A stretch of 45,832 bases of DNA from a virus. Shown here in pieces: positions 1-45,832 of the stretch. How positions within the stretch are numbered: the stretch's first letter is position 1; every line of letters begins with the position of its first letter. The notes below the pieces were generated by a model. The model was not told where the DNA came from. It ran no database searches and saw only the letters and a list, made by a program, of their open reading frames with translations. The position numbers were made by a program, and so were the translations under genes. The stretch spans positions 1-45,832 of the IMG/VR virus record IMGVR_UViG_3300047508_000112. One strand, given 5' to 3'.

Positions 1-1
1 G

Positions 2-1261
2 CTGGTTGGTGGGGTAGCGACGCTACTCACCACGGCGCTCGCTAGTGTCCCGAGCTACATCAACGTGAAGTCTCCAACCTACGGTGCCGTGGGGGACGGC
101 GTAACGGATGACACGGCGGCGCTGAATGCGGCCATCGCGGCGGCGGGCTCAGCTGGAACGCTATTCTTCCCTGCGGGTACGTACAAGATATCCACCGGTC
201 TTACGATTGGCGCAGGTGTTAACCTACTGGGAGCAAGCTCCGGTGTCATAATATTCCAGACTCATGCGACTCAGAATGCTCTGACGATCACCGGGCAGGG
301 TGTCGTAATACAGAACATAACAGTTCAGGTGCAGCCCGGAAAGACCGGGGACTGCATTCGTCTGTCAACCACAGGGACCTGGCTCACCCTCTACAGTTGC
401 AATATCCTCTCCGATACCGGGGCATGTGTCTCCACGCCGGGAGCGGGGCTGGGGAACTTCACCAAGGTCCGCGCGTACGACACCTTCTTTCAGAAGGCCA
501 ACTCGAACACGAACACCTACATGGTTCAGCTCGTGTTCACGGACACTCGCTCGGAGGCGGAGTTCTTTGGTTGTCAGTTCAAAGTGCCCGTGGCATTCGC
601 GGCCACGAACGAGAAGATCGTACGGATGACGTATGGCTCTCTCTCGGGTTGCAGCTTCGACATGTGCGGCAATGCCAGCGGGACGCATGTGGCTGTGGCT
701 GCGCCTACGGTAGAAGTTGTGGGGCGCACAACGGTAGTATCTGGTTGCACGTTCACGGCTGCTGGAGCAGGCGGCACAATCATTTACCTCCAGTCCGGAG
801 CCAACAACTCCATCTTCGATGCCGGCAACAACTTCGGCACGTCGGGGACGATCTATAGCGGGGTCCCCACAGCGACCACGAGCGGCGGCGCTGCGCTCAC
901 GGCCATCCAGGGGATGGAGGCACTAAACTGGGCGTCGGGCGACCTGCCGGCCAATTTCCACACCTATAGCCACCTGGTGGTGCATGCGACATTCAACTGG
1001 ACCGCGGCGCCGAACACGATCGCCCTGGGCGCAAACATTCAGCCGGGGCGACGCATCCTGATCACGCTGTGGAACAACTCCGGCGGCTCAAGGACTTCCG
1101 CGGCGATCATCTCTGGAGTGGCGCATATGTTCTACTCGGCAGGAATGTCGCTCACCATTGCGGACGGAAATGCGGCCACCTACGAGGTAGTGTTCGCCAT
1201 TGTGAACGGGTCGCTCACGGCGATCGTCAAAGGTTACGCGGACAACTTCGGGCCGGTTTGA
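2..1261 (+). CDS. Tailspike with pectate-lyase-like beta-helix (3' part; 5' part at the other end of the window)
   Basis: This is the C-terminal part of a protein of about 550 residues whose first 130 codons lie at 45273-45664; the frame is continuous if base 45664 joins base 1. The segment YGAVGDGVTDDTAALNAAI (about residue 157 of the joined protein) is the classic entry motif of the Pectate_lyase_3 beta-helix family. The following Gly/Asn/Thr-rich short strands fit a right-handed parallel beta-helix. By family knowledge such phage proteins are trimeric tailspikes that bind or cleave host surface polysaccharide; catalytic residues cannot be assigned here. Its TGA is followed one base later by the gp10-like gene. 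A GTG at 65 is internal, not the start. Confidence 0.85.
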   Translation: MVGGVATLLTTALASVPSYINVKSPTYGAVGDGVTDDTAALNAAIAAAGSAGTLFFPAGTYKISTGLTIGAGVNLLGASSGVIIFQTHATQNALTITGQGVVIQNITVQVQPGKTGDCIRLSTTGTWLTLYSCNILSDTGACVSTPGAGLGNFTKVRAYDTFFQKANSNTNTYMVQLVFTDTRSEAEFFGCQFKVPVAFAATNEKIVRMTYGSLSGCSFDMCGNASGTHVAVAAPTVEVVGRTTVVSGCTFTAAGAGGTIIYLQSGANNSIFDAGNNFGTSGTIYSGVPTATTSGGAALTAIQGMEALNWASGDLPANFHTYSHLVVHATFNWTAAPNTIALGANIQPGRRILITLWNNSGGSRTSAAIISGVAHMFYSAGMSLTIADGNAATYEVVFAIVNGSLTAIVKGYADNFGPV

Positions 1262-1262
1262 A

Positions 1263-2714
1263 ATGCCGGAACTACCTCTCGGCTTCGCCAACAAGCAGGA
1301 AAGCGGGCTCGAGGAGCTGGCGGGCGCCACTGTGCTCGCGGCCAACGTGCTCATCGATACGAAGGGCGCGGTCAAGCGGCGGCCGGGTATCGCGAGCTTC
1401 AGCCAGCTGGTGAACGCTAGCGGAATATCCGCGGTGCATGAGAGCTATGGCGGCGACCTCTACGCTGTGGCTCAAGGCGGACCGGAGCGGTTCATCTACA
1501 AGGTGACTCCTGCGGGCTCGACGGTGCTGGGAGGCGGCGTAAGCCCCGCCGGCCTCACCGGGACACTGCGCCCGACGATCGCCGAGACTGAGATGCTGCT
1601 CGTGCTAGCCGGCGGAGCGAAGCTCCAGAAGGTCGAGCTGGCAACTGGGCTATCCGATCGTCTCGGCGGGACGCCGCCGACCGCAACGCATGTCATCGTC
1701 AACTCCTCGCGCCTTGTAGTCAACGACATCGCCGAGTTCACGTCGTGGGTGCGTTTCTCTGGAATCGCTCAAGGTCTAGAGACCTATGCCGGCTTCGAGC
1801 TGTGGCAGGAAGGGCTTGTAGTCGATGGAACGTCAGCCGGGCATGTTTCAGCGGAGGCGAAGGCCGATCCGATGGTTTGTTTGGCGGGCAACACCAACGA
1901 GGTGGTGGCGTTCGGCGTGGACACGACACAAGTGTTCTCTCCTGACCCTACTGGCGTTTTTGCTCCTGTTGTTGCTCTGGAGTACGGTTGCTCGGCTCCC
2001 TACTCTATATTGCCGGTAGACTCCTCGTTCTGCTGGCTCGACAACTTGGGACGCATCATCATGAGCGATGGGCGCTCGGTCACGGACCTGTCCGAGCCCA
2101 TCAAGGCCACGCTCGATGGCATCGATACGGTCTCGGACTGCTTCGCCTTCCGATACATTGAGGGGCCCTATGATGTGATGGTCTGGGTCTTCCCGACCGA
2201 TGGGCGGGCGTTCGCGTTCCAGAAGGGGGCGGGTTGGTCGGAGTGGCTCGGCTGGAACGAGGACACGAACAACTGGGGAGCCCTGCCCATCAGCGCGCAC
2301 TTCTACTCCTCGCTCCACGCCCGGAACTATGTCGGCACCGCCACTGGGTATGTGGGCAAGCTGACATCGGAGGCCTCTACGGACCTAGGGACACGGATCA
2401 ATGCCCAGGTCGTGACGGGGTTTCTCGGTCGAGGGACTGACGCTAAGAAGCACTGCCAATGTGTCCGTTTCTCGCTACGGCGAGGGGAGTCGCGAACGGA
2501 AGAGCCGGTAGCGTTCCTGTCCTGGCGTGACGATCCGGGTCCATGGGGACAGAAGATCCCGGTAAGCCTAGGCCTAGCTGGGGAGCGCACGATCGTGCTA
2601 GAATACCGGTCACTCGGCGTATATCGCCGTCGTCAGTGGCGCTTCGAGTTCTCCGGTTCGGAGGACATCACCCTCATCGGAGCCAACGAGACCTTCGAGG
2701 TCCTGGAGCAGTAA
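1263..2714 (+). CDS. P22 gp10-like tail hub / packaged DNA stabilization protein
   Basis: The 483-residue product is close to the length of P22 gp10. It opens with an early KRRPGI motif typical of the family, has many short beta strands with Trp-rich turns (GWSEWLGW) and ends with YRRRQWRFEFSGSEDITLIG, a conserved closing pattern of gp10-type proteins. In P22, gp10 forms the tail hub that plugs the portal channel and keeps packaged DNA in. It follows the tailspike gene with a 1-nt gap and precedes the ejection-protein block. An alternative name would be generic tail hub; the family assignment is by pattern, not search. Confidence 0.75.
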   Translation: MPELPLGFANKQESGLEELAGATVLAANVLIDTKGAVKRRPGIASFSQLVNASGISAVHESYGGDLYAVAQGGPERFIYKVTPAGSTVLGGGVSPAGLTGTLRPTIAETEMLLVLAGGAKLQKVELATGLSDRLGGTPPTATHVIVNSSRLVVNDIAEFTSWVRFSGIAQGLETYAGFELWQEGLVVDGTSAGHVSAEAKADPMVCLAGNTNEVVAFGVDTTQVFSPDPTGVFAPVVALEYGCSAPYSILPVDSSFCWLDNLGRIIMSDGRSVTDLSEPIKATLDGIDTVSDCFAFRYIEGPYDVMVWVFPTDGRAFAFQKGAGWSEWLGWNEDTNNWGALPISAHFYSSLHARNYVGTATGYVGKLTSEASTDLGTRINAQVVTGFLGRGTDAKKHCQCVRFSLRRGESRTEEPVAFLSWRDDPGPWGQKIPVSLGLAGERTIVLEYRSLGVYRRRQWRFEFSGSEDITLIGANETFEVLEQ

Positions 2715-2715
2715 C

Positions 2716-3237
2716 ATGGGACTTTTTAGCGGAGCACACGCGGACAATTCCGGAACCCAGGCGGCTCGCGACCAGGCGGTACAGAGCAACGTCATGCAGG
2801 GGTCTGCGCAGGCGCTCTCGAACTACCGGGTAGCAAATGCCCAGGCTCGTCAGCAGGCTCTAGACAACCAGATGAGCCTCTACGCGGGGCCCAATGCGGC
2901 CTTGGCTGGCATCTCTGGCGGACAGGGGGCAAACCTCTCCCAGGCCGGGGTATCCCCGTTCACGGCCGGATACTTCAACATCGGCCGAGCCACCCCGCAC
3001 CTCCGGAGCAACGGAGAAATCTACAACGGCATGTCCACGGACGCCGCGGGGGACGTGAACTCGACCGATTGGCGCAGCACGGGTCACATCGGGCTCGATC
3101 AGTATCGTGATGGCCCACCGGTCATCTCGGCGCAGTTCAATCCGGGCCGCGTGGACATGAGCCAGAACGGCGCCCCACAGCAACCGCCGCCCCCACAGCA
3201 GAACCCGTTCCAGTTCCGCCCTGGAGGCCGCCAGTGA
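2716..3237 (+). CDS. Gln/Ala-rich virion protein, candidate ejection protein
   Basis: Unrecognised 173-residue protein. The first half is an Ala/Gln-rich helical stretch (residues about 15-60), the middle is Gly-rich, and the tail is Pro/Gln-rich (PQQPPPPQQNPFQF). GGAG lies about 9 nt before the ATG. The stop TGA overlaps the GTG of the next gene (GTGA), so translation is probably coupled. Position directly after the gp10-like hub gene, where P22-like phages keep injected internal proteins, suggests a virion or ejection role; this is inference. Confidence 0.65.
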   Translation: MGLFSGAHADNSGTQAARDQAVQSNVMQGSAQALSNYRVANAQARQQALDNQMSLYAGPNAALAGISGGQGANLSQAGVSPFTAGYFNIGRATPHLRSNGEIYNGMSTDAAGDVNSTDWRSTGHIGLDQYRDGPPVISAQFNPGRVDMSQNGAPQQPPPPQQNPFQFRPGGRQ

Positions 3238-4151
3238 CCCCCGCGTCTCAACCCTCGCAGCTCGCTAGGGACCAGGACATCCCGGGAGCAATTCCCACGC
3301 AAGGCGTCGGGCAGATGAATGTTCCATCTCTGGACACAGGCCGAGCTATGGCCGGTCAGCCTGGAGTACCGAACACGTCCGACTTCAGCCATGGGACGGA
3401 CATGAATACCGCCGGGGTGAACCCGTTCACGGGGGCTCAAGCGCCCGCTCAGGGCCAATCCTACAACCCCTTCAGCAGCCTGGACCAGACTCAGGCTGGG
3501 ACGGGAGAGCAATATGCCCAGTCCGCGCTCGGGTACTACGGAGCGAACGGGATGCCCGGGTACTCGAACCAGGCTTGGGATCAGTTCCAAGCTCAGACCC
3601 CGGCAGACATGTCGCCCTATTACAACAACGCCGTCAACCAGACGAACAATACACTGAATCAACAGCTCGCGGCTCGTGGAATGTACGGCTCGAGTGCCGG
3701 GGTAGGGCAAATCGCAAATGCTGACACGAACCTTCGCTCGCAAGAAGCGAAGGACAACGCTGAGTATCAGCTCCAGCGCGGCCAGCTTGCGGGCTCGCTG
3801 GGCAGCTCTGCCGACCAGAACCAACTCGCATGGACCAAGGGCCTCGGCGACATCGCGAACAATGCGCAAGAGCTTCAGATGAAGCGCGGGCAGAATGTGT
3901 TCGGAGACCAGATGCTGATGTCCGGACAGCTTTCCGGGCTCGAGGGCAGTGCCTACGACCAGATGTTCAATGCCGATCAGCAGAACCTCGACAGCACGCT
4001 CAGCGCGCTCGGGGTGAACGCTTCGAACAATGCCTCAGCCTCGCAGGGCAAGTACAACCAATTTCAACAACAGCAGCAAGCCGATACCAAGGCGCAGGAT
4101 GACCTGATGCTGAAGGTAGCCATGATGGCCGGCGGAGCGGCGGGACTATGA
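3234..4151 (+). CDS. Gln/Asn-rich virion protein, candidate ejection protein
   Basis: The 305-residue product starts at GTG inside the GTGA overlap with the previous stop. It is rich in Gln, Asn, Ala and Gly, with a long predicted helical section from about residue 130 (NQTNNTLNQQLAARGMYGSS) and a short Gly/Ala hydrophobic C-terminus (MMAGGAAGL). Composition and place between the tail hub and the large Gly-rich gene match internal virion proteins that leave with the DNA. No catalytic motif was seen. It overlaps the next gene through ATGA at 4148. Confidence 0.65.
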   Translation: MTPASQPSQLARDQDIPGAIPTQGVGQMNVPSLDTGRAMAGQPGVPNTSDFSHGTDMNTAGVNPFTGAQAPAQGQSYNPFSSLDQTQAGTGEQYAQSALGYYGANGMPGYSNQAWDQFQAQTPADMSPYYNNAVNQTNNTLNQQLAARGMYGSSAGVGQIANADTNLRSQEAKDNAEYQLQRGQLAGSLGSSADQNQLAWTKGLGDIANNAQELQMKRGQNVFGDQMLMSGQLSGLEGSAYDQMFNADQQNLDSTLSALGVNASNNASASQGKYNQFQQQQQADTKAQDDLMLKVAMMAGGAAGL

Positions 4152-5110
4152 TCAACTTCAGTGCATTCCTTCGCCCCATGCCACGCCCGGCGGATGCTCC
4201 TGGGCCGCTCGATGAGACGGGAATCATCGACAGCGCGTTCGAGGGCATGAACCGACGAAGCCAGCAGGGCAAGGAGAACGCTCGTGCGGATGAACGACTC
4301 GGTATCGACAAGCAGCACGAGATGCTCGCGAACAAGCGAGAGCAGGACTACATCGACCTGGCCAAGCATCAGCAGGGCTACCGGGAGCGAACGGATCGGC
4401 GCGAGACGGCGGACAAGCAACGCGCGCTCATCCGTGAGCTAATGGACAAGTACGTCAACGCGCCGAACCAGGCCTCACGGGCGATGTATCGCCAACAGCT
4501 AGCGCAGCTGGGGATCAACATGGATCGCGAGCGTGGGACTCCTCCGCCGGCCATCAGCGCTCCCATGGGCTCTCGCGCGCAGACGGGCGGGCAAGCCCCC
4601 GGCGCGACCAGAGACACGACGGACTACTCAGCCGTGGCCCAGGGCATGGGCATGACCAAGCCCGCTCCAGCGGCGGCGCCAGACCAGCTGTCCCCGGAAG
4701 CGGCGCAGGCTGTGGGCGGCATGATGGGAGGTGGGAATCGGCCCACGTCGGCCCCGATGTCCGCTCAGGAGACGCGCCAGCTCAGCGGCATGGCCAATCG
4801 TCCGATGCTGCCCCATGCTGGGCCAGCAAGCTCCGGGATCATCCCGCAACGGCCAATGCCAGCAATGGCTGCCAGGACCCCGGATGCCGGTGGACCCGCA
4901 CCGAATGGAGGGGGCCCGGTCGGTCCTATCCCGGGCCAAGGCGATCTCGAGGGAGATTGGCAGCAGGCATATGCGCGCGGCGGTGGTCCTCCACTGCTAC
5001 CGGGGCAAACGCCTGTTCTGACCCCGCCCCCAGAGTGGTTGCGCCAGTACATGGACGCGGAGCGGATGCCGGAGCAGAGCTTTTTGAGCGAGGGCGACTC
5101 ACTGCAATGA
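4148..5110 (+). CDS. Hypothetical virion protein, charged helical then Pro/Gly-rich
   Basis: The 320-residue product is not recognised. Residues about 30-130 form a strongly charged, Gln/Arg/Glu-rich helical region that may coil; the remainder is Pro, Gly and Met rich and probably disordered. The start is set by an ATGA overlap with the preceding gene, and the end overlaps the next start in the same way at 5107. Its place inside the presumed ejection cluster is the only functional hint. Confidence 0.65.
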   Translation: MINFSAFLRPMPRPADAPGPLDETGIIDSAFEGMNRRSQQGKENARADERLGIDKQHEMLANKREQDYIDLAKHQQGYRERTDRRETADKQRALIRELMDKYVNAPNQASRAMYRQQLAQLGINMDRERGTPPPAISAPMGSRAQTGGQAPGATRDTTDYSAVAQGMGMTKPAPAAAPDQLSPEAAQAVGGMMGGGNRPTSAPMSAQETRQLSGMANRPMLPHAGPASSGIIPQRPMPAMAARTPDAGGPAPNGGGPVGPIPGQGDLEGDWQQAYARGGGPPLLPGQTPVLTPPPEWLRQYMDAERMPEQSFLSEGDSLQ

Positions 5111-6318
5111 GCCCGATGCCCACAGCGTTTCCGGTTCAACCGGATGTCCCATACGGGATGGAAGGCGGTCGTCACGAGTTGCCGGGCATCACTGTGGCCA
5201 ACATCCCGCCCCCGCCGGATGAGATCAATCTCGACGCGCCTCCCCCACGCGCGCCGTATGGGATGGATCCGAACGTTCGGCACGTTCTCCCGGGTATCAC
5301 ACGCCTACCGCCACCCACGGCTCCGGTGGACGATGAATCGCAATACCTGGACGAGCACGGTAACGAGTACGGCATCTCGTTCAAGGACCCGACCACGGGT
5401 CAGCGGATTACCCTCCGTCCGAACCTCGAGAACTCGGAGCAAGTACGCGCGAAGAAGATTCACGCTCTCGGTAGTGCGCTGATGGATCACGCCCATACCG
5501 AAGCAGAGAAGGTGGCTGCGGAGCGCGCAGCGGCATGGGGCCTAGCGCAGGCGGACACCGATGTTCCCATCGAGCACGTCATCGCGAATATGGATGCCTC
5601 CTATCGCAAAGATACCGGGTACGAAGCCGCGCTATCCAAACAGACACTCGCGAACCAGGGCAAGCTCGATGCGGTCCATGCAAGGTTCCCATGGGGCACC
5701 GGAACGGGTGGAGGGACCAATCTGAAGCAGGACAAGTTCGACCTCCAGGAGAGCCAGGGCTACACGTCCGACCTGTCCGGCCTGGTGGAAGCGGAGCGCA
5801 AGAACTACGACTTCAAGGCCAACCAAGCCACGCAACAGGCTACGCAGAAGATGCTGGCGATGATGAACTCTGGCAATGCTCTTGCCCAACGAGTAGCCGT
5901 GATGCAAGAGCTGAAGGAGCTGACCGGCAAGCAGCAGACGGCTCGCGAACAGGCCGCAATTGCGAACGCAGCCGGTGTGATGGAAGCGTGGATGAACGAC
6001 TGGGCGCTCAAAATCCCGGGGGCGGACCCGCAGCTCAGTGAAAGTTATCGCAGAAAGTTCATCGAAGCACTCCAGATCGCTCAGCAGACCGCGCAGCAGA
6101 CTATGGCCGACCTCGGCGAATCCGGGGTGAATGCCTTGAAGACGGCACCGTTCTATCAGCGTATGTCCCCCGAGGAGCGGGCAATGGCTGAGGCGCATGT
6201 TCGTGGGCGACTGTCGGGTAAGTTCGACCTGCCGCAGGAGAACAACGGCATTACGTTCGGGCAGCCCAAGCCAAAGCAGGCTCCCAAGAAGTACAATATC
6301 GGTGACATCGTCAAATGA
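5107..6318 (+). CDS. Hypothetical virion protein with internal PYGM...LPGI repeats
   Basis: The open frame extends upstream to 4957, but the start is placed at ATG 5107 because it overlaps the previous stop as ATGA and the upstream part is antisense-like filler. The 403-residue product begins with a Pro-rich region holding two copies of a PYGM-x5/6-H-x-LPGI element (near residues 15-30 and 48-65), followed by long Ala/Gln/Lys-rich helices. No enzyme motif was seen. It ends in an ATGA overlap with the largest ejection gene, so the four genes 3234-8963 look like one translationally coupled unit. Confidence 0.7.
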   Translation: MSPMPTAFPVQPDVPYGMEGGRHELPGITVANIPPPPDEINLDAPPPRAPYGMDPNVRHVLPGITRLPPPTAPVDDESQYLDEHGNEYGISFKDPTTGQRITLRPNLENSEQVRAKKIHALGSALMDHAHTEAEKVAAERAAAWGLAQADTDVPIEHVIANMDASYRKDTGYEAALSKQTLANQGKLDAVHARFPWGTGTGGGTNLKQDKFDLQESQGYTSDLSGLVEAERKNYDFKANQATQQATQKMLAMMNSGNALAQRVAVMQELKELTGKQQTAREQAAIANAAGVMEAWMNDWALKIPGADPQLSESYRRKFIEALQIAQQTAQQTMADLGESGVNALKTAPFYQRMSPEERAMAEAHVRGRLSGKFDLPQENNGITFGQPKPKQAPKKYNIGDIVK

Positions 6319-8963
6319 TCACCGAGGACATCTATAACCACCGGAACGACATCCTGAAGCAGGGCACTCCCGAGCAGCAGGCGAAGTTCCGTGCGATGGT
6401 AACGGAATACGAGAAGAGTAAGGGACCGAGCAAGGAATCACTGCCGCTAGCGGTCCAGGTGGCGCAGTTTCAGGAGCGGCAGCCGCAACAAGGTGCTGGG
6501 GCGAACGTGCTGGAGGCTGAGGGCCATGAGGCTCCTCCGGATGTTATCCCAAACGAAGGCACACGTACGGACTTCCAGGCCGCTCAGCCCGCTCCGTCCC
6601 CGACATCGCAGGAGCTTGGAGTATCGAACGACTGGCTCGCCAATACGCCGCCGCTAGCAGACAGCGCTCGTGTGCCTGGTCCGGCAGAAGGCATCTCGGT
6701 GCGCGCGGGACAGTCGATCTATACGAGCCAGCACCCGACTCGTCTGTTCGATGAATCATTGCCCAACGCTTCAAAGCTCAAGAAGTTCCAGGAGCCACCG
6801 GAATACTCTCCGCCCGGAATGCACCTGCCGGACTATGTCGGCGGCTCGACGGTGCACCTCCATGAGCCGAGCCATGATCAATTCGAGGCGGATATGGGGC
6901 CAATCCTCCATGCGCGGGGCATTCCAGCTGACCCCAGGGATGGGCGGTACCAGGAACTATACTCTGAGTATTCAGACAAGCAGTACGCGGATGCCTATAA
7001 ACATGCGGTAGATACCGGTACCCCGATCGTGCGAGTGGACTACGTGCTCCAGCATAACAAGGGCATGGGCGCGCTCGCTGACTATCTAGCCGCGAAGGGT
7101 ACCGCCAAGGCCATGACCTTCTCAGAGGGCTTCATGAACGGGCTGGTGCCCGGGAGTACGGCGGCTCTCCTGGGGGCCGCTCAGCCACTGACGGACCAGC
7201 CCCTACTAGACCAATACCGCGAGGGCCAATCGGCCAATCCCATCACCGCCGGTATCGGGACACTTGCTGGCGCAGCGCAACCCGGATCGCTCATGGGTGA
7301 GGCTGCCGGAGGGATTGCGAGGGGCGTCGGGATGGGCTCAGGAGCCCGCAGGATTGCGGGGGCAGCAATGGGCGGAGCCTGGGGTGGTGTCGGCGCGGCA
7401 GCTCTCCAGGGCGCATCTGAGGGCTCTGGGGTCGACGAGATCATAAACGACGCCAGCAACGCGGCCCCCATCGGGCTTTTGCTCGGAGCGGGCGGGCAAG
7501 CGCTCGCTGAAGGGGCAGGAGCGTACCGTGCGCATGTTCGCCGTGGTCCTCTCGCCAAGGAGCTGGGCAATGCCGAGAGGGCAGGGGTGGCGACGGATGC
7601 GTTCCGCGGGCTCAAAGCCCCAGATGCGATGAACGCAGCGATCGAGGAAGCTCGCCCTCCCGTGCCGGGCGAGCAGAAGAGCTACTTCGAGGGCTCCCCG
7701 GTGGAGTACCAGGCCCGCAAGGTGGAAGGTCCGCTCTCGGAAGCCAACGCTCAGGCGATCAAGGACGAAAAGATCCGCCAGCAGAACGAGACTGCTCAGT
7801 TCGTCCAGCAGAACCCACATCTGACGACGCCGCGCCCGATGAAGGCGACCGTCCAGACGGCGGTGAAGCTGCTCGAGGAGCTGTCCGTACCCGAAGCCCG
7901 AGGCGGCCAGTTCCCACCGAGCGCCGGAGCCGCCCTTCCCGGGCGCAGCAATGCCGCCCTGGCAAAGTTCGTAGAGGGTTCTGTCAAGCCCGAGCTAGTC
8001 CTCGCGACGAACGCCGACAAGGCCGGCATGGAGGCCTCAGGAGCCATTGCCGCCATCCCGCTCCAGCAGGCTCGTGAGATGGGCATCGACGTGGACAAGC
8101 TCGTCAAGGGCCTGCCTCCGCGGGACACGAGAGCCTCGTTCATTGCCGGCAACCACGGCGACCCCAGTGCGACGAACAACGTCCGGGGTACCTCCTCGGA
8201 GGACGCGCTGAAGGTGCTCCTGGTCCCGCGCACGTACGACGCGCAGACCATGGACACCCAGATCAAAATCCTGGACGACCTCGCCAAGGAGGGCTCGAAG
8301 GGGAAGCCCGACTTCGTATGGGACCGGCTCCACGCCGCCGCCCGAGAGGACCGTGGGCAATTCGGGGAGGGGTGGAAGAAGCTAAAGGAAGCCCAACACG
8401 AGCGCATGTCGACCCTCGAGCAGCGCGCGGCCGACGCTGGTCTGCCAGCGGGTGACCTGACCCAGCCGAACGATGTGAAGGCATTCCGCTCAGCCCTCGA
8501 GCAATCCGGGAGCCCTAAGCAGGCCGCAGCCACCAAGGAGGCTCACCTGTCGCTGGCCGAACAAGCCGGTCAGCGCCGGGGATTGGGTCTGCTTCAGGGG
8601 CAGCGGGCCTACGACGCCCTGAAGTCGTCGACCAAGATCAACGCCAACCCCATCGTGACCTCCGGAGGGGCCTACGAGCGCCTGGGAAACCTTGGGTCAG
8701 CGGCATCCCTGCGCCTCGATGCGGTAGCGCGAGCGCTGGCTAGGAACCCCGAGGGGCTGTCGTCCATCACGACCCGGGAGATCGGTCCCGAGCTAATGGC
8801 CACCATCCGGCAGATGTCCAGCGGAGCCAGGCTACCGCCATCGGCGGTGGAGCACGCTCCCCCGGGGGCGTTCATGAACATGTTCGGCCTGGGGGGCGGA
8901 GGGCTTGGCGTCCGGGCTGCGCAAGTGTACAGTTCCACGGGCCGGGATTTGCTCTCGGACTAG
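6315..8963 (+). CDS. Large ejection-type protein; in-frame TAG with open frame to TAA at 9023
   Basis: The 882-residue product has a charged N-terminus, a Gly/Ala-rich weakly hydrophobic segment at about residues 275-372 that could insert in a membrane, and a long helical C-terminal half. This size and design resemble large podoviral ejection proteins (for example P22 gp16), but similarity is by architecture only. The frame ends at TAG 8961-8963. The same frame then stays open for 19 codons (DIANLLTLIKAHGGNAEAR) to TAA 9021-9023, one base before the next ATG. Since neighbours are packed with 0-4 nt between them, the ancestral end was probably 9023. Recent nonsense mutation, sequence error or amber readthrough are all possible. 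Confidence 0.75.
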   Translation: MITEDIYNHRNDILKQGTPEQQAKFRAMVTEYEKSKGPSKESLPLAVQVAQFQERQPQQGAGANVLEAEGHEAPPDVIPNEGTRTDFQAAQPAPSPTSQELGVSNDWLANTPPLADSARVPGPAEGISVRAGQSIYTSQHPTRLFDESLPNASKLKKFQEPPEYSPPGMHLPDYVGGSTVHLHEPSHDQFEADMGPILHARGIPADPRDGRYQELYSEYSDKQYADAYKHAVDTGTPIVRVDYVLQHNKGMGALADYLAAKGTAKAMTFSEGFMNGLVPGSTAALLGAAQPLTDQPLLDQYREGQSANPITAGIGTLAGAAQPGSLMGEAAGGIARGVGMGSGARRIAGAAMGGAWGGVGAAALQGASEGSGVDEIINDASNAAPIGLLLGAGGQALAEGAGAYRAHVRRGPLAKELGNAERAGVATDAFRGLKAPDAMNAAIEEARPPVPGEQKSYFEGSPVEYQARKVEGPLSEANAQAIKDEKIRQQNETAQFVQQNPHLTTPRPMKATVQTAVKLLEELSVPEARGGQFPPSAGAALPGRSNAALAKFVEGSVKPELVLATNADKAGMEASGAIAAIPLQQAREMGIDVDKLVKGLPPRDTRASFIAGNHGDPSATNNVRGTSSEDALKVLLVPRTYDAQTMDTQIKILDDLAKEGSKGKPDFVWDRLHAAAREDRGQFGEGWKKLKEAQHERMSTLEQRAADAGLPAGDLTQPNDVKAFRSALEQSGSPKQAAATKEAHLSLAEQAGQRRGLGLLQGQRAYDALKSSTKINANPIVTSGGAYERLGNLGSAASLRLDAVARALARNPEGLSSITTREIGPELMATIRQMSSGARLPPSAVEHAPPGAFMNMFGLGGGGLGVRAAQVYSSTGRDLLSD

Positions 8964-9024
8964 GACATCGCGAATCTTCTCACCCTGATCAAAGCCCACG
9001 GCGGAAACGCGGAGGCACGGTAAC

Positions 9025-9423
9025 ATGCCCGATACAGCCATTTTCAAGTACGTCACGGCAACCGGAGCCGCCGGCCTAGTGCCCGGGAACGACTCGAACA
9101 CCTACAACCTGTTCAGCTCGGTCGTAGCGTTCCAGGGAGCGAGAATGGCTCCGCAGATGGGCTACAAGCGACTCGTCGTGGACATCAAGAATGCTGGAGG
9201 CAACGGCACCCTGAAGTTCTACAAGTCCGTAGACCGAGGGGTGAACTGGCTCCAAATCGATGAGATCGCGGTCACGGCTCCTGCGGCGAACGCGACGAAC
9301 GTCTACGACTTCCTCATCGAGGAATACGATGACTTCAAGCTCGACTGGGTCAACGGCGGGACCATTCAGAACCCCTGGTCGGTAAGCATTGCGCTGACGG
9401 ATTCGCGCAACCCAATGGCATAA
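9025..9423 (+). CDS. Small beta-rich structural protein, unknown
   Basis: The 132-residue product is not recognised. It has alternating hydrophobic beta-strand segments (RLVVDIKNAGGNGTLKFYKS; DDFKLDWVNGG) typical of virion decoration or tail-associated proteins and no Cys or catalytic motif. GGAGG lies 10 nt before the ATG. TAA is followed directly by the ATG of the lectin-like gene. It sits between the ejection cluster and three host-surface-related genes, so a tail or fibre accessory role is a reasonable guess. Confidence 0.65.
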   Translation: MPDTAIFKYVTATGAAGLVPGNDSNTYNLFSSVVAFQGARMAPQMGYKRLVVDIKNAGGNGTLKFYKSVDRGVNWLQIDEIAVTAPAANATNVYDFLIEEYDDFKLDWVNGGTIQNPWSVSIALTDSRNPMA

Positions 9424-10227
9424 ATGCCCGGCTTCCCCGCTTCAGGAGTAGGATTTCCAGCGGCCACTACCTTCCCCGGGTCTACCAAGTGGCCGCCTGG
9501 TAATATTTTCCCGGACGGGGTTGCCGTGCACCCGTCTCCGCTATCGATCATCACGAGTGTCCCTGTATCTCTGTGGTCGCAAGCTGATCTAGACGTGATC
9601 CTGAACAGCGGTCACGTGTCGGCGTGGGGCGATCAGAGCGCAAACGCCAACCACTTCACCCAATTTACCAGCACCCAGCAGCCGCTGTTCACGGCTTCCG
9701 ACGCGACGCTGGGCAATCAACCCACCATCACCAGTGATGGTGTTGACGACTGGATGGAGTCGGCTCTAGCGCGTCCGGCTTCCGGCACCACCCCGTGCTT
9801 CATTAGCGCGATCATCAAGCAGGTCACCTGGTCTGCATCGGGCCGGGTAATCATCGGGGACGCGACGAGCCAGAAGTTCATCATCAACCAGAACACAGCT
9901 ACGCCGCAGATAGCGCAGCAGGGTACCGCGGGCGTAAACCTAAACAACGGCTTGGCGGTGAACACTTGGGGCAGACTCGAGATCAACTTTGCGGCTGGGG
10001 CCAACAGCTACACCAAGCTAAAGGCGAATAAGGTTCAAAGCGGCAGCTCTGAGGGTGGCGGAGCCGCTGGGGGGTCAGCGGTTCGCCTGTTCACCTCCTC
10101 CACGGCCGCAGCATTCACGAACATTGCCATTTTCGGAGTTGTCATCTGTGCCGGGACTCCGACTCCAACTGAAATCACCAACCTCGACGCCTACTGGACG
10201 AGCAAGACCATTGCGGGGCTCGTATGA
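9424..10227 (+). CDS. LamG/concanavalin A-like lectin domain protein, tail-associated
   Basis: The 267-residue product carries the typical start of a LamG/ConA-like jelly roll: VSAWGDQSANANHFTQ, then QPTITSDGVDDWM (about residues 60-110), which in the family reads W-x-D-x-S-x2-N...P...F/S-D-G-x-D-D-x-L/M. The rest is beta-rich and ends with a PTPTEI...LDAYW segment seen at the end of such domains. Known members bind or process carbohydrates. With the adjacent SGNH esterase it suggests a host-glycan recognition module. It ends in an ATGA overlap with the esterase gene. Confidence 0.7.
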   Translation: MPGFPASGVGFPAATTFPGSTKWPPGNIFPDGVAVHPSPLSIITSVPVSLWSQADLDVILNSGHVSAWGDQSANANHFTQFTSTQQPLFTASDATLGNQPTITSDGVDDWMESALARPASGTTPCFISAIIKQVTWSASGRVIIGDATSQKFIINQNTATPQIAQQGTAGVNLNNGLAVNTWGRLEINFAAGANSYTKLKANKVQSGSSEGGGAAGGSAVRLFTSSTAAAFTNIAIFGVVICAGTPTPTEITNLDAYWTSKTIAGLV

Positions 10228-11234
10228 CCGTCGCGCGAATTTATACGACGCAGGGCGCTGCGATCGAGACCCGCAGGATCATTGGCAAGCTCGAGTCATC
10301 CGCTAAGATCGGAACCAAGGCGGGAGGCGGCTCTCGGATCACGGTACAGTCTACTTGGGACGGCAAGAATGCGCCTCCCATAGGGTGGACATGTCACGAT
10401 GTGCGGCTCATCAGCAAGGACGCGAGCAACTGGGCGACCGAGATCACTACCCAGGTCATCACGGACTCAGCGGACGGCACACATCGGGCACGCTGTACAA
10501 CGGCGGAATTGGTCATCCTGGATGATGCGGTAACGAACCGAGTAACCCTAGATGGCACATGGGCCACTGCGAACAGGATCTCGGACAAGCTACTGCGGGT
10601 ATACCTATGCCTTGGATTTGGGCAGAGCAACGCCGTGGGTCAGTTCCAGATCGGGAGCGCGAACCAGCTCGCATTTCTGGCGGCGCTCAACCCGGGAGCG
10701 CTCGTGGTGTTCGGCGCAGGCGCGGCGGGCGGAACGCCGATCACGGACGCAATCCGCGGTGCGTTCGGTGACGGCCTGAACTACGCTACGACGCAAATTT
10801 CCCCGGCCCTGGTCACGCTGGATGCAGCGGCGCCCACTACTGTTCCTCTCCACATTCTCTGCAATCAGGGCGAGTATGAGGCTGCTGGTAACACGAGCAC
10901 TGGACCGAGCGGCACGGTAGACTTTTCTAACTGGGCCACGACATTCGCTCAGGTGATCGCCGACATTCGCGCGCAGGTAAGCGCGGCGCGCCCGTTCATC
11001 CTCCACATTTTCAAGCTTAACCCTAACCAGAACTTCCCTCCGACCGACCACTTGACGGCGATCCGGACGCAACAGGACTCTGCCGCGTCAGGCTACAGCG
11101 ACGCGAACGGCGGCGTCGGGCTCACGTACAATATGGATGACATCACGCCCGATGCGCCACCGCACTACAGCGACCCGCACTATGTCCTGATGAACCAGCG
11201 CGGGGCGGCGCAGGTAATCGCCAATCAGGCCTGA
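10224..11234 (+). CDS. SGNH-type carbohydrate esterase (sialate O-acetylesterase-like)
   Basis: The 336-residue product has an N-terminal beta domain of about 120 residues and then an SGNH hydrolase core. FGQSNAVG gives the nucleophile Ser at about 135, NQGEYEA (about 214-220) matches the W/N-x-Q-G-E-x-D/E-A block, and SDPHYVLMNQRGAAQVI (from about 316) supplies the DxxH-like catalytic pair, here DPH with His 319. These blocks fit the SASA/SGNH family that removes O-acetyl groups from sugars. A tail enzyme deacetylating host capsule or O-antigen is inferred from gene position. It starts inside the previous gene (ATGA). Confidence 0.75.
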   Translation: MTVARIYTTQGAAIETRRIIGKLESSAKIGTKAGGGSRITVQSTWDGKNAPPIGWTCHDVRLISKDASNWATEITTQVITDSADGTHRARCTTAELVILDDAVTNRVTLDGTWATANRISDKLLRVYLCLGFGQSNAVGQFQIGSANQLAFLAALNPGALVVFGAGAAGGTPITDAIRGAFGDGLNYATTQISPALVTLDAAAPTTVPLHILCNQGEYEAAGNTSTGPSGTVDFSNWATTFAQVIADIRAQVSAARPFILHIFKLNPNQNFPPTDHLTAIRTQQDSAASGYSDANGGVGLTYNMDDITPDAPPHYSDPHYVLMNQRGAAQVIANQA

Positions 11235-11236
11235 CA

Positions 11237-11587
11237 ATGGCGCATCCCCGGGTTCTGCTGGTGGATGACGACACGACACTGCTGGCAGCGCTCGTTCGGA
11301 CGCTCACTAAAGCCTGCCACCTCCGTGTTCTTGTGGCTTCGAGCCCGGACCAAGCCCTAGACTACCTGAGTGCGGCAAAGTTCAACCTGATCGTCGTGGA
11401 TAAGACGCTACCCGGAATCTCCGGGACATCGCTCCTGGCCCTATGTATCCAGAGCTACCCAGACATGAAGCGCATAGTCTACAGTGGTGATCTGGCCCTC
11501 CAGGAGCCCCTGGCGCATGCTGTGCTGTTCAAGGGCGGGCCACCTACCGAGGCCGCGAAGGTGATCTGTGAGTGGGCGTATGCCTGA
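11237..11587 (+). CDS. Orphan response-regulator receiver (CheY-like) domain
   Basis: The 116-residue product is one complete REC domain with no output domain. Landmarks are all present: acidic pocket D10-D12 (VLLVDDD), phospho-acceptor D55 (LIVVDKTLPGISG), the conserved Ser/Thr at S83 (IVYSGD) and Lys K99 (LFKGG). In bacteria such domains accept phosphate from histidine kinases. Here the gene stands alone after tail esterase and before a membrane/coiled-coil gene, 2 nt after the esterase stop. No kinase was seen in the window, so it would need a host kinase; interference with or use of a host two-component system is inference. Confidence 0.85.
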   Translation: MAHPRVLLVDDDTTLLAALVRTLTKACHLRVLVASSPDQALDYLSAAKFNLIVVDKTLPGISGTSLLALCIQSYPDMKRIVYSGDLALQEPLAHAVLFKGGPPTEAAKVICEWAYA

Positions 11588-11927
11588 TGGTCGTTACTCC
11601 AAGATCCACGTGGAGTCCGATTCGGAGTTGCTCTCGGACGCGGCACAGGTGCGAGCGATGAAGGGCGGGTCCCTCGGCTTTACCATCGGCACCAACTCTC
11701 TCGTGGCTCTCATCGTTGGGGTGTTGACATGGTACTTGACGCATCAAGCTGCACCCCCTAACTGCGCGAGCAAGGAGGACATCCTCGCTCTGGACGGGAA
11801 GGTCGGGGCGCTCCGGCAGGACATGATCACCCTGAACCAGGGGACCAGTAAGACCATTAGCGACACCAAGAACGATCTCCTCATCGAGATGCTGAAGATG
11901 CGTCAGGACCTGGCTGCAAAGCGTTGA
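11580..11927 (+). CDS. Single-TM protein with coiled-coil tail, possible spanin or holin-associated
   Basis: The ATG at 11580 overlaps the stop of the receiver-domain gene; a GTG at 11568 in the same frame is an alternative. The product (about 115 residues) has a short charged N-terminus, one membrane segment (SLVALIVGVLTWYL), then a charged heptad-like helix (ILALDGKVGALRQDMITL...). N-in/C-out topology with a periplasmic coiled coil is the layout of inner-membrane spanins, but no partner is adjacent, so the role is open. Its 3' end overlaps the minus-strand Trp-rich small gene tail to tail. Confidence 0.65.
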   Translation: MPDGRYSKIHVESDSELLSDAAQVRAMKGGSLGFTIGTNSLVALIVGVLTWYLTHQAAPPNCASKEDILALDGKVGALRQDMITLNQGTSKTISDTKNDLLIEMLKMRQDLAAKR

Positions 11928-12039
11928 GTTCATCTGTCCACAAGAAGTCTAGGCGCGAGCTGACGAACCACTGATACCAGCCGTAATTGCGCATCTTCCA
12001 GCGTGGCGGGTGCCACTCCCAAATCGGCAGGCGTCTCAT
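11881..12039 (-). CDS. Tryptophan-rich 52-residue protein, unknown
   Basis: The last gene of the leftward arm. Its ATG overlaps the helicase stop as ATGA (12036-12039). The 52-residue product has six Trp in the first 34 residues (starts MRRLPIWEWHPPRWKMRNYG) plus several Arg, and no membrane segment. Its final 47 nt run antisense through the 3' end of the TM/coiled-coil gene at 11580-11927. Coupled start, clean frame and unusual composition favour a real gene, but antisense chance cannot be excluded. Confidence 0.5.
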   Translation of the reverse strand: MRRLPIWEWHPPRWKMRNYGWYQWFVSSRLDFLWTDELNALQPGPDASSASR

Positions 12040-13670
12040 GCCTTTAGCCTGACCTTTCTGTTCTCAAGGTCCACGTGAAGCCTCCCTGGGTTCCATGAGA
12101 CCTTCGCGCACAGGTCCAGAATCTTACGAGCCGAGTCGAATCGTACGGAGTCCGATGGGATGCCCATGCGCTTTAGCTGGATGGTCTGCTTGTAGGTCGC
12201 CAGCCCATCCCTGCGGCGCTTGACCAGGACCTTGAGCATCTCCTTGGCCTGACGTTGGGAGAACTTGTCGGCGTCCGTAACCCCGAGGTTCTTCAGAGCC
12301 GCGAGCTGGCCAGATGTGGCTTTCTTTGCCCCGAACCTCGCATCACCCCTTGCCGCTTTCTCGCCCTCCTCCGGGGCTATACCAGCGAAGGGATCGAACC
12401 TCGTGACCTGGGCGGTGACCCGGGACTTGAGGCGCCTGGCGGCCTCCTGGAGGCGCTGTCGGGCCTCGGCGAGGGACTCGAGCACGTCGATGCCCGGACG
12501 GTCCTTCTGGACCTTCTTGGCCTCTGCCTTCTCGTCCTCGGAGTACGCCACCCCGAGTAGGTCCTCGGGGCCCACAAGTCGATGACGACCGCTATTTCCT
12601 ACAAAATCCAGAATCGTGCAAAATGGCTTCGCGGATCCGGCGATCAAGTGTTTGCGAAGTGGGGCCTCGTCCCGATTCGGTGCGCAGGTGATGAGACCCG
12701 GTAGTACACGGGTTCCCCGACCGCATCCCTGAGCGTAGACATTCCTCGATAGTGTCGGCCGCGCTCCAATGATGAGCGCCACATCCGGGAAATCAGCGCC
12801 CTTAGAAACGATCCCGACGTTAAAAAGGCGACGGAATTCTCCTGACTTAAACTTCGCAATGGTCTCCCTCCGTACAACTGGGTCGGTGAAGCCCGAGACG
12901 AAACAGGTGCTTCCCGGGTCTAGGGCGTTAGCTCGCTCGGTAGCGTACTCAGCGCTCTTGACGCCCGGGAAGAACCCGATCGCACGTTTCTCTGGGTGTA
13001 GCTCGAGAGTCTTCTTGACGATGCCCTCCACGCTCCGGAGCATGACCTCGTCAAGCTGGCCCTGGACCAAGTCCCCCGAGGTGGTCGACACCCCCGTGAG
13101 GTCGATCTCGTTGATGTGAACCTGTTCCCCGACGATGGGAACGAGGTAGCCGTTCTCGATGCCCTCCACGATGTCCATGCAGTACGCGACGGACTGGTAG
13201 ACCGACACCAAGCCCTTCTTGTCGTGGCGGTCCGGCGTAGCGGTAACGCCGACACGCTTGCACCGGAACGACTCGATGACCTCGCGGTATGTCTTGGCCA
13301 GCGAGATGTGCGCTTCGTCAACGACCACGAGCGAGAACCGGTCGAGCCCCAGCCGTTCCCGACGGAGCTTGTTCGCGAGGGTCTGGAGCGAGCCGATGAC
13401 CAGCCGGCAGGAATGGGATGCCCGCCTGTCAGCTTGCTCGATCTCCACCCTCTCACCCGTCGCCCGCTCGAGGTGGCCCTGCATCTGGTCGAGCAGCTCC
13501 TCCCGGTCAGCGAGCACCAGGACATCGCCCTCCCTGCGCCTCGCCAGCTCCCCGATGATGACCGACTTGCCGAGTCCGGTGGCCATGACGAGCAGCGTGG
13601 AGTCGACGGTGTCCAGCTCGCGCTCGACGGCCTCAACGGCTTCTTGCTGGTACCAGTAGAGGTCAGGCAC
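12036..13670 (-). CDS. SF2 DEAH-box helicase
   Basis: The 544-residue product shows the SF2 helicase motifs in order: motif I ATGLGKS (30-36), DEAH (118-121), TATP (143-146), and motif VI QGCGRGTR (314-321), followed by a C-terminal extension of about 220 charged residues. The start is GTG 13670 and lies 8 nt inside the preceding small gene. Family members unwind nucleic acid using ATP; in phages such a helicase commonly serves replication or recombination. It is the only helicase in the genome and follows the ERF/nuclease genes in the same arm, which fits a recombination-dependent replication role. Confidence 0.85.
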   Translation of the reverse strand: MPDLYWYQQEAVEAVERELDTVDSTLLVMATGLGKSVIIGELARRREGDVLVLADREELLDQMQGHLERATGERVEIEQADRRASHSCRLVIGSLQTLANKLRRERLGLDRFSLVVVDEAHISLAKTYREVIESFRCKRVGVTATPDRHDKKGLVSVYQSVAYCMDIVEGIENGYLVPIVGEQVHINEIDLTGVSTTSGDLVQGQLDEVMLRSVEGIVKKTLELHPEKRAIGFFPGVKSAEYATERANALDPGSTCFVSGFTDPVVRRETIAKFKSGEFRRLFNVGIVSKGADFPDVALIIGARPTLSRNVYAQGCGRGTRVLPGLITCAPNRDEAPLRKHLIAGSAKPFCTILDFVGNSGRHRLVGPEDLLGVAYSEDEKAEAKKVQKDRPGIDVLESLAEARQRLQEAARRLKSRVTAQVTRFDPFAGIAPEEGEKAARGDARFGAKKATSGQLAALKNLGVTDADKFSQRQAKEMLKVLVKRRRDGLATYKQTIQLKRMGIPSDSVRFDSARKILDLCAKVSWNPGRLHVDLENRKVRLKA

Positions 13671-13821
13671 TGGGTTGACGCCCCAGGATGAAAATCCAGT
13701 CGCGACTACCGGGTCGGAAGTACCTTGGGCAGATGGTCCAAGCCAGCTCGTGCTCCATTCGCCGGTCGCCGAGCGTGCGGAAGGCCACGATGTAGACGCT
13801 GTCGCCCTTGATGAGCTTCAC
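13663..13821 (-). CDS. Candidate 52-residue protein upstream of the helicase
   Basis: A GTG at 13821 opens a 52-codon frame (begins VKLIKGDSVYIVAFRTLGDR) that ends 8 nt inside the helicase gene. The start overlaps the TGA of the frame 13818-14018 as GTGA, the coupling style used throughout this phage. The sequence looks protein-like, with alternating strands and Trp/Tyr in plausible places, but is not recognised. It fills an otherwise empty gap between two minus-strand genes. Confidence 0.45.
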   Translation of the reverse strand: MKLIKGDSVYIVAFRTLGDRRMEHELAWTICPRYFRPGSRDWIFILGRQPSA

Positions 13822-14018
13822 CGCGGCCCCCAAGCTTCCAGCCCGCCGAGCGAAGCTACCCGCACACGTATGAGACGTAGCTGGTCAATGAGAGCTGACC
13901 GGTGGCGAATCCATGGGGTCCAATGCTTAATATATAGCCGCCTCACAGGTAGCTCCATCCCTGGAATGCTCGGTCGACTGCGCGCTCGCTGGGCCATGAG
14001 AACCATGTGCCCCGCCAA
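13818..14018 (-). CDS. Doubtful basic 66-residue ORF
   Basis: ATG 14018 opens 66 codons of very Arg-rich sequence; an internal ATG at 13958 gives a 46-residue version (MELPVRRLYIKHW...). Its stop overlaps the next GTG as GTGA, the main argument in favour. A competing short frame (13943-14050) covers part of the same stretch. No family is recognised and no good ribosome site was seen at 14018, so either may be spurious; the interval 13822-14091 holds nothing more certain. Confidence 0.3.
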   Translation of the reverse strand: MAGHMVLMAQRARSRPSIPGMELPVRRLYIKHWTPWIRHRSALIDQLRLIRVRVASLGGLEAWGPR

Positions 14019-14091
14019 CGGGAGGCCTCCGGAGGACAGCGAAGTACCATGTAGCTGGCCAACGAGAACCTACAAATCATGAGCTGTCGCA

Positions 14092-14385
14092 TCAGAAATA
14101 GTTCCCTTCCGGTGTGTCAATGATGGCCTGGGTCTCCGCTACCATGCGGTCCTGCCATTCCCTGCGCTCCGAACGTGACCAATCCTTGAACGGCCCTCGC
14201 CCGTCATGAAAAGCCCGGTGACACTCGAAGCAAAGCGGCATTGCATCCCGATCCGCAGCGCGGCGGCCAAACGCACGGCGGTGAGTGTGGTGATGCGGCT
14301 GACTGGGCGGAGATGCCCGGCAACCCTCGACCGCACAAGACAGCTGCCGGACTCGAGCGAGGTAAGCTTTGTCATCGTCAGCCAC
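14092..14385 (-). CDS. HNH-type / YbcO-like zinc nuclease
   Basis: The 97-residue product has a Cys pair (C17, C22), a His cluster (PHHHTH, 30-35), an acidic/Asp segment (RAADRDAMPLC) and a second cluster C52, C55, H56, H60 (LCFECHRAFH). This order C-C...HH...D..PLC..CH...H is that of HNH-like recombination nucleases such as YbcO/Ref types. It probably cuts DNA or aids recombination. GTG start with GGAGG 7 nt upstream on the minus strand. It follows 12-bp repeat array 1, which separates it from the RecB-like gene. Confidence 0.65.
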   Translation of the reverse strand: MADDDKAYLARVRQLSCAVEGCRASPPSQPHHHTHRRAFGRRAADRDAMPLCFECHRAFHDGRGPFKDWSRSERREWQDRMVAETQAIIDTPEGNYF

Positions 14386-14395
14386 CTAGCCTCCA

Positions 14396-14455
14396 CCCCA
14401 CGCGATCCCACACGCGAGCCCGCACGCGAGCCCCCACGCGAGCCCCCACGCTCTC
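14396..14455. repeat. 12-bp tandem repeat array 1 (5 units)
   Basis: Five imperfect copies of CCCCACGCGAGC lie between the stop of the RecB-like gene and the start of the HNH-type gene. The right flank CTCGAGGCGCCTCACG contains the upstream gene's stop codon and is shared with arrays 2 and 3. Confidence 0.85.
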
Positions 14456-14463
14456 GAGGCGCC

Positions 14464-15453
14464 TCACGGCTTCCTCCACGTCGTACGGAAGTATGGGTTG
14501 CCCCGCTCGATGAACTTGGTGGCGTCGGGGTACTCGGTCAGGAGCTTCGGCAGGTTCAAGGACTCCCGCCCCTTGCATAGCCCCGGTTTGAAAACCTGAC
14601 CAGTGACAGGGTGCTTCAGGACGATGCCGCGCTTGGCGGCTTCCTTGGCGTGCTCCTTTACCTGATCGATGAGGTCGGACACTCGCTCAGCCACAAGCAG
14701 CATAGCGACCAGTTTCTCAGGGTCGAGAATCGTCTGACCTGCGATTGGCGCGAGCCACGTCTCCGCAAGATCTGCCGGAGCGAGATGTTCGGCGCAATGG
14801 AGCCGACCGTAGCAACTCCGGCAGTGCGGGCCGGTGTTTGCCTGTCCATCTGTCTGAGAAGCCGCATGCTTGATGGTCTCCCACAGCTCCATTCCTTCGA
14901 AGCTGGTCATGTCCACGATCTTGTCCGACCAGATCCATTCCCCGTCCTCGGCAATCCACAGGCCCACGGTGAACTTGTGGACCCCATTCTTCTTGGCATA
15001 TGCCCAGCCGTAGGCGAGGAGCTGCAAAGTGTCTGGGGTGGGGACGGTCCATTGGGTCTTCTTGATGTCCCCGATGTACGCTGTGTCCCCCAGCACCCGG
15101 CCCATGTCGAGCGTTCCTGAGGTCAGGCATGGGCCCTCGCTCACGTATTCGCCCTGAGTGTCCAGCCCCACGGGACACTCCTTGTCCATGTCGGCGTAGC
15201 GTAGGGTCCCGGACGACAGGATCACATCGGTCGGGGTGGGCCAGAGTGATATCTCGTTCCGCTCCTCCTGGGTTAGCGACAGGAGTTTGCGACGGGTGTC
15301 ATCGCTGCCAGGGTCGGCTTTGAGGGCATGGAAGGCCGTGGACATGGCCGCCGGCCTACCTGCCCCATGAGCCTCGGAGAGCGCGGCTGCCTTGCCGCAG
15401 AACTGGGCGATGGGCAGGAGCGAGATGCGGTTCCCGGTCTTCAGGTAGGTCAC
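14464..15453 (-). CDS. RecB/Cas4-like PD-(D/E)XK exonuclease (DUF2800-like)
   Basis: The frame is open to 15531 only because the 12-bp repeats upstream contain no stops; GTG 15453 (MTYLKTGNRI...) is preferred, giving 329 residues. Nuclease landmarks are SGTLDMG (D116), IGDIKK (D129, K131) and QLLAYGWAYA (Q144, Y148), the D...DxK...QxxxY order of RecB-family enzymes. A Cys cluster CRSCYGRLHC near residue 217 fits the zinc or Fe-S element of Cas4/DUF2800 relatives. Beside an ERF annealing protein it probably acts as the exonuclease of a two-component recombination system, as lambda Exo does for Beta; that pairing is inference. Confidence 0.75.
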   Translation of the reverse strand: MTYLKTGNRISLLPIAQFCGKAAALSEAHGAGRPAAMSTAFHALKADPGSDDTRRKLLSLTQEERNEISLWPTPTDVILSSGTLRYADMDKECPVGLDTQGEYVSEGPCLTSGTLDMGRVLGDTAYIGDIKKTQWTVPTPDTLQLLAYGWAYAKKNGVHKFTVGLWIAEDGEWIWSDKIVDMTSFEGMELWETIKHAASQTDGQANTGPHCRSCYGRLHCAEHLAPADLAETWLAPIAGQTILDPEKLVAMLLVAERVSDLIDQVKEHAKEAAKRGIVLKHPVTGQVFKPGLCKGRESLNLPKLLTEYPDATKFIERGNPYFRTTWRKP

Positions 15454-15467
15454 GGCGATAGCCCCCG

Positions 15468-15635
15468 CCCCACGCGATTCCCCACGCGATTCCCCACGCG
15501 ATCCCACACGCGATCCCCCGCGCGATCCCACACGCTAGCCCACACGCTAGCCCCCACGCGATCCCGCACGCGAGCCCGCACGCGAGCCCCCACGCGAGCC
15601 CGCACGCGAGCCCACACGCGAGCCCCCACGCACTC
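15468..15635. repeat. 12-bp tandem repeat array 2 (14 units)
   Basis: Fourteen imperfect copies of CCCCACGCGAGC, with variants ending GATC, GATT and TAGC, fill the gap between the ERF stop and the RecB-like start. Unit length of four codons and lack of stops keep several frames open through the array. Flanks match arrays 1 and 3. Confidence 0.9.
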
Positions 15636-15643
15636 GAGGCGCA

Positions 15644-16369
15644 TCACTTGCGCACCTTCAGCGCCTCGAGCGCGTCCAGCACCTTCTTGCCGCCAGCGTC
15701 GTCCGCCGAGTCCAGGTTCACGTCATGGCGTGCGGCGAACGCCTTCAGCTCCTCGGTGTTGAACCCAGCCCCCTGGGACAGGTCGAATATCTTCCGCTTC
15801 AGTGCGGAGGACATGGCCGATGGCTTGGCCTGTGTCTCGGGGGGCTTGTCCCGAGGTGGCGGAGCGGCCTTAGGGCTCGTCTGCTTCGGCGTACCAGAAG
15901 CCACATTGCCGTCGTCGTCGTCCTCGCTAGCGACGAACAAGAGCCCGCTCAGTGAGTACCGCTTGAGGTACGTGAGTGCTGACCCGAGCTTCTGTGGTGT
16001 CTCGCATTCCGGAAGCTCGATGTGCAGGGACAGCGAGGCACCCGAAGCGTGGGCGAGCTTGGTGGTTAGCACCCGCTTCTCGCCCAAGCCGTGGACGCAT
16101 TGGAGCAGACAAAGCCCGTTCGCCGACAGAACCGGGCGAGTCTTTGCGATGACCTCGCCCAGCTCGGCGTACCAGAACTTGCGCCCTGAGTATTCGACCA
16201 TCCGGGTTGTCTCGATGACGGGGAACGCCCCTTGGGCCTTGGCGAGCGCGGCATACAACGCGCCCATCTCGCCGGCCTCCTCGTAGCTGACAGCTGCCGT
16301 TAGGCGGCTCGCGTAGACGCTGCTCAACGTCGGTAGCGGCGGCTCCTGGCTCAGGTTGTTCTCGGTCAC
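15644..16369 (-). CDS. erf: ERF-family single-strand DNA annealing protein
   Basis: The 241-residue product has the ERF core: ALAKAQGAFPVIE (about 41-53), YAELGEVIAKTRPVLSANGL (67-86) and GSALTYLKRYSLSGLLFVASEDDDDG (129-154), the last being the family hallmark. A Pro/Lys linker and a small C-terminal helical domain follow. ERF of P22 anneals complementary strands and helps circularise the genome. The start is GTG in a GTGA overlap with the DUF6745-like gene upstream; repeat array 2 follows the stop. Confidence 0.9.
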   Translation of the reverse strand: MTENNLSQEPPLPTLSSVYASRLTAAVSYEEAGEMGALYAALAKAQGAFPVIETTRMVEYSGRKFWYAELGEVIAKTRPVLSANGLCLLQCVHGLGEKRVLTTKLAHASGASLSLHIELPECETPQKLGSALTYLKRYSLSGLLFVASEDDDDGNVASGTPKQTSPKAAPPPRDKPPETQAKPSAMSSALKRKIFDLSQGAGFNTEELKAFAARHDVNLDSADDAGGKKVLDALEALKVRK

Positions 16370-17316
16370 GTCTCCACCCCATAGCTCAGGACCGGGTCCT
16401 CGTTGCAGCGGGAGACGGCCAGATCCGGGTCATCGAAGAACCGGGCGATCACTTGCCACTTTCGAGCCGACTGGGCAGAAACGAGACCCGGCGCAACCCT
16501 CTCCACGTAGTGAGGCTGTTGTGCAGTCTGAAGGACCGGTGACTGCTTTTTGAGAAGTAGAAGTGACTCGCCGTCGAGTTCCCCGCAGTCCAATAGGGTG
16601 TACGCCAGGCCAGTGCTCTCATCCGTCCACGTATCCTTCTCCGTAGCGCCCAGCGCTTCGGCAAACTTGAGCATCCCCAGACGTTCCTGGAGCACCCGTC
16701 GGTGTTCGGTGTTCGTGATGGCCAGGATCCCAGCGCGGTCATAGGACTCGGGAAGCTCGATGATCCGGTCCGGGACCTGGACCCCGTGCCAGAAGTACAT
16801 CAGGCCGCCGTCCCACCACCGAACAGCAGGGCCATCCTCGGCGTGGGGGTTGCCGTCGTTGTCGAGCTTCATGATCTCGGGGTACTCGATGAGCAACGCA
16901 CGTTCGTCGAGCAGGATGCAGTCGTAAACCCCTTCGAACAGGAAGTCCTTGAAGGTCACGAGGTCCGGCTCGTCCTCCGCCTTGACCTCACCCAGAGGGA
17001 TGAAGCTGTAATAGTGTGCGCACCACGAGGCCGAGCAGGCTCCCATGCGATCGAGTGACGCATTCTTGAGGTCCGACTTGTGCTCGCCCGCGTCCCCCAG
17101 TTCTGCCGCGCGAGCCTTCGCGGCCGAGGGTGAGGGGTAGACCTCGATCTCCGGCAGTGGAAGCTTGTACTGCTTGTAGACCATCTCGACCCCGGCCCGG
17201 ACCTTGTCCGTCACCTTGAGCCGAGTCTCGAGGGTCCTCGGGTTGAGAAGGGTCAGAAACTCCTTCGTCACCCCGTCACAGATCGCAACTTGTTCCGGTG
17301 TCAATTCATCAGACAT
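16366..17316 (-). CDS. DUF6745-like protein
   Basis: The 316-residue product contains HAEDGPAVRWWDGGLMYFWH followed by GVQVPDRIIELP and a downstream HRRVLQERLG helix, the pattern of DUF6745 proteins, whose function is unknown. No nuclease or ATPase motif was seen. ATG 17316 overlaps the end of the small TTG-started gene by 8 nt, and the stop is shared with the ERF start (GTGA). Placement next to recombination genes suggests a supporting role, but composition gives no direct clue. Confidence 0.65.
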   Translation of the reverse strand: MSDELTPEQVAICDGVTKEFLTLLNPRTLETRLKVTDKVRAGVEMVYKQYKLPLPEIEVYPSPSAAKARAAELGDAGEHKSDLKNASLDRMGACSASWCAHYYSFIPLGEVKAEDEPDLVTFKDFLFEGVYDCILLDERALLIEYPEIMKLDNDGNPHAEDGPAVRWWDGGLMYFWHGVQVPDRIIELPESYDRAGILAITNTEHRRVLQERLGMLKFAEALGATEKDTWTDESTGLAYTLLDCGELDGESLLLLKKQSPVLQTAQQPHYVERVAPGLVSAQSARKWQVIARFFDDPDLAVSRCNEDPVLSYGVET

Positions 17317-17491
17317 TTTCCAATATTCTCCCTATTCGTTGAACCAAAGAAACCTTCATCATCGCTCGCCAGACAATGTCCAGAGACCATGTGCTGGCGT
17401 CTTCGATGGCGCAGTAGTCCAAGCCACGATCTCCGCCGATGCCGTCAGCTCGTCTTCCGTGCTGGTCGATCCCGGTCTGGATCCGCCTCAA
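17309..17491 (-). CDS. Small TTG-started protein, unknown
   Basis: A TTG at 17491 preceded by AGGAG at 7 nt opens 60 codons (starts MRRIQTGIDQHG). The C-terminal half is a plausible amphipathic helix (WRAMMKVSLVQRIGRILENV). The end overlaps the ATG of the DUF6745-like gene by 8 nt and the start overlaps the stop of the Gly-Tyr gene, which fits the packing of this arm. Not recognised. Confidence 0.55.
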   Translation of the reverse strand: MRRIQTGIDQHGRRADGIGGDRGLDYCAIEDASTWSLDIVWRAMMKVSLVQRIGRILENV

Positions 17492-17751
17492 TCCCTACTC
17501 CTGATTCGTTGTGAGTTGTTTACGGAGCCGCAGCCGTCGCCGGAGCCGTAGCCGTCGCCGTAGCCGTGGCCGGAGCCGTAGCCGGAGCCGTAGCCGTAGC
17601 CGTAGCCGGAGCCGTAGCCGTAGCCGGAGCCGTAGCCGTAGCCGTAGCCGTAGCCGTCGCCGTTGCCGTAGCCGTAGCCGTAGCCGTCGCCGTCGCCGTT
17701 GCCGTAGCCGTAGCCGGAGCCGTAGCCGTAGCCGTAGCCGATCGGTAGCAT
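17488..17751 (-). CDS. Gly-X (X = Tyr, Ser, Asp, Asn, His) repeat protein
   Basis: The 87-residue product is almost wholly a two-residue repeat, Gly alternating with Tyr, Ser, Asp, Asn or His, encoded by a 6-bp tandem repeat in which Gly is nearly always GGC and the variable codon is NAC or TCC. ATG 17751 overlaps the stop of the preceding gene (TGATG); a GTG just upstream is possible. The C-terminus leaves the repeat (NNSQRIRSRD). The sequence is low complexity and likely disordered or glue-like. The array could change length by slippage without losing frame. No function is known. Confidence 0.6.
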   Translation of the reverse strand: MLPIGYGYGYGSGYGYGNGDGDGYGYGYGNGDGYGYGYGYGSGYGYGSGYGYGYGSGYGSGHGYGDGYGSGDGCGSVNNSQRIRSRD

Positions 17752-18077
17752 CACAGCCCCCAGTTATCCGACACTGGGCAACGGAAGACCTCTGCCCCCT
17801 CGGGGATATCCACCCGAGAGCATGGGCGCAGGTCGGCCTTGGCCTTCTTCGGATCTGAGATGACAGCCGCGAAACCGCCACCTGGCCACGAGAACACATG
17901 AAGCGCCCGGTCCAGGTAAATGCGCCCGTTCTCTTGGGTCACATCACCCGCGAAGATCCAGCCCCGATCGACCACGACCACGGCGCGTTTGCCGCTGGCG
18001 ACTGGAGCCAAGACGCTGTCCGCTCGCACGTACTCCACGCCGTTCAGTGTGAGCTGATTTGCTTGAATGTCGGTCAT
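17751..18077 (-). CDS. Hypothetical small phage protein (RAVVVVDRGWIFAGDV motif)
   Basis: ATG 18077 with GAGGA about 5 nt upstream gives 108 residues; an upstream in-frame ATG is inside the neighbour and rejected. The central RAVVVVDRGWIFAGDVTQEN and the following LDRALHVFSWPGGGFAAVI form a small beta domain of a kind common in phage early regions. No catalytic residues are evident. It is second in a small operon started at the promoter near 18.44 kb. Confidence 0.65.
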   Translation of the reverse strand: MTDIQANQLTLNGVEYVRADSVLAPVASGKRAVVVVDRGWIFAGDVTQENGRIYLDRALHVFSWPGGGFAAVISDPKKAKADLRPCSRVDIPEGAEVFRCPVSDNWGL

Positions 18078-18078
18078 G

Positions 18079-18390
18079 TCAATCCTCCACGTCCCTTCGG
18101 TCCCCATCGAATTCGCTCAGGCTGAAGACCGCATAGGTCCCCGGCTTGAGCGTGACCGGCAAGTGTCGCCCTTGATGGGAGCAGACGACCTCCCGAGAGA
18201 CCTCTAGGTAGCGCACGTCATTCCGGACCACGCTCTTCAGGGCCGCGAAGTCCTCGATGAGATGCGGAGCCGTGTCCCGACCCGCTAGGACCAGCGGAGC
18301 GGTGAGGGGTTCGAGCTTGAGGCCAGGAGGCACCTCATTGTGGTGTTCGTTGTCGAATACGAGATCGCCTTGTCGTGCTGCAAAGTGCAT
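18079..18390 (-). CDS. Hypothetical small protein, first gene behind a palindromic promoter
   Basis: ATG 18390 has a clear AGGAGA ribosome site; the product has 103 residues (MHFAARQGDLVFDN...). It is not recognised; the sequence alternates short strands and acidic loops, ending with DGDRRDVED. A promoter with the CTTGGCA-N2-TGTCAAG palindrome lies 27-60 nt upstream, so this gene probably begins its own transcript within the leftward arm. Confidence 0.65.
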   Translation of the reverse strand: MHFAARQGDLVFDNEHHNEVPPGLKLEPLTAPLVLAGRDTAPHLIEDFAALKSVVRNDVRYLEVSREVVCSHQGRHLPVTLKPGTYAVFSLSEFDGDRRDVED

Positions 18391-18416
18391 GTGTTCTCCT
18401 GTTGTGAGGGTGGTGT

Positions 18417-18447
18417 AGAGTAGTGCTATACTTGGCAAGTGTCAAGT
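18417..18447 (-). promoter_or_regulatory. Promoter with palindromic operator (minus strand)
   Basis: On the minus strand TTGACA, 17 nt, TACTCT. The palindrome ACTTGGCA-AG-TGTCAAGT (plus-strand reading, 18430-18447) is perfect in the outer five bases on each side and overlaps the -35. A leader with a Shine-Dalgarno follows. Confidence 0.75.
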
Positions 18448-18681
18448 GACATTGGTGAGCTTTGCGAAGTGGCCATATATGGCAATGCCAGTATGGCAGT
18501 CGGCAATGGGTGACCAAACGCGGTTTGCGGAGACATGCCGACCGCCAAGAGAGCACCAAAAGCGCCTGCGGCCAATGCTGGCGCCGCAGATCCATGCTCT
18601 GGCCTGGGCGACAAGCCTAGGCTCCCATGGGGGCTCACTGCCGCCTATGGCCTTCCAGGGACACTGGGCGAGCTTTCTCAC
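18442..18681 (-). CDS. Candidate Trp/Cys-containing 79-residue protein
   Basis: GTG 18681 follows repeat array 3 at the same relative place (ATCGCA/CGTG) as the RecB-like start follows array 2. The product starts MRKLAQCPWKAIGGSEPPWE and has five Trp and four Cys, with no membrane segment. Its stop lies inside the palindromic promoter at 18.44 kb. Not recognised; the sequence is protein-like and fills a gap of about 240 nt. Confidence 0.5.
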   Translation of the reverse strand: MRKLAQCPWKAIGGSEPPWEPRLVAQARAWICGASIGRRRFWCSLGGRHVSANRVWSPIADCHTGIAIYGHFAKLTNVT

Positions 18682-18695
18682 TGCGATAGCCTCCA

Positions 18696-18767
18696 CCCCA
18701 CGCGATACCACACGCGCTCCCGCACGCGATACCGCACGAGAGCCTCCACGCGAGCCCCCAAGCGCTC
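18696..18767. repeat. 12-bp tandem repeat array 3 (6 units)
   Basis: Six diverged copies of CCCCACGCGAGC sit between two minus-strand genes. Left flank GCGATAGCCTCCA and right flank CTCGAGGCGCCTCACGG match the other arrays, and the right flank again contains the stop codon of the upstream gene. Confidence 0.85.
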
Positions 18768-18775
18768 GAGGCGCC

Positions 18776-18976
18776 TCACGGGACGACCTCCACAGCATCC
18801 GATAGCACCCGGACGCTGCCACGGGGCGCACAGAGGGCGCGCGCTAGGGTTTCGTCGGTCAGTACCCGGATACCCAGGTCTGCCTCGCCCTCGGAGGTGA
18901 CGATGTGCCAACCGTTCGGCCGGCTGACCAGATAGCAACCCCGGGAGCCGAGGATGGGGAGCCGGTCAGATGTCAT
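18776..18976 (-). CDS. Hypothetical 66-residue protein
   Basis: ATG 18976 has AGGAG at 8 nt and overlaps the end of the Cys-rich gene by 11 nt. The product (MTSDRLPILGSRGCYLVSRP...) reads as a small beta domain with no catalytic motif. A longer frame upstream is antisense to the Cys-rich gene's coding and rejected. Its stop lies in the flank of repeat array 3. Confidence 0.55.
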   Translation of the reverse strand: MTSDRLPILGSRGCYLVSRPNGWHIVTSEGEADLGIRVLTDETLARALCAPRGSVRVLSDAVEVVP

Positions 18977-19130
18977 AGGCGCACTCCTGTTCGCAATGAT
19001 CGCAGCAGTTGCACTCGGTCTCGTGGTCGTCGTTGATATCCTCGCGATATGGGCAAGTGTGCGGCGCCTTGCCTCCTGGGCGCCCACAGCTCTCGCACTC
19101 AAGCGGTCCGTTGCCTTCGTCATCGGTCAT
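18966..19130 (-). CDS. Cys-rich zinc-binding 54-residue protein
   Basis: ATG 19130 overlaps the preceding stop as ATGA. The 54-residue product has CESCGRPGGKAPHTC in the first half and CNCCDHCEQEC near the end, nine Cys in all plus His, which strongly suggests one or two small zinc sites. Such zinc ribbons are common in phage early proteins that bind nucleic acid or host proteins; the function is not known. Confidence 0.65.
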   Translation of the reverse strand: MTDDEGNGPLECESCGRPGGKAPHTCPYREDINDDHETECNCCDHCEQECAYDI

Positions 19131-19315
19131 GGCGCATGCTCGATTCTGACCGGTCCCCGGATCTCGCTCGGGCTGAACCGGTCGGACAGCTCACGAGCGA
19201 TCGAATCGTAGGCCCATGGGTCGCCCGGGCTCCAGCGATACCAGAGCCGGCGCTTGCCGTTGGCGAGGCGGAAGTAGATTCGGAAGCGGTAGTATTCGAC
19301 GCCTTCGATGATCAT
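19127..19315 (-). CDS. Hypothetical basic/aromatic 62-residue protein
   Basis: ATG 19315 (MIIEGVEYYRFRIYF...) with GGTGAG upstream; the product is rich in Tyr, Trp and Arg and ends with RGPVRIEHAP. It overlaps the next gene by ATGA and follows the preceding stop by 4 nt. The aromatic/basic pattern fits a small beta-fold nucleic-acid or protein binder, but it is not recognised. Confidence 0.55.
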   Translation of the reverse strand: MIIEGVEYYRFRIYFRLANGKRRLWYRWSPGDPWAYDSIARELSDRFSPSEIRGPVRIEHAP

Positions 19316-19319
19316 GGGC

Positions 19320-19625
19320 TCACCCGTACCTAATCTCGCCCAGGGCGCACAGCTGTAGGAGTATGTCCCCGTCGTTCCCGTCGGCATCACCCGAGGCAAT
19401 GCGGGCTAGGACAGCCGGGCTGTTCTTGGCCAAGTGCTCGAGGGCTCCCTTGACCTTGGACGAGCCGAAGTAGTGTTTTTTGACCGGGCCCGAGTCCTGT
19501 GGCTCGTGAACCCAGCCTGCCCTAGTCTCCGGATTCCACTCGGCTCGGGGACACCAATAGCGCGAGTTAGGGCTTTCCAGGACTACGTCAATCGCATCAT
19601 CTGGCACGCAGATTGTGATCTTCAC
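19320..19625 (-). CDS. Hypothetical 101-residue phage protein
   Basis: GTG 19625 lies in a GTGA overlap with the upstream stop. The product starts MKITICVPDDAIDVVLESPN, has SRYWCPRAEW and then a C-terminal helical half ending DGDILLQLCALGEIRYG. This two-part layout (beta domain, then ALEHLAKNSPAVLARI helix and GDILLQ end) is seen in a widespread phage family without known function, by memory only. Confidence 0.65.
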   Translation of the reverse strand: MKITICVPDDAIDVVLESPNSRYWCPRAEWNPETRAGWVHEPQDSGPVKKHYFGSSKVKGALEHLAKNSPAVLARIASGDADGNDGDILLQLCALGEIRYG

Positions 19626-20023
19626 GGGTTCCCCGCAATGTCTTTGGAGTAGTCGATCGGCTCGATAGCAGCCCAGAGCCGGCGCAGCTCGGAGCGGAAC
19701 TCGGGCTTGAGGCGCAGCAATTGCCCGCAAGCGTGTCCGTTCAGAGCGTCAGGACGTATGCTCGCCGCGTCCGCCCAAGTCGTCCGGGCCTTTCCGGGCT
19801 CCAGGGCGAAGCGAGCCGCAAAGTAGCAGGCCGCGGTGTGTACCGAGCCGCGCCGGCTGATCTGCCCGACGAGACTCCGCCCGACGCGCCTGTGAGCCTT
19901 CTCGCCCTCGCAAGCGGCCGTGTAGGCCTGCTCGAGAAACCTGAGGGCCGTTCCGTGCTTGCCGGCGAGGCGCTCTAGGTCCCAGTAAACGCGCTCGATC
20001 GTGGCTTTGGTTAGCCTGTTCAT
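19622..20023 (-). CDS. Hypothetical helical 133-residue protein
   Basis: ATG 20023 has GGGAGAC upstream. The product is mostly helical, Arg/Ala/Leu-rich and ends SKDIAGNP; no motif is recognised. It is coupled to the following gene by GTGA. About 130 nt separate it from the gene upstream; that gap holds an in-frame tail of the upstream gene and no confident ORF. Confidence 0.6.
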   Translation of the reverse strand: MNRLTKATIERVYWDLERLAGKHGTALRFLEQAYTAACEGEKAHRRVGRSLVGQISRRGSVHTAACYFAARFALEPGKARTTWADAASIRPDALNGHACGQLLRLKPEFRSELRRLWAAIEPIDYSKDIAGNP

Positions 20024-20153
20024 CGTGTCTCCCTTTCCGGGCTAAGCCCGCGTCAGCCCACTAACCCCGGAGGGCTGGTGAGCTGAGGCCGGGTTAGGCG
20101 CTCTTTCGTCCCTGAAGCTCCAGAATCAGCTCCCGCGATGGGTCCTCGGCAAC

Positions 20154-20444
20154 TCAGCGGAAAAACCTCACCCCAGCGGGGAGCATTGCCTTTGCGGCTT
20201 CCCGACTCGGAGCACGGAAGAAAGCCTCGAGATCGTCTAAGTCATCTTCAGCACCACGAGCCCTCCAAAGCGGCTCGCCGATCCCCCAGTAGGCTCCGCC
20301 CGAGTCATAACCGCCAGCGTCTAGCGGGACACGGGCCAGGCTCACGCGCCCGACACAGGCTGAGAAGTGCTCCAGCGCATCCGATGTGCGGCCCATGCTC
20401 GCCCCATACTGGGAATAGGCCTTGGGTAGTCGTTCCACAGTCAC
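20154..20444 (-). CDS. Hypothetical 96-residue protein
   Basis: GTG 20444 is chosen, with GGAAAG upstream. The product (MTVERLPKAYSQYGASMG...) has an acidic centre (GAEDDLDDLEAFF) and ends AMLPAGVRFFR. After the TGA the same frame stays open for 19 codons (RELILELQGRKSA near the end) to a TAA at 20094. This may be chance or a lost C-terminus. Not recognised. Confidence 0.6.
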   Translation of the reverse strand: MTVERLPKAYSQYGASMGRTSDALEHFSACVGRVSLARVPLDAGGYDSGGAYWGIGEPLWRARGAEDDLDDLEAFFRAPSREAAKAMLPAGVRFFR

Positions 20445-20512
20445 TCACTTTCCGGGGCCTAGTGGCACCCTATGACGTCCCGAGCTACCTCAGGCTGGGG
20501 ACGCGAAGGGGG

Positions 20513-20581
20513 TCAGCGGGCGAGTAGCGAGCTAGCAAGGATGACCGTCAGGGCCAGCCCAGCGAGCAGAGAGGCGATCAC
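20513..20581 (-). CDS. Candidate 22-residue membrane peptide
   Basis: GTG 20581 overlaps the stop of the secreted-protein gene as GTGA. The peptide (MIASLLAGLALTVILASSLL then AR) is a single hydrophobic helix. The coupling and clean membrane character favour a real product, but the length makes chance hard to exclude. Confidence 0.4.
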   Translation of the reverse strand: MIASLLAGLALTVILASSLLAR

Positions 20582-20826
20582 CGGAAGCCAACCGCGACCT
20601 TGACCGTGCTACCGGTCGACGGGTCGGTGAGGGAGGCGATGGCGAACGAGCGGAGAACGGAAGGCTTGCCCTTGGCCGAGATGCAGAGGGCCACGTCACC
20701 CTTGTCGGTCTTGGCGATCGAGTAGTCGGCACAGGCGACCGGACGGGCCTGGCGAGCCTCGCCAGCAGCGAATGCCGTGGCGGAGCAGAGGATGAGAGCA
20801 ACCGTGGCTTTGATGGTGTTTTTCAT
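20578..20826 (-). CDS. Small secreted protein with signal peptide
   Basis: ATG 20826 has AAGGA at 9 nt. The 82-residue product starts MKNTIKATVALILCSATAFA, a typical Sec signal peptide with likely cleavage after AFA, leaving about 60 residues with two Cys that could form a disulfide. A palindromic promoter lies about 30-60 nt upstream. Export by an early phage gene suggests action in the periplasm or envelope, for example against superinfection, but that is inference. A 22-residue membrane peptide is coupled to its end. Confidence 0.7.
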   Translation of the reverse strand: MKNTIKATVALILCSATAFAAGEARQARPVACADYSIAKTDKGDVALCISAKGKPSVLRSFAIASLTDPSTGSTVKVAVGFR

Positions 20827-20854
20827 GTGTGATTCCTTTCGAGAGAGTATGTAG

Positions 20855-20884
20855 ACAGTAGCCCAGAGCTTGGCAGGTGTCAAG
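20855..20884 (-). promoter_or_regulatory. Promoter with palindromic operator (minus strand)
   Basis: On the minus strand TTGACA, 17 nt, TACTGT. The palindrome CTTGGCA-GG-TGTCAAG (20869-20884, plus reading) overlaps the -35. The secreted-protein gene follows with a leader of about 25 nt and a Shine-Dalgarno. Confidence 0.75.
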
Positions 20885-20916
20885 GGCTATTCGGGCAAGC
20901 TCCGCGGAAACGGGAG

Positions 20917-20952
20917 AGTCCCGCGGTGAATGTCGTGCTCCGCCGCGGGACT
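20917..20952 (-). terminator. Strong hairpin between minus-strand transcription units
   Basis: AGTCCCGCGG and CCGCGGGACT form a perfect 10-bp GC-rich stem with a 16-nt loop just past the stop of the gene at 20959-21183 and before the next promoter. No T run follows, so a rho-independent terminator is only one option; RNA processing or protection is another. Confidence 0.4.
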
Positions 20953-20958
20953 CATCGG

Positions 20959-21183
20959 TCAGGTCCCGCCCGTGTCGGTCATGGCCTGCGCGTCGATGAG
21001 CGCGGCTTTCTCCGACAAATGGGGGCCGCTCAGCAGCTCAACGCCGAGCCCAGAGTTGGGCTCACGGCAAACGAACCAGTCGCCGACGCCGCGCAAAACA
21101 GCTTGCTTGGCGGTCGACAGGAGGACCGGGCTGATCTCGCGCCGGTGAATCGCGTACAGGTTAAATCCGGGGAGCTGGGTCAT
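20959..21183 (-). CDS. Hypothetical 74-residue protein
   Basis: ATG 21183 follows a strong GGAGGAGGT that lies inside the last codons of the preceding gene. The product (MTQLPGFNLYAIHRREISPV...) is not recognised and has no metal or membrane motif. It is the last gene before the hairpin at 20917-20952. Confidence 0.6.
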   Translation of the reverse strand: MTQLPGFNLYAIHRREISPVLLSTAKQAVLRGVGDWFVCREPNSGLGVELLSGPHLSEKAALIDAQAMTDTGGT

Positions 21184-21186
21184 GGC

Positions 21187-21579
21187 TCAGACCTCCTCCG
21201 CCGGCAGATTGCCGATGCAATCGGCGCCCAGCTGGTCATCGCCGATAATGCCCGCCACGCGGCGGATCGCGCGGACGGTCCCCTGTTCGTCGGAGGCTAC
21301 GGCGCCCGCCTCGTCGCGCACGGAGTCCACCAGGTAGCCGCCGCGCAGCTCACGGAATCCCGCGTATTGGCCGCCGTTGCCGGAGACCTTGCCGCCATAT
21401 ACGAGACGGCGCCCCTGCTCATCTTCTCGGACTTTGATGTACCATTCCGTGTTTGCTTGTGCTTTCACGGCGCCGTCATGCCGGCTTGCCGAGGCAATTA
21501 CCGGCCACAGTTCGGGGTCGATCTTGAGCGGGCGACGCTCGGACATCGTGATCGTGAGGGTCTTTTTCTCGGTGGTCAT
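21187..21579 (-). CDS. Hypothetical 130-residue protein
   Basis: ATG 21579 (MTTEKKTLTITMSERRPLKI...); a second ATG at residue 12 is an alternative. The first half holds WPVIASASRHDGAVKAQANT and EWYIKVREDEQGRRLVYGGK, a plausible mixed fold; the second half is acidic with one Cys. No good Shine-Dalgarno was seen at the first ATG. Not recognised. Confidence 0.6.
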   Translation of the reverse strand: MTTEKKTLTITMSERRPLKIDPELWPVIASASRHDGAVKAQANTEWYIKVREDEQGRRLVYGGKVSGNGGQYAGFRELRGGYLVDSVRDEAGAVASDEQGTVRAIRRVAGIIGDDQLGADCIGNLPAEEV

Positions 21580-21657
21580 GGTGGTGGTTTTGCTTTCTCG
21601 AGCCGATGGGGCTCGGTGGGAGCGGAGGGCCTTGCAGCCGACCGCCCCCGCCGAACC

Positions 21658-21936
21658 TCAGCGAGCCCACGGGTCAACGATGAGGTCATAGTCCCCGACC
21701 ATATCCGATAGCGGCGCATTGCGGAAAACCCAGCCAGCCGAGCGGCAGTCGTCCCGAGCGTCCAAGGCGTCGCCGTCCTCGAGTGCGGTCTCCTCGGAGT
21801 CCCCACGCTCAACCGTGAGAGCCGAGCGATACGCCTCGCACACGTCGACCTCGGTTGCCCCCGCCCTCGAGCTGGCCAGCAAACCAGCCAGGAGGAGTGA
21901 GCTAATCACTGCAGTGCGGAGAGTGTTGTGAGCCAT
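21658..21936 (-). CDS. Small secreted protein, leaderless start
   Basis: The 92-residue product starts MAHNTLRTAVISSLLLAGLL followed by ASSRAGA, a Sec signal peptide with cleavage likely near AGA. The mature part is acidic with two Cys (VDVCEAY, ARDDCRSAGW). The ATG lies 6 nt after the -10 of a palindromic promoter, so the mRNA is probably leaderless. It is the second small exported protein of the arm; a periplasmic role is inferred. Confidence 0.7.
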   Translation of the reverse strand: MAHNTLRTAVISSLLLAGLLASSRAGATEVDVCEAYRSALTVERGDSEETALEDGDALDARDDCRSAGWVFRNAPLSDMVGDYDLIVDPWAR

Positions 21937-21942
21937 GTGTGT

Positions 21943-21972
21943 ATCCTAATCCCTTACTTGGCAGATGTCAAT
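21943..21972 (-). promoter_or_regulatory. Promoter with palindromic operator (minus strand, leaderless)
   Basis: On the minus strand TTGACA, 17 nt, TAGGAT, then 6 nt to ATG 21936. The palindrome CTTGGCA-GA-TGTCAAT lies at 21957-21972. Confidence 0.75.
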
Positions 21973-21992
21973 GTCCCATGTTGAGAATCGAC

Positions 21993-22211
21993 TCATCCCC
22001 AGCGAGAGGATGAGCGGCTCCAGGGCTGCTGAACCGCTTCAGCGCGCATCGAGTCAGCCAGGCTAACCGAGACGGTCTCAGCCGGCTCCAGGACTCTCCC
22101 AGACCCGTCGACGATGCGGACCTGACGCCCGCCCTCGCCACCCAGCTCCACTACCTCGACACCCTGAGCACCGTTGAGCGCCCGGACACTCACCCATTCG
22201 CTGTTGGTCAT
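21993..22211 (-). CDS. Hypothetical small protein, first gene of the leftward arm
   Basis: ATG 22211 (MTNSEWVSVRALNGAQGV...) gives 72 residues; a frame from 22235 adds eight residues. The product is a small Val/Gly/Glu-rich beta-type sequence followed by a helical C-terminus. A half palindrome CTTGGCA and a TATGGT box lie just upstream on the minus strand, so it too may start close to its promoter. Not recognised. Confidence 0.55.
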   Translation of the reverse strand: MTNSEWVSVRALNGAQGVEVVELGGEGGRQVRIVDGSGRVLEPAETVSVSLADSMRAEAVQQPWSRSSSRWG

Positions 22212-22301
22212 GCCTAACCATATTGCACACCACATGCCAAGCTATTGATTCTTCAGGCTGGCACGGGGCACGGCGCTAACCTCTCGTAACTCCACAGGAT
22301 A

Positions 22302-22334
22302 AACTGGTTCAACCACTAATCAACTGGTTCAACC
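22302..22334. repeat. Two direct repeats AACTGGTTCAACC, 20 bp apart
   Basis: Identical 13-mers begin at 22302 and 22322, about two helical turns apart, as expected for iterons or tandem sites of one DNA-binding protein. Confidence 0.8.
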
Positions 22335-22416
22335 TGTATGGGATTGTCCCAAATGTCCACGGGCATATTGGGACGTTGGGGCTTTTCGGGGCGGCTCCGG
22401 TCTTTAGAACCAAACG

Positions 22417-22441
22417 CTCAGTGTGCCTAATTCACACTGAG
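22417..22441. repeat. Perfect 9-bp inverted repeat
   Basis: CTCAGTGTG and CACACTGAG are separated by 7 nt. It could be an operator or RNA hairpin in the control region. Confidence 0.75.
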
Positions 22442-22581
22442 ACGGCGTTCAGTGACGCAGAGAGGGCACAGGCTCAACCGAGGTGAAAACGCAGCCTAGA
22501 GGCGTGTAGAGCCAGGAAGCGCACCATGACGCTGTATATACACTGGGCCACGACCACCAAAAGAGGTCTAAAGGAGAGCAC

Positions 22582-22737
22582 GTGAACCAGTGGCTACAGA
22601 GCTACAGAGCGCCCCTCCCCTCCCGCTGCATATGTGCCCGAGTTGCCTTAGTTGCCCGAAACCCCGGGTCGGTATCCGGTCATCACACGTGCGTGAACAA
22701 TGGTTCTCACTACTTAGCGCGGACTAAAGGCAACTAG
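22582..22737 (+). CDS. Doubtful 51-residue ORF in the control region
   Basis: A GTG at 22582 has AGGAG 7 nt upstream and opens 51 codons (MNQWLQSYRAPLPSRCICAR...). The frame starts inside the left arm of the 25-bp inverted repeat and runs through one LexA-like box. No promoter is obvious, and base pairing rather than coding may explain the sequence. Confidence 0.25.
   Translation: MNQWLQSYRAPLPSRCICARVALVARNPGSVSGHHTCVNNGSHYLARTKGN
22693..22710. promoter_or_regulatory. LexA/Cheo-like box 1
   Basis: GTGAACAATGGTTCTCAC has the GAAC-N4-GTTC core of Gram-positive-type LexA operators, with the extra flanking GT/AC shared by boxes 2 and 3. Confidence 0.5.
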
Positions 22738-22855
22738 CCCCGTCAGCCCCCAAATCCCGGGCACCCCTACCTGCGCATGCGTCCAGCTCTGTAGCCACTG
22801 GTTCACGTGTACGAGCGGCTACACTGCGCGGCTGTTCAGTACCGGCTGGCCGACT

Positions 22856-22871
22856 GTGAACGTTTGTTCAC
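22856..22871. promoter_or_regulatory. LexA/Cheo-like box 2
   Basis: GTGAACGTTTGTTCAC is a perfect 6-bp inverted repeat with a 4-nt spacer and the GAAC-N4-GTTC core. Confidence 0.55.
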
Positions 22872-22896
22872 GATGGTCCGCGAATGGGCCACCCCC

Positions 22897-22929
22897 GGGG
22901 GGAGGGCGGAGGGTCGGAGGGAGGGGGGG
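22897..22929 (+). other. G-run cluster with G-quadruplex potential
   Basis: Five runs of three or more G separated by 1-5 nt loops fill about 33 nt, just upstream of the first rightward promoter. TGGGCC and GGCCCA flank it as short inverted ends. Confidence 0.6.
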
Positions 22930-22945
22930 CCCACTTAGGGAAAAT

Positions 22946-22979
22946 TTGACAACCCGAACTTTACTTGGCATACGTCAAG
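22946..22979 (+). promoter_or_regulatory. Promoter with palindromic operator over the -10 (leaderless)
   Basis: TTGACA at 22946, 17 nt, CATACG, then 6 nt to ATG 22981. The palindrome CTTGGCA-TA-CGTCAAG (22964-22979) covers the -10 rather than the -35. Confidence 0.65.
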
Positions 22980-22980
22980 C

Positions 22981-23178
22981 ATGGAGCTAGACCTTGAGGC
23001 TCGCCTCTGTGCCAACTGCGGGCACCCGGGGTACGAACACTGGGTTCGTGGTGGTCATCCGCCGTTCCCTGGTTCCTGCCCTGGACGGTCGCCCTACCCG
23101 GATATCGACTCGCCGTCGCACGATTCGGACCTGGTGGCGTGGTTCGCCGAGCGGGGGACTGGGTTCCGTCTTGCATGA
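22981..23178 (+). CDS. Small zinc-site protein, first gene of the rightward arm
   Basis: The 65-residue product starts MELDLEARLCANCGHPGYEH and has C-x2-C with His and a further Cys (GSCPGR), suggesting one zinc site. There is no Shine-Dalgarno; the ATG begins right at the expected transcription start of the preceding promoter. The gene stands alone before the next promoter at 23.21 kb. Its function is not known. Confidence 0.6.
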   Translation: MELDLEARLCANCGHPGYEHWVRGGHPPFPGSCPGRSPYPDIDSPSHDSDLVAWFAERGTGFRLA

Positions 23179-23211
23179 CCCGGCCCTCAGATGGAAAATT
23201 TCAAGGCCCGA

Positions 23212-23241
23212 TTGACTTTGACACGTGCCAACGTGTAGGTT
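23212..23241 (+). promoter_or_regulatory. Promoter with palindromic operator, structured leader
   Basis: Palindrome TTTGACA-CG-TGCCAAC at 23217-23232. Either TTGACT (23212) with TAGGTT or TTGACA (23218) with a weak -10 is possible. About 120 nt of leader follow with hairpins GGGCGT/ACGCCC and GCGAC/GTCGC before an AGGAG. Confidence 0.55.
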
Positions 23242-23362
23242 TTCGGGCGTAGACGCATATTGCAGCTACGCAATTTCGGAAACCTAGACGCCCCCGGCGC
23301 GGCAACGTTTAGCGACAGCCGTCGCGACCGGGGACGTCCACAACTCCCCAAACAGGAGAGCT

Positions 23363-23636
23363 ATGAGTACTGACTCTAACCCCCTCTAACGCTGACGTCA
23401 ATGACCCCGTTCCGGTAGCCGTCTTGCATGACCCGGTCATGCTAACCCTGGTCTACATAGTCCTCGCCGTCTGCCTCATCGGTACCGTCATCTGGGCGGC
23501 TGACCACTACCTCAATATTCCGGCTCCATTCGCTTGGGTGAAGGGGATCCTGCTGTTTGTCCTGGTGGTCCTGGCTTGCTACCTCGTGTGGGACACTTTC
23601 GTAACAGGCCACCTTTCTGTCCCACGACTACGTTGA
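23363..23636 (+). CDS. Two-TM small membrane protein, frame broken at a C5 run
   Basis: ATG 23363 has a good AGGAG, but its frame stops after eight codons at TAA 23387. The +1 frame carries the protein: dropping one C of the run 23380-23384 gives MSTDSNPSNADVNDPVPVAV leading directly into the body (LHDPVMLTLVYIVLAVCLIG). The body has two membrane helices split by an IPAPFAW turn, a layout like small Thivi_2564-type membrane proteins. Without a shift, translation could start at TTG 23424. Indel error, mutation or programmed frameshifting are all possible. Confidence 0.6.
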
Positions 23637-23660
23637 CAACTGCCAAGTAGGTGCTATGCT
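23632..23660 (+). promoter_or_regulatory. Promoter with palindromic operator (leaderless)
   Basis: TTGACA at 23633, 16 nt, TATGCT, then 6 nt to ATG 23667. The palindrome is GTTGACA-AC-TGCCAAG. The -35 overlaps the stop of the membrane-protein gene. Confidence 0.8.
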
Positions 23661-23666
23661 CCGGGC

Positions 23667-23753
23667 ATGAGAAAGCTGCTGGACTGTGGCGGGATTCCCG
23701 TGCGCATCATTCCACAGGCTGCGCGGGCAGACCGACAAGGGGGGCGACAGTGA
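23667..23753 (+). CDS. Leaderless 28-residue peptide with duplicated tail
   Basis: ATG 23667 lies 6 nt after a good -10. The peptide (MRKLLDCGGIPV then RIIPQAARADRQGGRQ) shares its last 15 residues, at the DNA level too, with the end of the gene at 23932-24168. The shared segment ends in AAGGGGGGCG, which serves as ribosome site for the next gene in both places. The stop overlaps the next GTG (GTGA). It may be a leader peptide that drives coupled translation. Confidence 0.55.
   Translation: MRKLLDCGGIPVRIIPQAARADRQGGRQ
23702..23746 (+). repeat. Copy 1 of a 45-bp duplicated coding/RBS segment
   Basis: About 45 bp beginning GCGCATCATTCCACAGGCTG are nearly identical to 24120-24164 with one clear mismatch (ACCGACA against ACAGACA). 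Confidence 0.85.
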
Positions 23754-23935
23754 CCTACGACGATTGGAAGTGCACGCCGCCGGCTGACCCGTTTAGTAGC
23801 GAGGCAATCGAGCAAGCCGAGCGTGATGAGCTTGAATACCAGGCTGCGCGCGCTCTGGTGAACAGGCTGCGCGAGCGCGCCGACCGTGCGCTCCACGCTG
23901 CGATTCTTGCCGAAGAAGAGGAGCGCCTGCCGTGA
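23750..23935 (+). CDS. Hypothetical charged helical 61-residue protein
   Basis: GTG 23750 in a GTGA overlap with the leaderless peptide and with AGGGGGG upstream. The product (MTYDDWKCTPPADPFSSEAI...) is mostly Glu/Arg/Ala helix and ends EEEERLP. Its stop overlaps the next GTG. Not recognised. Confidence 0.6.
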   Translation: MTYDDWKCTPPADPFSSEAIEQAERDELEYQAARALVNRLRERADRALHAAILAEEEERLP

Positions 23936-24168
23936 AGCGTCCGCCAAAGCCAAAGAAGCATAGCCAGAGACTCGAGGAGCTGCGGCTGAAAGCTCATTGT
24001 GCACGCGGTCGCCACCCCGCCGTCCTTCCCGAGCCGAGCGATGAGTTTCAAGCGCTAAAGGCGTGGGTCGATGAGATGCAGAAAGCATCCCAGAAAGCCA
24101 ACGAGGTGAGCGTAGTCGAGCGCATCATTCCACAGGCTGCGCGGGCAGACAGACAAGGGGGGCGGTAG
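23932..24168 (+). CDS. Hypothetical basic 78-residue protein
   Basis: GTG 23932 overlaps the previous TGA. The N-terminus is very basic (MKRPPKPKKHSQRLEEL), the middle helical, and the last 15 residues repeat the tail of the 28-residue peptide at 23667. TAG is followed at once by the GTG of the next gene. The basic start could bind nucleic acid; not recognised. Confidence 0.6.
   Translation: MKRPPKPKKHSQRLEELRLKAHCARGRHPAVLPEPSDEFQALKAWVDEMQKASQKANEVSVVERIIPQAARADRQGGR
24120..24164 (+). repeat. Copy 2 of the 45-bp duplicated segment
   Basis: Matches 23702-23746. It again ends with AAGGGGGGCG just before the next start codon. Confidence 0.85.
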
Positions 24169-24441
24169 GTGGCCAGACTCTCGCCATCGATGCGCATCCT
24201 GCTCGACCAGGCGTCACGCGCAGCCGTGCAACTAACACCGCGCCAGCGTCAGACTGCGAAGCGTTTGTGCGAGCGCGCATGCATGACCATGCGTCACGGC
24301 ATCGGGACAATCACGCCGACCGGGCTGGCTGTCCTGCTCGAGGAGCTGCGCCCCAAGCTCGAGAACCACTTCCCGGAAAACCTGGCGAAGTGGCGAGCAA
24401 GCAAGGCCGCAGCGCTCCCACCTGAGAGGGGGACGCCTTGA
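24169..24441 (+). CDS. Hypothetical helical 90-residue protein
   Basis: GTG 24169 follows the AAGGGGGGCG of repeat copy 2. The product (MARLSPSMRILLDQASRAAV...) is Arg/Ala/Leu-rich and helical, with a C-terminal LENHFPENLAKWRASK segment. Not recognised. The following 120 nt up to 24562 carry a promoter and no certain gene. Confidence 0.6.
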   Translation: MARLSPSMRILLDQASRAAVQLTPRQRQTAKRLCERACMTMRHGIGTITPTGLAVLLEELRPKLENHFPENLAKWRASKAAALPPERGTP

Positions 24442-24527
24442 GGGCAGCCGCTGACTCAATGGTCAAGATTCTGATCCGTTGGTCCTCAGGAGATTGGTTA
24501 AATTCGTATGGGCCAGCATACCTGAAC

Positions 24528-24556
24528 CTTGACATCTGCCAAAGACGCACTAAGCT
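24528..24556 (+). promoter_or_regulatory. Promoter with palindromic operator (leaderless)
   Basis: TTGACA at 24529, 16 nt, TAAGCT, then 6 nt to GTG 24563. The palindrome is CTTGACA-TC-TGCCAAA. Confidence 0.75.
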
Positions 24557-24562
24557 ACGTGT

Positions 24563-24811
24563 GTGGCCAAAACGACAATGTCTCCGTCCCGCCGGGCGCT
24601 CCTCTGGCTAGCCTGTAAGCGGGGGACCTGCTCCTACCGAAAGACTCAGCAGAAGGCCATCGACTGGCTCGTTGCTGAGGGGCTCGTGGAGCACGCGGAT
24701 GGGGATCGGTACGTGTCTGCCACGGACCTCGGGCGCAAGGCTTACGAGGCAGAGTTCGCTCCACGGGAGACGGTTCCTTGGGAGATTTTCAGAAAGAGAA
24801 TTGGGAGATAA
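24563..24811 (+). CDS. Small winged-helix-like protein, leaderless GTG start
   Basis: The 82-residue product reads as a compact winged helix: helices SRRALLWLACKRG and RKTQQKAIDWLVAEGLVEHA, then a wing DGDRYVSATDLGRKAYEAEF. In this fold the second helix and wing contact DNA. GTG begins 6 nt after the -10 of a palindromic promoter and no Shine-Dalgarno is present. A DNA-binding regulator of the phage's palindromic promoters is one possibility; there is no direct proof. Confidence 0.55.
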   Translation: MAKTTMSPSRRALLWLACKRGTCSYRKTQQKAIDWLVAEGLVEHADGDRYVSATDLGRKAYEAEFAPRETVPWEIFRKRIGR

Positions 24812-24814
24812 TTC

Positions 24815-25648
24815 ATGTCGAAGCAGATGATGATCGAGGTCATGCGGGTAACACCTGCCATGGCAGAAAAGTGGCTCAAAAAGAACCATCCGGAGAACCG
24901 GAGAATTTCACCGGACCGGGTAACATCGCTGGCCAACGACATGCTCGCTGGCGGATGGAAGCTGACCCACCAGGGGATCTGTTTCGATGCTGGGGGATTC
25001 GTCATCGACGGCCAGCACCGGTTGTCGGCCATCGTCCAGTCCCGGACTGCCGTGGACATGGTTGTGGCGACGAACCACGAGGGTCAGCTCTCGGACCCGA
25101 TCGACCGTCACCGACTCCGGAGTCTCTCGTTCCTCACCAGTCTGAACACTCGCCAGCTCGCCGCTGCCAAGGTGCTCATCGGGCTGTCCCAAGGATTCGA
25201 GAACAATGTTCCGCTGACTACTTCCGGGGCGCTAGAGACTTTCGAGCTGTACCGCCCTGGGTACGAGAAGCTCAAGGCTGCCAAGCCGGACAAGTTCCTC
25301 GGCGGTGTCCTAGCGGCGCTGATTTACGCCGTGCCGGTCGACGAGGAAAAGGTCGTGGACTTCGCCATGAAGGTCTCCACCGGGGAGATGATCAAGAAGG
25401 GTGACCCGGCCTTCGCTCTCCGGTCATGGATCACGTCGAACACCAGCCGTCAGCGTGGGTGGGAAGCGGCAATGGCTACCATGTCATGCGCCCGGTACCA
25501 CATCGTCGGGCAGGAGCTTCGGAGCGTGTTCACGGGCGATATGGCGTACCGCGCCTTCTCTACCCGCCGCCGCGCGCTCAAGGTCCCCCATACTCCAGGA
25601 AACGACCTGGTCCCTTCGGTCAAGTGGGCGCCGTCGAGGAACGAGTGA
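24815..25648 (+). CDS. ParB/Srx-like fold protein (DGQHRL motif)
   Basis: The 277-residue product has ENRRISPDRVTSLANDMLAG followed by GWKLTHQGICFD and FVIDGQHRLSAIVQSRTAVD (about residues 27-85), the ParB/sulfiredoxin-type nucleotide-binding core in which DGQHRL is the hallmark. The remainder is helical with no second known domain. Such proteins occur in phages and actinobacteria; proposed roles include ATP/CTP binding. GGGAG lies 9 nt upstream and the stop overlaps the next GTG. Confidence 0.75.
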   Translation: MSKQMMIEVMRVTPAMAEKWLKKNHPENRRISPDRVTSLANDMLAGGWKLTHQGICFDAGGFVIDGQHRLSAIVQSRTAVDMVVATNHEGQLSDPIDRHRLRSLSFLTSLNTRQLAAAKVLIGLSQGFENNVPLTTSGALETFELYRPGYEKLKAAKPDKFLGGVLAALIYAVPVDEEKVVDFAMKVSTGEMIKKGDPAFALRSWITSNTSRQRGWEAAMATMSCARYHIVGQELRSVFTGDMAYRAFSTRRRALKVPHTPGNDLVPSVKWAPSRNE

Positions 25649-25842
25649 ACTACGACCGCCACCGGGGCTTCCCCATCCGCTGCGAGAAGCTCGTTGACCT
25701 CCACTGGGTCGCCACGGCCATCGCCCCGAACCTCACCGCCGCTTTCCAGCATGCCCAGGCCATCGGCGGCCAAGTCCGCGCAGTCAACATCAAGACCCAC
25801 GAGCCCGTATCGTACTGGTGCGAGGGGGAGCTGGTTGGATGA
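25645..25842 (+). CDS. Hypothetical 65-residue protein
   Basis: GTG 25645 is chosen for its GTGA overlap; the frame is open further upstream but antisense-like there. The product (MNYDRHRGFPIRCEKLVDLH...) ends SYWCEGELVG and has two Cys. Not recognised. Its stop overlaps the next ATG. Confidence 0.55.
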   Translation: MNYDRHRGFPIRCEKLVDLHWVATAIAPNLTAAFQHAQAIGGQVRAVNIKTHEPVSYWCEGELVG

Positions 25843-26138
25843 CCATACGCCTATGGCCACTACTGATACTTTTTTCCCTCTCCGTGCTCGCGCTCGTCAA
25901 GCTGCTCACGCCGTTCAAAGACCCATGGATCCCACTGGAGCTATCCGATGCTAGACCCGTTCGCCGTACTGTTCGGTGCGATGTGCCTCGCTCTTGCTTT
26001 CGCGTGCCCCGCACTTCTGTTCGGAGCCTGGATGCTATTCCGCCATCTGGGGCGTGTCCGCAAGTTCCACGTCGAAAGGACCGACGAAGGGCTCAGGTGG
26101 GGAGGGGAGACCGATCCAAAGTTACCCGGTTTGCTTGA
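25839..26138 (+). CDS. Single-TM protein with long overlap into the next gene
   Basis: ATG 25839 in an ATGA overlap opens MTIRLWPLLILFSLSVLALV, a clear N-terminal membrane segment. The frame then continues to 26138, overlapping the next gene by 191 nt in another frame with an Arg-rich, low-quality sequence. Only the first 40 codons look selected, so the real end may have been lost by a frameshift near 25950. Confidence 0.45.
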   Translation: MTIRLWPLLILFSLSVLALVKLLTPFKDPWIPLELSDARPVRRTVRCDVPRSCFRVPRTSVRSLDAIPPSGACPQVPRRKDRRRAQVGRGDRSKVTRFA

Positions 26139-26172
26139 GAGCCTGTCCATGTACCTCAGGGAGAAAAAGTGA
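25948..26172 (+). CDS. Small membrane protein
   Basis: ATG 25948 with GGAG 7 nt upstream. The 74-residue product starts MLDPFAVLFGAMCLALAFAC and continues hydrophobic to FGAWMLF, enough for one long or two short membrane helices, then has a charged tail of about 40 residues. Not a lipoprotein by motif. It overlaps the preceding TM gene and its TGA overlaps the next ATG. Confidence 0.55.
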   Translation: MLDPFAVLFGAMCLALAFACPALLFGAWMLFRHLGRVRKFHVERTDEGLRWGGETDPKLPGLLESLSMYLREKK

Positions 26173-27752
26173 TGACCGACCCCAAGCAAGTAGTAGAGCC
26201 CCTGCTGAGTGCCCCGGAGCCGCCTGGAGACGACGGACCTAAGCGGGTGGCGCTCGGACTACAAGGGGAGAGCCGGGAGAAGCTCGCGACTGCGCTGGAA
26301 CAGTTGGACGACTCGCTCTGCTACGAGCTTGACCTTGGCTGCGCTGGACGAATCAGCGAGGCAAATACGCTGCTCCGTGAAGTCCTATCAGCCGAGCCTC
26401 TACCCGTAGCACAGCGGGCCACAGGCGCAGCTGCTGTCCAGCGTCCGCTCAACGACATCGCCTCGGAAGTTCATGCGTGTGGCGTGGCGTGGGAGCCGCA
26501 GGCGCGACTGATTGGTAACGTGCGCGCGGATGAGGTCGCGGCGCTCGCGTGGGCTTGGTTGCAACACGACCCCGAAGCGCTCGAAGCTGGCATTGAGATT
26601 CGAGACGAGGAGCTAAAGCGCTGCCGCAAACAACTCGCAGAGCTGGATGCGCGCTTCGCTGCGATGGAGTCGGAGCGCGACAAGTGGCTCCGCGAGTGCC
26701 AGCAAATATACGAGGCCTTCGCCGGCTGGAGCAGCGTCAAAAACCCGCGCGAGGTAGCGCAGTCGGTCAGCAACCTGCGAGCGGAAGCAACGGAGCGCGG
26801 AGTCAAGCTTGCAGCGACCGAGCAGCTCGCAGCAGCAGAACGAGGAGAGCTGGAGCACCTGCGCGAGGCTGCGGATGCGTTGCGCTCAGGCGGGACAGGC
26901 AATCGAGCGGCCTGGATAACGAAGGACCGCGAGCGAAGCGAGTCACGCGGCGCGCGCTACTGCAACAGACATGGCGGGTACGGATTCGTTGCCGATTGCC
27001 TCGACTGCAATGCCGACGACAAGCCCCCCGAAGCCGCACCAGTCGAGCCAGCAGGGCCGGCTGAGCCCGTGGAGCAGCCGGCGCCGTTCACCGGGTACAC
27101 GTGTCGCAAGTGCAAAGCAGGGCACAGTGGCACGTCAACCGGCCTGTGTCGCAAATGCGAACAGGGGCCAGTCGTGGAGCAAGCAGCCGCTCCCGAGCAG
27201 CCTGCGCCGTGGGAGCCGAAGGAAGGTGAATTCGTAAGCATCAACTCACCGGATAAGGTTTGGTTCGGGCTCCGGTGCAAAGTGATCGCGACGTTCGATG
27301 ACGGCACGAGCTACATCGAAAACCCCGCTGGCGGGCGCTCGCACTGGGCCAACAGAGAGCTGGTGCCAGCCGAGCCCGTAGAAGCAGCCGCTCCCAAGGG
27401 GGAAGCTCTGTGCGAGCGAGGGACCGTTGCGGGATGCCGGGCGTGCTTCGCTGACAGGACCGTCGCGAGCGGTCTCCAGATTGCGCTGGAGCCGATGTGC
27501 GCCGCGTGTTCCAGCATCTACCTGGAGTTGACGCGCATCGCAAAACCGTGCGCTCCCCAGGCCACCATTCAAGGGGTAGATGTTCCACGGGCTCTGGAGC
27601 TGCTTCGGAATGGACGCGCGGAGGCCGACTACGAGCCTACGCATTCCGTAGCGTATCGCTTGCTCGACGAAGCCGTGATGGCAGCGCTGCGCGTGCTTGC
27701 TCCGGACGGCCCCGACCATCAGGCTCTAGTGCCGCCACGGGTGAGAGCGTGA
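26172..27752 (+). CDS. Large early protein with coiled coil and zinc ribbons
   Basis: ATG 26172 (TGATG overlap; GTG 26169 possible) gives 526 residues. Order: acidic N-terminus; WEPQARLIGNVRADEVAALA (about 105-125), a motif seen in phage early proteins; coiled coil at about 135-235; then Cys pairs CNRHGGYGFVADCLDC, CRKCKAGHSGTSTGLCRKC and CRACF...CAAC separated by Pro/Glu linkers. Several zinc ribbons on disordered linkers suggest a nucleic-acid or protein scaffold. Its function is unknown, and it is the largest gene of the early right arm. Confidence 0.6.
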   Translation: MTDPKQVVEPLLSAPEPPGDDGPKRVALGLQGESREKLATALEQLDDSLCYELDLGCAGRISEANTLLREVLSAEPLPVAQRATGAAAVQRPLNDIASEVHACGVAWEPQARLIGNVRADEVAALAWAWLQHDPEALEAGIEIRDEELKRCRKQLAELDARFAAMESERDKWLRECQQIYEAFAGWSSVKNPREVAQSVSNLRAEATERGVKLAATEQLAAAERGELEHLREAADALRSGGTGNRAAWITKDRERSESRGARYCNRHGGYGFVADCLDCNADDKPPEAAPVEPAGPAEPVEQPAPFTGYTCRKCKAGHSGTSTGLCRKCEQGPVVEQAAAPEQPAPWEPKEGEFVSINSPDKVWFGLRCKVIATFDDGTSYIENPAGGRSHWANRELVPAEPVEAAAPKGEALCERGTVAGCRACFADRTVASGLQIALEPMCAACSSIYLELTRIAKPCAPQATIQGVDVPRALELLRNGRAEADYEPTHSVAYRLLDEAVMAALRVLAPDGPDHQALVPPRVRA

Positions 27753-28042
27753 CCGCTGCGCTGCTGGCCTGGGGCAACCTAGTCGACGCGGTGAACGGTC
27801 GCGTTAGCTTCGGCGCAGTCGGCGTGCGTGACCCCGAGTATCCGTGCAGCGAGTACACGGCCACGAGCTACGACGGCTCTGGTCAGTGCTTGTCGGACGG
27901 GCACTACGAGTGCAAGAACTGCTTGCACCTTTCTCCCGACGCGCCGCGCTTCACGCAGGACCGCGACGGCCGGCGTGACCGCTTGCTGCTTTTCTGGAGG
28001 CGCAACGCTAGCGCCAGCAACACGGGAGGGAGGTCGACGTGA
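27749..28042 (+). CDS. Hypothetical Cys-containing 97-residue protein
   Basis: GTG 27749 in a GTGA overlap. The product (MTAALLAWGNLVDAVNGRVS...) has YPCSEY, GQCLSDGHYECKNCLHLSPD, a likely zinc site with four Cys and His. Not recognised. Its stop overlaps the next GTG. Confidence 0.6.
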   Translation: MTAALLAWGNLVDAVNGRVSFGAVGVRDPEYPCSEYTATSYDGSGQCLSDGHYECKNCLHLSPDAPRFTQDRDGRRDRLLLFWRRNASASNTGGRST

Positions 28043-28179
28043 GCGCCTGTTCAATCACCGGCTACTGCCATCGCCGCAACTCAGAGCAGGCTCGTGTGGT
28101 ACTGTATGCATGTCGGGACCTCGGATCAGGTTTCGGCCAGGGCGTCGGTCGTTGGGTAAGCGACGCGACGCCCGCATAA
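28039..28179 (+). CDS. Hypothetical 46-residue protein
   Basis: GTG 28039 in a GTGA overlap; the product (MSACSITGYCHRRNSEQARV...) has three Cys and one His and stops at TAA. Coupling supports a real gene; function unknown. Confidence 0.5.
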   Translation: MSACSITGYCHRRNSEQARVVLYACRDLGSGFGQGVGRWVSDATPA

Positions 28180-28613
28180 TTGTTACACATTGCCTCAGCG
28201 TTGCAAAAATACGAAACCCCAGGCTTGACGCCCAGGGCTCGTATGGTGCAGTCTGCACCTGCATGGCAAAATGCAATAGGGAAACTGATGCATTCCTTGA
28301 CGGATGTCCAGTAAAAACTGGCCCGTCGAGTGCAGCGCCGGGTGTTGGCGCTCAATCGGACCTATGCCATGGGGTCTACGGCGGAAGCCGAAGTGGATAC
28401 CCTCTCTCGAGCCCGAGAGGGCTCTGGCGGGAAACGTCGTCAAAACGGGGCTCAGTCGTAGGTTACACGCCGGGAGAGACATTACCCCACCCCCGGTACC
28501 CCCGTTCCTCCGGCCCACAGGGCACCCCACAGCGACCTCTAGCGGTCCCGGGCACCTTGGGCGTGGCGACGAGCTAGTACAGTTCCAGTCAGAGCGGTAG
28601 TCCAATACCCTGG
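28180..28613. other. Gene-poor interval
   Basis: About 430 nt without a confident gene. A 98-codon frame (28304-28600, MSSKNWPVECSAGCWRSIGP...) is possible but has no ribosome site. A hairpin CCCTCTC/GAGAGGG lies near 28400. No tRNA or promoter of the phage type was found. Confidence 0.4.
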
Positions 28614-28745
28614 ATGGTCACCGTAGCAGCTGGAGACCCCATGAGCCCCGAGCATCCGAGAGCCCTTCGAGGAGAGGGTAGGTTGGAGATAAGTGGGGAT
28701 CCAGGTGGCGAGCGGCCCACGGGCCGGACTATACGATTCACGTGA
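28614..28745 (+). CDS. Candidate 43-residue protein
   Basis: ATG 28614, or ATG 28641 with GGAG upstream, opens a short frame (MVTVAAGDPMSPEHPRALRG...) ending just before the next promoter. The sequence is plausible but unrecognised and short. Confidence 0.3.
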   Translation: MVTVAAGDPMSPEHPRALRGEGRLEISGDPGGERPTGRTIRFT

Positions 28746-28752
28746 AACACAC

Positions 28753-28781
28753 CTTGACGACTGCCAAGGAAACGCTACACT
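28753..28781 (+). promoter_or_regulatory. Promoter with palindromic operator (leaderless)
   Basis: TTGACG at 28754, 16 nt, TACACT, then 7 nt to GTG 28789. The palindrome is CTTGACG-AC-TGCCAAG. Confidence 0.75.
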
Positions 28782-28788
28782 CTGCAAC

Positions 28789-28908
28789 GTGGCGTCCTGG
28801 CGTATGTTGAGCAGGGAGAACCTGCTAACCGAAGCATCGTTATCCTTTCCGGTGCGCGGCCTTGGGGGCCGTAGTTGCGGCATGAAACAAAGTCAGGACG
28901 CCATCTAG
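28789..28908 (+). CDS. Candidate leaderless 39-residue peptide
   Basis: GTG 28789 sits 7 nt after the -10, as at the other leaderless genes, and opens 39 codons (MASWRMLSRENLLTEASLSF...) ending in TAG 12 nt before the next ATG. Alternatively the stretch is just the leader of the gene at 28921. Confidence 0.45.
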   Translation: MASWRMLSRENLLTEASLSFPVRGLGGRSCGMKQSQDAI

Positions 28909-28920
28909 ACAGAGGAAACC

Positions 28921-29112
28921 ATGGAAGATTTGATCGAGCTGATAAAGTCCGGTGTGGTGATCAATACGCTGTCCTGGGACGGAAACGATTTCCGGATTGG
29001 GTGGGAGACTAAGGCTGGTAAGCCTGTATGGACTGGTCCTGGGCCAGACCTAGCGGGGTTGGTGATGTCGATGCGTCACCTGAACGATGAGCCGGCTGGT
29101 CTGTTTGCTTGA
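28921..29112 (+). CDS. Hypothetical 63-residue protein
   Basis: ATG 28921 with GAGGAAA upstream. The product (MEDLIELIKSGVVINTLSWD...) is a small mixed fold with Trp in the centre (FRIGWETKAG). It is expressed behind the promoter at 28.75 kb with the next genes overlapping. Not recognised. Confidence 0.6.
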   Translation: MEDLIELIKSGVVINTLSWDGNDFRIGWETKAGKPVWTGPGPDLAGLVMSMRHLNDEPAGLFA

Positions 29113-29389
29113 GTCCCAGATGGTCGACTGGATCGTGGCGCAGGTAACCAAGAAGCCCGGTGTCAGCACAAAGTGGCTCTGGGAGAACCGGCCCCGGATC
29201 GGCAAGCAGCCGCCCATGGCCTCCAAGACGTTCGACGAGTGCCTGGAGGTGGCCAGGACCTCCAGGGACCTACGGACGGCAAACAAGCTATGGTGGCCGG
29301 CTGGGCACCTAGGAACACGCAAAGACCCGAAGCCTCCCCGGAAGAAACCGGACCCGAGGCAGATCGACTTCACCAAAGGAAACACATGA
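29087..29389 (+). CDS. Hypothetical basic 100-residue protein
   Basis: ATG 29087 lies 26 nt inside the preceding gene. The product has VDWIVAQVTKKPGVSTKWLW and a basic, Pro/Lys-rich tail (RKDPKPPRKKPDPRQIDF), suggesting nucleic-acid contact. Not recognised. It ends in an ATGA overlap. Confidence 0.55.
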   Translation: MSRLVCLLESQMVDWIVAQVTKKPGVSTKWLWENRPRIGKQPPMASKTFDECLEVARTSRDLRTANKLWWPAGHLGTRKDPKPPRKKPDPRQIDFTKGNT

Positions 29390-29616
29390 GCGGAATGCTG
29401 GAAGCGCTGGTGGTCAAGGAAAAGGACGGGAAATCGTTCTGGACGAAGATCGGGGCGGCGTGGCCCGGTCGAGACGGGGCGAGCTTCATAGTCCGCCTGG
29501 ACGCCCTGCCCATGGATGGGGTAATCCACCTGCGCCCCAAGCTACCCAAGCGCGACGAACGCAGCCCGGTGCATCGTGAGCCCGGCGATGACCAGGGAGA
29601 AGAGGTTCCCTGGTAG
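29386..29616 (+). CDS. Hypothetical 76-residue protein
   Basis: ATG 29386 (ATGA overlap) gives MSGMLEALVVKEKDGKSFWT followed by KIGAAWPGRDGASFIVRLDA, a small beta domain found as a stand-alone protein in many phages and plasmids, with an acidic disordered tail. TAG stop. No function is known. Confidence 0.6.
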   Translation: MSGMLEALVVKEKDGKSFWTKIGAAWPGRDGASFIVRLDALPMDGVIHLRPKLPKRDERSPVHREPGDDQGEEVPW

Positions 29617-29619
29617 ACG

Positions 29620-29649
29620 CTTGACAGCCGTCAAGTAGACGCGCATACT
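29620..29649 (+). promoter_or_regulatory. Promoter with palindromic operator (leaderless)
   Basis: TTGACA at 29621, 17 nt, CATACT, then 6 nt to GTG 29656. The palindrome is CTTGACA-GC-CGTCAAG. Confidence 0.8.
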
Positions 29650-29655
29650 TAGCGC

Positions 29656-29811
29656 GTGGACCAGAAGCAGGCAGAGCTGGAGCGAATCCGCCGTGAGGCG
29701 GAGCGGCGTGGGTTTATCCTGCTGCCGATCCAGACCCCGCTATGCCCGGACTGCAAGGCATTCGCTCTCACGGCTCTGAACGAGCACAGGGACCACCAAG
29801 CGTGCGCGTGA
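29656..29811 (+). CDS. Leaderless small zinc-finger-like protein
   Basis: GTG 29656 opens 51 codons: a charged helix (MDQKQAELERIRREAERRGF) and then CPDC...HRDHQAC, a C-x2-C...H-x2-H-x2-C arrangement fit for one zinc. No Shine-Dalgarno is present. It is followed 1 nt later by the LexA-type HTH gene, so both share the promoter and may work in the same regulatory circuit. Confidence 0.6.
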   Translation: MDQKQAELERIRREAERRGFILLPIQTPLCPDCKAFALTALNEHRDHQACA

Positions 29812-29812
29812 C

Positions 29813-30103
29813 ATGGCCATAGAATCCAAGGTCCCTGACGGGCAGCTACAGGTACTTCTGTTCGTGGCGAACTACATCAAGGAAACTGGACTTGCGCCGT
29901 CTATGGAGGAGATCGGACACAACCTGGGCTTCTCCCGTCAGGCCGCCCATTACCACGTCGTTGCGCTCAGTAAGCGCGAGCTTCTGGCGCGATCACACGG
30001 ACGCGCCAGGGCTATGGTTCTTACCGGGGCTGGCCGACGCCTTGTCGAACGGTCTGCTCGAGAGTCTTCCCCTGCCCCCGCAGAGCATAGAATCTCGCCA
30101 TGA
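29813..30103 (+). CDS. LexA-type HTH protein without protease domain
   Basis: The 96-residue product matches the LexA DNA-binding domain along its first 70 residues: DGQLQVLLFVANYIKETGLA, then PSMEEIGHNLGFSRQAAHYH, then LSKRELLARSHGRARAMVLT, i.e. three helices plus wing. LexA proteins continue with a Ser-Lys protease domain needed for RecA-stimulated self-cleavage; none is present. So it could block or occupy SOS-type operators permanently. It lies in the same transcript as the zinc-finger-like gene, under a palindromic promoter. Confidence 0.75.
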   Translation: MAIESKVPDGQLQVLLFVANYIKETGLAPSMEEIGHNLGFSRQAAHYHVVALSKRELLARSHGRARAMVLTGAGRRLVERSARESSPAPAEHRISP

Positions 30104-30278
30104 TGGCCTTGGCCTCCTCCCTGGACAGACGCATGCGGGTCTTGGTGACCCTGGGACGCCCGGCCTTACAGGTGAAGTAGATGCCAATGGAAGCGGCCAG
30201 CTCTCTCAGCTCCCAGCACTTCCGAAGCCCTAGAAACTTTACGAGCGCATCGATCTTGATCACACCAGCTTCGTACAC
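30021..30278 (-). CDS. Lone minus-strand 85-residue protein in the right arm
   Basis: GTG 30278 (or GTG 30263) opens a frame that reads as a real protein: IKIDALVKFLGLRKCWELRE, then LAASIGIYFTCKAGRPRVTK and MRLSREEAKAIMARFYALRG, mostly helical with a basic centre. It runs against its neighbours, overlaps the 3' end of the LexA-type gene by 83 nt, and starts 3 nt from the divergent VRR-NUC ATG. It could be a regulator; no family is recognised and no ribosome site was seen. Confidence 0.45.
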   Translation of the reverse strand: MYEAGVIKIDALVKFLGLRKCWELRELAASIGIYFTCKAGRPRVTKTRMRLSREEAKAIMARFYALRGQGKTLEQTVRQGVGQPR

Positions 30279-30281
30279 CCC

Positions 30282-30629
30282 ATGAAAGTCGCACAGGGAT
30301 TGGCAGGCGTCAAGCGCTCAGAGGCGGAGATTCAACGGGCAATCTTCGGCCGCTGGCGCGCTCGAGGTGGCATAGTCACCCGGGTACAGAGCGGAAAGGT
30401 GCCTGTTCGGGGAGGCTGGATGCAGCTCGCGGACAAGGGCACCCCGGACAGCTACGTCATGGGGCCACTCGGGGCGAGCTTTTGGGCAGAGACCAAGACG
30501 GACACTGGTCAGCTGTCGACCGAGCAGATCGACTGGCACTACCGAGCCAGAAAGCTCGGACACAACGTGTTCGTGGTGAGAAATGAGCAGGCGGCTGACG
30601 CTGCTTGGCTTGAAGTGGTTGGAGAATAG
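30282..30629 (+). CDS. VRR-NUC domain nuclease
   Basis: The 115-residue product is a single VRR-NUC domain: RSEAEIQRAIFGRWRARGG (E14/E16), then DKGTPDSYVM (D56), FWAETKTDTGQLSTEQ (E70, K72, Q77) and FVVRNEQAA. This is the E...D...ExK order of PD-(D/E)XK nucleases, and stand-alone phage VRR-NUC proteins are linked to branched-DNA cleavage. With ERF and the RecB-like enzyme it may resolve recombination or packaging intermediates. No ribosome site was seen before the ATG. Confidence 0.8.
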   Translation: MKVAQGLAGVKRSEAEIQRAIFGRWRARGGIVTRVQSGKVPVRGGWMQLADKGTPDSYVMGPLGASFWAETKTDTGQLSTEQIDWHYRARKLGHNVFVVRNEQAADAAWLEVVGE

Positions 30630-30640
30630 GGAGAAAAGCA

Positions 30641-30799
30641 GTGAGAAAACAACGGATCGGAATCGAGCTGGAGACATACGTGATGCAGGAGTGCGCGAAG
30701 CTCATCGAGAGCCTGCCCAACGAGGAGCGGGAGCGCGTCATGAACTACCTCTCGAGCCGGAAGTGGGCTCGGGACACAGAAAGGCCCCCGGCGGGGTGA
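30641..30799 (+). CDS. Hypothetical 52-residue helical protein
   Basis: GTG 30641 with GGGAGA at 6-8 nt. The product (MRKQRIGIELETYVMQECAK...) is two helices separated by a PNEE turn, reminiscent of small adaptor or ribbon-helix proteins. Its stop overlaps the next GTG (GTGA). Not recognised. Confidence 0.55.
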   Translation: MRKQRIGIELETYVMQECAKLIESLPNEERERVMNYLSSRKWARDTERPPAG

Positions 30800-31059
30800 G
30801 CGGAGGAATTTACATCAAGCTCGGCTGTGCGTGCGGTGCTAGTGGCGCCTTCGAAACGCCAAATCCGTACTACGTCAAGGAGACGCGAGAGTCAGCTGAT
30901 GCATGGATGAAGAAGCATGATTCCTGCATAAGGGCGAGCGTATCTGTAGCCACCGAGCCGGTAGCGGTTTGTCGGTCATGGGAATGTAAGAAGCACGGTC
31001 TGTCAGGGGCGAACAATACCGGATCGGGATGCCCGGTCTGTGCGATGGAAAAGGCATGA
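30796..31059 (+). CDS. Zinc-ribbon-like 87-residue protein
   Basis: GTG 30796 in a GTGA overlap; a long upstream extension in the same frame is rejected because it is antisense-like to the previous gene. The product has CACGASG early, HDSC, and then CRSWECKKHGLSGANNTGSG with CPVC near the end, giving at least one Cys4 zinc ribbon. Not recognised beyond that. Ends in ATGA overlap. Confidence 0.55.
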   Translation: MSGGIYIKLGCACGASGAFETPNPYYVKETRESADAWMKKHDSCIRASVSVATEPVAVCRSWECKKHGLSGANNTGSGCPVCAMEKA

Positions 31060-31166
31060 AAAGGCTGCCACTGAAGGCCTACCCGCTCAATCTGAGCTGG
31101 CGCTACCGGTGGATCGACGGAGCCGAGGCTGATCGGCTACCCTGGAGATGGCTATGGCTGACCTGA
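31056..31166 (+). CDS. Trp/Arg-rich 36-residue peptide
   Basis: ATG 31056 in an ATGA overlap opens MKRLPLKAYPLNLSWRYRWI and ends with WRWLWLT, with five Trp. It overlaps the start of the next gene by 13-19 nt. The coupling is good and the composition unusual, but the short length limits certainty. Confidence 0.45.
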   Translation: MKRLPLKAYPLNLSWRYRWIDGAEADRLPWRWLWLT

Positions 31167-31633
31167 CCGACGAACCAGAGACAGAAACCCTCGAGCCCCA
31201 GGTGATTCCTGTACTCCGGGTCGTCGGTCAGGCGCCGCTCGAGAAGAACTACAAGGCCGAAGCCGCGAAGGACCAAGAAAACCTACTCAAGGAGCTTCAG
31301 GAGGAGATTTTCCGCTCGAGTCTCGAGGTCGGCGTGGACACGATGCACTTCCGGGACGTGGACCCACAGGCCGAGAAGCCCGAGGATGACCCACAGTTCC
31401 GTGAGTGGCGCAACCTGTACGGACATCGGAAGGCCCTGCGTAAGTGGAAGGTCGCCCGAGCCGGGTGGCTCCCCAAAAAGGACGCCCCGGTGGGCATCAC
31501 GGAGGGAACCTCGATGGCCGTGGGCATCATGAAGGCCCGCGCCGTGGAAAAGGGCGGTACCCGGGTGCTCAACGTCGGAACGGTGAACATGTACGCGGAA
31601 ATCCCGACCTTGCCGGAGAAGGAAGTCGAGTGA
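31148..31633 (+). CDS. Hypothetical 161-residue protein, possible small terminase by size
   Basis: ATG 31148 or 31154 (GGAG before the second). The product is acidic at the N-terminus, then helical (KAEAAKDQENLLKELQEEIF) with REWRNLYGHRKALRKWKVAR and a C-terminal NVGTVNMYAEIP segment. Size and position upstream of the terminase would suit a small terminase subunit, but no HTH is clear and lysis genes intervene, so this remains a guess. Confidence 0.55.
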   Translation: MAMADLTDEPETETLEPQVIPVLRVVGQAPLEKNYKAEAAKDQENLLKELQEEIFRSSLEVGVDTMHFRDVDPQAEKPEDDPQFREWRNLYGHRKALRKWKVARAGWLPKKDAPVGITEGTSMAVGIMKARAVEKGGTRVLNVGTVNMYAEIPTLPEKEVE

Positions 31634-31764
31634 TCAAGCTGGTCTATAGCGCTTTGTCGGGGACCAGGGCGGACGACTTCATTTTTTGGAAGCCACGACT
31701 GTCGGGGCCACGGGTTAAATGGGCAAATCGCGGCATAATCCTGGCCAGGGCATTTTTTCTATGA
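31630..31764 (+). CDS. Hypothetical 44-residue basic protein
   Basis: GTG 31630 in a GTGA overlap; product MIKLVYSALSGTRADDFIFW followed by a basic, then hydrophobic tail (IILARAFFL). The TGA overlaps the next ATG (ATGA). Not recognised. Confidence 0.45.
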   Translation: MIKLVYSALSGTRADDFIFWKPRLSGPRVKWANRGIILARAFFL

Positions 31765-31928
31765 GATCGCTCAGCTCAATCCCCAAGGAGTCGTGGCTGC
31801 GCTCCCGGTTCCCCAGTATCCAGCTCATCTACCGATTCGAGCACATGGAGACCTTCGAGCATGAGCCGGTCATCCTGTATGTGGCGAAGGGTACCGCCAG
31901 ACTGGGGATTGCCCTGTGTCGGAACTGA
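31761..31928 (+). CDS. Hypothetical 55-residue protein
   Basis: ATG 31761 in an ATGA overlap. The product (MRSLSSIPKESWLRSRFPSI...) ends KGTARLGIALCRN. Its end overlaps the next GTG start by 13 nt. Not recognised. Confidence 0.5.
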   Translation: MRSLSSIPKESWLRSRFPSIQLIYRFEHMETFEHEPVILYVAKGTARLGIALCRN

Positions 31929-32299
31929 ACTGGGACCCCGAGCCCCATAAGCGCCAGTACTACCGGAATGCCCAGACCGGGGACCGGGCGTGGCTGGTCA
32001 AGCGGGACGGGAAGGACATGGTCCGCATGGACCGTGGGCCAGTGGAGGACATCCGCGTCTTCAACGAACGGGAATGGATCGAGGATGCTCCGGCGATGGC
32101 GGACTTCACAGACATCCAGATCGCCATGGTCACGTTCGAAGCCGACAAGGCTCTATGTAGGCAGATGGGGGACGCCAAGAAGGCCAAGCGTGAGTGGTTG
32201 AACCTGTCGGACCAGCAGCGCATCAAGTGGATGGAGGATGGCCCCCAGGAGACCCGAAGGAAGAAGCTCTACCTGGCTGTCAAGAAGGCCCTGAAGTGA
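31916..32299 (+). CDS. Hypothetical 127-residue protein
   Basis: GTG 31916 with GGGGA upstream. The product has an N-terminal beta part (HKRQYYRNAQTGDRAWLVKR) and a helical C-terminus with WLNLSDQQRIKWMEDGPQET and a basic end. Conceivably a DNA-binding packaging factor given its place, but no motif proves it. GTGA overlap at the end. Confidence 0.55.
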   Translation: MSELNWDPEPHKRQYYRNAQTGDRAWLVKRDGKDMVRMDRGPVEDIRVFNEREWIEDAPAMADFTDIQIAMVTFEADKALCRQMGDAKKAKREWLNLSDQQRIKWMEDGPQETRRKKLYLAVKKALK

Positions 32300-32652
32300 T
32301 CGGACTCTCCCAGCGTCCAGTGACAGACCGTGACGTTGTGGTCCGGATGAACCGGGAGATCGTGCCGCTCGTCAGGGAGCTATGTATGCTGATGGAGAGC
32401 TTCGGGAACCCGATCAGCCCGGTCCTGTCCGATCGGGCAGTGTCCGACTTGAACATCGAGCAGTTAGTCAGCAAGGAGCTGATGCCAACGGTCCACAACC
32501 TGATCGACCAGGTGAACCTGTCGTTCGGATCTCATGTGGTCCACTCCATCGGTCAGCGCGCGCCGACTCGAGCCGAGCTAGCCCACTGGGTGAATCGGAT
32601 CCTGCTACCAAAGCTCCAGATGGCGAGGACGGCGGTCATCTCCGAGGGGTAG
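32296..32652 (+). CDS. Hypothetical helical 118-residue protein
   Basis: GTG 32296 in a GTGA overlap. The product (MIGLSQRPVTDRDVVVRMNR...) is a chain of helices (LVRELCMLMESFG; IEQLVSKELMPTVHNLIDQV). TAG stop lies 44 nt before the holin-like gene, just at the lysis promoter. Not recognised. Confidence 0.55.
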   Translation: MIGLSQRPVTDRDVVVRMNREIVPLVRELCMLMESFGNPISPVLSDRAVSDLNIEQLVSKELMPTVHNLIDQVNLSFGSHVVHSIGQRAPTRAELAHWVNRILLPKLQMARTAVISEG

Positions 32653-32689
32653 CTTGGCACTTGACAAGTAGTGAACGCACGTTCACAGT
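32653..32689 (+). promoter_or_regulatory. Lysis promoter with two operator types (leaderless)
   Basis: Palindrome CTTGGCA-CT-TGACAAG (32653-32668) overlaps the -35 TTGACA (32661). The spacer holds GTGAACGCACGTTCAC (32671-32686), a perfect GAAC-N4-GTTC box. A -10 CACAGT at 17 nt spacing is followed by 7 nt and ATG 32697. Confidence 0.7.
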
Positions 32690-32696
32690 ACCGGGG

Positions 32697-32864
32697 ATGC
32701 AAAATCCCATTGTTCGTGTACTGGAAGTGGTTGTCGTAGCCGGAGCATGCGCGGCTGTGGCTGAGTTTGTGAAGGACCAATCCTTGGCGGCGAAACTGAT
32801 CGCCGGCATCGCTGTCCTGGCGAGCCAATATGGCGTCAGTCTGCCAAAGTTCGGTGCGGCATGA
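32697..32864 (+). CDS. Holin-like small membrane protein, leaderless start
   Basis: The 55-residue product (MQNPIVRVLEVVVVAGACAA...) has one hydrophobic segment early and a second weaker one (AAKLIAGIAVLASQYGV), with a basic-free short tail. Size, membrane content and position directly before a lipoprotein and an endolysin fit a holin, the protein that permeabilises the inner membrane at the set lysis time. There is no Shine-Dalgarno; ATG lies 7 nt after the -10. It overlaps the next gene by ATGA. Confidence 0.6.
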   Translation: MQNPIVRVLEVVVVAGACAAVAEFVKDQSLAAKLIAGIAVLASQYGVSLPKFGAA

Positions 32865-33049
32865 CCAGCTCGAAAAAGCTCTTGGTAGCCAGCCTGCTGA
32901 CCGGATCGGTGATCGGCGGGTTCTTTCTGGGCCTCCAGTCCTGCGCCACGCCACCCCAGGATGCCAAGGCCGCCCTTGCAGAGACGCTCCGGCAGTTCGA
33001 CATGGCTTGCGATGTTCGCGCGCACTATCGCGATGCGGGGACTGATTGA
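32861..33049 (+). CDS. Small lipoprotein, candidate outer-membrane spanin
   Basis: The 62-residue product starts MTSSKKLLVASLLTGSVIGG followed by FFLGLQSCATPP, a lipoprotein signal with LQSC as lipobox. The mature part is short and charged. In Gram-negative phages a small lipoprotein beside holin and endolysin is usually the outer-membrane spanin; a partner inner-membrane spanin is not obvious nearby. Its TGA overlaps the TTG of the endolysin. Confidence 0.6.
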   Translation: MTSSKKLLVASLLTGSVIGGFFLGLQSCATPPQDAKAALAETLRQFDMACDVRAHYRDAGTD

Positions 33050-33648
33050 ACCTCGTCCCGGACAAGCTCACGCTGATGACGGCTCTGGATGTACTGAAGG
33101 CCATCCAGGAAGCGATGCCGGAGATGTCCAACAGCGCGGTGGCTATTCTGTGCGCACAGTCCGCGCTCGAGACTGGGCGATGGAAGAGCATGCACTGCTT
33201 TAACTTCGGCAATATCAGACCTCCGAAGGATTGGCCTGGCGACTACTGCCAATTCCGGTGCAACGAGCAGGTGAGCCCGGGGAAATGGGTCTGGTACGAT
33301 CCTCCGAGCCCTGGGTCCAATTTCCTCGCCTTCCCCGACGCTGTGACGGGCATTCGTTACTGGCTCGACAAGCTCAAGACTCGCTGGCCGGAGGCGTTCC
33401 AGGGTGCGGTAGCTGGTCAACCTGTCCCATTCGTCCATGGGCTCAAGCAACGCGGGTACTTCACGGCGGACGAAGCGCCTTACCTGAATGGGGTGCTCGG
33501 GCTGACCCATGAGTTCCTTGCTCTCCTCGCCGAGCCCGCGCCGGTCCCGGAACACGAGCCGGACTGGGATGCGATCAAGGCGTCGACCTGGATCAACAAC
33601 CTGGACGCCGATCTTGACGGGCACGGCGCATCGAACCTGAATGGCTGA
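33046..33648 (+). CDS. Endolysin, lysozyme/glucosaminidase-like
   Basis: TTG 33046 overlaps the previous stop (TTGA). The 200-residue product has CAQSALETGRWKSMHCFNFG followed by NIRP (about residues 29-52), the Glu of ALETGRW being the likely catalytic acid, and LAFPDAVTGIRYWLDKLKTR W (about 90-112), matching FlgJ-type glucosaminidases and lysozyme-fold phage enzymes that cut the glycan of peptidoglycan. No signal peptide, so release needs the holin. The end overlaps the terminase start by 8 nt. Confidence 0.75.
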   Translation: MNLVPDKLTLMTALDVLKAIQEAMPEMSNSAVAILCAQSALETGRWKSMHCFNFGNIRPPKDWPGDYCQFRCNEQVSPGKWVWYDPPSPGSNFLAFPDAVTGIRYWLDKLKTRWPEAFQGAVAGQPVPFVHGLKQRGYFTADEAPYLNGVLGLTHEFLALLAEPAPVPEHEPDWDAIKASTWINNLDADLDGHGASNLNG

Positions 33649-35170
33649 ATCGGCCATCTACGAGCCGAGCGAGTGGGGCCGGCGGTTCCACGGCATCCGC
33701 GATGCTCAGGGAAAAGTGGTACGTGAGGTGCTCGGGGCCGGCGCGGCCGGACCAGGGAAGAGCATGGTCCTGCTGATGGACCCGATCGACAAGGTCATCA
33801 TCGAGGACAAGCGCCAAAAGCTCCCGAGGAGTGACCGGCGCTGGATGCCCAGGGGCGGTTCCGTGGGATGGGCACTGCATCTTCGTCGGACACGACCGAT
33901 GCTTGAGCAGACCATCGCTCGCTCGCACCGGATGTTCAAAGCATTCGATCCCGAGGCGAAGTGGGATCAGAACAAGACGACATGGACGTTCGGCTGCGGA
34001 TATCGAGTCCAGTTCGGCCACTGCAAGGACCCCAACGACTGGGAAGCCTACATGTCGAACGAGTACGACGAGATCCTCTACGATGAGCTGGTCCAATTCG
34101 ACGAGGAGCAGTACGACCAGATCAACACTCGTCTGCGCTCGAGTGACCCGGTCCTGTCGCAGATGCTCAAGATTCGCTCCTGTACGAACCCGCTGATGCG
34201 CCGTGTCTCAGGCGAGAACTTCAGTGTCAAAAACCCGTACTGGGTGCGCGAGCGATTCGTGAAGCCCAATCCCGAGGGCGGAGTCATCTTCAAGCGCCAG
34301 CTCAAGCGCGCGGATGGCTCCGTCTACTGGCATACGTGGTGTTTCCTCATCGCTACGCTGAAGGACAACCCGGACAAGGAGTTCGTTGCCCAGTATGAAG
34401 CTCAGCTCCTATCTGCGAAGCCGCACATCCGTAATGCTCTTCTGTATGGCCGCTGGGATGCTTCGGAGCACAGTTTTTTCGACGAATGGAATGCACAGCT
34501 TCACGTCATCAAGCCTTTCAAGTGCCCGGACGATTGGACGTTCTTTCGCTCAATGGACTGGGGGTTCAAGGTACCGGGTTGTGTCCACTGGTGGGCGATG
34601 GACCCGGACGAAAACCTCTACTGTATCAAGGAACTGACGTTCAAAGGAAAGCTGGTAAACGAGGTTTGCGCGATGATCGAGGAGGTCGAGATGGACCTCG
34701 GACTCTGGGACGAGAAGCGCGACTGCTCGAGTATCACCGGTCCCGCCGACACCCAAATCTGGGGCCAGTCAGGTCAGGCGAGCGAGACGATGTACCAGAC
34801 GTTCGTCAAGGCCGGCATTCCGTGGGTGCAGGCCGACAAGAAGAGCAGGCAGACCAATGCCCAGCATCTAGCTCGGAGGCTAGCGGACCACGACAATGGG
34901 ACCAAGCAGCCGGGCATCGTATTTTTCAGCACATGCCGCAAGCTCATCGAGACGCTGCCGGCGGTTCAGTCCGAGCCCGGGGACCCCGACACGCCGATGG
35001 ACGGCGGCGAGGACCATTGGACCGACAGCGCTTGGTACGCCAGCGCGTTCGCGTCTCGTGGTAGGAAGATGATTCCGAAACGCAAGGAAGCTCCCGACGA
35101 GTGGGAGCAAGAGGTCAAGAAGTCATCGGGCCGCAAGGGCACGAGCTTCGGTTACGGAGCGCGAGTATGA
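33641..35170 (+). CDS. terL: Terminase large subunit
   Basis: The 509-residue product has the packaging ATPase: Walker A GAGAAGPGKS (32-41), Walker B EILYDE (144-149) and coupling motif SCTNP (180-184). The C-terminal RNase-H-like nuclease shows D306 (RSMDWGF), D370 (GPADTQIW) and D458/D462 (EDHWTDSAWYA). It cuts and pumps concatemeric DNA into the procapsid through the portal. The order endolysin, terminase, portal is unusual but coherent. Fits a headful packager given the apparent circular permutation. Confidence 0.92.
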   Translation: MAESAIYEPSEWGRRFHGIRDAQGKVVREVLGAGAAGPGKSMVLLMDPIDKVIIEDKRQKLPRSDRRWMPRGGSVGWALHLRRTRPMLEQTIARSHRMFKAFDPEAKWDQNKTTWTFGCGYRVQFGHCKDPNDWEAYMSNEYDEILYDELVQFDEEQYDQINTRLRSSDPVLSQMLKIRSCTNPLMRRVSGENFSVKNPYWVRERFVKPNPEGGVIFKRQLKRADGSVYWHTWCFLIATLKDNPDKEFVAQYEAQLLSAKPHIRNALLYGRWDASEHSFFDEWNAQLHVIKPFKCPDDWTFFRSMDWGFKVPGCVHWWAMDPDENLYCIKELTFKGKLVNEVCAMIEEVEMDLGLWDEKRDCSSITGPADTQIWGQSGQASETMYQTFVKAGIPWVQADKKSRQTNAQHLARRLADHDNGTKQPGIVFFSTCRKLIETLPAVQSEPGDPDTPMDGGEDHWTDSAWYASAFASRGRKMIPKRKEAPDEWEQEVKKSSGRKGTSFGYGARV

Positions 35171-35427
35171 TTTGGCTATTGGCGGCGGAGGCGTTAGTCT
35201 TCCCGCTGGTTTTTGGGATCTGGATATCCAAGGAGATCAAGAAAATGTCAGCAGCTACCGACGCACTATCAGCGAGCATCGACGCGCTCACCACGAGCGT
35301 GGACCAGCTAATCGCCAAGGCATCTACGCAGCCTCCACCGGTGGAGGACCTCACGCCCCAGGTGGTGGCCGCCACTCAGCGAGTGAATGACCTGAAGGTC
35401 AAGATCGATGCAGCGGTGGGGAGCTGA
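35167..35427 (+). CDS. Single-TM protein with coiled-coil tail
   Basis: ATG 35167 in an ATGA overlap with the terminase. The 86-residue product starts with a membrane helix (MIWLLAAEALVFPLVFGIWI) and continues as a Ser/Ala/Asp helix with heptad character, then a Pro linker and a second helix. Layout resembles an inner-membrane spanin or other lysis accessory; the terminase neighbourhood gives no further clue. Confidence 0.6.
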   Translation: MIWLLAAEALVFPLVFGIWISKEIKKMSAATDALSASIDALTTSVDQLIAKASTQPPPVEDLTPQVVAATQRVNDLKVKIDAAVGS

Positions 35428-35430
35428 GCT

Positions 35431-35568
35431 ATGCCGCTCAAAAAAGGTAAGAGCGCCTCAGTGCGCCAGCAGAACATCAAGACAGAAATCTCCGCAGGCA
35501 AGCCGGTCAAGCAAGCGGTAGCGATCGGGTATGCGCAGCAGCGACGCTCCGGCAAGAAGAAGGGCTGA
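35431..35568 (+). CDS. Small basic protein (DUF6496-like)
   Basis: ATG 35431 with GGGGAG 6-9 nt upstream gives 45 residues: MPLKKGKSASVRQQNIKTEI then SAGKPVKQAVAIGYAQQRRS. The MPLKKGKS...NIKTE..AGKP.KQAVAIAY pattern is a widespread small phage protein next to portal or terminase genes, function unknown. It ends 1 nt before the TTG of the next gene. Confidence 0.65.
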   Translation: MPLKKGKSASVRQQNIKTEISAGKPVKQAVAIGYAQQRRSGKKKG

Positions 35569-35569
35569 C

Positions 35570-35830
35570 TTGGATCCCGGCAAGCTAGCTCCAGTGGTGA
35601 CGCTCCATCATGCGGATGAGGCGGTCGTGCGTTTTTTGGAGGACCTGCTCGAGAAGGCGCGGAGCGGTGAGATTCGCTCGGTGGCTGCCGCATGGGAGCA
35701 TAAGGACGGCGACACCAACGACGGGGCATGCTTCGGTAATATGACCGGGCGATACAATATCATCGGTCGGCTCCAGGTGCTCGCTACGCAGATCGCATTG
35801 AACGACTGCCTACAATGGAAACCAAGTTGA
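35570..35830 (+). CDS. Hypothetical 86-residue protein before the portal
   Basis: TTG 35570 is chosen (MDPGKLAPVVTLHHADEAVV...), following the previous stop by 1 nt. The first half is helical (VRFLEDLLEKARSGEIRSVA), the second has TNDGACFGNMTGRYNIIGRL. Small proteins of this kind occur in several phage structural regions, but no function is known. Its TGA overlaps the likely portal ATG. Confidence 0.6.
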   Translation: MDPGKLAPVVTLHHADEAVVRFLEDLLEKARSGEIRSVAAAWEHKDGDTNDGACFGNMTGRYNIIGRLQVLATQIALNDCLQWKPS

Positions 35831-38064
35831 TGGACGACTCGCTCGACTACTCCACGGAATCCGAGGACACCCTCGACGTTCCGCTCGAAGGCTCCCTTCC
35901 GGACGAGCTGGGCGAGACTCCGTTCATCTACGATGAGGACTCCCTGAACCTAGTCGATGCATTCAAGGCCCACGAGGAAGGCGAGGAGGCGCTCAAGAAG
36001 ATCGCGAACGAAGTGTTCGACAACTTCACATCCGACTGGGAGTCGAGCGAGCAGTACCGCAAACGAGTGGAGGGCGACTGGCGCATCTGGGCCGGGGAGC
36101 TGCCCGAGAAGGCCCTGCTCTTCAAAGATGCCGCTAACGCACACCTCCCTATTCTGCTCGAGAACATGTCGCGGCTGCTGCTACGCGCTTTCGGGGAGCT
36201 TTTCGGAGATTGGTCCAATGTTTTTGGAGTTCTGCCGCTGGGCTCAGAAGACCGACAGACCGCTGAGCTGCTATCACTACACGGCAACTGGCAGCTTCGA
36301 AATCAGATTCCTGACTTCAAACGGCAGATGCACCGAGCCCTACTCGCTTTCCTAGGGCCCGGGGATGTCACGATCCACTCGTTCTATGACGAGTCCCGCA
36401 AGGAGAACCGCCACGAGGTTCTGACGTGCGACGAGTTCGTCATCCCGTACGTGTTCACGACGACGATGCCTGACTACTCGGACGTGCCCCGGAGGACCAA
36501 GGTCCTCATGCGCTACCGGCACGACCTCGAGGCCATGCGCGGCATCTGGAGCGACGTAGACAAGGTCCTGAAGGACAAGAATGGGCCCTCGCTCGACTCG
36601 GAGCCCGAGCAATCGTTCGCCGAGACGGTGGCCAAAGTTCAGGGCGTGGAGCCTGACGATGCGGGAATCGCCCCATACAAGGTGCTTTGGTATGAGGGGT
36701 GGATGGAGCTACCGAACCAGGACAAACAACGGTTCGTCCAGGTCATCATGGACTACTCCACCAAGACGATCTTCCGGCTCACCATCCACGAGGAGCCGAG
36801 TTGGCAGGACAAGTCCGCGTACGAAGCGAAGCTCAAGGAACTGGCGGCATTCCGAGACCTCCAGAACCAATACCAAGCCCAGCTCCAGCAGCACCAGGAG
36901 ATGCAAGGCCAACTGGGTCAGCAGCTCGGGGGAGCGCAGATCGGTCCCGAGCAAGCTCTCCAGGGTCTTCAACAGTTGGACGCTCAGGAGCCTCAGCCGC
37001 CAACCCCTCCGGGTTGGATGGAGAATCCGGACGATCCAAATGAGACGCCGAAGCAACCGGACAAGAAGCCCATCCACCTGTTCGTCCACGGGGTATGCCT
37101 GGAGAATATGCGTGGTGCCCTTGGTCTGGGGTACGGCCGGGTCATGGCCGACTTCAACCGCGCGGGCAACGTTGCGCTCTCGCAGTTCATCGACGCCGCG
37201 ACCCTCGCGAACTGCAAGATGATCATCACCACCGAGAACGTGGAGTTTAACGGTGGGCTGAAACTCCAACCCGGAGGCCAGCTCAAGGTGTCCGGTGTCT
37301 CGGGAAGCGAGCTGAAGGACAACGTCATGCCCTTCGGGTTCGACGGACCCCGTGGAGAGCTGCTCCAGGTAGTCGAGCTGATGCAGCAGTCCGGTGAAGG
37401 GGCTATGCAAGCCCCTGCGGTTCTATCCGGAGCCGAGGGCAAGTCCGGGGAGACCTACCGTGGTATCGCGGCGCGCATCGAGCAGGCGACCAAGCAGCTG
37501 TCGGTGTCCACGCGGAAGTTCTCGGACGAGGTTCTCGTCAACACGCTCAAGAACAACGCCTACCTGAACAGTATTTTCCTCCCCGACTACGAGCTGATCC
37601 AGCTCGAGAGCAACCTGGTCCCCGCTGGTCAACCGTCGCAGATCCCGATCTCGCGGAAGCTCTACGAGCGGAACTACCAGATCGAAATCCGAGCGGACCT
37701 CCAGTTCGCTGCGCGCGCCCAGAAGATTCAAGAGGCGGACGATGTCCTCGGCCTGGTGGAGAAAATCCCCCAGCTACAGCAGAACATCCCACTCGTGTAT
37801 GAGGTCGTGAAGCGCTCGCTCATCGCCAGGGGCTTCCGGGACATCGCGGCCTACCTCGGCCCCCAGCCGCCCCCGCCGCAGACGCCATTGGGCATTCCGC
37901 CGCCGCCGCTACCGATGCCGCCCGGCCCTCCAGGCTCTACCGGAAAACCGGCTATGCCAATGCAGGGCAACCCTCCGGGACCGGGCCCGCAAAGCCCCCA
38001 GATGCCGCCGCATCCCCCAATGCCTCCGGCCCCAGGTGGCCCTCCACAAGGAATGGTTAGCTGA
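35830..38064 (+). CDS. Portal protein, P22-like
   Basis: ATG 35830 (TGATG overlap) is preferred to ATG 35815; 744 residues. The N-terminal half has SDWESSEQYRKRVEGDWRIW, AANAHLPILLENMSRLLLRA and LGPGDVTIHSFYDE; the middle QFIDAATLANCKMIITTENV and SGETYRGIAARIEQATKQLS, typical of large podoviral portals. Residues about 350-410 are Gln/Pro-rich, and the last 70 are Pro/Gly/Met-rich and disordered. It forms the dodecameric channel through which terminase loads DNA and tail parts attach. Confidence 0.85.
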   Translation: MDDSLDYSTESEDTLDVPLEGSLPDELGETPFIYDEDSLNLVDAFKAHEEGEEALKKIANEVFDNFTSDWESSEQYRKRVEGDWRIWAGELPEKALLFKDAANAHLPILLENMSRLLLRAFGELFGDWSNVFGVLPLGSEDRQTAELLSLHGNWQLRNQIPDFKRQMHRALLAFLGPGDVTIHSFYDESRKENRHEVLTCDEFVIPYVFTTTMPDYSDVPRRTKVLMRYRHDLEAMRGIWSDVDKVLKDKNGPSLDSEPEQSFAETVAKVQGVEPDDAGIAPYKVLWYEGWMELPNQDKQRFVQVIMDYSTKTIFRLTIHEEPSWQDKSAYEAKLKELAAFRDLQNQYQAQLQQHQEMQGQLGQQLGGAQIGPEQALQGLQQLDAQEPQPPTPPGWMENPDDPNETPKQPDKKPIHLFVHGVCLENMRGALGLGYGRVMADFNRAGNVALSQFIDAATLANCKMIITTENVEFNGGLKLQPGGQLKVSGVSGSELKDNVMPFGFDGPRGELLQVVELMQQSGEGAMQAPAVLSGAEGKSGETYRGIAARIEQATKQLSVSTRKFSDEVLVNTLKNNAYLNSIFLPDYELIQLESNLVPAGQPSQIPISRKLYERNYQIEIRADLQFAARAQKIQEADDVLGLVEKIPQLQQNIPLVYEVVKRSLIARGFRDIAAYLGPQPPPPQTPLGIPPPPLPMPPGPPGSTGKPAMPMQGNPPGPGPQSPQMPPHPPMPPAPGGPPQGMVS

Positions 38065-38378
38065 TGTGCCAGATGTCCGTAATCGCCGATCAGTGGACTC
38101 AGGGGTTTCAGCAGAGCCCGCTCTACCAGCCGAATAGCGTTCGTCCGCAAGGTCTGCTGGCGCCGAATGTCTCAGCAGAGGACTTCGCGGCTCTCAAGAA
38201 AGAGGTGACCGAGCTGCGTGAGCTGCTCAAGGCGGCAGGCAGATTCGACGCGGCCACGGGGCAGCCACACTGTGAGAAGCCGGACAAACTGAAGCTCATT
38301 CTGTGGCTAGCGGAGGAGCTTGGCGTCGACATGAAGACTCTGGGCGTCAACAAGGACGGCGAGGCATGCTCGGCCTAG
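38064..38378 (+). CDS. Hypothetical 104-residue protein
   Basis: ATG 38064 (TGATG with the portal stop) or ATG 38073. It has a helical segment SAEDFAALKKEVTELRELLK and a second LKLILWLAEELGVDMKTLGV. Head-region accessory protein of unknown role. Overlaps the next gene by 13 nt. Confidence 0.55.
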   Translation: MCQMSVIADQWTQGFQQSPLYQPNSVRPQGLLAPNVSAEDFAALKKEVTELRELLKAAGRFDAATGQPHCEKPDKLKLILWLAEELGVDMKTLGVNKDGEACSA

Positions 38379-38605
38379 TGAGATTGCCTTCGAAGGCGGA
38401 GCGCTCGGAGTGGGGAGAGAACCCATACACGCTCGAGCTGCGCCGGCAGATGGTCAAGTCGCTCCGGCCGACCGCGCTTCAGGAGCTACTAGGGGTATGC
38501 GAGAAGAGTTCGGATCCGAGGGTCACGGCGAAGTGTGCCGAGTACAAAGCCCTCGATGAGATCATCGACTTCCTCGAGAAGTCAGGGAGAGAACAGAATG
38601 AGTGA
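38366..38605 (+). CDS. Hypothetical 79-residue helical protein
   Basis: ATG 38366; product MLGLVRLPSKAERSEWGENP then helices MVKSLRPTALQELLGVCEKS and YKALDEIIDFLEKSGREQNE. Not recognised; it lies between portal and the GroES-like gene and overlaps the latter by 8 nt. Confidence 0.55.
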   Translation: MLGLVRLPSKAERSEWGENPYTLELRRQMVKSLRPTALQELLGVCEKSSDPRVTAKCAEYKALDEIIDFLEKSGREQNE

Positions 38606-39296
38606 GCCAGACGACGGAATGGTACCTGGACTATCCGGAGCAGACGATTGGCAGAGCCCATCGCTTTATGCCGCGTTGCATGACCCGGCAGTGCGCAAAG
38701 TGATGGCCGAGGCCAAGGGCAACGGTATGGACGACCGCGAGATCGAGAAGGCGTTGAAAAGGACGCTCATCAAGCGGGAGCGGATGTCACCAAAGGGAGG
38801 GTTGGGACTCCCAGCTCTACTCGATGAGCGTCGCCTGGAGTATGACATCACCGACAAGGCTTGGGATAGCCAAGCTTCGTTCGACCGCGTTTACCTGTAC
38901 CAAATCACCCAGATCAAGGACAACCGCTACGCCGGGTCCAAGATCATCCTCGCCGATACCACCCAGGCGAGGGAGCGGAACACGGCGCCCCGGGCGATCA
39001 TAGTGTCCGCGGGGCTCACCGCGCTCGACCAGCTACGTTCCCACGGGATCGACCTGGGGCACATCGTCTACTTCGTCGTCTCGGCCCCATACCACGTCCG
39101 TTACGACGTGATCGAGGGCAAGGACGAGCACCTCATCATCGTGAACGCCGGGGACATCTGTGGCTCGGAGGACCTGGCAAACAAGATCCGTGATCGGGAG
39201 GCCGCGGTATCCTGGAGCGACGAGAACAACCAACATGTCCTGCGGATCGACGGTGAGAACCGGGTCCCCATGGACGTAAAGCCTACGGAGTACTGA
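38598..39296 (+). CDS. Head-region protein with possible GroES-like domain
   Basis: ATG 38598 gives 232 residues; an earlier in-frame ATG is inside the neighbour. The N-terminal 75 residues are helical. From about residue 95, QITQIKDNRYAGSKIILADT, then RAIIVSAGLTALDQL, GHIVYFVVSAPYHVRY and EHLIIVNAGDICGS follow the strand order of Cpn10/GroES (G-I-I-L-x-D; V-V-x-x-G; G-D-x-V-x-F; L-L-I-V-x-x-x-D-I). Phages can encode such co-chaperonins for capsid folding. The match is by pattern only, and the spacing is looser than in true GroES. Confidence 0.5.
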   Translation: MSEPDDGMVPGLSGADDWQSPSLYAALHDPAVRKVMAEAKGNGMDDREIEKALKRTLIKRERMSPKGGLGLPALLDERRLEYDITDKAWDSQASFDRVYLYQITQIKDNRYAGSKIILADTTQARERNTAPRAIIVSAGLTALDQLRSHGIDLGHIVYFVVSAPYHVRYDVIEGKDEHLIIVNAGDICGSEDLANKIRDREAAVSWSDENNQHVLRIDGENRVPMDVKPTEY

Positions 39297-39297
39297 G

Positions 39298-40254
39298 ATG
39301 GCCAAGTTCAAAGACCCGATCGACGAAGAAGCTGACATCGCGGAAGGCACCAAGCGCTCCGTGGCGGAGTTCGAAAAGCTCGCACAGGAGAATCCCGAAG
39401 GCACCGTGGAGGTCCCGGTCGGCGAGGAAGACGACGATCCGGACGACGCTCTCGACAAGGAGGAGCGCCCGACCCGCAAGGAACGCCGCGCCGCGCGAGG
39501 AGCCGACTACAAGACGGTTCGCGAGCAACGCGCAGCAGCAGAAGCCCGCGCTCAAGCCCTCGAGGAGCAACTCCAGTTCGAGCGCTCTCGAGTCCCGACG
39601 CAGCAACAGGGGCCACAAGGCGGACCGGATGTGGTCAAGCAGCTCCAGGCGGAAGTGGGCAAGGTCTACGAGGAACAATCCGCGCTGATGCGCGACTACG
39701 AGGCGCGAGTGGCTGCGTACAGGCAAGCCGAGCGCGTGATGCCCAAAGAGGAGTGGAAGCGGTTCGACGACAAAGCCCGCGAGCTGGACGAAAAGCGCAC
39801 CGAGCTTCTACTCGACGTACGCGAGGCCAGGCGTGCCCCCATGCGGGCTCAGGAAGAGCAGCACCGAGCCCTGGTGGCCAGGGCTCCGGACGTGTTCGCG
39901 AATCAGCGAGCGGCCACCTGGGCCGGCGCTGAGTACTCCCGGAGAATCGCCGAGAACCCGCAGATCGATCGAGATCAGCTCATCGACGAGTGCGTGGAAG
40001 GTGCCCGGAGGGTCATCCTCGGCAAACGCCCACCTCCGGACCAGGCCCAGCGTCAACGGGCAACCGGAATGTCCAGGGGGGCCGGCGTTACCTCGAGCGC
40101 GGCTCCCTCAGCCCTGCCGATGAGCAAAGACCAGCGGACCATCGCCAGAGCGGCCCATCCAAAGCTCTCCCCGGCACAAGCCTACCAGAAGTGGGCCAAC
40201 GAAAACGCCAAGGAGCTACAGGAGATGGAGCGAGAATCGGGTCGCCGGGCTTGA
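39298..40254 (+). CDS. Scaffolding protein
   Basis: The 318-residue product has an acidic N-terminus (EEDDDPDDALDKEERP), a long coiled coil (about 75-185, AAAEARAQALEEQLQFERSR onward) and a basic, Gln/Arg C-terminus with AHPKLSPAQAYQKWANENAK that could bind capsid subunits, as in P22 gp8. GGAG precedes the ATG. It sits directly upstream of the head proteins; its stop lies inside the promoter at 40.25 kb. Confidence 0.75.
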   Translation: MAKFKDPIDEEADIAEGTKRSVAEFEKLAQENPEGTVEVPVGEEDDDPDDALDKEERPTRKERRAARGADYKTVREQRAAAEARAQALEEQLQFERSRVPTQQQGPQGGPDVVKQLQAEVGKVYEEQSALMRDYEARVAAYRQAERVMPKEEWKRFDDKARELDEKRTELLLDVREARRAPMRAQEEQHRALVARAPDVFANQRAATWAGAEYSRRIAENPQIDRDQLIDECVEGARRVILGKRPPPDQAQRQRATGMSRGAGVTSSAAPSALPMSKDQRTIARAAHPKLSPAQAYQKWANENAKELQEMERESGRRA

Positions 40255-40278
40255 CAGGCGGTCAGGTTCATGTAGTGT
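40250..40278 (+). promoter_or_regulatory. Capsid-region promoter with degenerate operator
   Basis: TTGACA at 40251, 16 nt, TAGTGT. The right half-site (GGTCAGG) is weaker than elsewhere, so control may be relaxed. A leader of about 130 nt follows. Confidence 0.6.
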
Positions 40279-40355
40279 AGCGTCATTCGGCTCGAATCGT
40301 CTGCCAGACGGTCTGAGTCAGATTCCGGCCCCGAGCGGACCTCGCGCACGCGGTC

Positions 40356-40409
40356 AGAGACTCCGAGGAAGGTTCGTCATCCTGCACTGACGGAAACCTA
40401 GGAGTCTCT
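40356..40409 (+). promoter_or_regulatory. Hairpin that hides the ribosome site of the next gene
   Basis: AGAGACTCC (40356-40364) pairs perfectly with GGAGTCTCT (40401-40409). The right arm contains most of the AGGAG ribosome site (40400-40404) for ATG 40414, so folding would block initiation. Another hairpin CGTCT-GCC-AGACG lies near 40298. Confidence 0.6.
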
Positions 40410-40413
40410 GTAC

Positions 40414-40890
40414 ATGCCTCGAGCAGCCAAGCGAATCGATCCCCCGCGCCGTCCAGTGTCGGACATGCATCGCACAGGGATGCTGAAGGGACTCGACCCG
40501 TCCCGCCATTACGTGCGCGTCTACAAGGCCGCACAGTACCAGGGCATCGAGTTCTACGAGGACCTCGGGTTCGAGGTGGAGCGCGTCCGTACGGGTGGCC
40601 CAGAACTCCCCGGTGGCGCCTACCGCAAGCGCCAAGAGGGCGACGCGATCGAGTACCAGGACCATGTCCTGATGAGCTGCTCACTCGAGCGCTGGAAAGA
40701 AATCGAGCAGGCGGGTCCCGATGGAGACGGTGGGCAGCTGGCCGCCGATGCTCTCGAGGACCGCATCATCGACAAGAGCAAGGGCGTGGAAGACCCGCTT
40801 CGCGGCATGCACGGCATCCGCGGTCGGCAAAATCCCCGCGTCATCTACACGCAGAACTCGACTTCCGAGGCAGAGCCGGAGACTGACTGA
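40414..40890 (+). CDS. Head protein of unknown role
   Basis: The 158-residue product starts MPRAAKRIDPPRRPVSDMHR, with a beta part (HYVRVYKAAQYQGIEFYEDL) and RGMHGIRGRQNPRVIYTQNS near the end. Strongly expressed position: first gene after the 40.25 kb promoter, just before the decoration-like and capsid genes. Not recognised. TGATG overlap with the next gene. Confidence 0.6.
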   Translation: MPRAAKRIDPPRRPVSDMHRTGMLKGLDPSRHYVRVYKAAQYQGIEFYEDLGFEVERVRTGGPELPGGAYRKRQEGDAIEYQDHVLMSCSLERWKEIEQAGPDGDGGQLAADALEDRIIDKSKGVEDPLRGMHGIRGRQNPRVIYTQNSTSEAEPETD

Positions 40891-41543
40891 TGGCCGATAA
40901 CATTCATCGTTACGGGTTTCGCTGGGTGGGTTCGCTGGCTGGTGACACCGAGCCGCACGTCCAGAAGGTGCCGCTCGCATCGGGCGTGAACTTCAACATC
41001 AACGGCGATGCCGTGAACTACAACCTCTACCCCGGCGACCCGGTCAAGATGCTCTCGACGGGCTACTGGACGCTCGCGGGCGGCTGGGAAAATGCCGGTA
41101 ACACGGCAGACCCGGTGGATGGGATCGTGGCCAACATCGGCCCGTTCTACGACTCCGGCCTCGGCCGAATGCGCCCCGGCACGAACATCCCCTCGGGGGT
41201 GACGTACGGCACCAACTTCGAGCGTCAGTCGTTCATCTACATCATCCCCACAGGTGGTCAGCTGTTCGAGATCGACGCCGACGCGACGACCCTCAATACC
41301 CAGGCGCTCATCATCGACGCCTACAACAACAACTACGACCACCAGTTGGTCGGGGTGGCCGCGAACCTGAGCGTCAACCCAATGCTCCACATGGCAGCTG
41401 GTGGCGGCACGGCAACCGCAGCGTGGCGTCTGCTGCGGTTGGCGGACGACGTGGAGAACCAGGACATCACCGGCCTTTACGTGAAGTTCATCGTCACGGT
41501 GAACGAAGCGAAGATGCCGCCCTTCTCGGCAGTCGGAGTCTGA
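40890..41543 (+). CDS. Candidate head decoration protein
   Basis: The 217-residue product is beta-rich with Gly/Asn turns (NFNINGDAVNYNLYPGDPVK; GGWENAGNTADPVDGIVANI), matching capsid decoration or cement proteins that sit upstream of the major capsid gene in podoviruses. No Cys. GGAG precedes the ATG. It might also be a minor head protein. Confidence 0.6.
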   Translation: MADNIHRYGFRWVGSLAGDTEPHVQKVPLASGVNFNINGDAVNYNLYPGDPVKMLSTGYWTLAGGWENAGNTADPVDGIVANIGPFYDSGLGRMRPGTNIPSGVTYGTNFERQSFIYIIPTGGQLFEIDADATTLNTQALIIDAYNNNYDHQLVGVAANLSVNPMLHMAAGGGTATAAWRLLRLADDVENQDITGLYVKFIVTVNEAKMPPFSAVGV

Positions 41544-41544
41544 T

Positions 41545-42459
41545 ATGAGCACCGCAAGTATTTTCACCAGTACGATCGCCAACAGCCTCAAGCTGACGCT
41601 CAACAAGGTCATCGACGACGATCTCGACGGGTACGAGAAGAAGTCGATGTTCACCAAGTGGTGCGACATCGAGGAGATGGACGACAACTGGGTGGACGAC
41701 CTCGAAATGGGCGGACCCGGGCTGCTCTCCGAAAAGGCCGAGGGCGGCGAGATGAGCGTGGGTTCGATTCAGGAAGGCGTCATCACGCGCTACCTGTCTC
41801 GGACCTTCGCCCAGAAGCTCATCATCACCGAAGAGGCCATGGAGGACCGCAAGTATCCCCAGGTGCTCGAGGCGGCCCGGAGGCTCAAGCGTGCGGGCTG
41901 GAAGACGGCGGACGTGGACTCGACGTTCATGCTCATCCGCGCGACCAACACCTCGTACGTCGGCGGCGACGCTCAACCCCTGGCGAGCACGGCTCACACG
42001 CTGCCGGCGGGTGGGACGTATTCGAACAAGATGACCGTGCCGGCGTCGCCGTCGCGCATTGCGGTCGCGCAGCTGATGAGCCAGGCCAAGAAGCTCCCGG
42101 GCCACGACTCCATCACGGAAGGGTACGGCTTCAAGTGCGTGCTCTGCCCGGTGGAGCAGTGGTATGTGTGGGAAGGCCTGACCAAGTCTGAGAAGGCTCC
42201 CGAGCCCGGCGCGTTCAATGAGATCAACGTGGTCAAGGGCATGTTCGAGGACGTGTACCCGCTCCCGTTCTGGTCTAACACCACGACCAACTGGGCGGTT
42301 AAGACCGACGCGGACAACGGCCCCAAGTTCAAGTGGCGCCGCAAGTTCCGCTCTCGTACCTGGGTCGACAACGACCAAGAGCTGATGAAGTACGGCCTGT
42401 CGGCGCGCTGGTCGCGCGGCTGGTCGGACGCGCGCGGTATCCTGTTCGTGGACGCCTGA
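41545..42459 (+). CDS. Major capsid protein
   Basis: The 304-residue product has the N-terminal helix and E-loop-like region FTSTIANSLKLTLNKVIDDD, then GGEMSVGSIQEGVITRYLSR and FAQKLIITEEAMEDRKYPQV, followed by YVGGDAQPLASTAH and a C-terminal GLSARWSRGWSDARGILFVDA. These are features of HK97-fold major head subunits (Mu/podovirus-like branch). GGAG lies before the ATG. Position after scaffold and decoration genes agrees. Confidence 0.82.
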   Translation: MSTASIFTSTIANSLKLTLNKVIDDDLDGYEKKSMFTKWCDIEEMDDNWVDDLEMGGPGLLSEKAEGGEMSVGSIQEGVITRYLSRTFAQKLIITEEAMEDRKYPQVLEAARRLKRAGWKTADVDSTFMLIRATNTSYVGGDAQPLASTAHTLPAGGTYSNKMTVPASPSRIAVAQLMSQAKKLPGHDSITEGYGFKCVLCPVEQWYVWEGLTKSEKAPEPGAFNEINVVKGMFEDVYPLPFWSNTTTNWAVKTDADNGPKFKWRRKFRSRTWVDNDQELMKYGLSARWSRGWSDARGILFVDA

Positions 42460-42468
42460 GGAGTAACC

Positions 42469-43428
42469 ATGCCCGGAACTACTGGTGGACCCAATTCACT
42501 GCCGCAGCTCGTGGACGGCAATGCCGGACTGCGTACGCAGTTCGGCACGATCATCCCCCCGGGCGCGCACGTCGCGGCGTTCGTCTGCAACTCGGCCGTC
42601 GACTGGAGCGACCAGCCATACATCACTGCGAACCTCGTCAGCACGCTCGATGCTGGCCTGAAGCGGTGTCGTACGGGTCGAGGCGACTACGTCATCGTGC
42701 TCCCGGGGCACTCGGAAAGCGTCGTGGACGCTACGATGCTAGCGAACCTCAAGGCCGGCTCCAGAATCGTTGGCATCGGCCATGGGTCGATGCGGCCGGT
42801 ATTCCGCTGGACGGCTACTGGCTCGCAGTGGGCGCTGTCTGTGGCCGACGTGCTCATTGCGGGGCTGAACCTCAAGCTCGAGGGCGCCAACGGCGTGGTC
42901 AAGGCGATCCTCGTGACCGGGGCGTCATCCATCATCGCGTTCAACAAGATCATGGTGGCATCTGGCGCCACGAACAAGGCGACCATCGCGCTCGAGTATG
43001 GCGCCGGCTCGGATGACTTCGAGCTGATCGCCAACCAGTTCCATGGCACGGAAACCCACAACGTTACTGACGGAGTGAAGATCGTATCCGCAGTGGCGGG
43101 CGGACGCATCGAGGACAATGAGATGGCGTTCTCGGCTACCGCGGCTAACGGCAACGTCCACTATACGGCGGCAGCTGTTCGCCAGAGGGTACTCCGGAAT
43201 TACCTCTACAATACGCATACCGCCTCGTCGGTTGCCCTGTGTTTCGATGCGGTGGCGGTCGACGGAATCGTCAGCGACAACCGCTGCGGGTGCATCAGCA
43301 CCGGCACGGCCACTACCGCGGTCGTAGGTATCAAGATCGGCGCTGGTGTGCTGGCTACTTTCTTCGAGAACTACGTGGTCAATGACCCGCTGAAGAGCGG
43401 GCTACTCTCGCCGGCAGTCGACACCTGA
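42469..43428 (+). CDS. Beta-helix virion protein
   Basis: The 319-residue product, behind GAGGAG, has repeating turns of short strands (SSIIAFNKIMVASGATNKAT; GRIEDNEMAFSATAANGNVH; DGIVSDNRCGCISTG) as in right-handed parallel beta-helices. It lies just after the major capsid gene, where podoviruses may encode head fibres or decoration. A related architecture occurs at 44459. It could also bind host glycans. No catalytic site is seen. Confidence 0.6.
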   Translation: MPGTTGGPNSLPQLVDGNAGLRTQFGTIIPPGAHVAAFVCNSAVDWSDQPYITANLVSTLDAGLKRCRTGRGDYVIVLPGHSESVVDATMLANLKAGSRIVGIGHGSMRPVFRWTATGSQWALSVADVLIAGLNLKLEGANGVVKAILVTGASSIIAFNKIMVASGATNKATIALEYGAGSDDFELIANQFHGTETHNVTDGVKIVSAVAGGRIEDNEMAFSATAANGNVHYTAAAVRQRVLRNYLYNTHTASSVALCFDAVAVDGIVSDNRCGCISTGTATTAVVGIKIGAGVLATFFENYVVNDPLKSGLLSPAVDT

Positions 43429-43440
43429 TAGGAGGACACC

Positions 43441-43740
43441 ATTCGCACGATCTCGCGGCGGTGGCCGGCGGGCGCTCCAGTCGGAGACTACCAGGCGCTT
43501 TGCGATTCGTGCGGTGTGCAGTGGCGCCGTTCGCAGCTTGTGCGCAAGGCTGACGGGCTACTCTATTGCCCCGACGATGCCAGCGGTATGGACGTTGTGT
43601 CTCTTGCTGAGGGCAATGCGCAAGCGGCAGAGACCCGCCAGTACGGCAACCTGACTCGCGATGGCGCAGGGTTCGACAAGGACACCCCGACACCGATCGC
43701 GAATCCCACGACCACCAAGCCCACCGGGTCGTTCACATGA
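43441..43740 (+). CDS. Small zinc-site head protein with ATT start
   Basis: No ATG, GTG or TTG lies at the proper place; an ATT at 43441 is preceded by perfect AGGAGG (43430-43435) with a 5-nt spacer. From there 99 residues read IRTISRRWPAGAPVGDYQAL then CDSCGVQWRRSQLVRKADGL and LYCPDD, a C-x2-C...C zinc site, then DVVSLAEGNAQAAE. The only common start (GTG 43516) would cut off the Cys pair. This family is frequent next to phage head genes. Use of AUU, or a recent ATG to ATT change, is implied. Confidence 0.7.
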   Translation: MRTISRRWPAGAPVGDYQALCDSCGVQWRRSQLVRKADGLLYCPDDASGMDVVSLAEGNAQAAETRQYGNLTRDGAGFDKDTPTPIANPTTTKPTGSFT

Positions 43741-44462
43741 CCGAAGCAACCATGGCATCGTCGAACCCCACGGTGGCGAACATCGTGGCGATGGCCTATC
43801 GGCGCGCAGGACTGCTCTCGGCGTACGAGACGCCGGACGTTCCGAAGGCGACTGCGGCGAGGCTCTTGCTCGATGACATTGTCAAGGAGACCTCGGCGGA
43901 AGGCGTATTCGCGAAGTCCGTCCGGATGACTGAGGTCGCCCTCATAGAGGGTTCGACTGACTACACCATGGACGGGGACGTTCTGGACGTGATCGGCACG
44001 GGCATGTACATCGACGCATCCCAGACAGACATCGAGCACGCCACGAGCGAAACCCCCATCACCCCGATGGACCGCGAGGAATGGCAGCGGCTATCGGCCA
44101 AGGCCGCGACGGGACGTCCCTACAAGTACTGGGCTGACCGTTCCTTCGAGCCCATCGTCCTCCGCATCTGGCCCATACCCGACGCGGGGAACCTCGGGAC
44201 GATGCGCGTCCAGACCCATCGGCTCCCGGCGGACGTTACCGGCGGTGACGTGACTGCTCCATTCGAGCGCTACTGGACCCAATACCTCGTGTGGGAACTC
44301 GCCCATCAGCTAGCGGTGGACAACACGCTGACCATCGAGCGCTGTACCTATCTAGCCACCATCGCACAGGCGAAGTACAAGAAGGCAAAGGGATACTCCC
44401 GGCAGCAACAGCCGAGCCGAGCGGTCCTTAACCACCCGACAAACTGGAGTAGACGCAGATGA
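43737..44462 (+). CDS. Head-tail adaptor, P22 gp4-like
   Basis: The 241-residue product (ATGA overlap) has an N-terminal helical part VANIVAMAYRRAGLLSAYET, then LLLDDIVKETSAEGVFAKSV, and a C-terminal FERYWTQYLVWELAHQLAVD, a pattern of podoviral tail-adaptor proteins that attach below the portal. In P22 this is gp4. A basic Gln/Arg tail follows. Family is inferred from layout and position before the tailspike. Confidence 0.6.
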   Translation: MTEATMASSNPTVANIVAMAYRRAGLLSAYETPDVPKATAARLLLDDIVKETSAEGVFAKSVRMTEVALIEGSTDYTMDGDVLDVIGTGMYIDASQTDIEHATSETPITPMDREEWQRLSAKAATGRPYKYWADRSFEPIVLRIWPIPDAGNLGTMRVQTHRLPADVTGGDVTAPFERYWTQYLVWELAHQLAVDNTLTIERCTYLATIAQAKYKKAKGYSRQQQPSRAVLNHPTNWSRRR

Positions 44463-45271
44463 CAAGATTCTGGCCCAATGGCATTGGAGCATCCCTTGGA
44501 GATAGTCTTGCTGTCGCGCGCCCTTTGCAGGCGAGTGGCAAGATTTGGTACGTCAGCTCCGTCTCCGGTAGCGACGCGAACGCGGGCAATGACCGGGACC
44601 AGCCCCTCGCGACGCTCAACGCGGCCATGTCGGCGGCAGCGAGCGACGACATCATCGCGCTGCTCCAGGACCACACGGAGACGCTCGTGGCGGGTCTTAC
44701 GGTCTCCAAGCGCCTCGCAATCATCGGCGAGGGAGACAACGCTGGACAGCCTCGTGTAACGTTCAAATGCAACGCCTCGGGAGCGAACCTGCTGTCGCTG
44801 ACCACGACCAACATCGAGATCCGGAACGTTAGTTTTCTCCCGAGCGCCTCGGGGCTCGGGATTGCGCACATCAACGTGGCGTCCACCAATTGCCGCATTG
44901 TGGGATGCCGTTTCGAGCAGACACGGGGAAGCATTGACAGTTCTGGTATCAATCTGGCTACGGGCGCGAACCAGACGCGAATCGTCGACTGCACGTTCAT
45001 CTCATCGGCCACGACGGCCTCAACGGCGCCTGGTTCTGCGCTCCTGAGCGCGGCCGCCATCACCGACCTCGAGCTCGTGGGGTGCGTGTTCGATGCTGGC
45101 AGTCACGGATACTCGTCCGCTGGCGCGCTGACGTTCGCGGGCGGAGCCATCACGCGACTCAAGGCGGAGGGCATCAGCTTGCTCAACGGCTCGGAGGCGT
45201 TCCTGAACGCCGCCACGACGGGATGGTTCAACGTCCAGACCGCTACCGGTGGCTCGAGGGTGGAGTGGTGA
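44459..45271 (+). CDS. Beta-helix virion protein upstream of the tailspike
   Basis: The 270-residue product (ATGA overlap) starts with a small head (MTRFWPNGIGASLGDSLAVA), then WYVSSVSGSDANAGNDRDQP followed by LATLNAAM, the known opening of phage beta-helix proteins with a DUF1565-like entry, and then rungs such as TTTNIEIRNVSFLPSASGLG and NCRIVGCRFEQTRGS. Likely a fibre or spike component. Ends 1 nt before the tailspike ATG. Confidence 0.65.
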   Translation: MTRFWPNGIGASLGDSLAVARPLQASGKIWYVSSVSGSDANAGNDRDQPLATLNAAMSAAASDDIIALLQDHTETLVAGLTVSKRLAIIGEGDNAGQPRVTFKCNASGANLLSLTTTNIEIRNVSFLPSASGLGIAHINVASTNCRIVGCRFEQTRGSIDSSGINLATGANQTRIVDCTFISSATTASTAPGSALLSAAAITDLELVGCVFDAGSHGYSSAGALTFAGGAITRLKAEGISLLNGSEAFLNAATTGWFNVQTATGGSRVEW

Positions 45272-45272
45272 C

Positions 45273-45832
45273 ATGCATCTGATCGCGCCTATCGTCTCGG
45301 GCATCACCGGAGCGAGCGACGGCTTCGTCCGTCTCTATCGCCGAGGGACAGCTACGCGCGCGACTTGGTATCCAGACTTCGAGGCCACCTCGAACAATGC
45401 GAGCGGCACGGACATCCCACTCGACTCGAACGGCGGAGCCACGATCTACGTGGATGAGTTGGTCGATGTGTCAGTCTACGACTCCACGGGTGAGTTGGTC
45501 CGGGGCTTCACGGCGGGCGATGCCGCTCCGGCGGTCGAGGTCATCTCCCCGTCGTTCACTGGAACTTCGTATGCAGACGGCTCAACAGGCGCAGGAAAGC
45601 CCACAACGCTCCAGGCGGCACTGGACCTGCTGGCCACGAGCTTCGGGACGACCAATTTCAAAGTGCTGGTTGGTGGGGTAGCGACGCTACTCACCACGGC
45701 GCTCGCTAGTGTCCCGAGCTACATCAACGTGAAGTCTCCAACCTACGGTGCCGTGGGGGACGGCGTAACGGATGACACGGCGGCGCTGAACGCAGCCATC
45801 GCGGCGGCAGGCTCAGCTGGAACGCTATTCTT
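45273..45832 (+). CDS. Tailspike, 5' part (continues at window position 2 after the circular join)
   Basis: ATG 45273 starts MHLIAPIVSGITGASDGFVR, an N-terminal beta region like virion-attachment domains of podoviral spikes. It continues unbroken into the repeated segment 45665-45832, which equals 1-168. In the joined genome the CDS ends at 1261 with about 550 residues. The three differences between the two copies are third-base changes and silent. Confidence 0.8.
   Translation, partial: MHLIAPIVSGITGASDGFVRLYRRGTATRATWYPDFEATSNNASGTDIPLDSNGGATIYVDELVDVSVYDSTGELVRGFTAGDAAPAVEVISPSFTGTSYADGSTGAGKPTTLQAALDLLATSFGTTNFKVLVGGVATLLTTALASVPSYINVKSPTYGAVGDGVTDDTAALNAAIAAAGSAGTLF
45665..45832 (+). 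repeat. Terminal redundancy: copy of bases 1-168
   Basis: Matches 1-168 over the full length with three transitions (T/C at 127, G/A at 130, G/A at 145 in start coordinates), all silent in the tailspike frame. Indicates a circular or circularly permuted genome of about 45,664 bp in a mixed population. Confidence 0.95.

Follow-up and report, generated by a model that had tools for sequence, protein, structure and literature searches.

A stand-alone CheY-like receiver predicted to lack helix α4 in a putative short-tailed phage, and the placement of phage receivers among membrane and lysis genes

ORF 11237..11587 (+ strand, ATG to TGA) encodes a 116-aa, CheY-like single-domain receiver, a reading far beyond chance. 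The ORF lies in a virus record of 45,832 bases and 62% GC (IMG/VR IMGVR_UViG_3300047508_000112), which was analyzed over its whole length and is here called the window. The predicted structure is without helix α4, a form that recurs in an unrelated phage, and several phage receivers are found among membrane and lysis genes. Stand-alone phage receivers are already known, podoviruses included; as far as the searched papers and databases show, it is new that two unrelated phages have an α4-less receiver and that phage receivers recur among membrane and lysis genes. Phages may recurrently use such receivers as host-charged switches late in infection, a function that we regard as putative.

A receiver domain predicted to lack helix α4

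The ORF matches the Pfam family Response_reg (PF00072) with 47.1 bits (E 3.1e-12, profile positions 1-80 of 111 aligned; the curated cut-off is 30.2 bits) and, at the sequence level, 14 distinct PDB receivers. An AlphaFold2 model calculated from 16 aligned sequences is well packed (pLDDT 94.5, pTM 0.88). Foldseek returned 587 PDB matches for this model at E up to 0.001, the matches listed being receivers, and VIA-align superimposes it on CheY4 with a Z of 19.1 (r.m.s.d. is 1.4 Å, comparing 112 residues); Z is about 19 in the comparison with CheY4/DrrB. A sequence-only reading of this DNA had described a complete receiver with all phosphorylation residues (D10-D12, D55, S83, and K99) and had called for a structure prediction. 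ORF, coordinates, and residues agree with our analysis, the acidic pair proper being D10-D11, and Foldseek and VIA-align place the prediction in the receiver fold and not outside the receiver family.

The receiver domain covers the entire ORF and is not fused to an output domain. Its codon-position GC (0.67/0.43/0.72) is similar to that of the coding neighbors, and a chance ORF is ruled out by the Pfam E-value, the fold, and this codon signature. We also rejected a fragment of some larger response regulator, because the reading frame is closed: 2 nt separate its ATG from the upstream gene, and the downstream gene overlaps its stop codon. Weak PADLOC matches (PDC-M60B, 5e-6), confined to the N-terminal half, are explained by the receiver domain. 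The window genome encodes no other receiver, and we found no match to HATPase_c or HPt in it, bearing out the view that neither a kinase nor an output domain accompanies it.

In the model, β1-α1-β2-α2-β3-α3-β4 are followed by a loop and by β5-α5. The (βα)5 fold is thus matched at the Z given above with α4 absent from the prediction: where this helix is expected, strand 78-83 leads into a loop and then into strand 95-98. The spacing between S83 and K99 is 16, versus 18-23 in 15 aligned bacterial relatives, and K99 is followed by Gly-Gly in place of the usual Pro (K-G-G instead of K-P). As α4 is missing from the model, the usual α4-β5-α5 dimer and output face is probably not used in the standard way.

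CheY, DivK, Spo0F, and EpsW share with the window protein an output-less receiver fold. The window receiver differs from such bacterial single-domain regulators by its ∼20% identity to them, by the missing α4, and by a genome that holds no chemotaxis or phosphorelay partners. The best bacterial identity is ∼39%, and 682 sampled genomes, in which only some candidates were scored, yielded no host receiver at E up to 1e-15. Recent capture of a host gene is not supported by this identity and by a GC3 like that of the neighboring genes, within limited genome samples. The divergent cREC receivers of jumbo phages, which are linked to NAD/ADP-ribose enzymes and not paired with a histidine kinase (PMC7824862), resemble our protein in being phage-borne receiver folds without a paired kinase. 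Among the part of the window ORFs that was scanned we found no NAD/ADP-ribose processing gene, and a cREC identity is not supported by context.

The end of the late gene block

The window carries a direct terminal repeat of 168 nt with 3 mismatches (positions 1-168 and 45665-45832), and the record, though held as a linear contig, is therefore probably a complete genome. Its hallmark genes encode a terminase large subunit (33641-35170), a head-tail adaptor or portal-like protein (35815-38064), a tail-spike-like protein (65-1261), an Hc3-type head closure protein (1263-2714), and an internal-virion-protein-like product (6315-8963). They fit a short-tailed phage, a morphology that we infer from these genes. 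Judged by terminase, the nearest relatives show 48-54% identity, and no close relative was found among the cultured phages searched.

In view of the terminal repeat, we read the late block from ∼32.8 kb through the genome ends to 11.93 kb. There it meets at 12036 a convergent helicase gene (12036..13670, - strand; phrog_16 DNA helicase, E 2e-73; Pfam ResIII, E 1e-26), which bounds the block, and the receiver is the last gene but one. Two genes upstream lies a virion-structural-like protein (9424..10227, +; phrog_10356, E 3e-9), and directly upstream a probable SGNH/GQSN-type esterase (10224..11234, +), which was assigned by its motifs GQSN, QGE, and DPHY, has no confirming Pfam or PHROG match, and may be tail-associated. 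The final gene (11580..11927, +), the ATG of which overlaps the receiver stop codon by 8 nt (ATGCCTGA), encodes a 115-aa protein. One transmembrane (TM) segment is predicted at about residues 32-50, and the C-terminal half is charged and probably helical. The protein has no family match in Pfam or PHROG and no relative in viral_contigs; its C-terminal half may, on the weak evidence of the positive-inside rule, be periplasmic.

The sequence-only reading had placed the receiver among tail genes. The gene indeed follows tail-like genes, but it is not embedded in them: together with the one-TM gene that it overlaps, it closes the late block on its 3' side. The label of a tail region thus misses the overlapping membrane-protein gene, and in other phages, too, the neighbors are membrane and lysis genes (see below).

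In the window itself, a lipobox-like small membrane protein of 62 aa (32861..33049, +), possibly part of a spanin, overlaps the gene of a glucosaminidase-like endolysin candidate (33046..33648, +; Pfam Glucosaminidase match weak, E 0.019) located before the terminase gene. This candidate is 35% identical to an endolysin-like protein of the contig L097 described below (E 2e-30) and 47% to one of G001, the closest terminase relative of the window; no relative was found among cultured phages. It lies ∼24 kb from the receiver along the late block, and only the 11580-11927 TM protein adjoins the receiver.

Elsewhere in the window, a second small one-TM protein with a coiled-coil-like tail (35101-35427), possibly a lysis protein, is encoded between the terminase and portal genes. 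Dense tandem repeats with 12- and 18-nt units are found at 17481-17780 and 15468-15667 within leftward ORFs, with related copies at 14384-14487 and 18696-18799; in one frame they encode Gly-Tyr-rich or Val-Gly-Ala-Arg-like repeat peptides.

Receivers in other phages

With the receiver sequence as query, no relative was recovered from viral_contigs and none from cultured phages. The nearest relative that we found, with 41% identity over 114 residues and 89.7 bits, comes from IMGVR_UViG_3300048897_000057, where two overlapping receiver genes lie in tandem (L097:5531-5980 and L097:5947-6348); it is the product of the second. Like the window protein it lacks α4, has a K-G motif, and is followed by an overlapping TM-protein gene. 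Its S/T-to-Lys spacing is 15, its model (pLDDT 95.2) is without α4, and the S/T site is occupied by Ala. The first L097 receiver has a normal spacing and is more distant from the window receiver (57.4 bits). The two L097 proteins are 42% identical to each other and would fit a duplication with subsequent loss of α4 in one copy. The gene order is endolysin-like, coiled coil, receiver, receiver, TM protein; L097 differs from the window in its two receivers, in the adjoining endolysin-like gene, and in belonging to a contig with a baseplate-wedge-like gene.

In G001, the 3' end of the late block consists of lipoprotein, endolysin, coiled-coil, and TM genes; it is interrupted by an HNH-type ORF on the opposite strand and contains no receiver. 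The slot of the window receiver thus corresponds to a lysis-type slot in the relative. The G001 lipoprotein that precedes the endolysin is of similar type to the 32861..33049 product. G001 and the window carry this lysis pair at opposite ends of the late block, so the pair has moved. The TM proteins beside the receivers of the window and L097 and in the G001 cassette have no detectable homology to one another. None of nine terminase/Hc3 relatives of the window, mostly partial contigs, was found to carry a receiver, which is hence not essential to the group.

Among cultured phages of Alteromonas, V22 gp30 and A5 gp11 have been described as CheY-like proteins of a "host recognition module" and as class II auxiliary metabolic genes (PMC7289586, PMC10579305). 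We located further stand-alone receivers in R9Y1 (R9Y1_12), R8W (gp48), H4/4 (gp44), and PB15 (a response regulator). All six lie 3' of large tail or surface genes amid small membrane or lysis genes, and 4-bp overlaps are frequent. In V22 and A5 the order is fiber, chaperone, small helical protein, receiver, Rz-like TM protein, and two-TM protein, with an amidase before the small helical protein in V22 and an endolysin after the two-TM protein in A5. R9Y1 has a tail fiber and then three genes with 4-bp overlaps, for a one-TM protein, the receiver, and a lysozyme. R8W and H4/4 share a long tail fiber, a class II holin, a one-TM protein, the receiver, a membrane protein, and TerS, in this order; in PB15 membrane proteins precede the receiver and a carboxypeptidase follows it. 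That receivers are rare in podovirus late genes, as initially supposed, is not supported in this form: A5 (Schitoviridae) and R8W and H4/4 (Autographiviridae) have stand-alone receivers in their late regions, and those of A5 and V22 had been published.

The Alteromonas-phage proteins resemble the window receiver in their full acceptor set, in the lack of a phage kinase above the cut-off, in their late position after tail or surface genes, and in the small membrane or lysis genes and short overlaps around them. They differ from it in having a normal α4 and K-P (K-S in PB15), and they share only ∼20% identity with it. Their phages infect Alteromonas and have a GC content of 38-55%, below that of the window, and the helical or one-TM partner is usually encoded 5' of the receiver, whereas it is 3' in the window. 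Three close pairs of these receivers have dN/dS values of 0.02-0.13, which indicates purifying selection on the Alteromonas-phage genes; there is no such pair for the window gene. Because the six were reached from one another by similarity, they cannot be counted as independent cases.

Each of the six cultured phages has one receiver and L097 has two, and no kinase match exceeds the cut-off in any of these records; A5 has one HATPase-like match below it. As no phage kinase was found, any phosphoryl group would come from the host or from a small-molecule donor. A conserved His in the small membrane proteins of the Alteromonas phages was considered as phosphodonor and rejected; the window protein does not share it.

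Candidate roles of the phage receivers

We tentatively favor, at somewhat less than even chances, a role of the window receiver as an output-less switch that is charged by the host or a phosphodonor and acts by protein contact with the adjacent membrane protein or an envelope/lysis component. D55 would be charged late in infection, by a histidine kinase of the host or by a small phosphodonor. The charged receiver would then bind another protein, not DNA, the likeliest target being the co-translated membrane protein of 11580-11927 or else another component of the envelope/lysis module, and lysis, or the late envelope state, would thereby be tuned to host physiology. The link to lysis is drawn from gene order only. 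The predicted receiver fold with intact acceptor residues, the lack of a kinase or HPt, the overlap with the one-TM gene, the receivers amid membrane or lysis genes in L097, R9Y1, R8W, H4/4, A5, V22, and PB15, the cassette of lipoprotein, endolysin, coiled-coil, and TM genes at the equivalent late-block end of G001, and the purifying selection in the Alteromonas phages all speak for such a switch. The distance to the endolysin candidate, the non-homologous TM neighbors, the non-independent Alteromonas cases, the nine relatives lacking the gene, and the Ala at the S/T site of the second L097 receiver speak against it. EpsW-EpsZ, in which an output-less receiver acts on a membrane protein/enzyme (PMC12802240), is a precedent.

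The complete acceptor set without kinase, HPt, or output domain would also suit a decoy of host two-component signaling, a possibility that we consider nearly as likely. The phage receiver would compete with host receivers for their kinases and so drain phosphate, or mimic one of them, with no link to lysis; it might possibly blunt or impose a late host response such as envelope stress, exopolysaccharide, or motility. That phages attack host two-component kinases has a precedent in PIT4, which binds histidine kinases of P. aeruginosa (PMC10714779). However, the putatively late expression of the window gene would be late for rewiring the host, the repeated siting amid membrane and lysis genes with overlaps would be left unexplained, and the searched bacterial sequences offer no close host receiver to mimic.

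The late-block end commonly hosts accessory genes, and a general insertion site could explain the closeness to lysis genes. The receiver might then be a passenger (moron) with a host-directed benefit or in decay, and its neighbors would be uninformative. Its absence from the nine relatives and its departures from the norm, with neither α4 nor K-P, would suit a passenger, which we nevertheless consider unlikely, as all five key residues are kept in a well packed model. Decay in particular is improbable because, in addition, a 41% identical receiver from an unrelated phage is likewise α4-less. A virion or host-recognition component, either a tail-fiber accessory or an injected protein, would account for the position after tail-like genes in the window and after fiber and chaperone in V22 and A5, and for the published placement in a host recognition module (PMC10579305). 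We regard it as very unlikely: a structural role would have no need of the conserved D-D-D-S/T-K set, a holin and a one-TM gene separate fiber and receiver in R8W and H4/4, and the L097 receivers come after an endolysin-like gene and a coiled coil.

Returning to the host-charged switch, a broader and somewhat unlikely proposition is that receiver-controlled switches of lysis or of the envelope arose repeatedly in unrelated phages, each coupling a host-charged orphan receiver to a membrane protein co-translated with it and so making the time of lysis depend on host signaling, with the window and L097 representing a phage-specific, α4-less form. The timing of phage lysis is commonly attributed to an internal holin clock. 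A receiver sited among membrane and lysis genes would let host two-component signaling act directly on a late step of the phage. A literature search on phage lysis cassettes and CheY returned nothing about a phage receiver at the level of titles and abstracts.

Some annotations of phage receivers deserve comment. R8W gp48 (L102:5001-5462) and H4/4 gp44 (L103:5001-5462) are annotated as DNA-binding response regulators, the former being named PhoB in the R8W paper, and V22 gp30 (L092:10750-11199) as a hybrid histidine kinase. Each of the three is about 150 aa long and consists of a receiver domain alone, and conclusions on phosphate adaptation that are based on the name of the R8W protein thus do not follow. 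Most receiver matches in the phage collection (records OR84xxxx, MT83xxxx, CAKLQ, and AGRM/AFYI) have the appearance of bacterial DNA filed as phage: many of these records contain receiver genes that bear typical bacterial-chromosome names (OmpR, PhoB, or GlnG). This suggests host DNA, which would inflate counts of phage receivers, and we left these matches out of our count.
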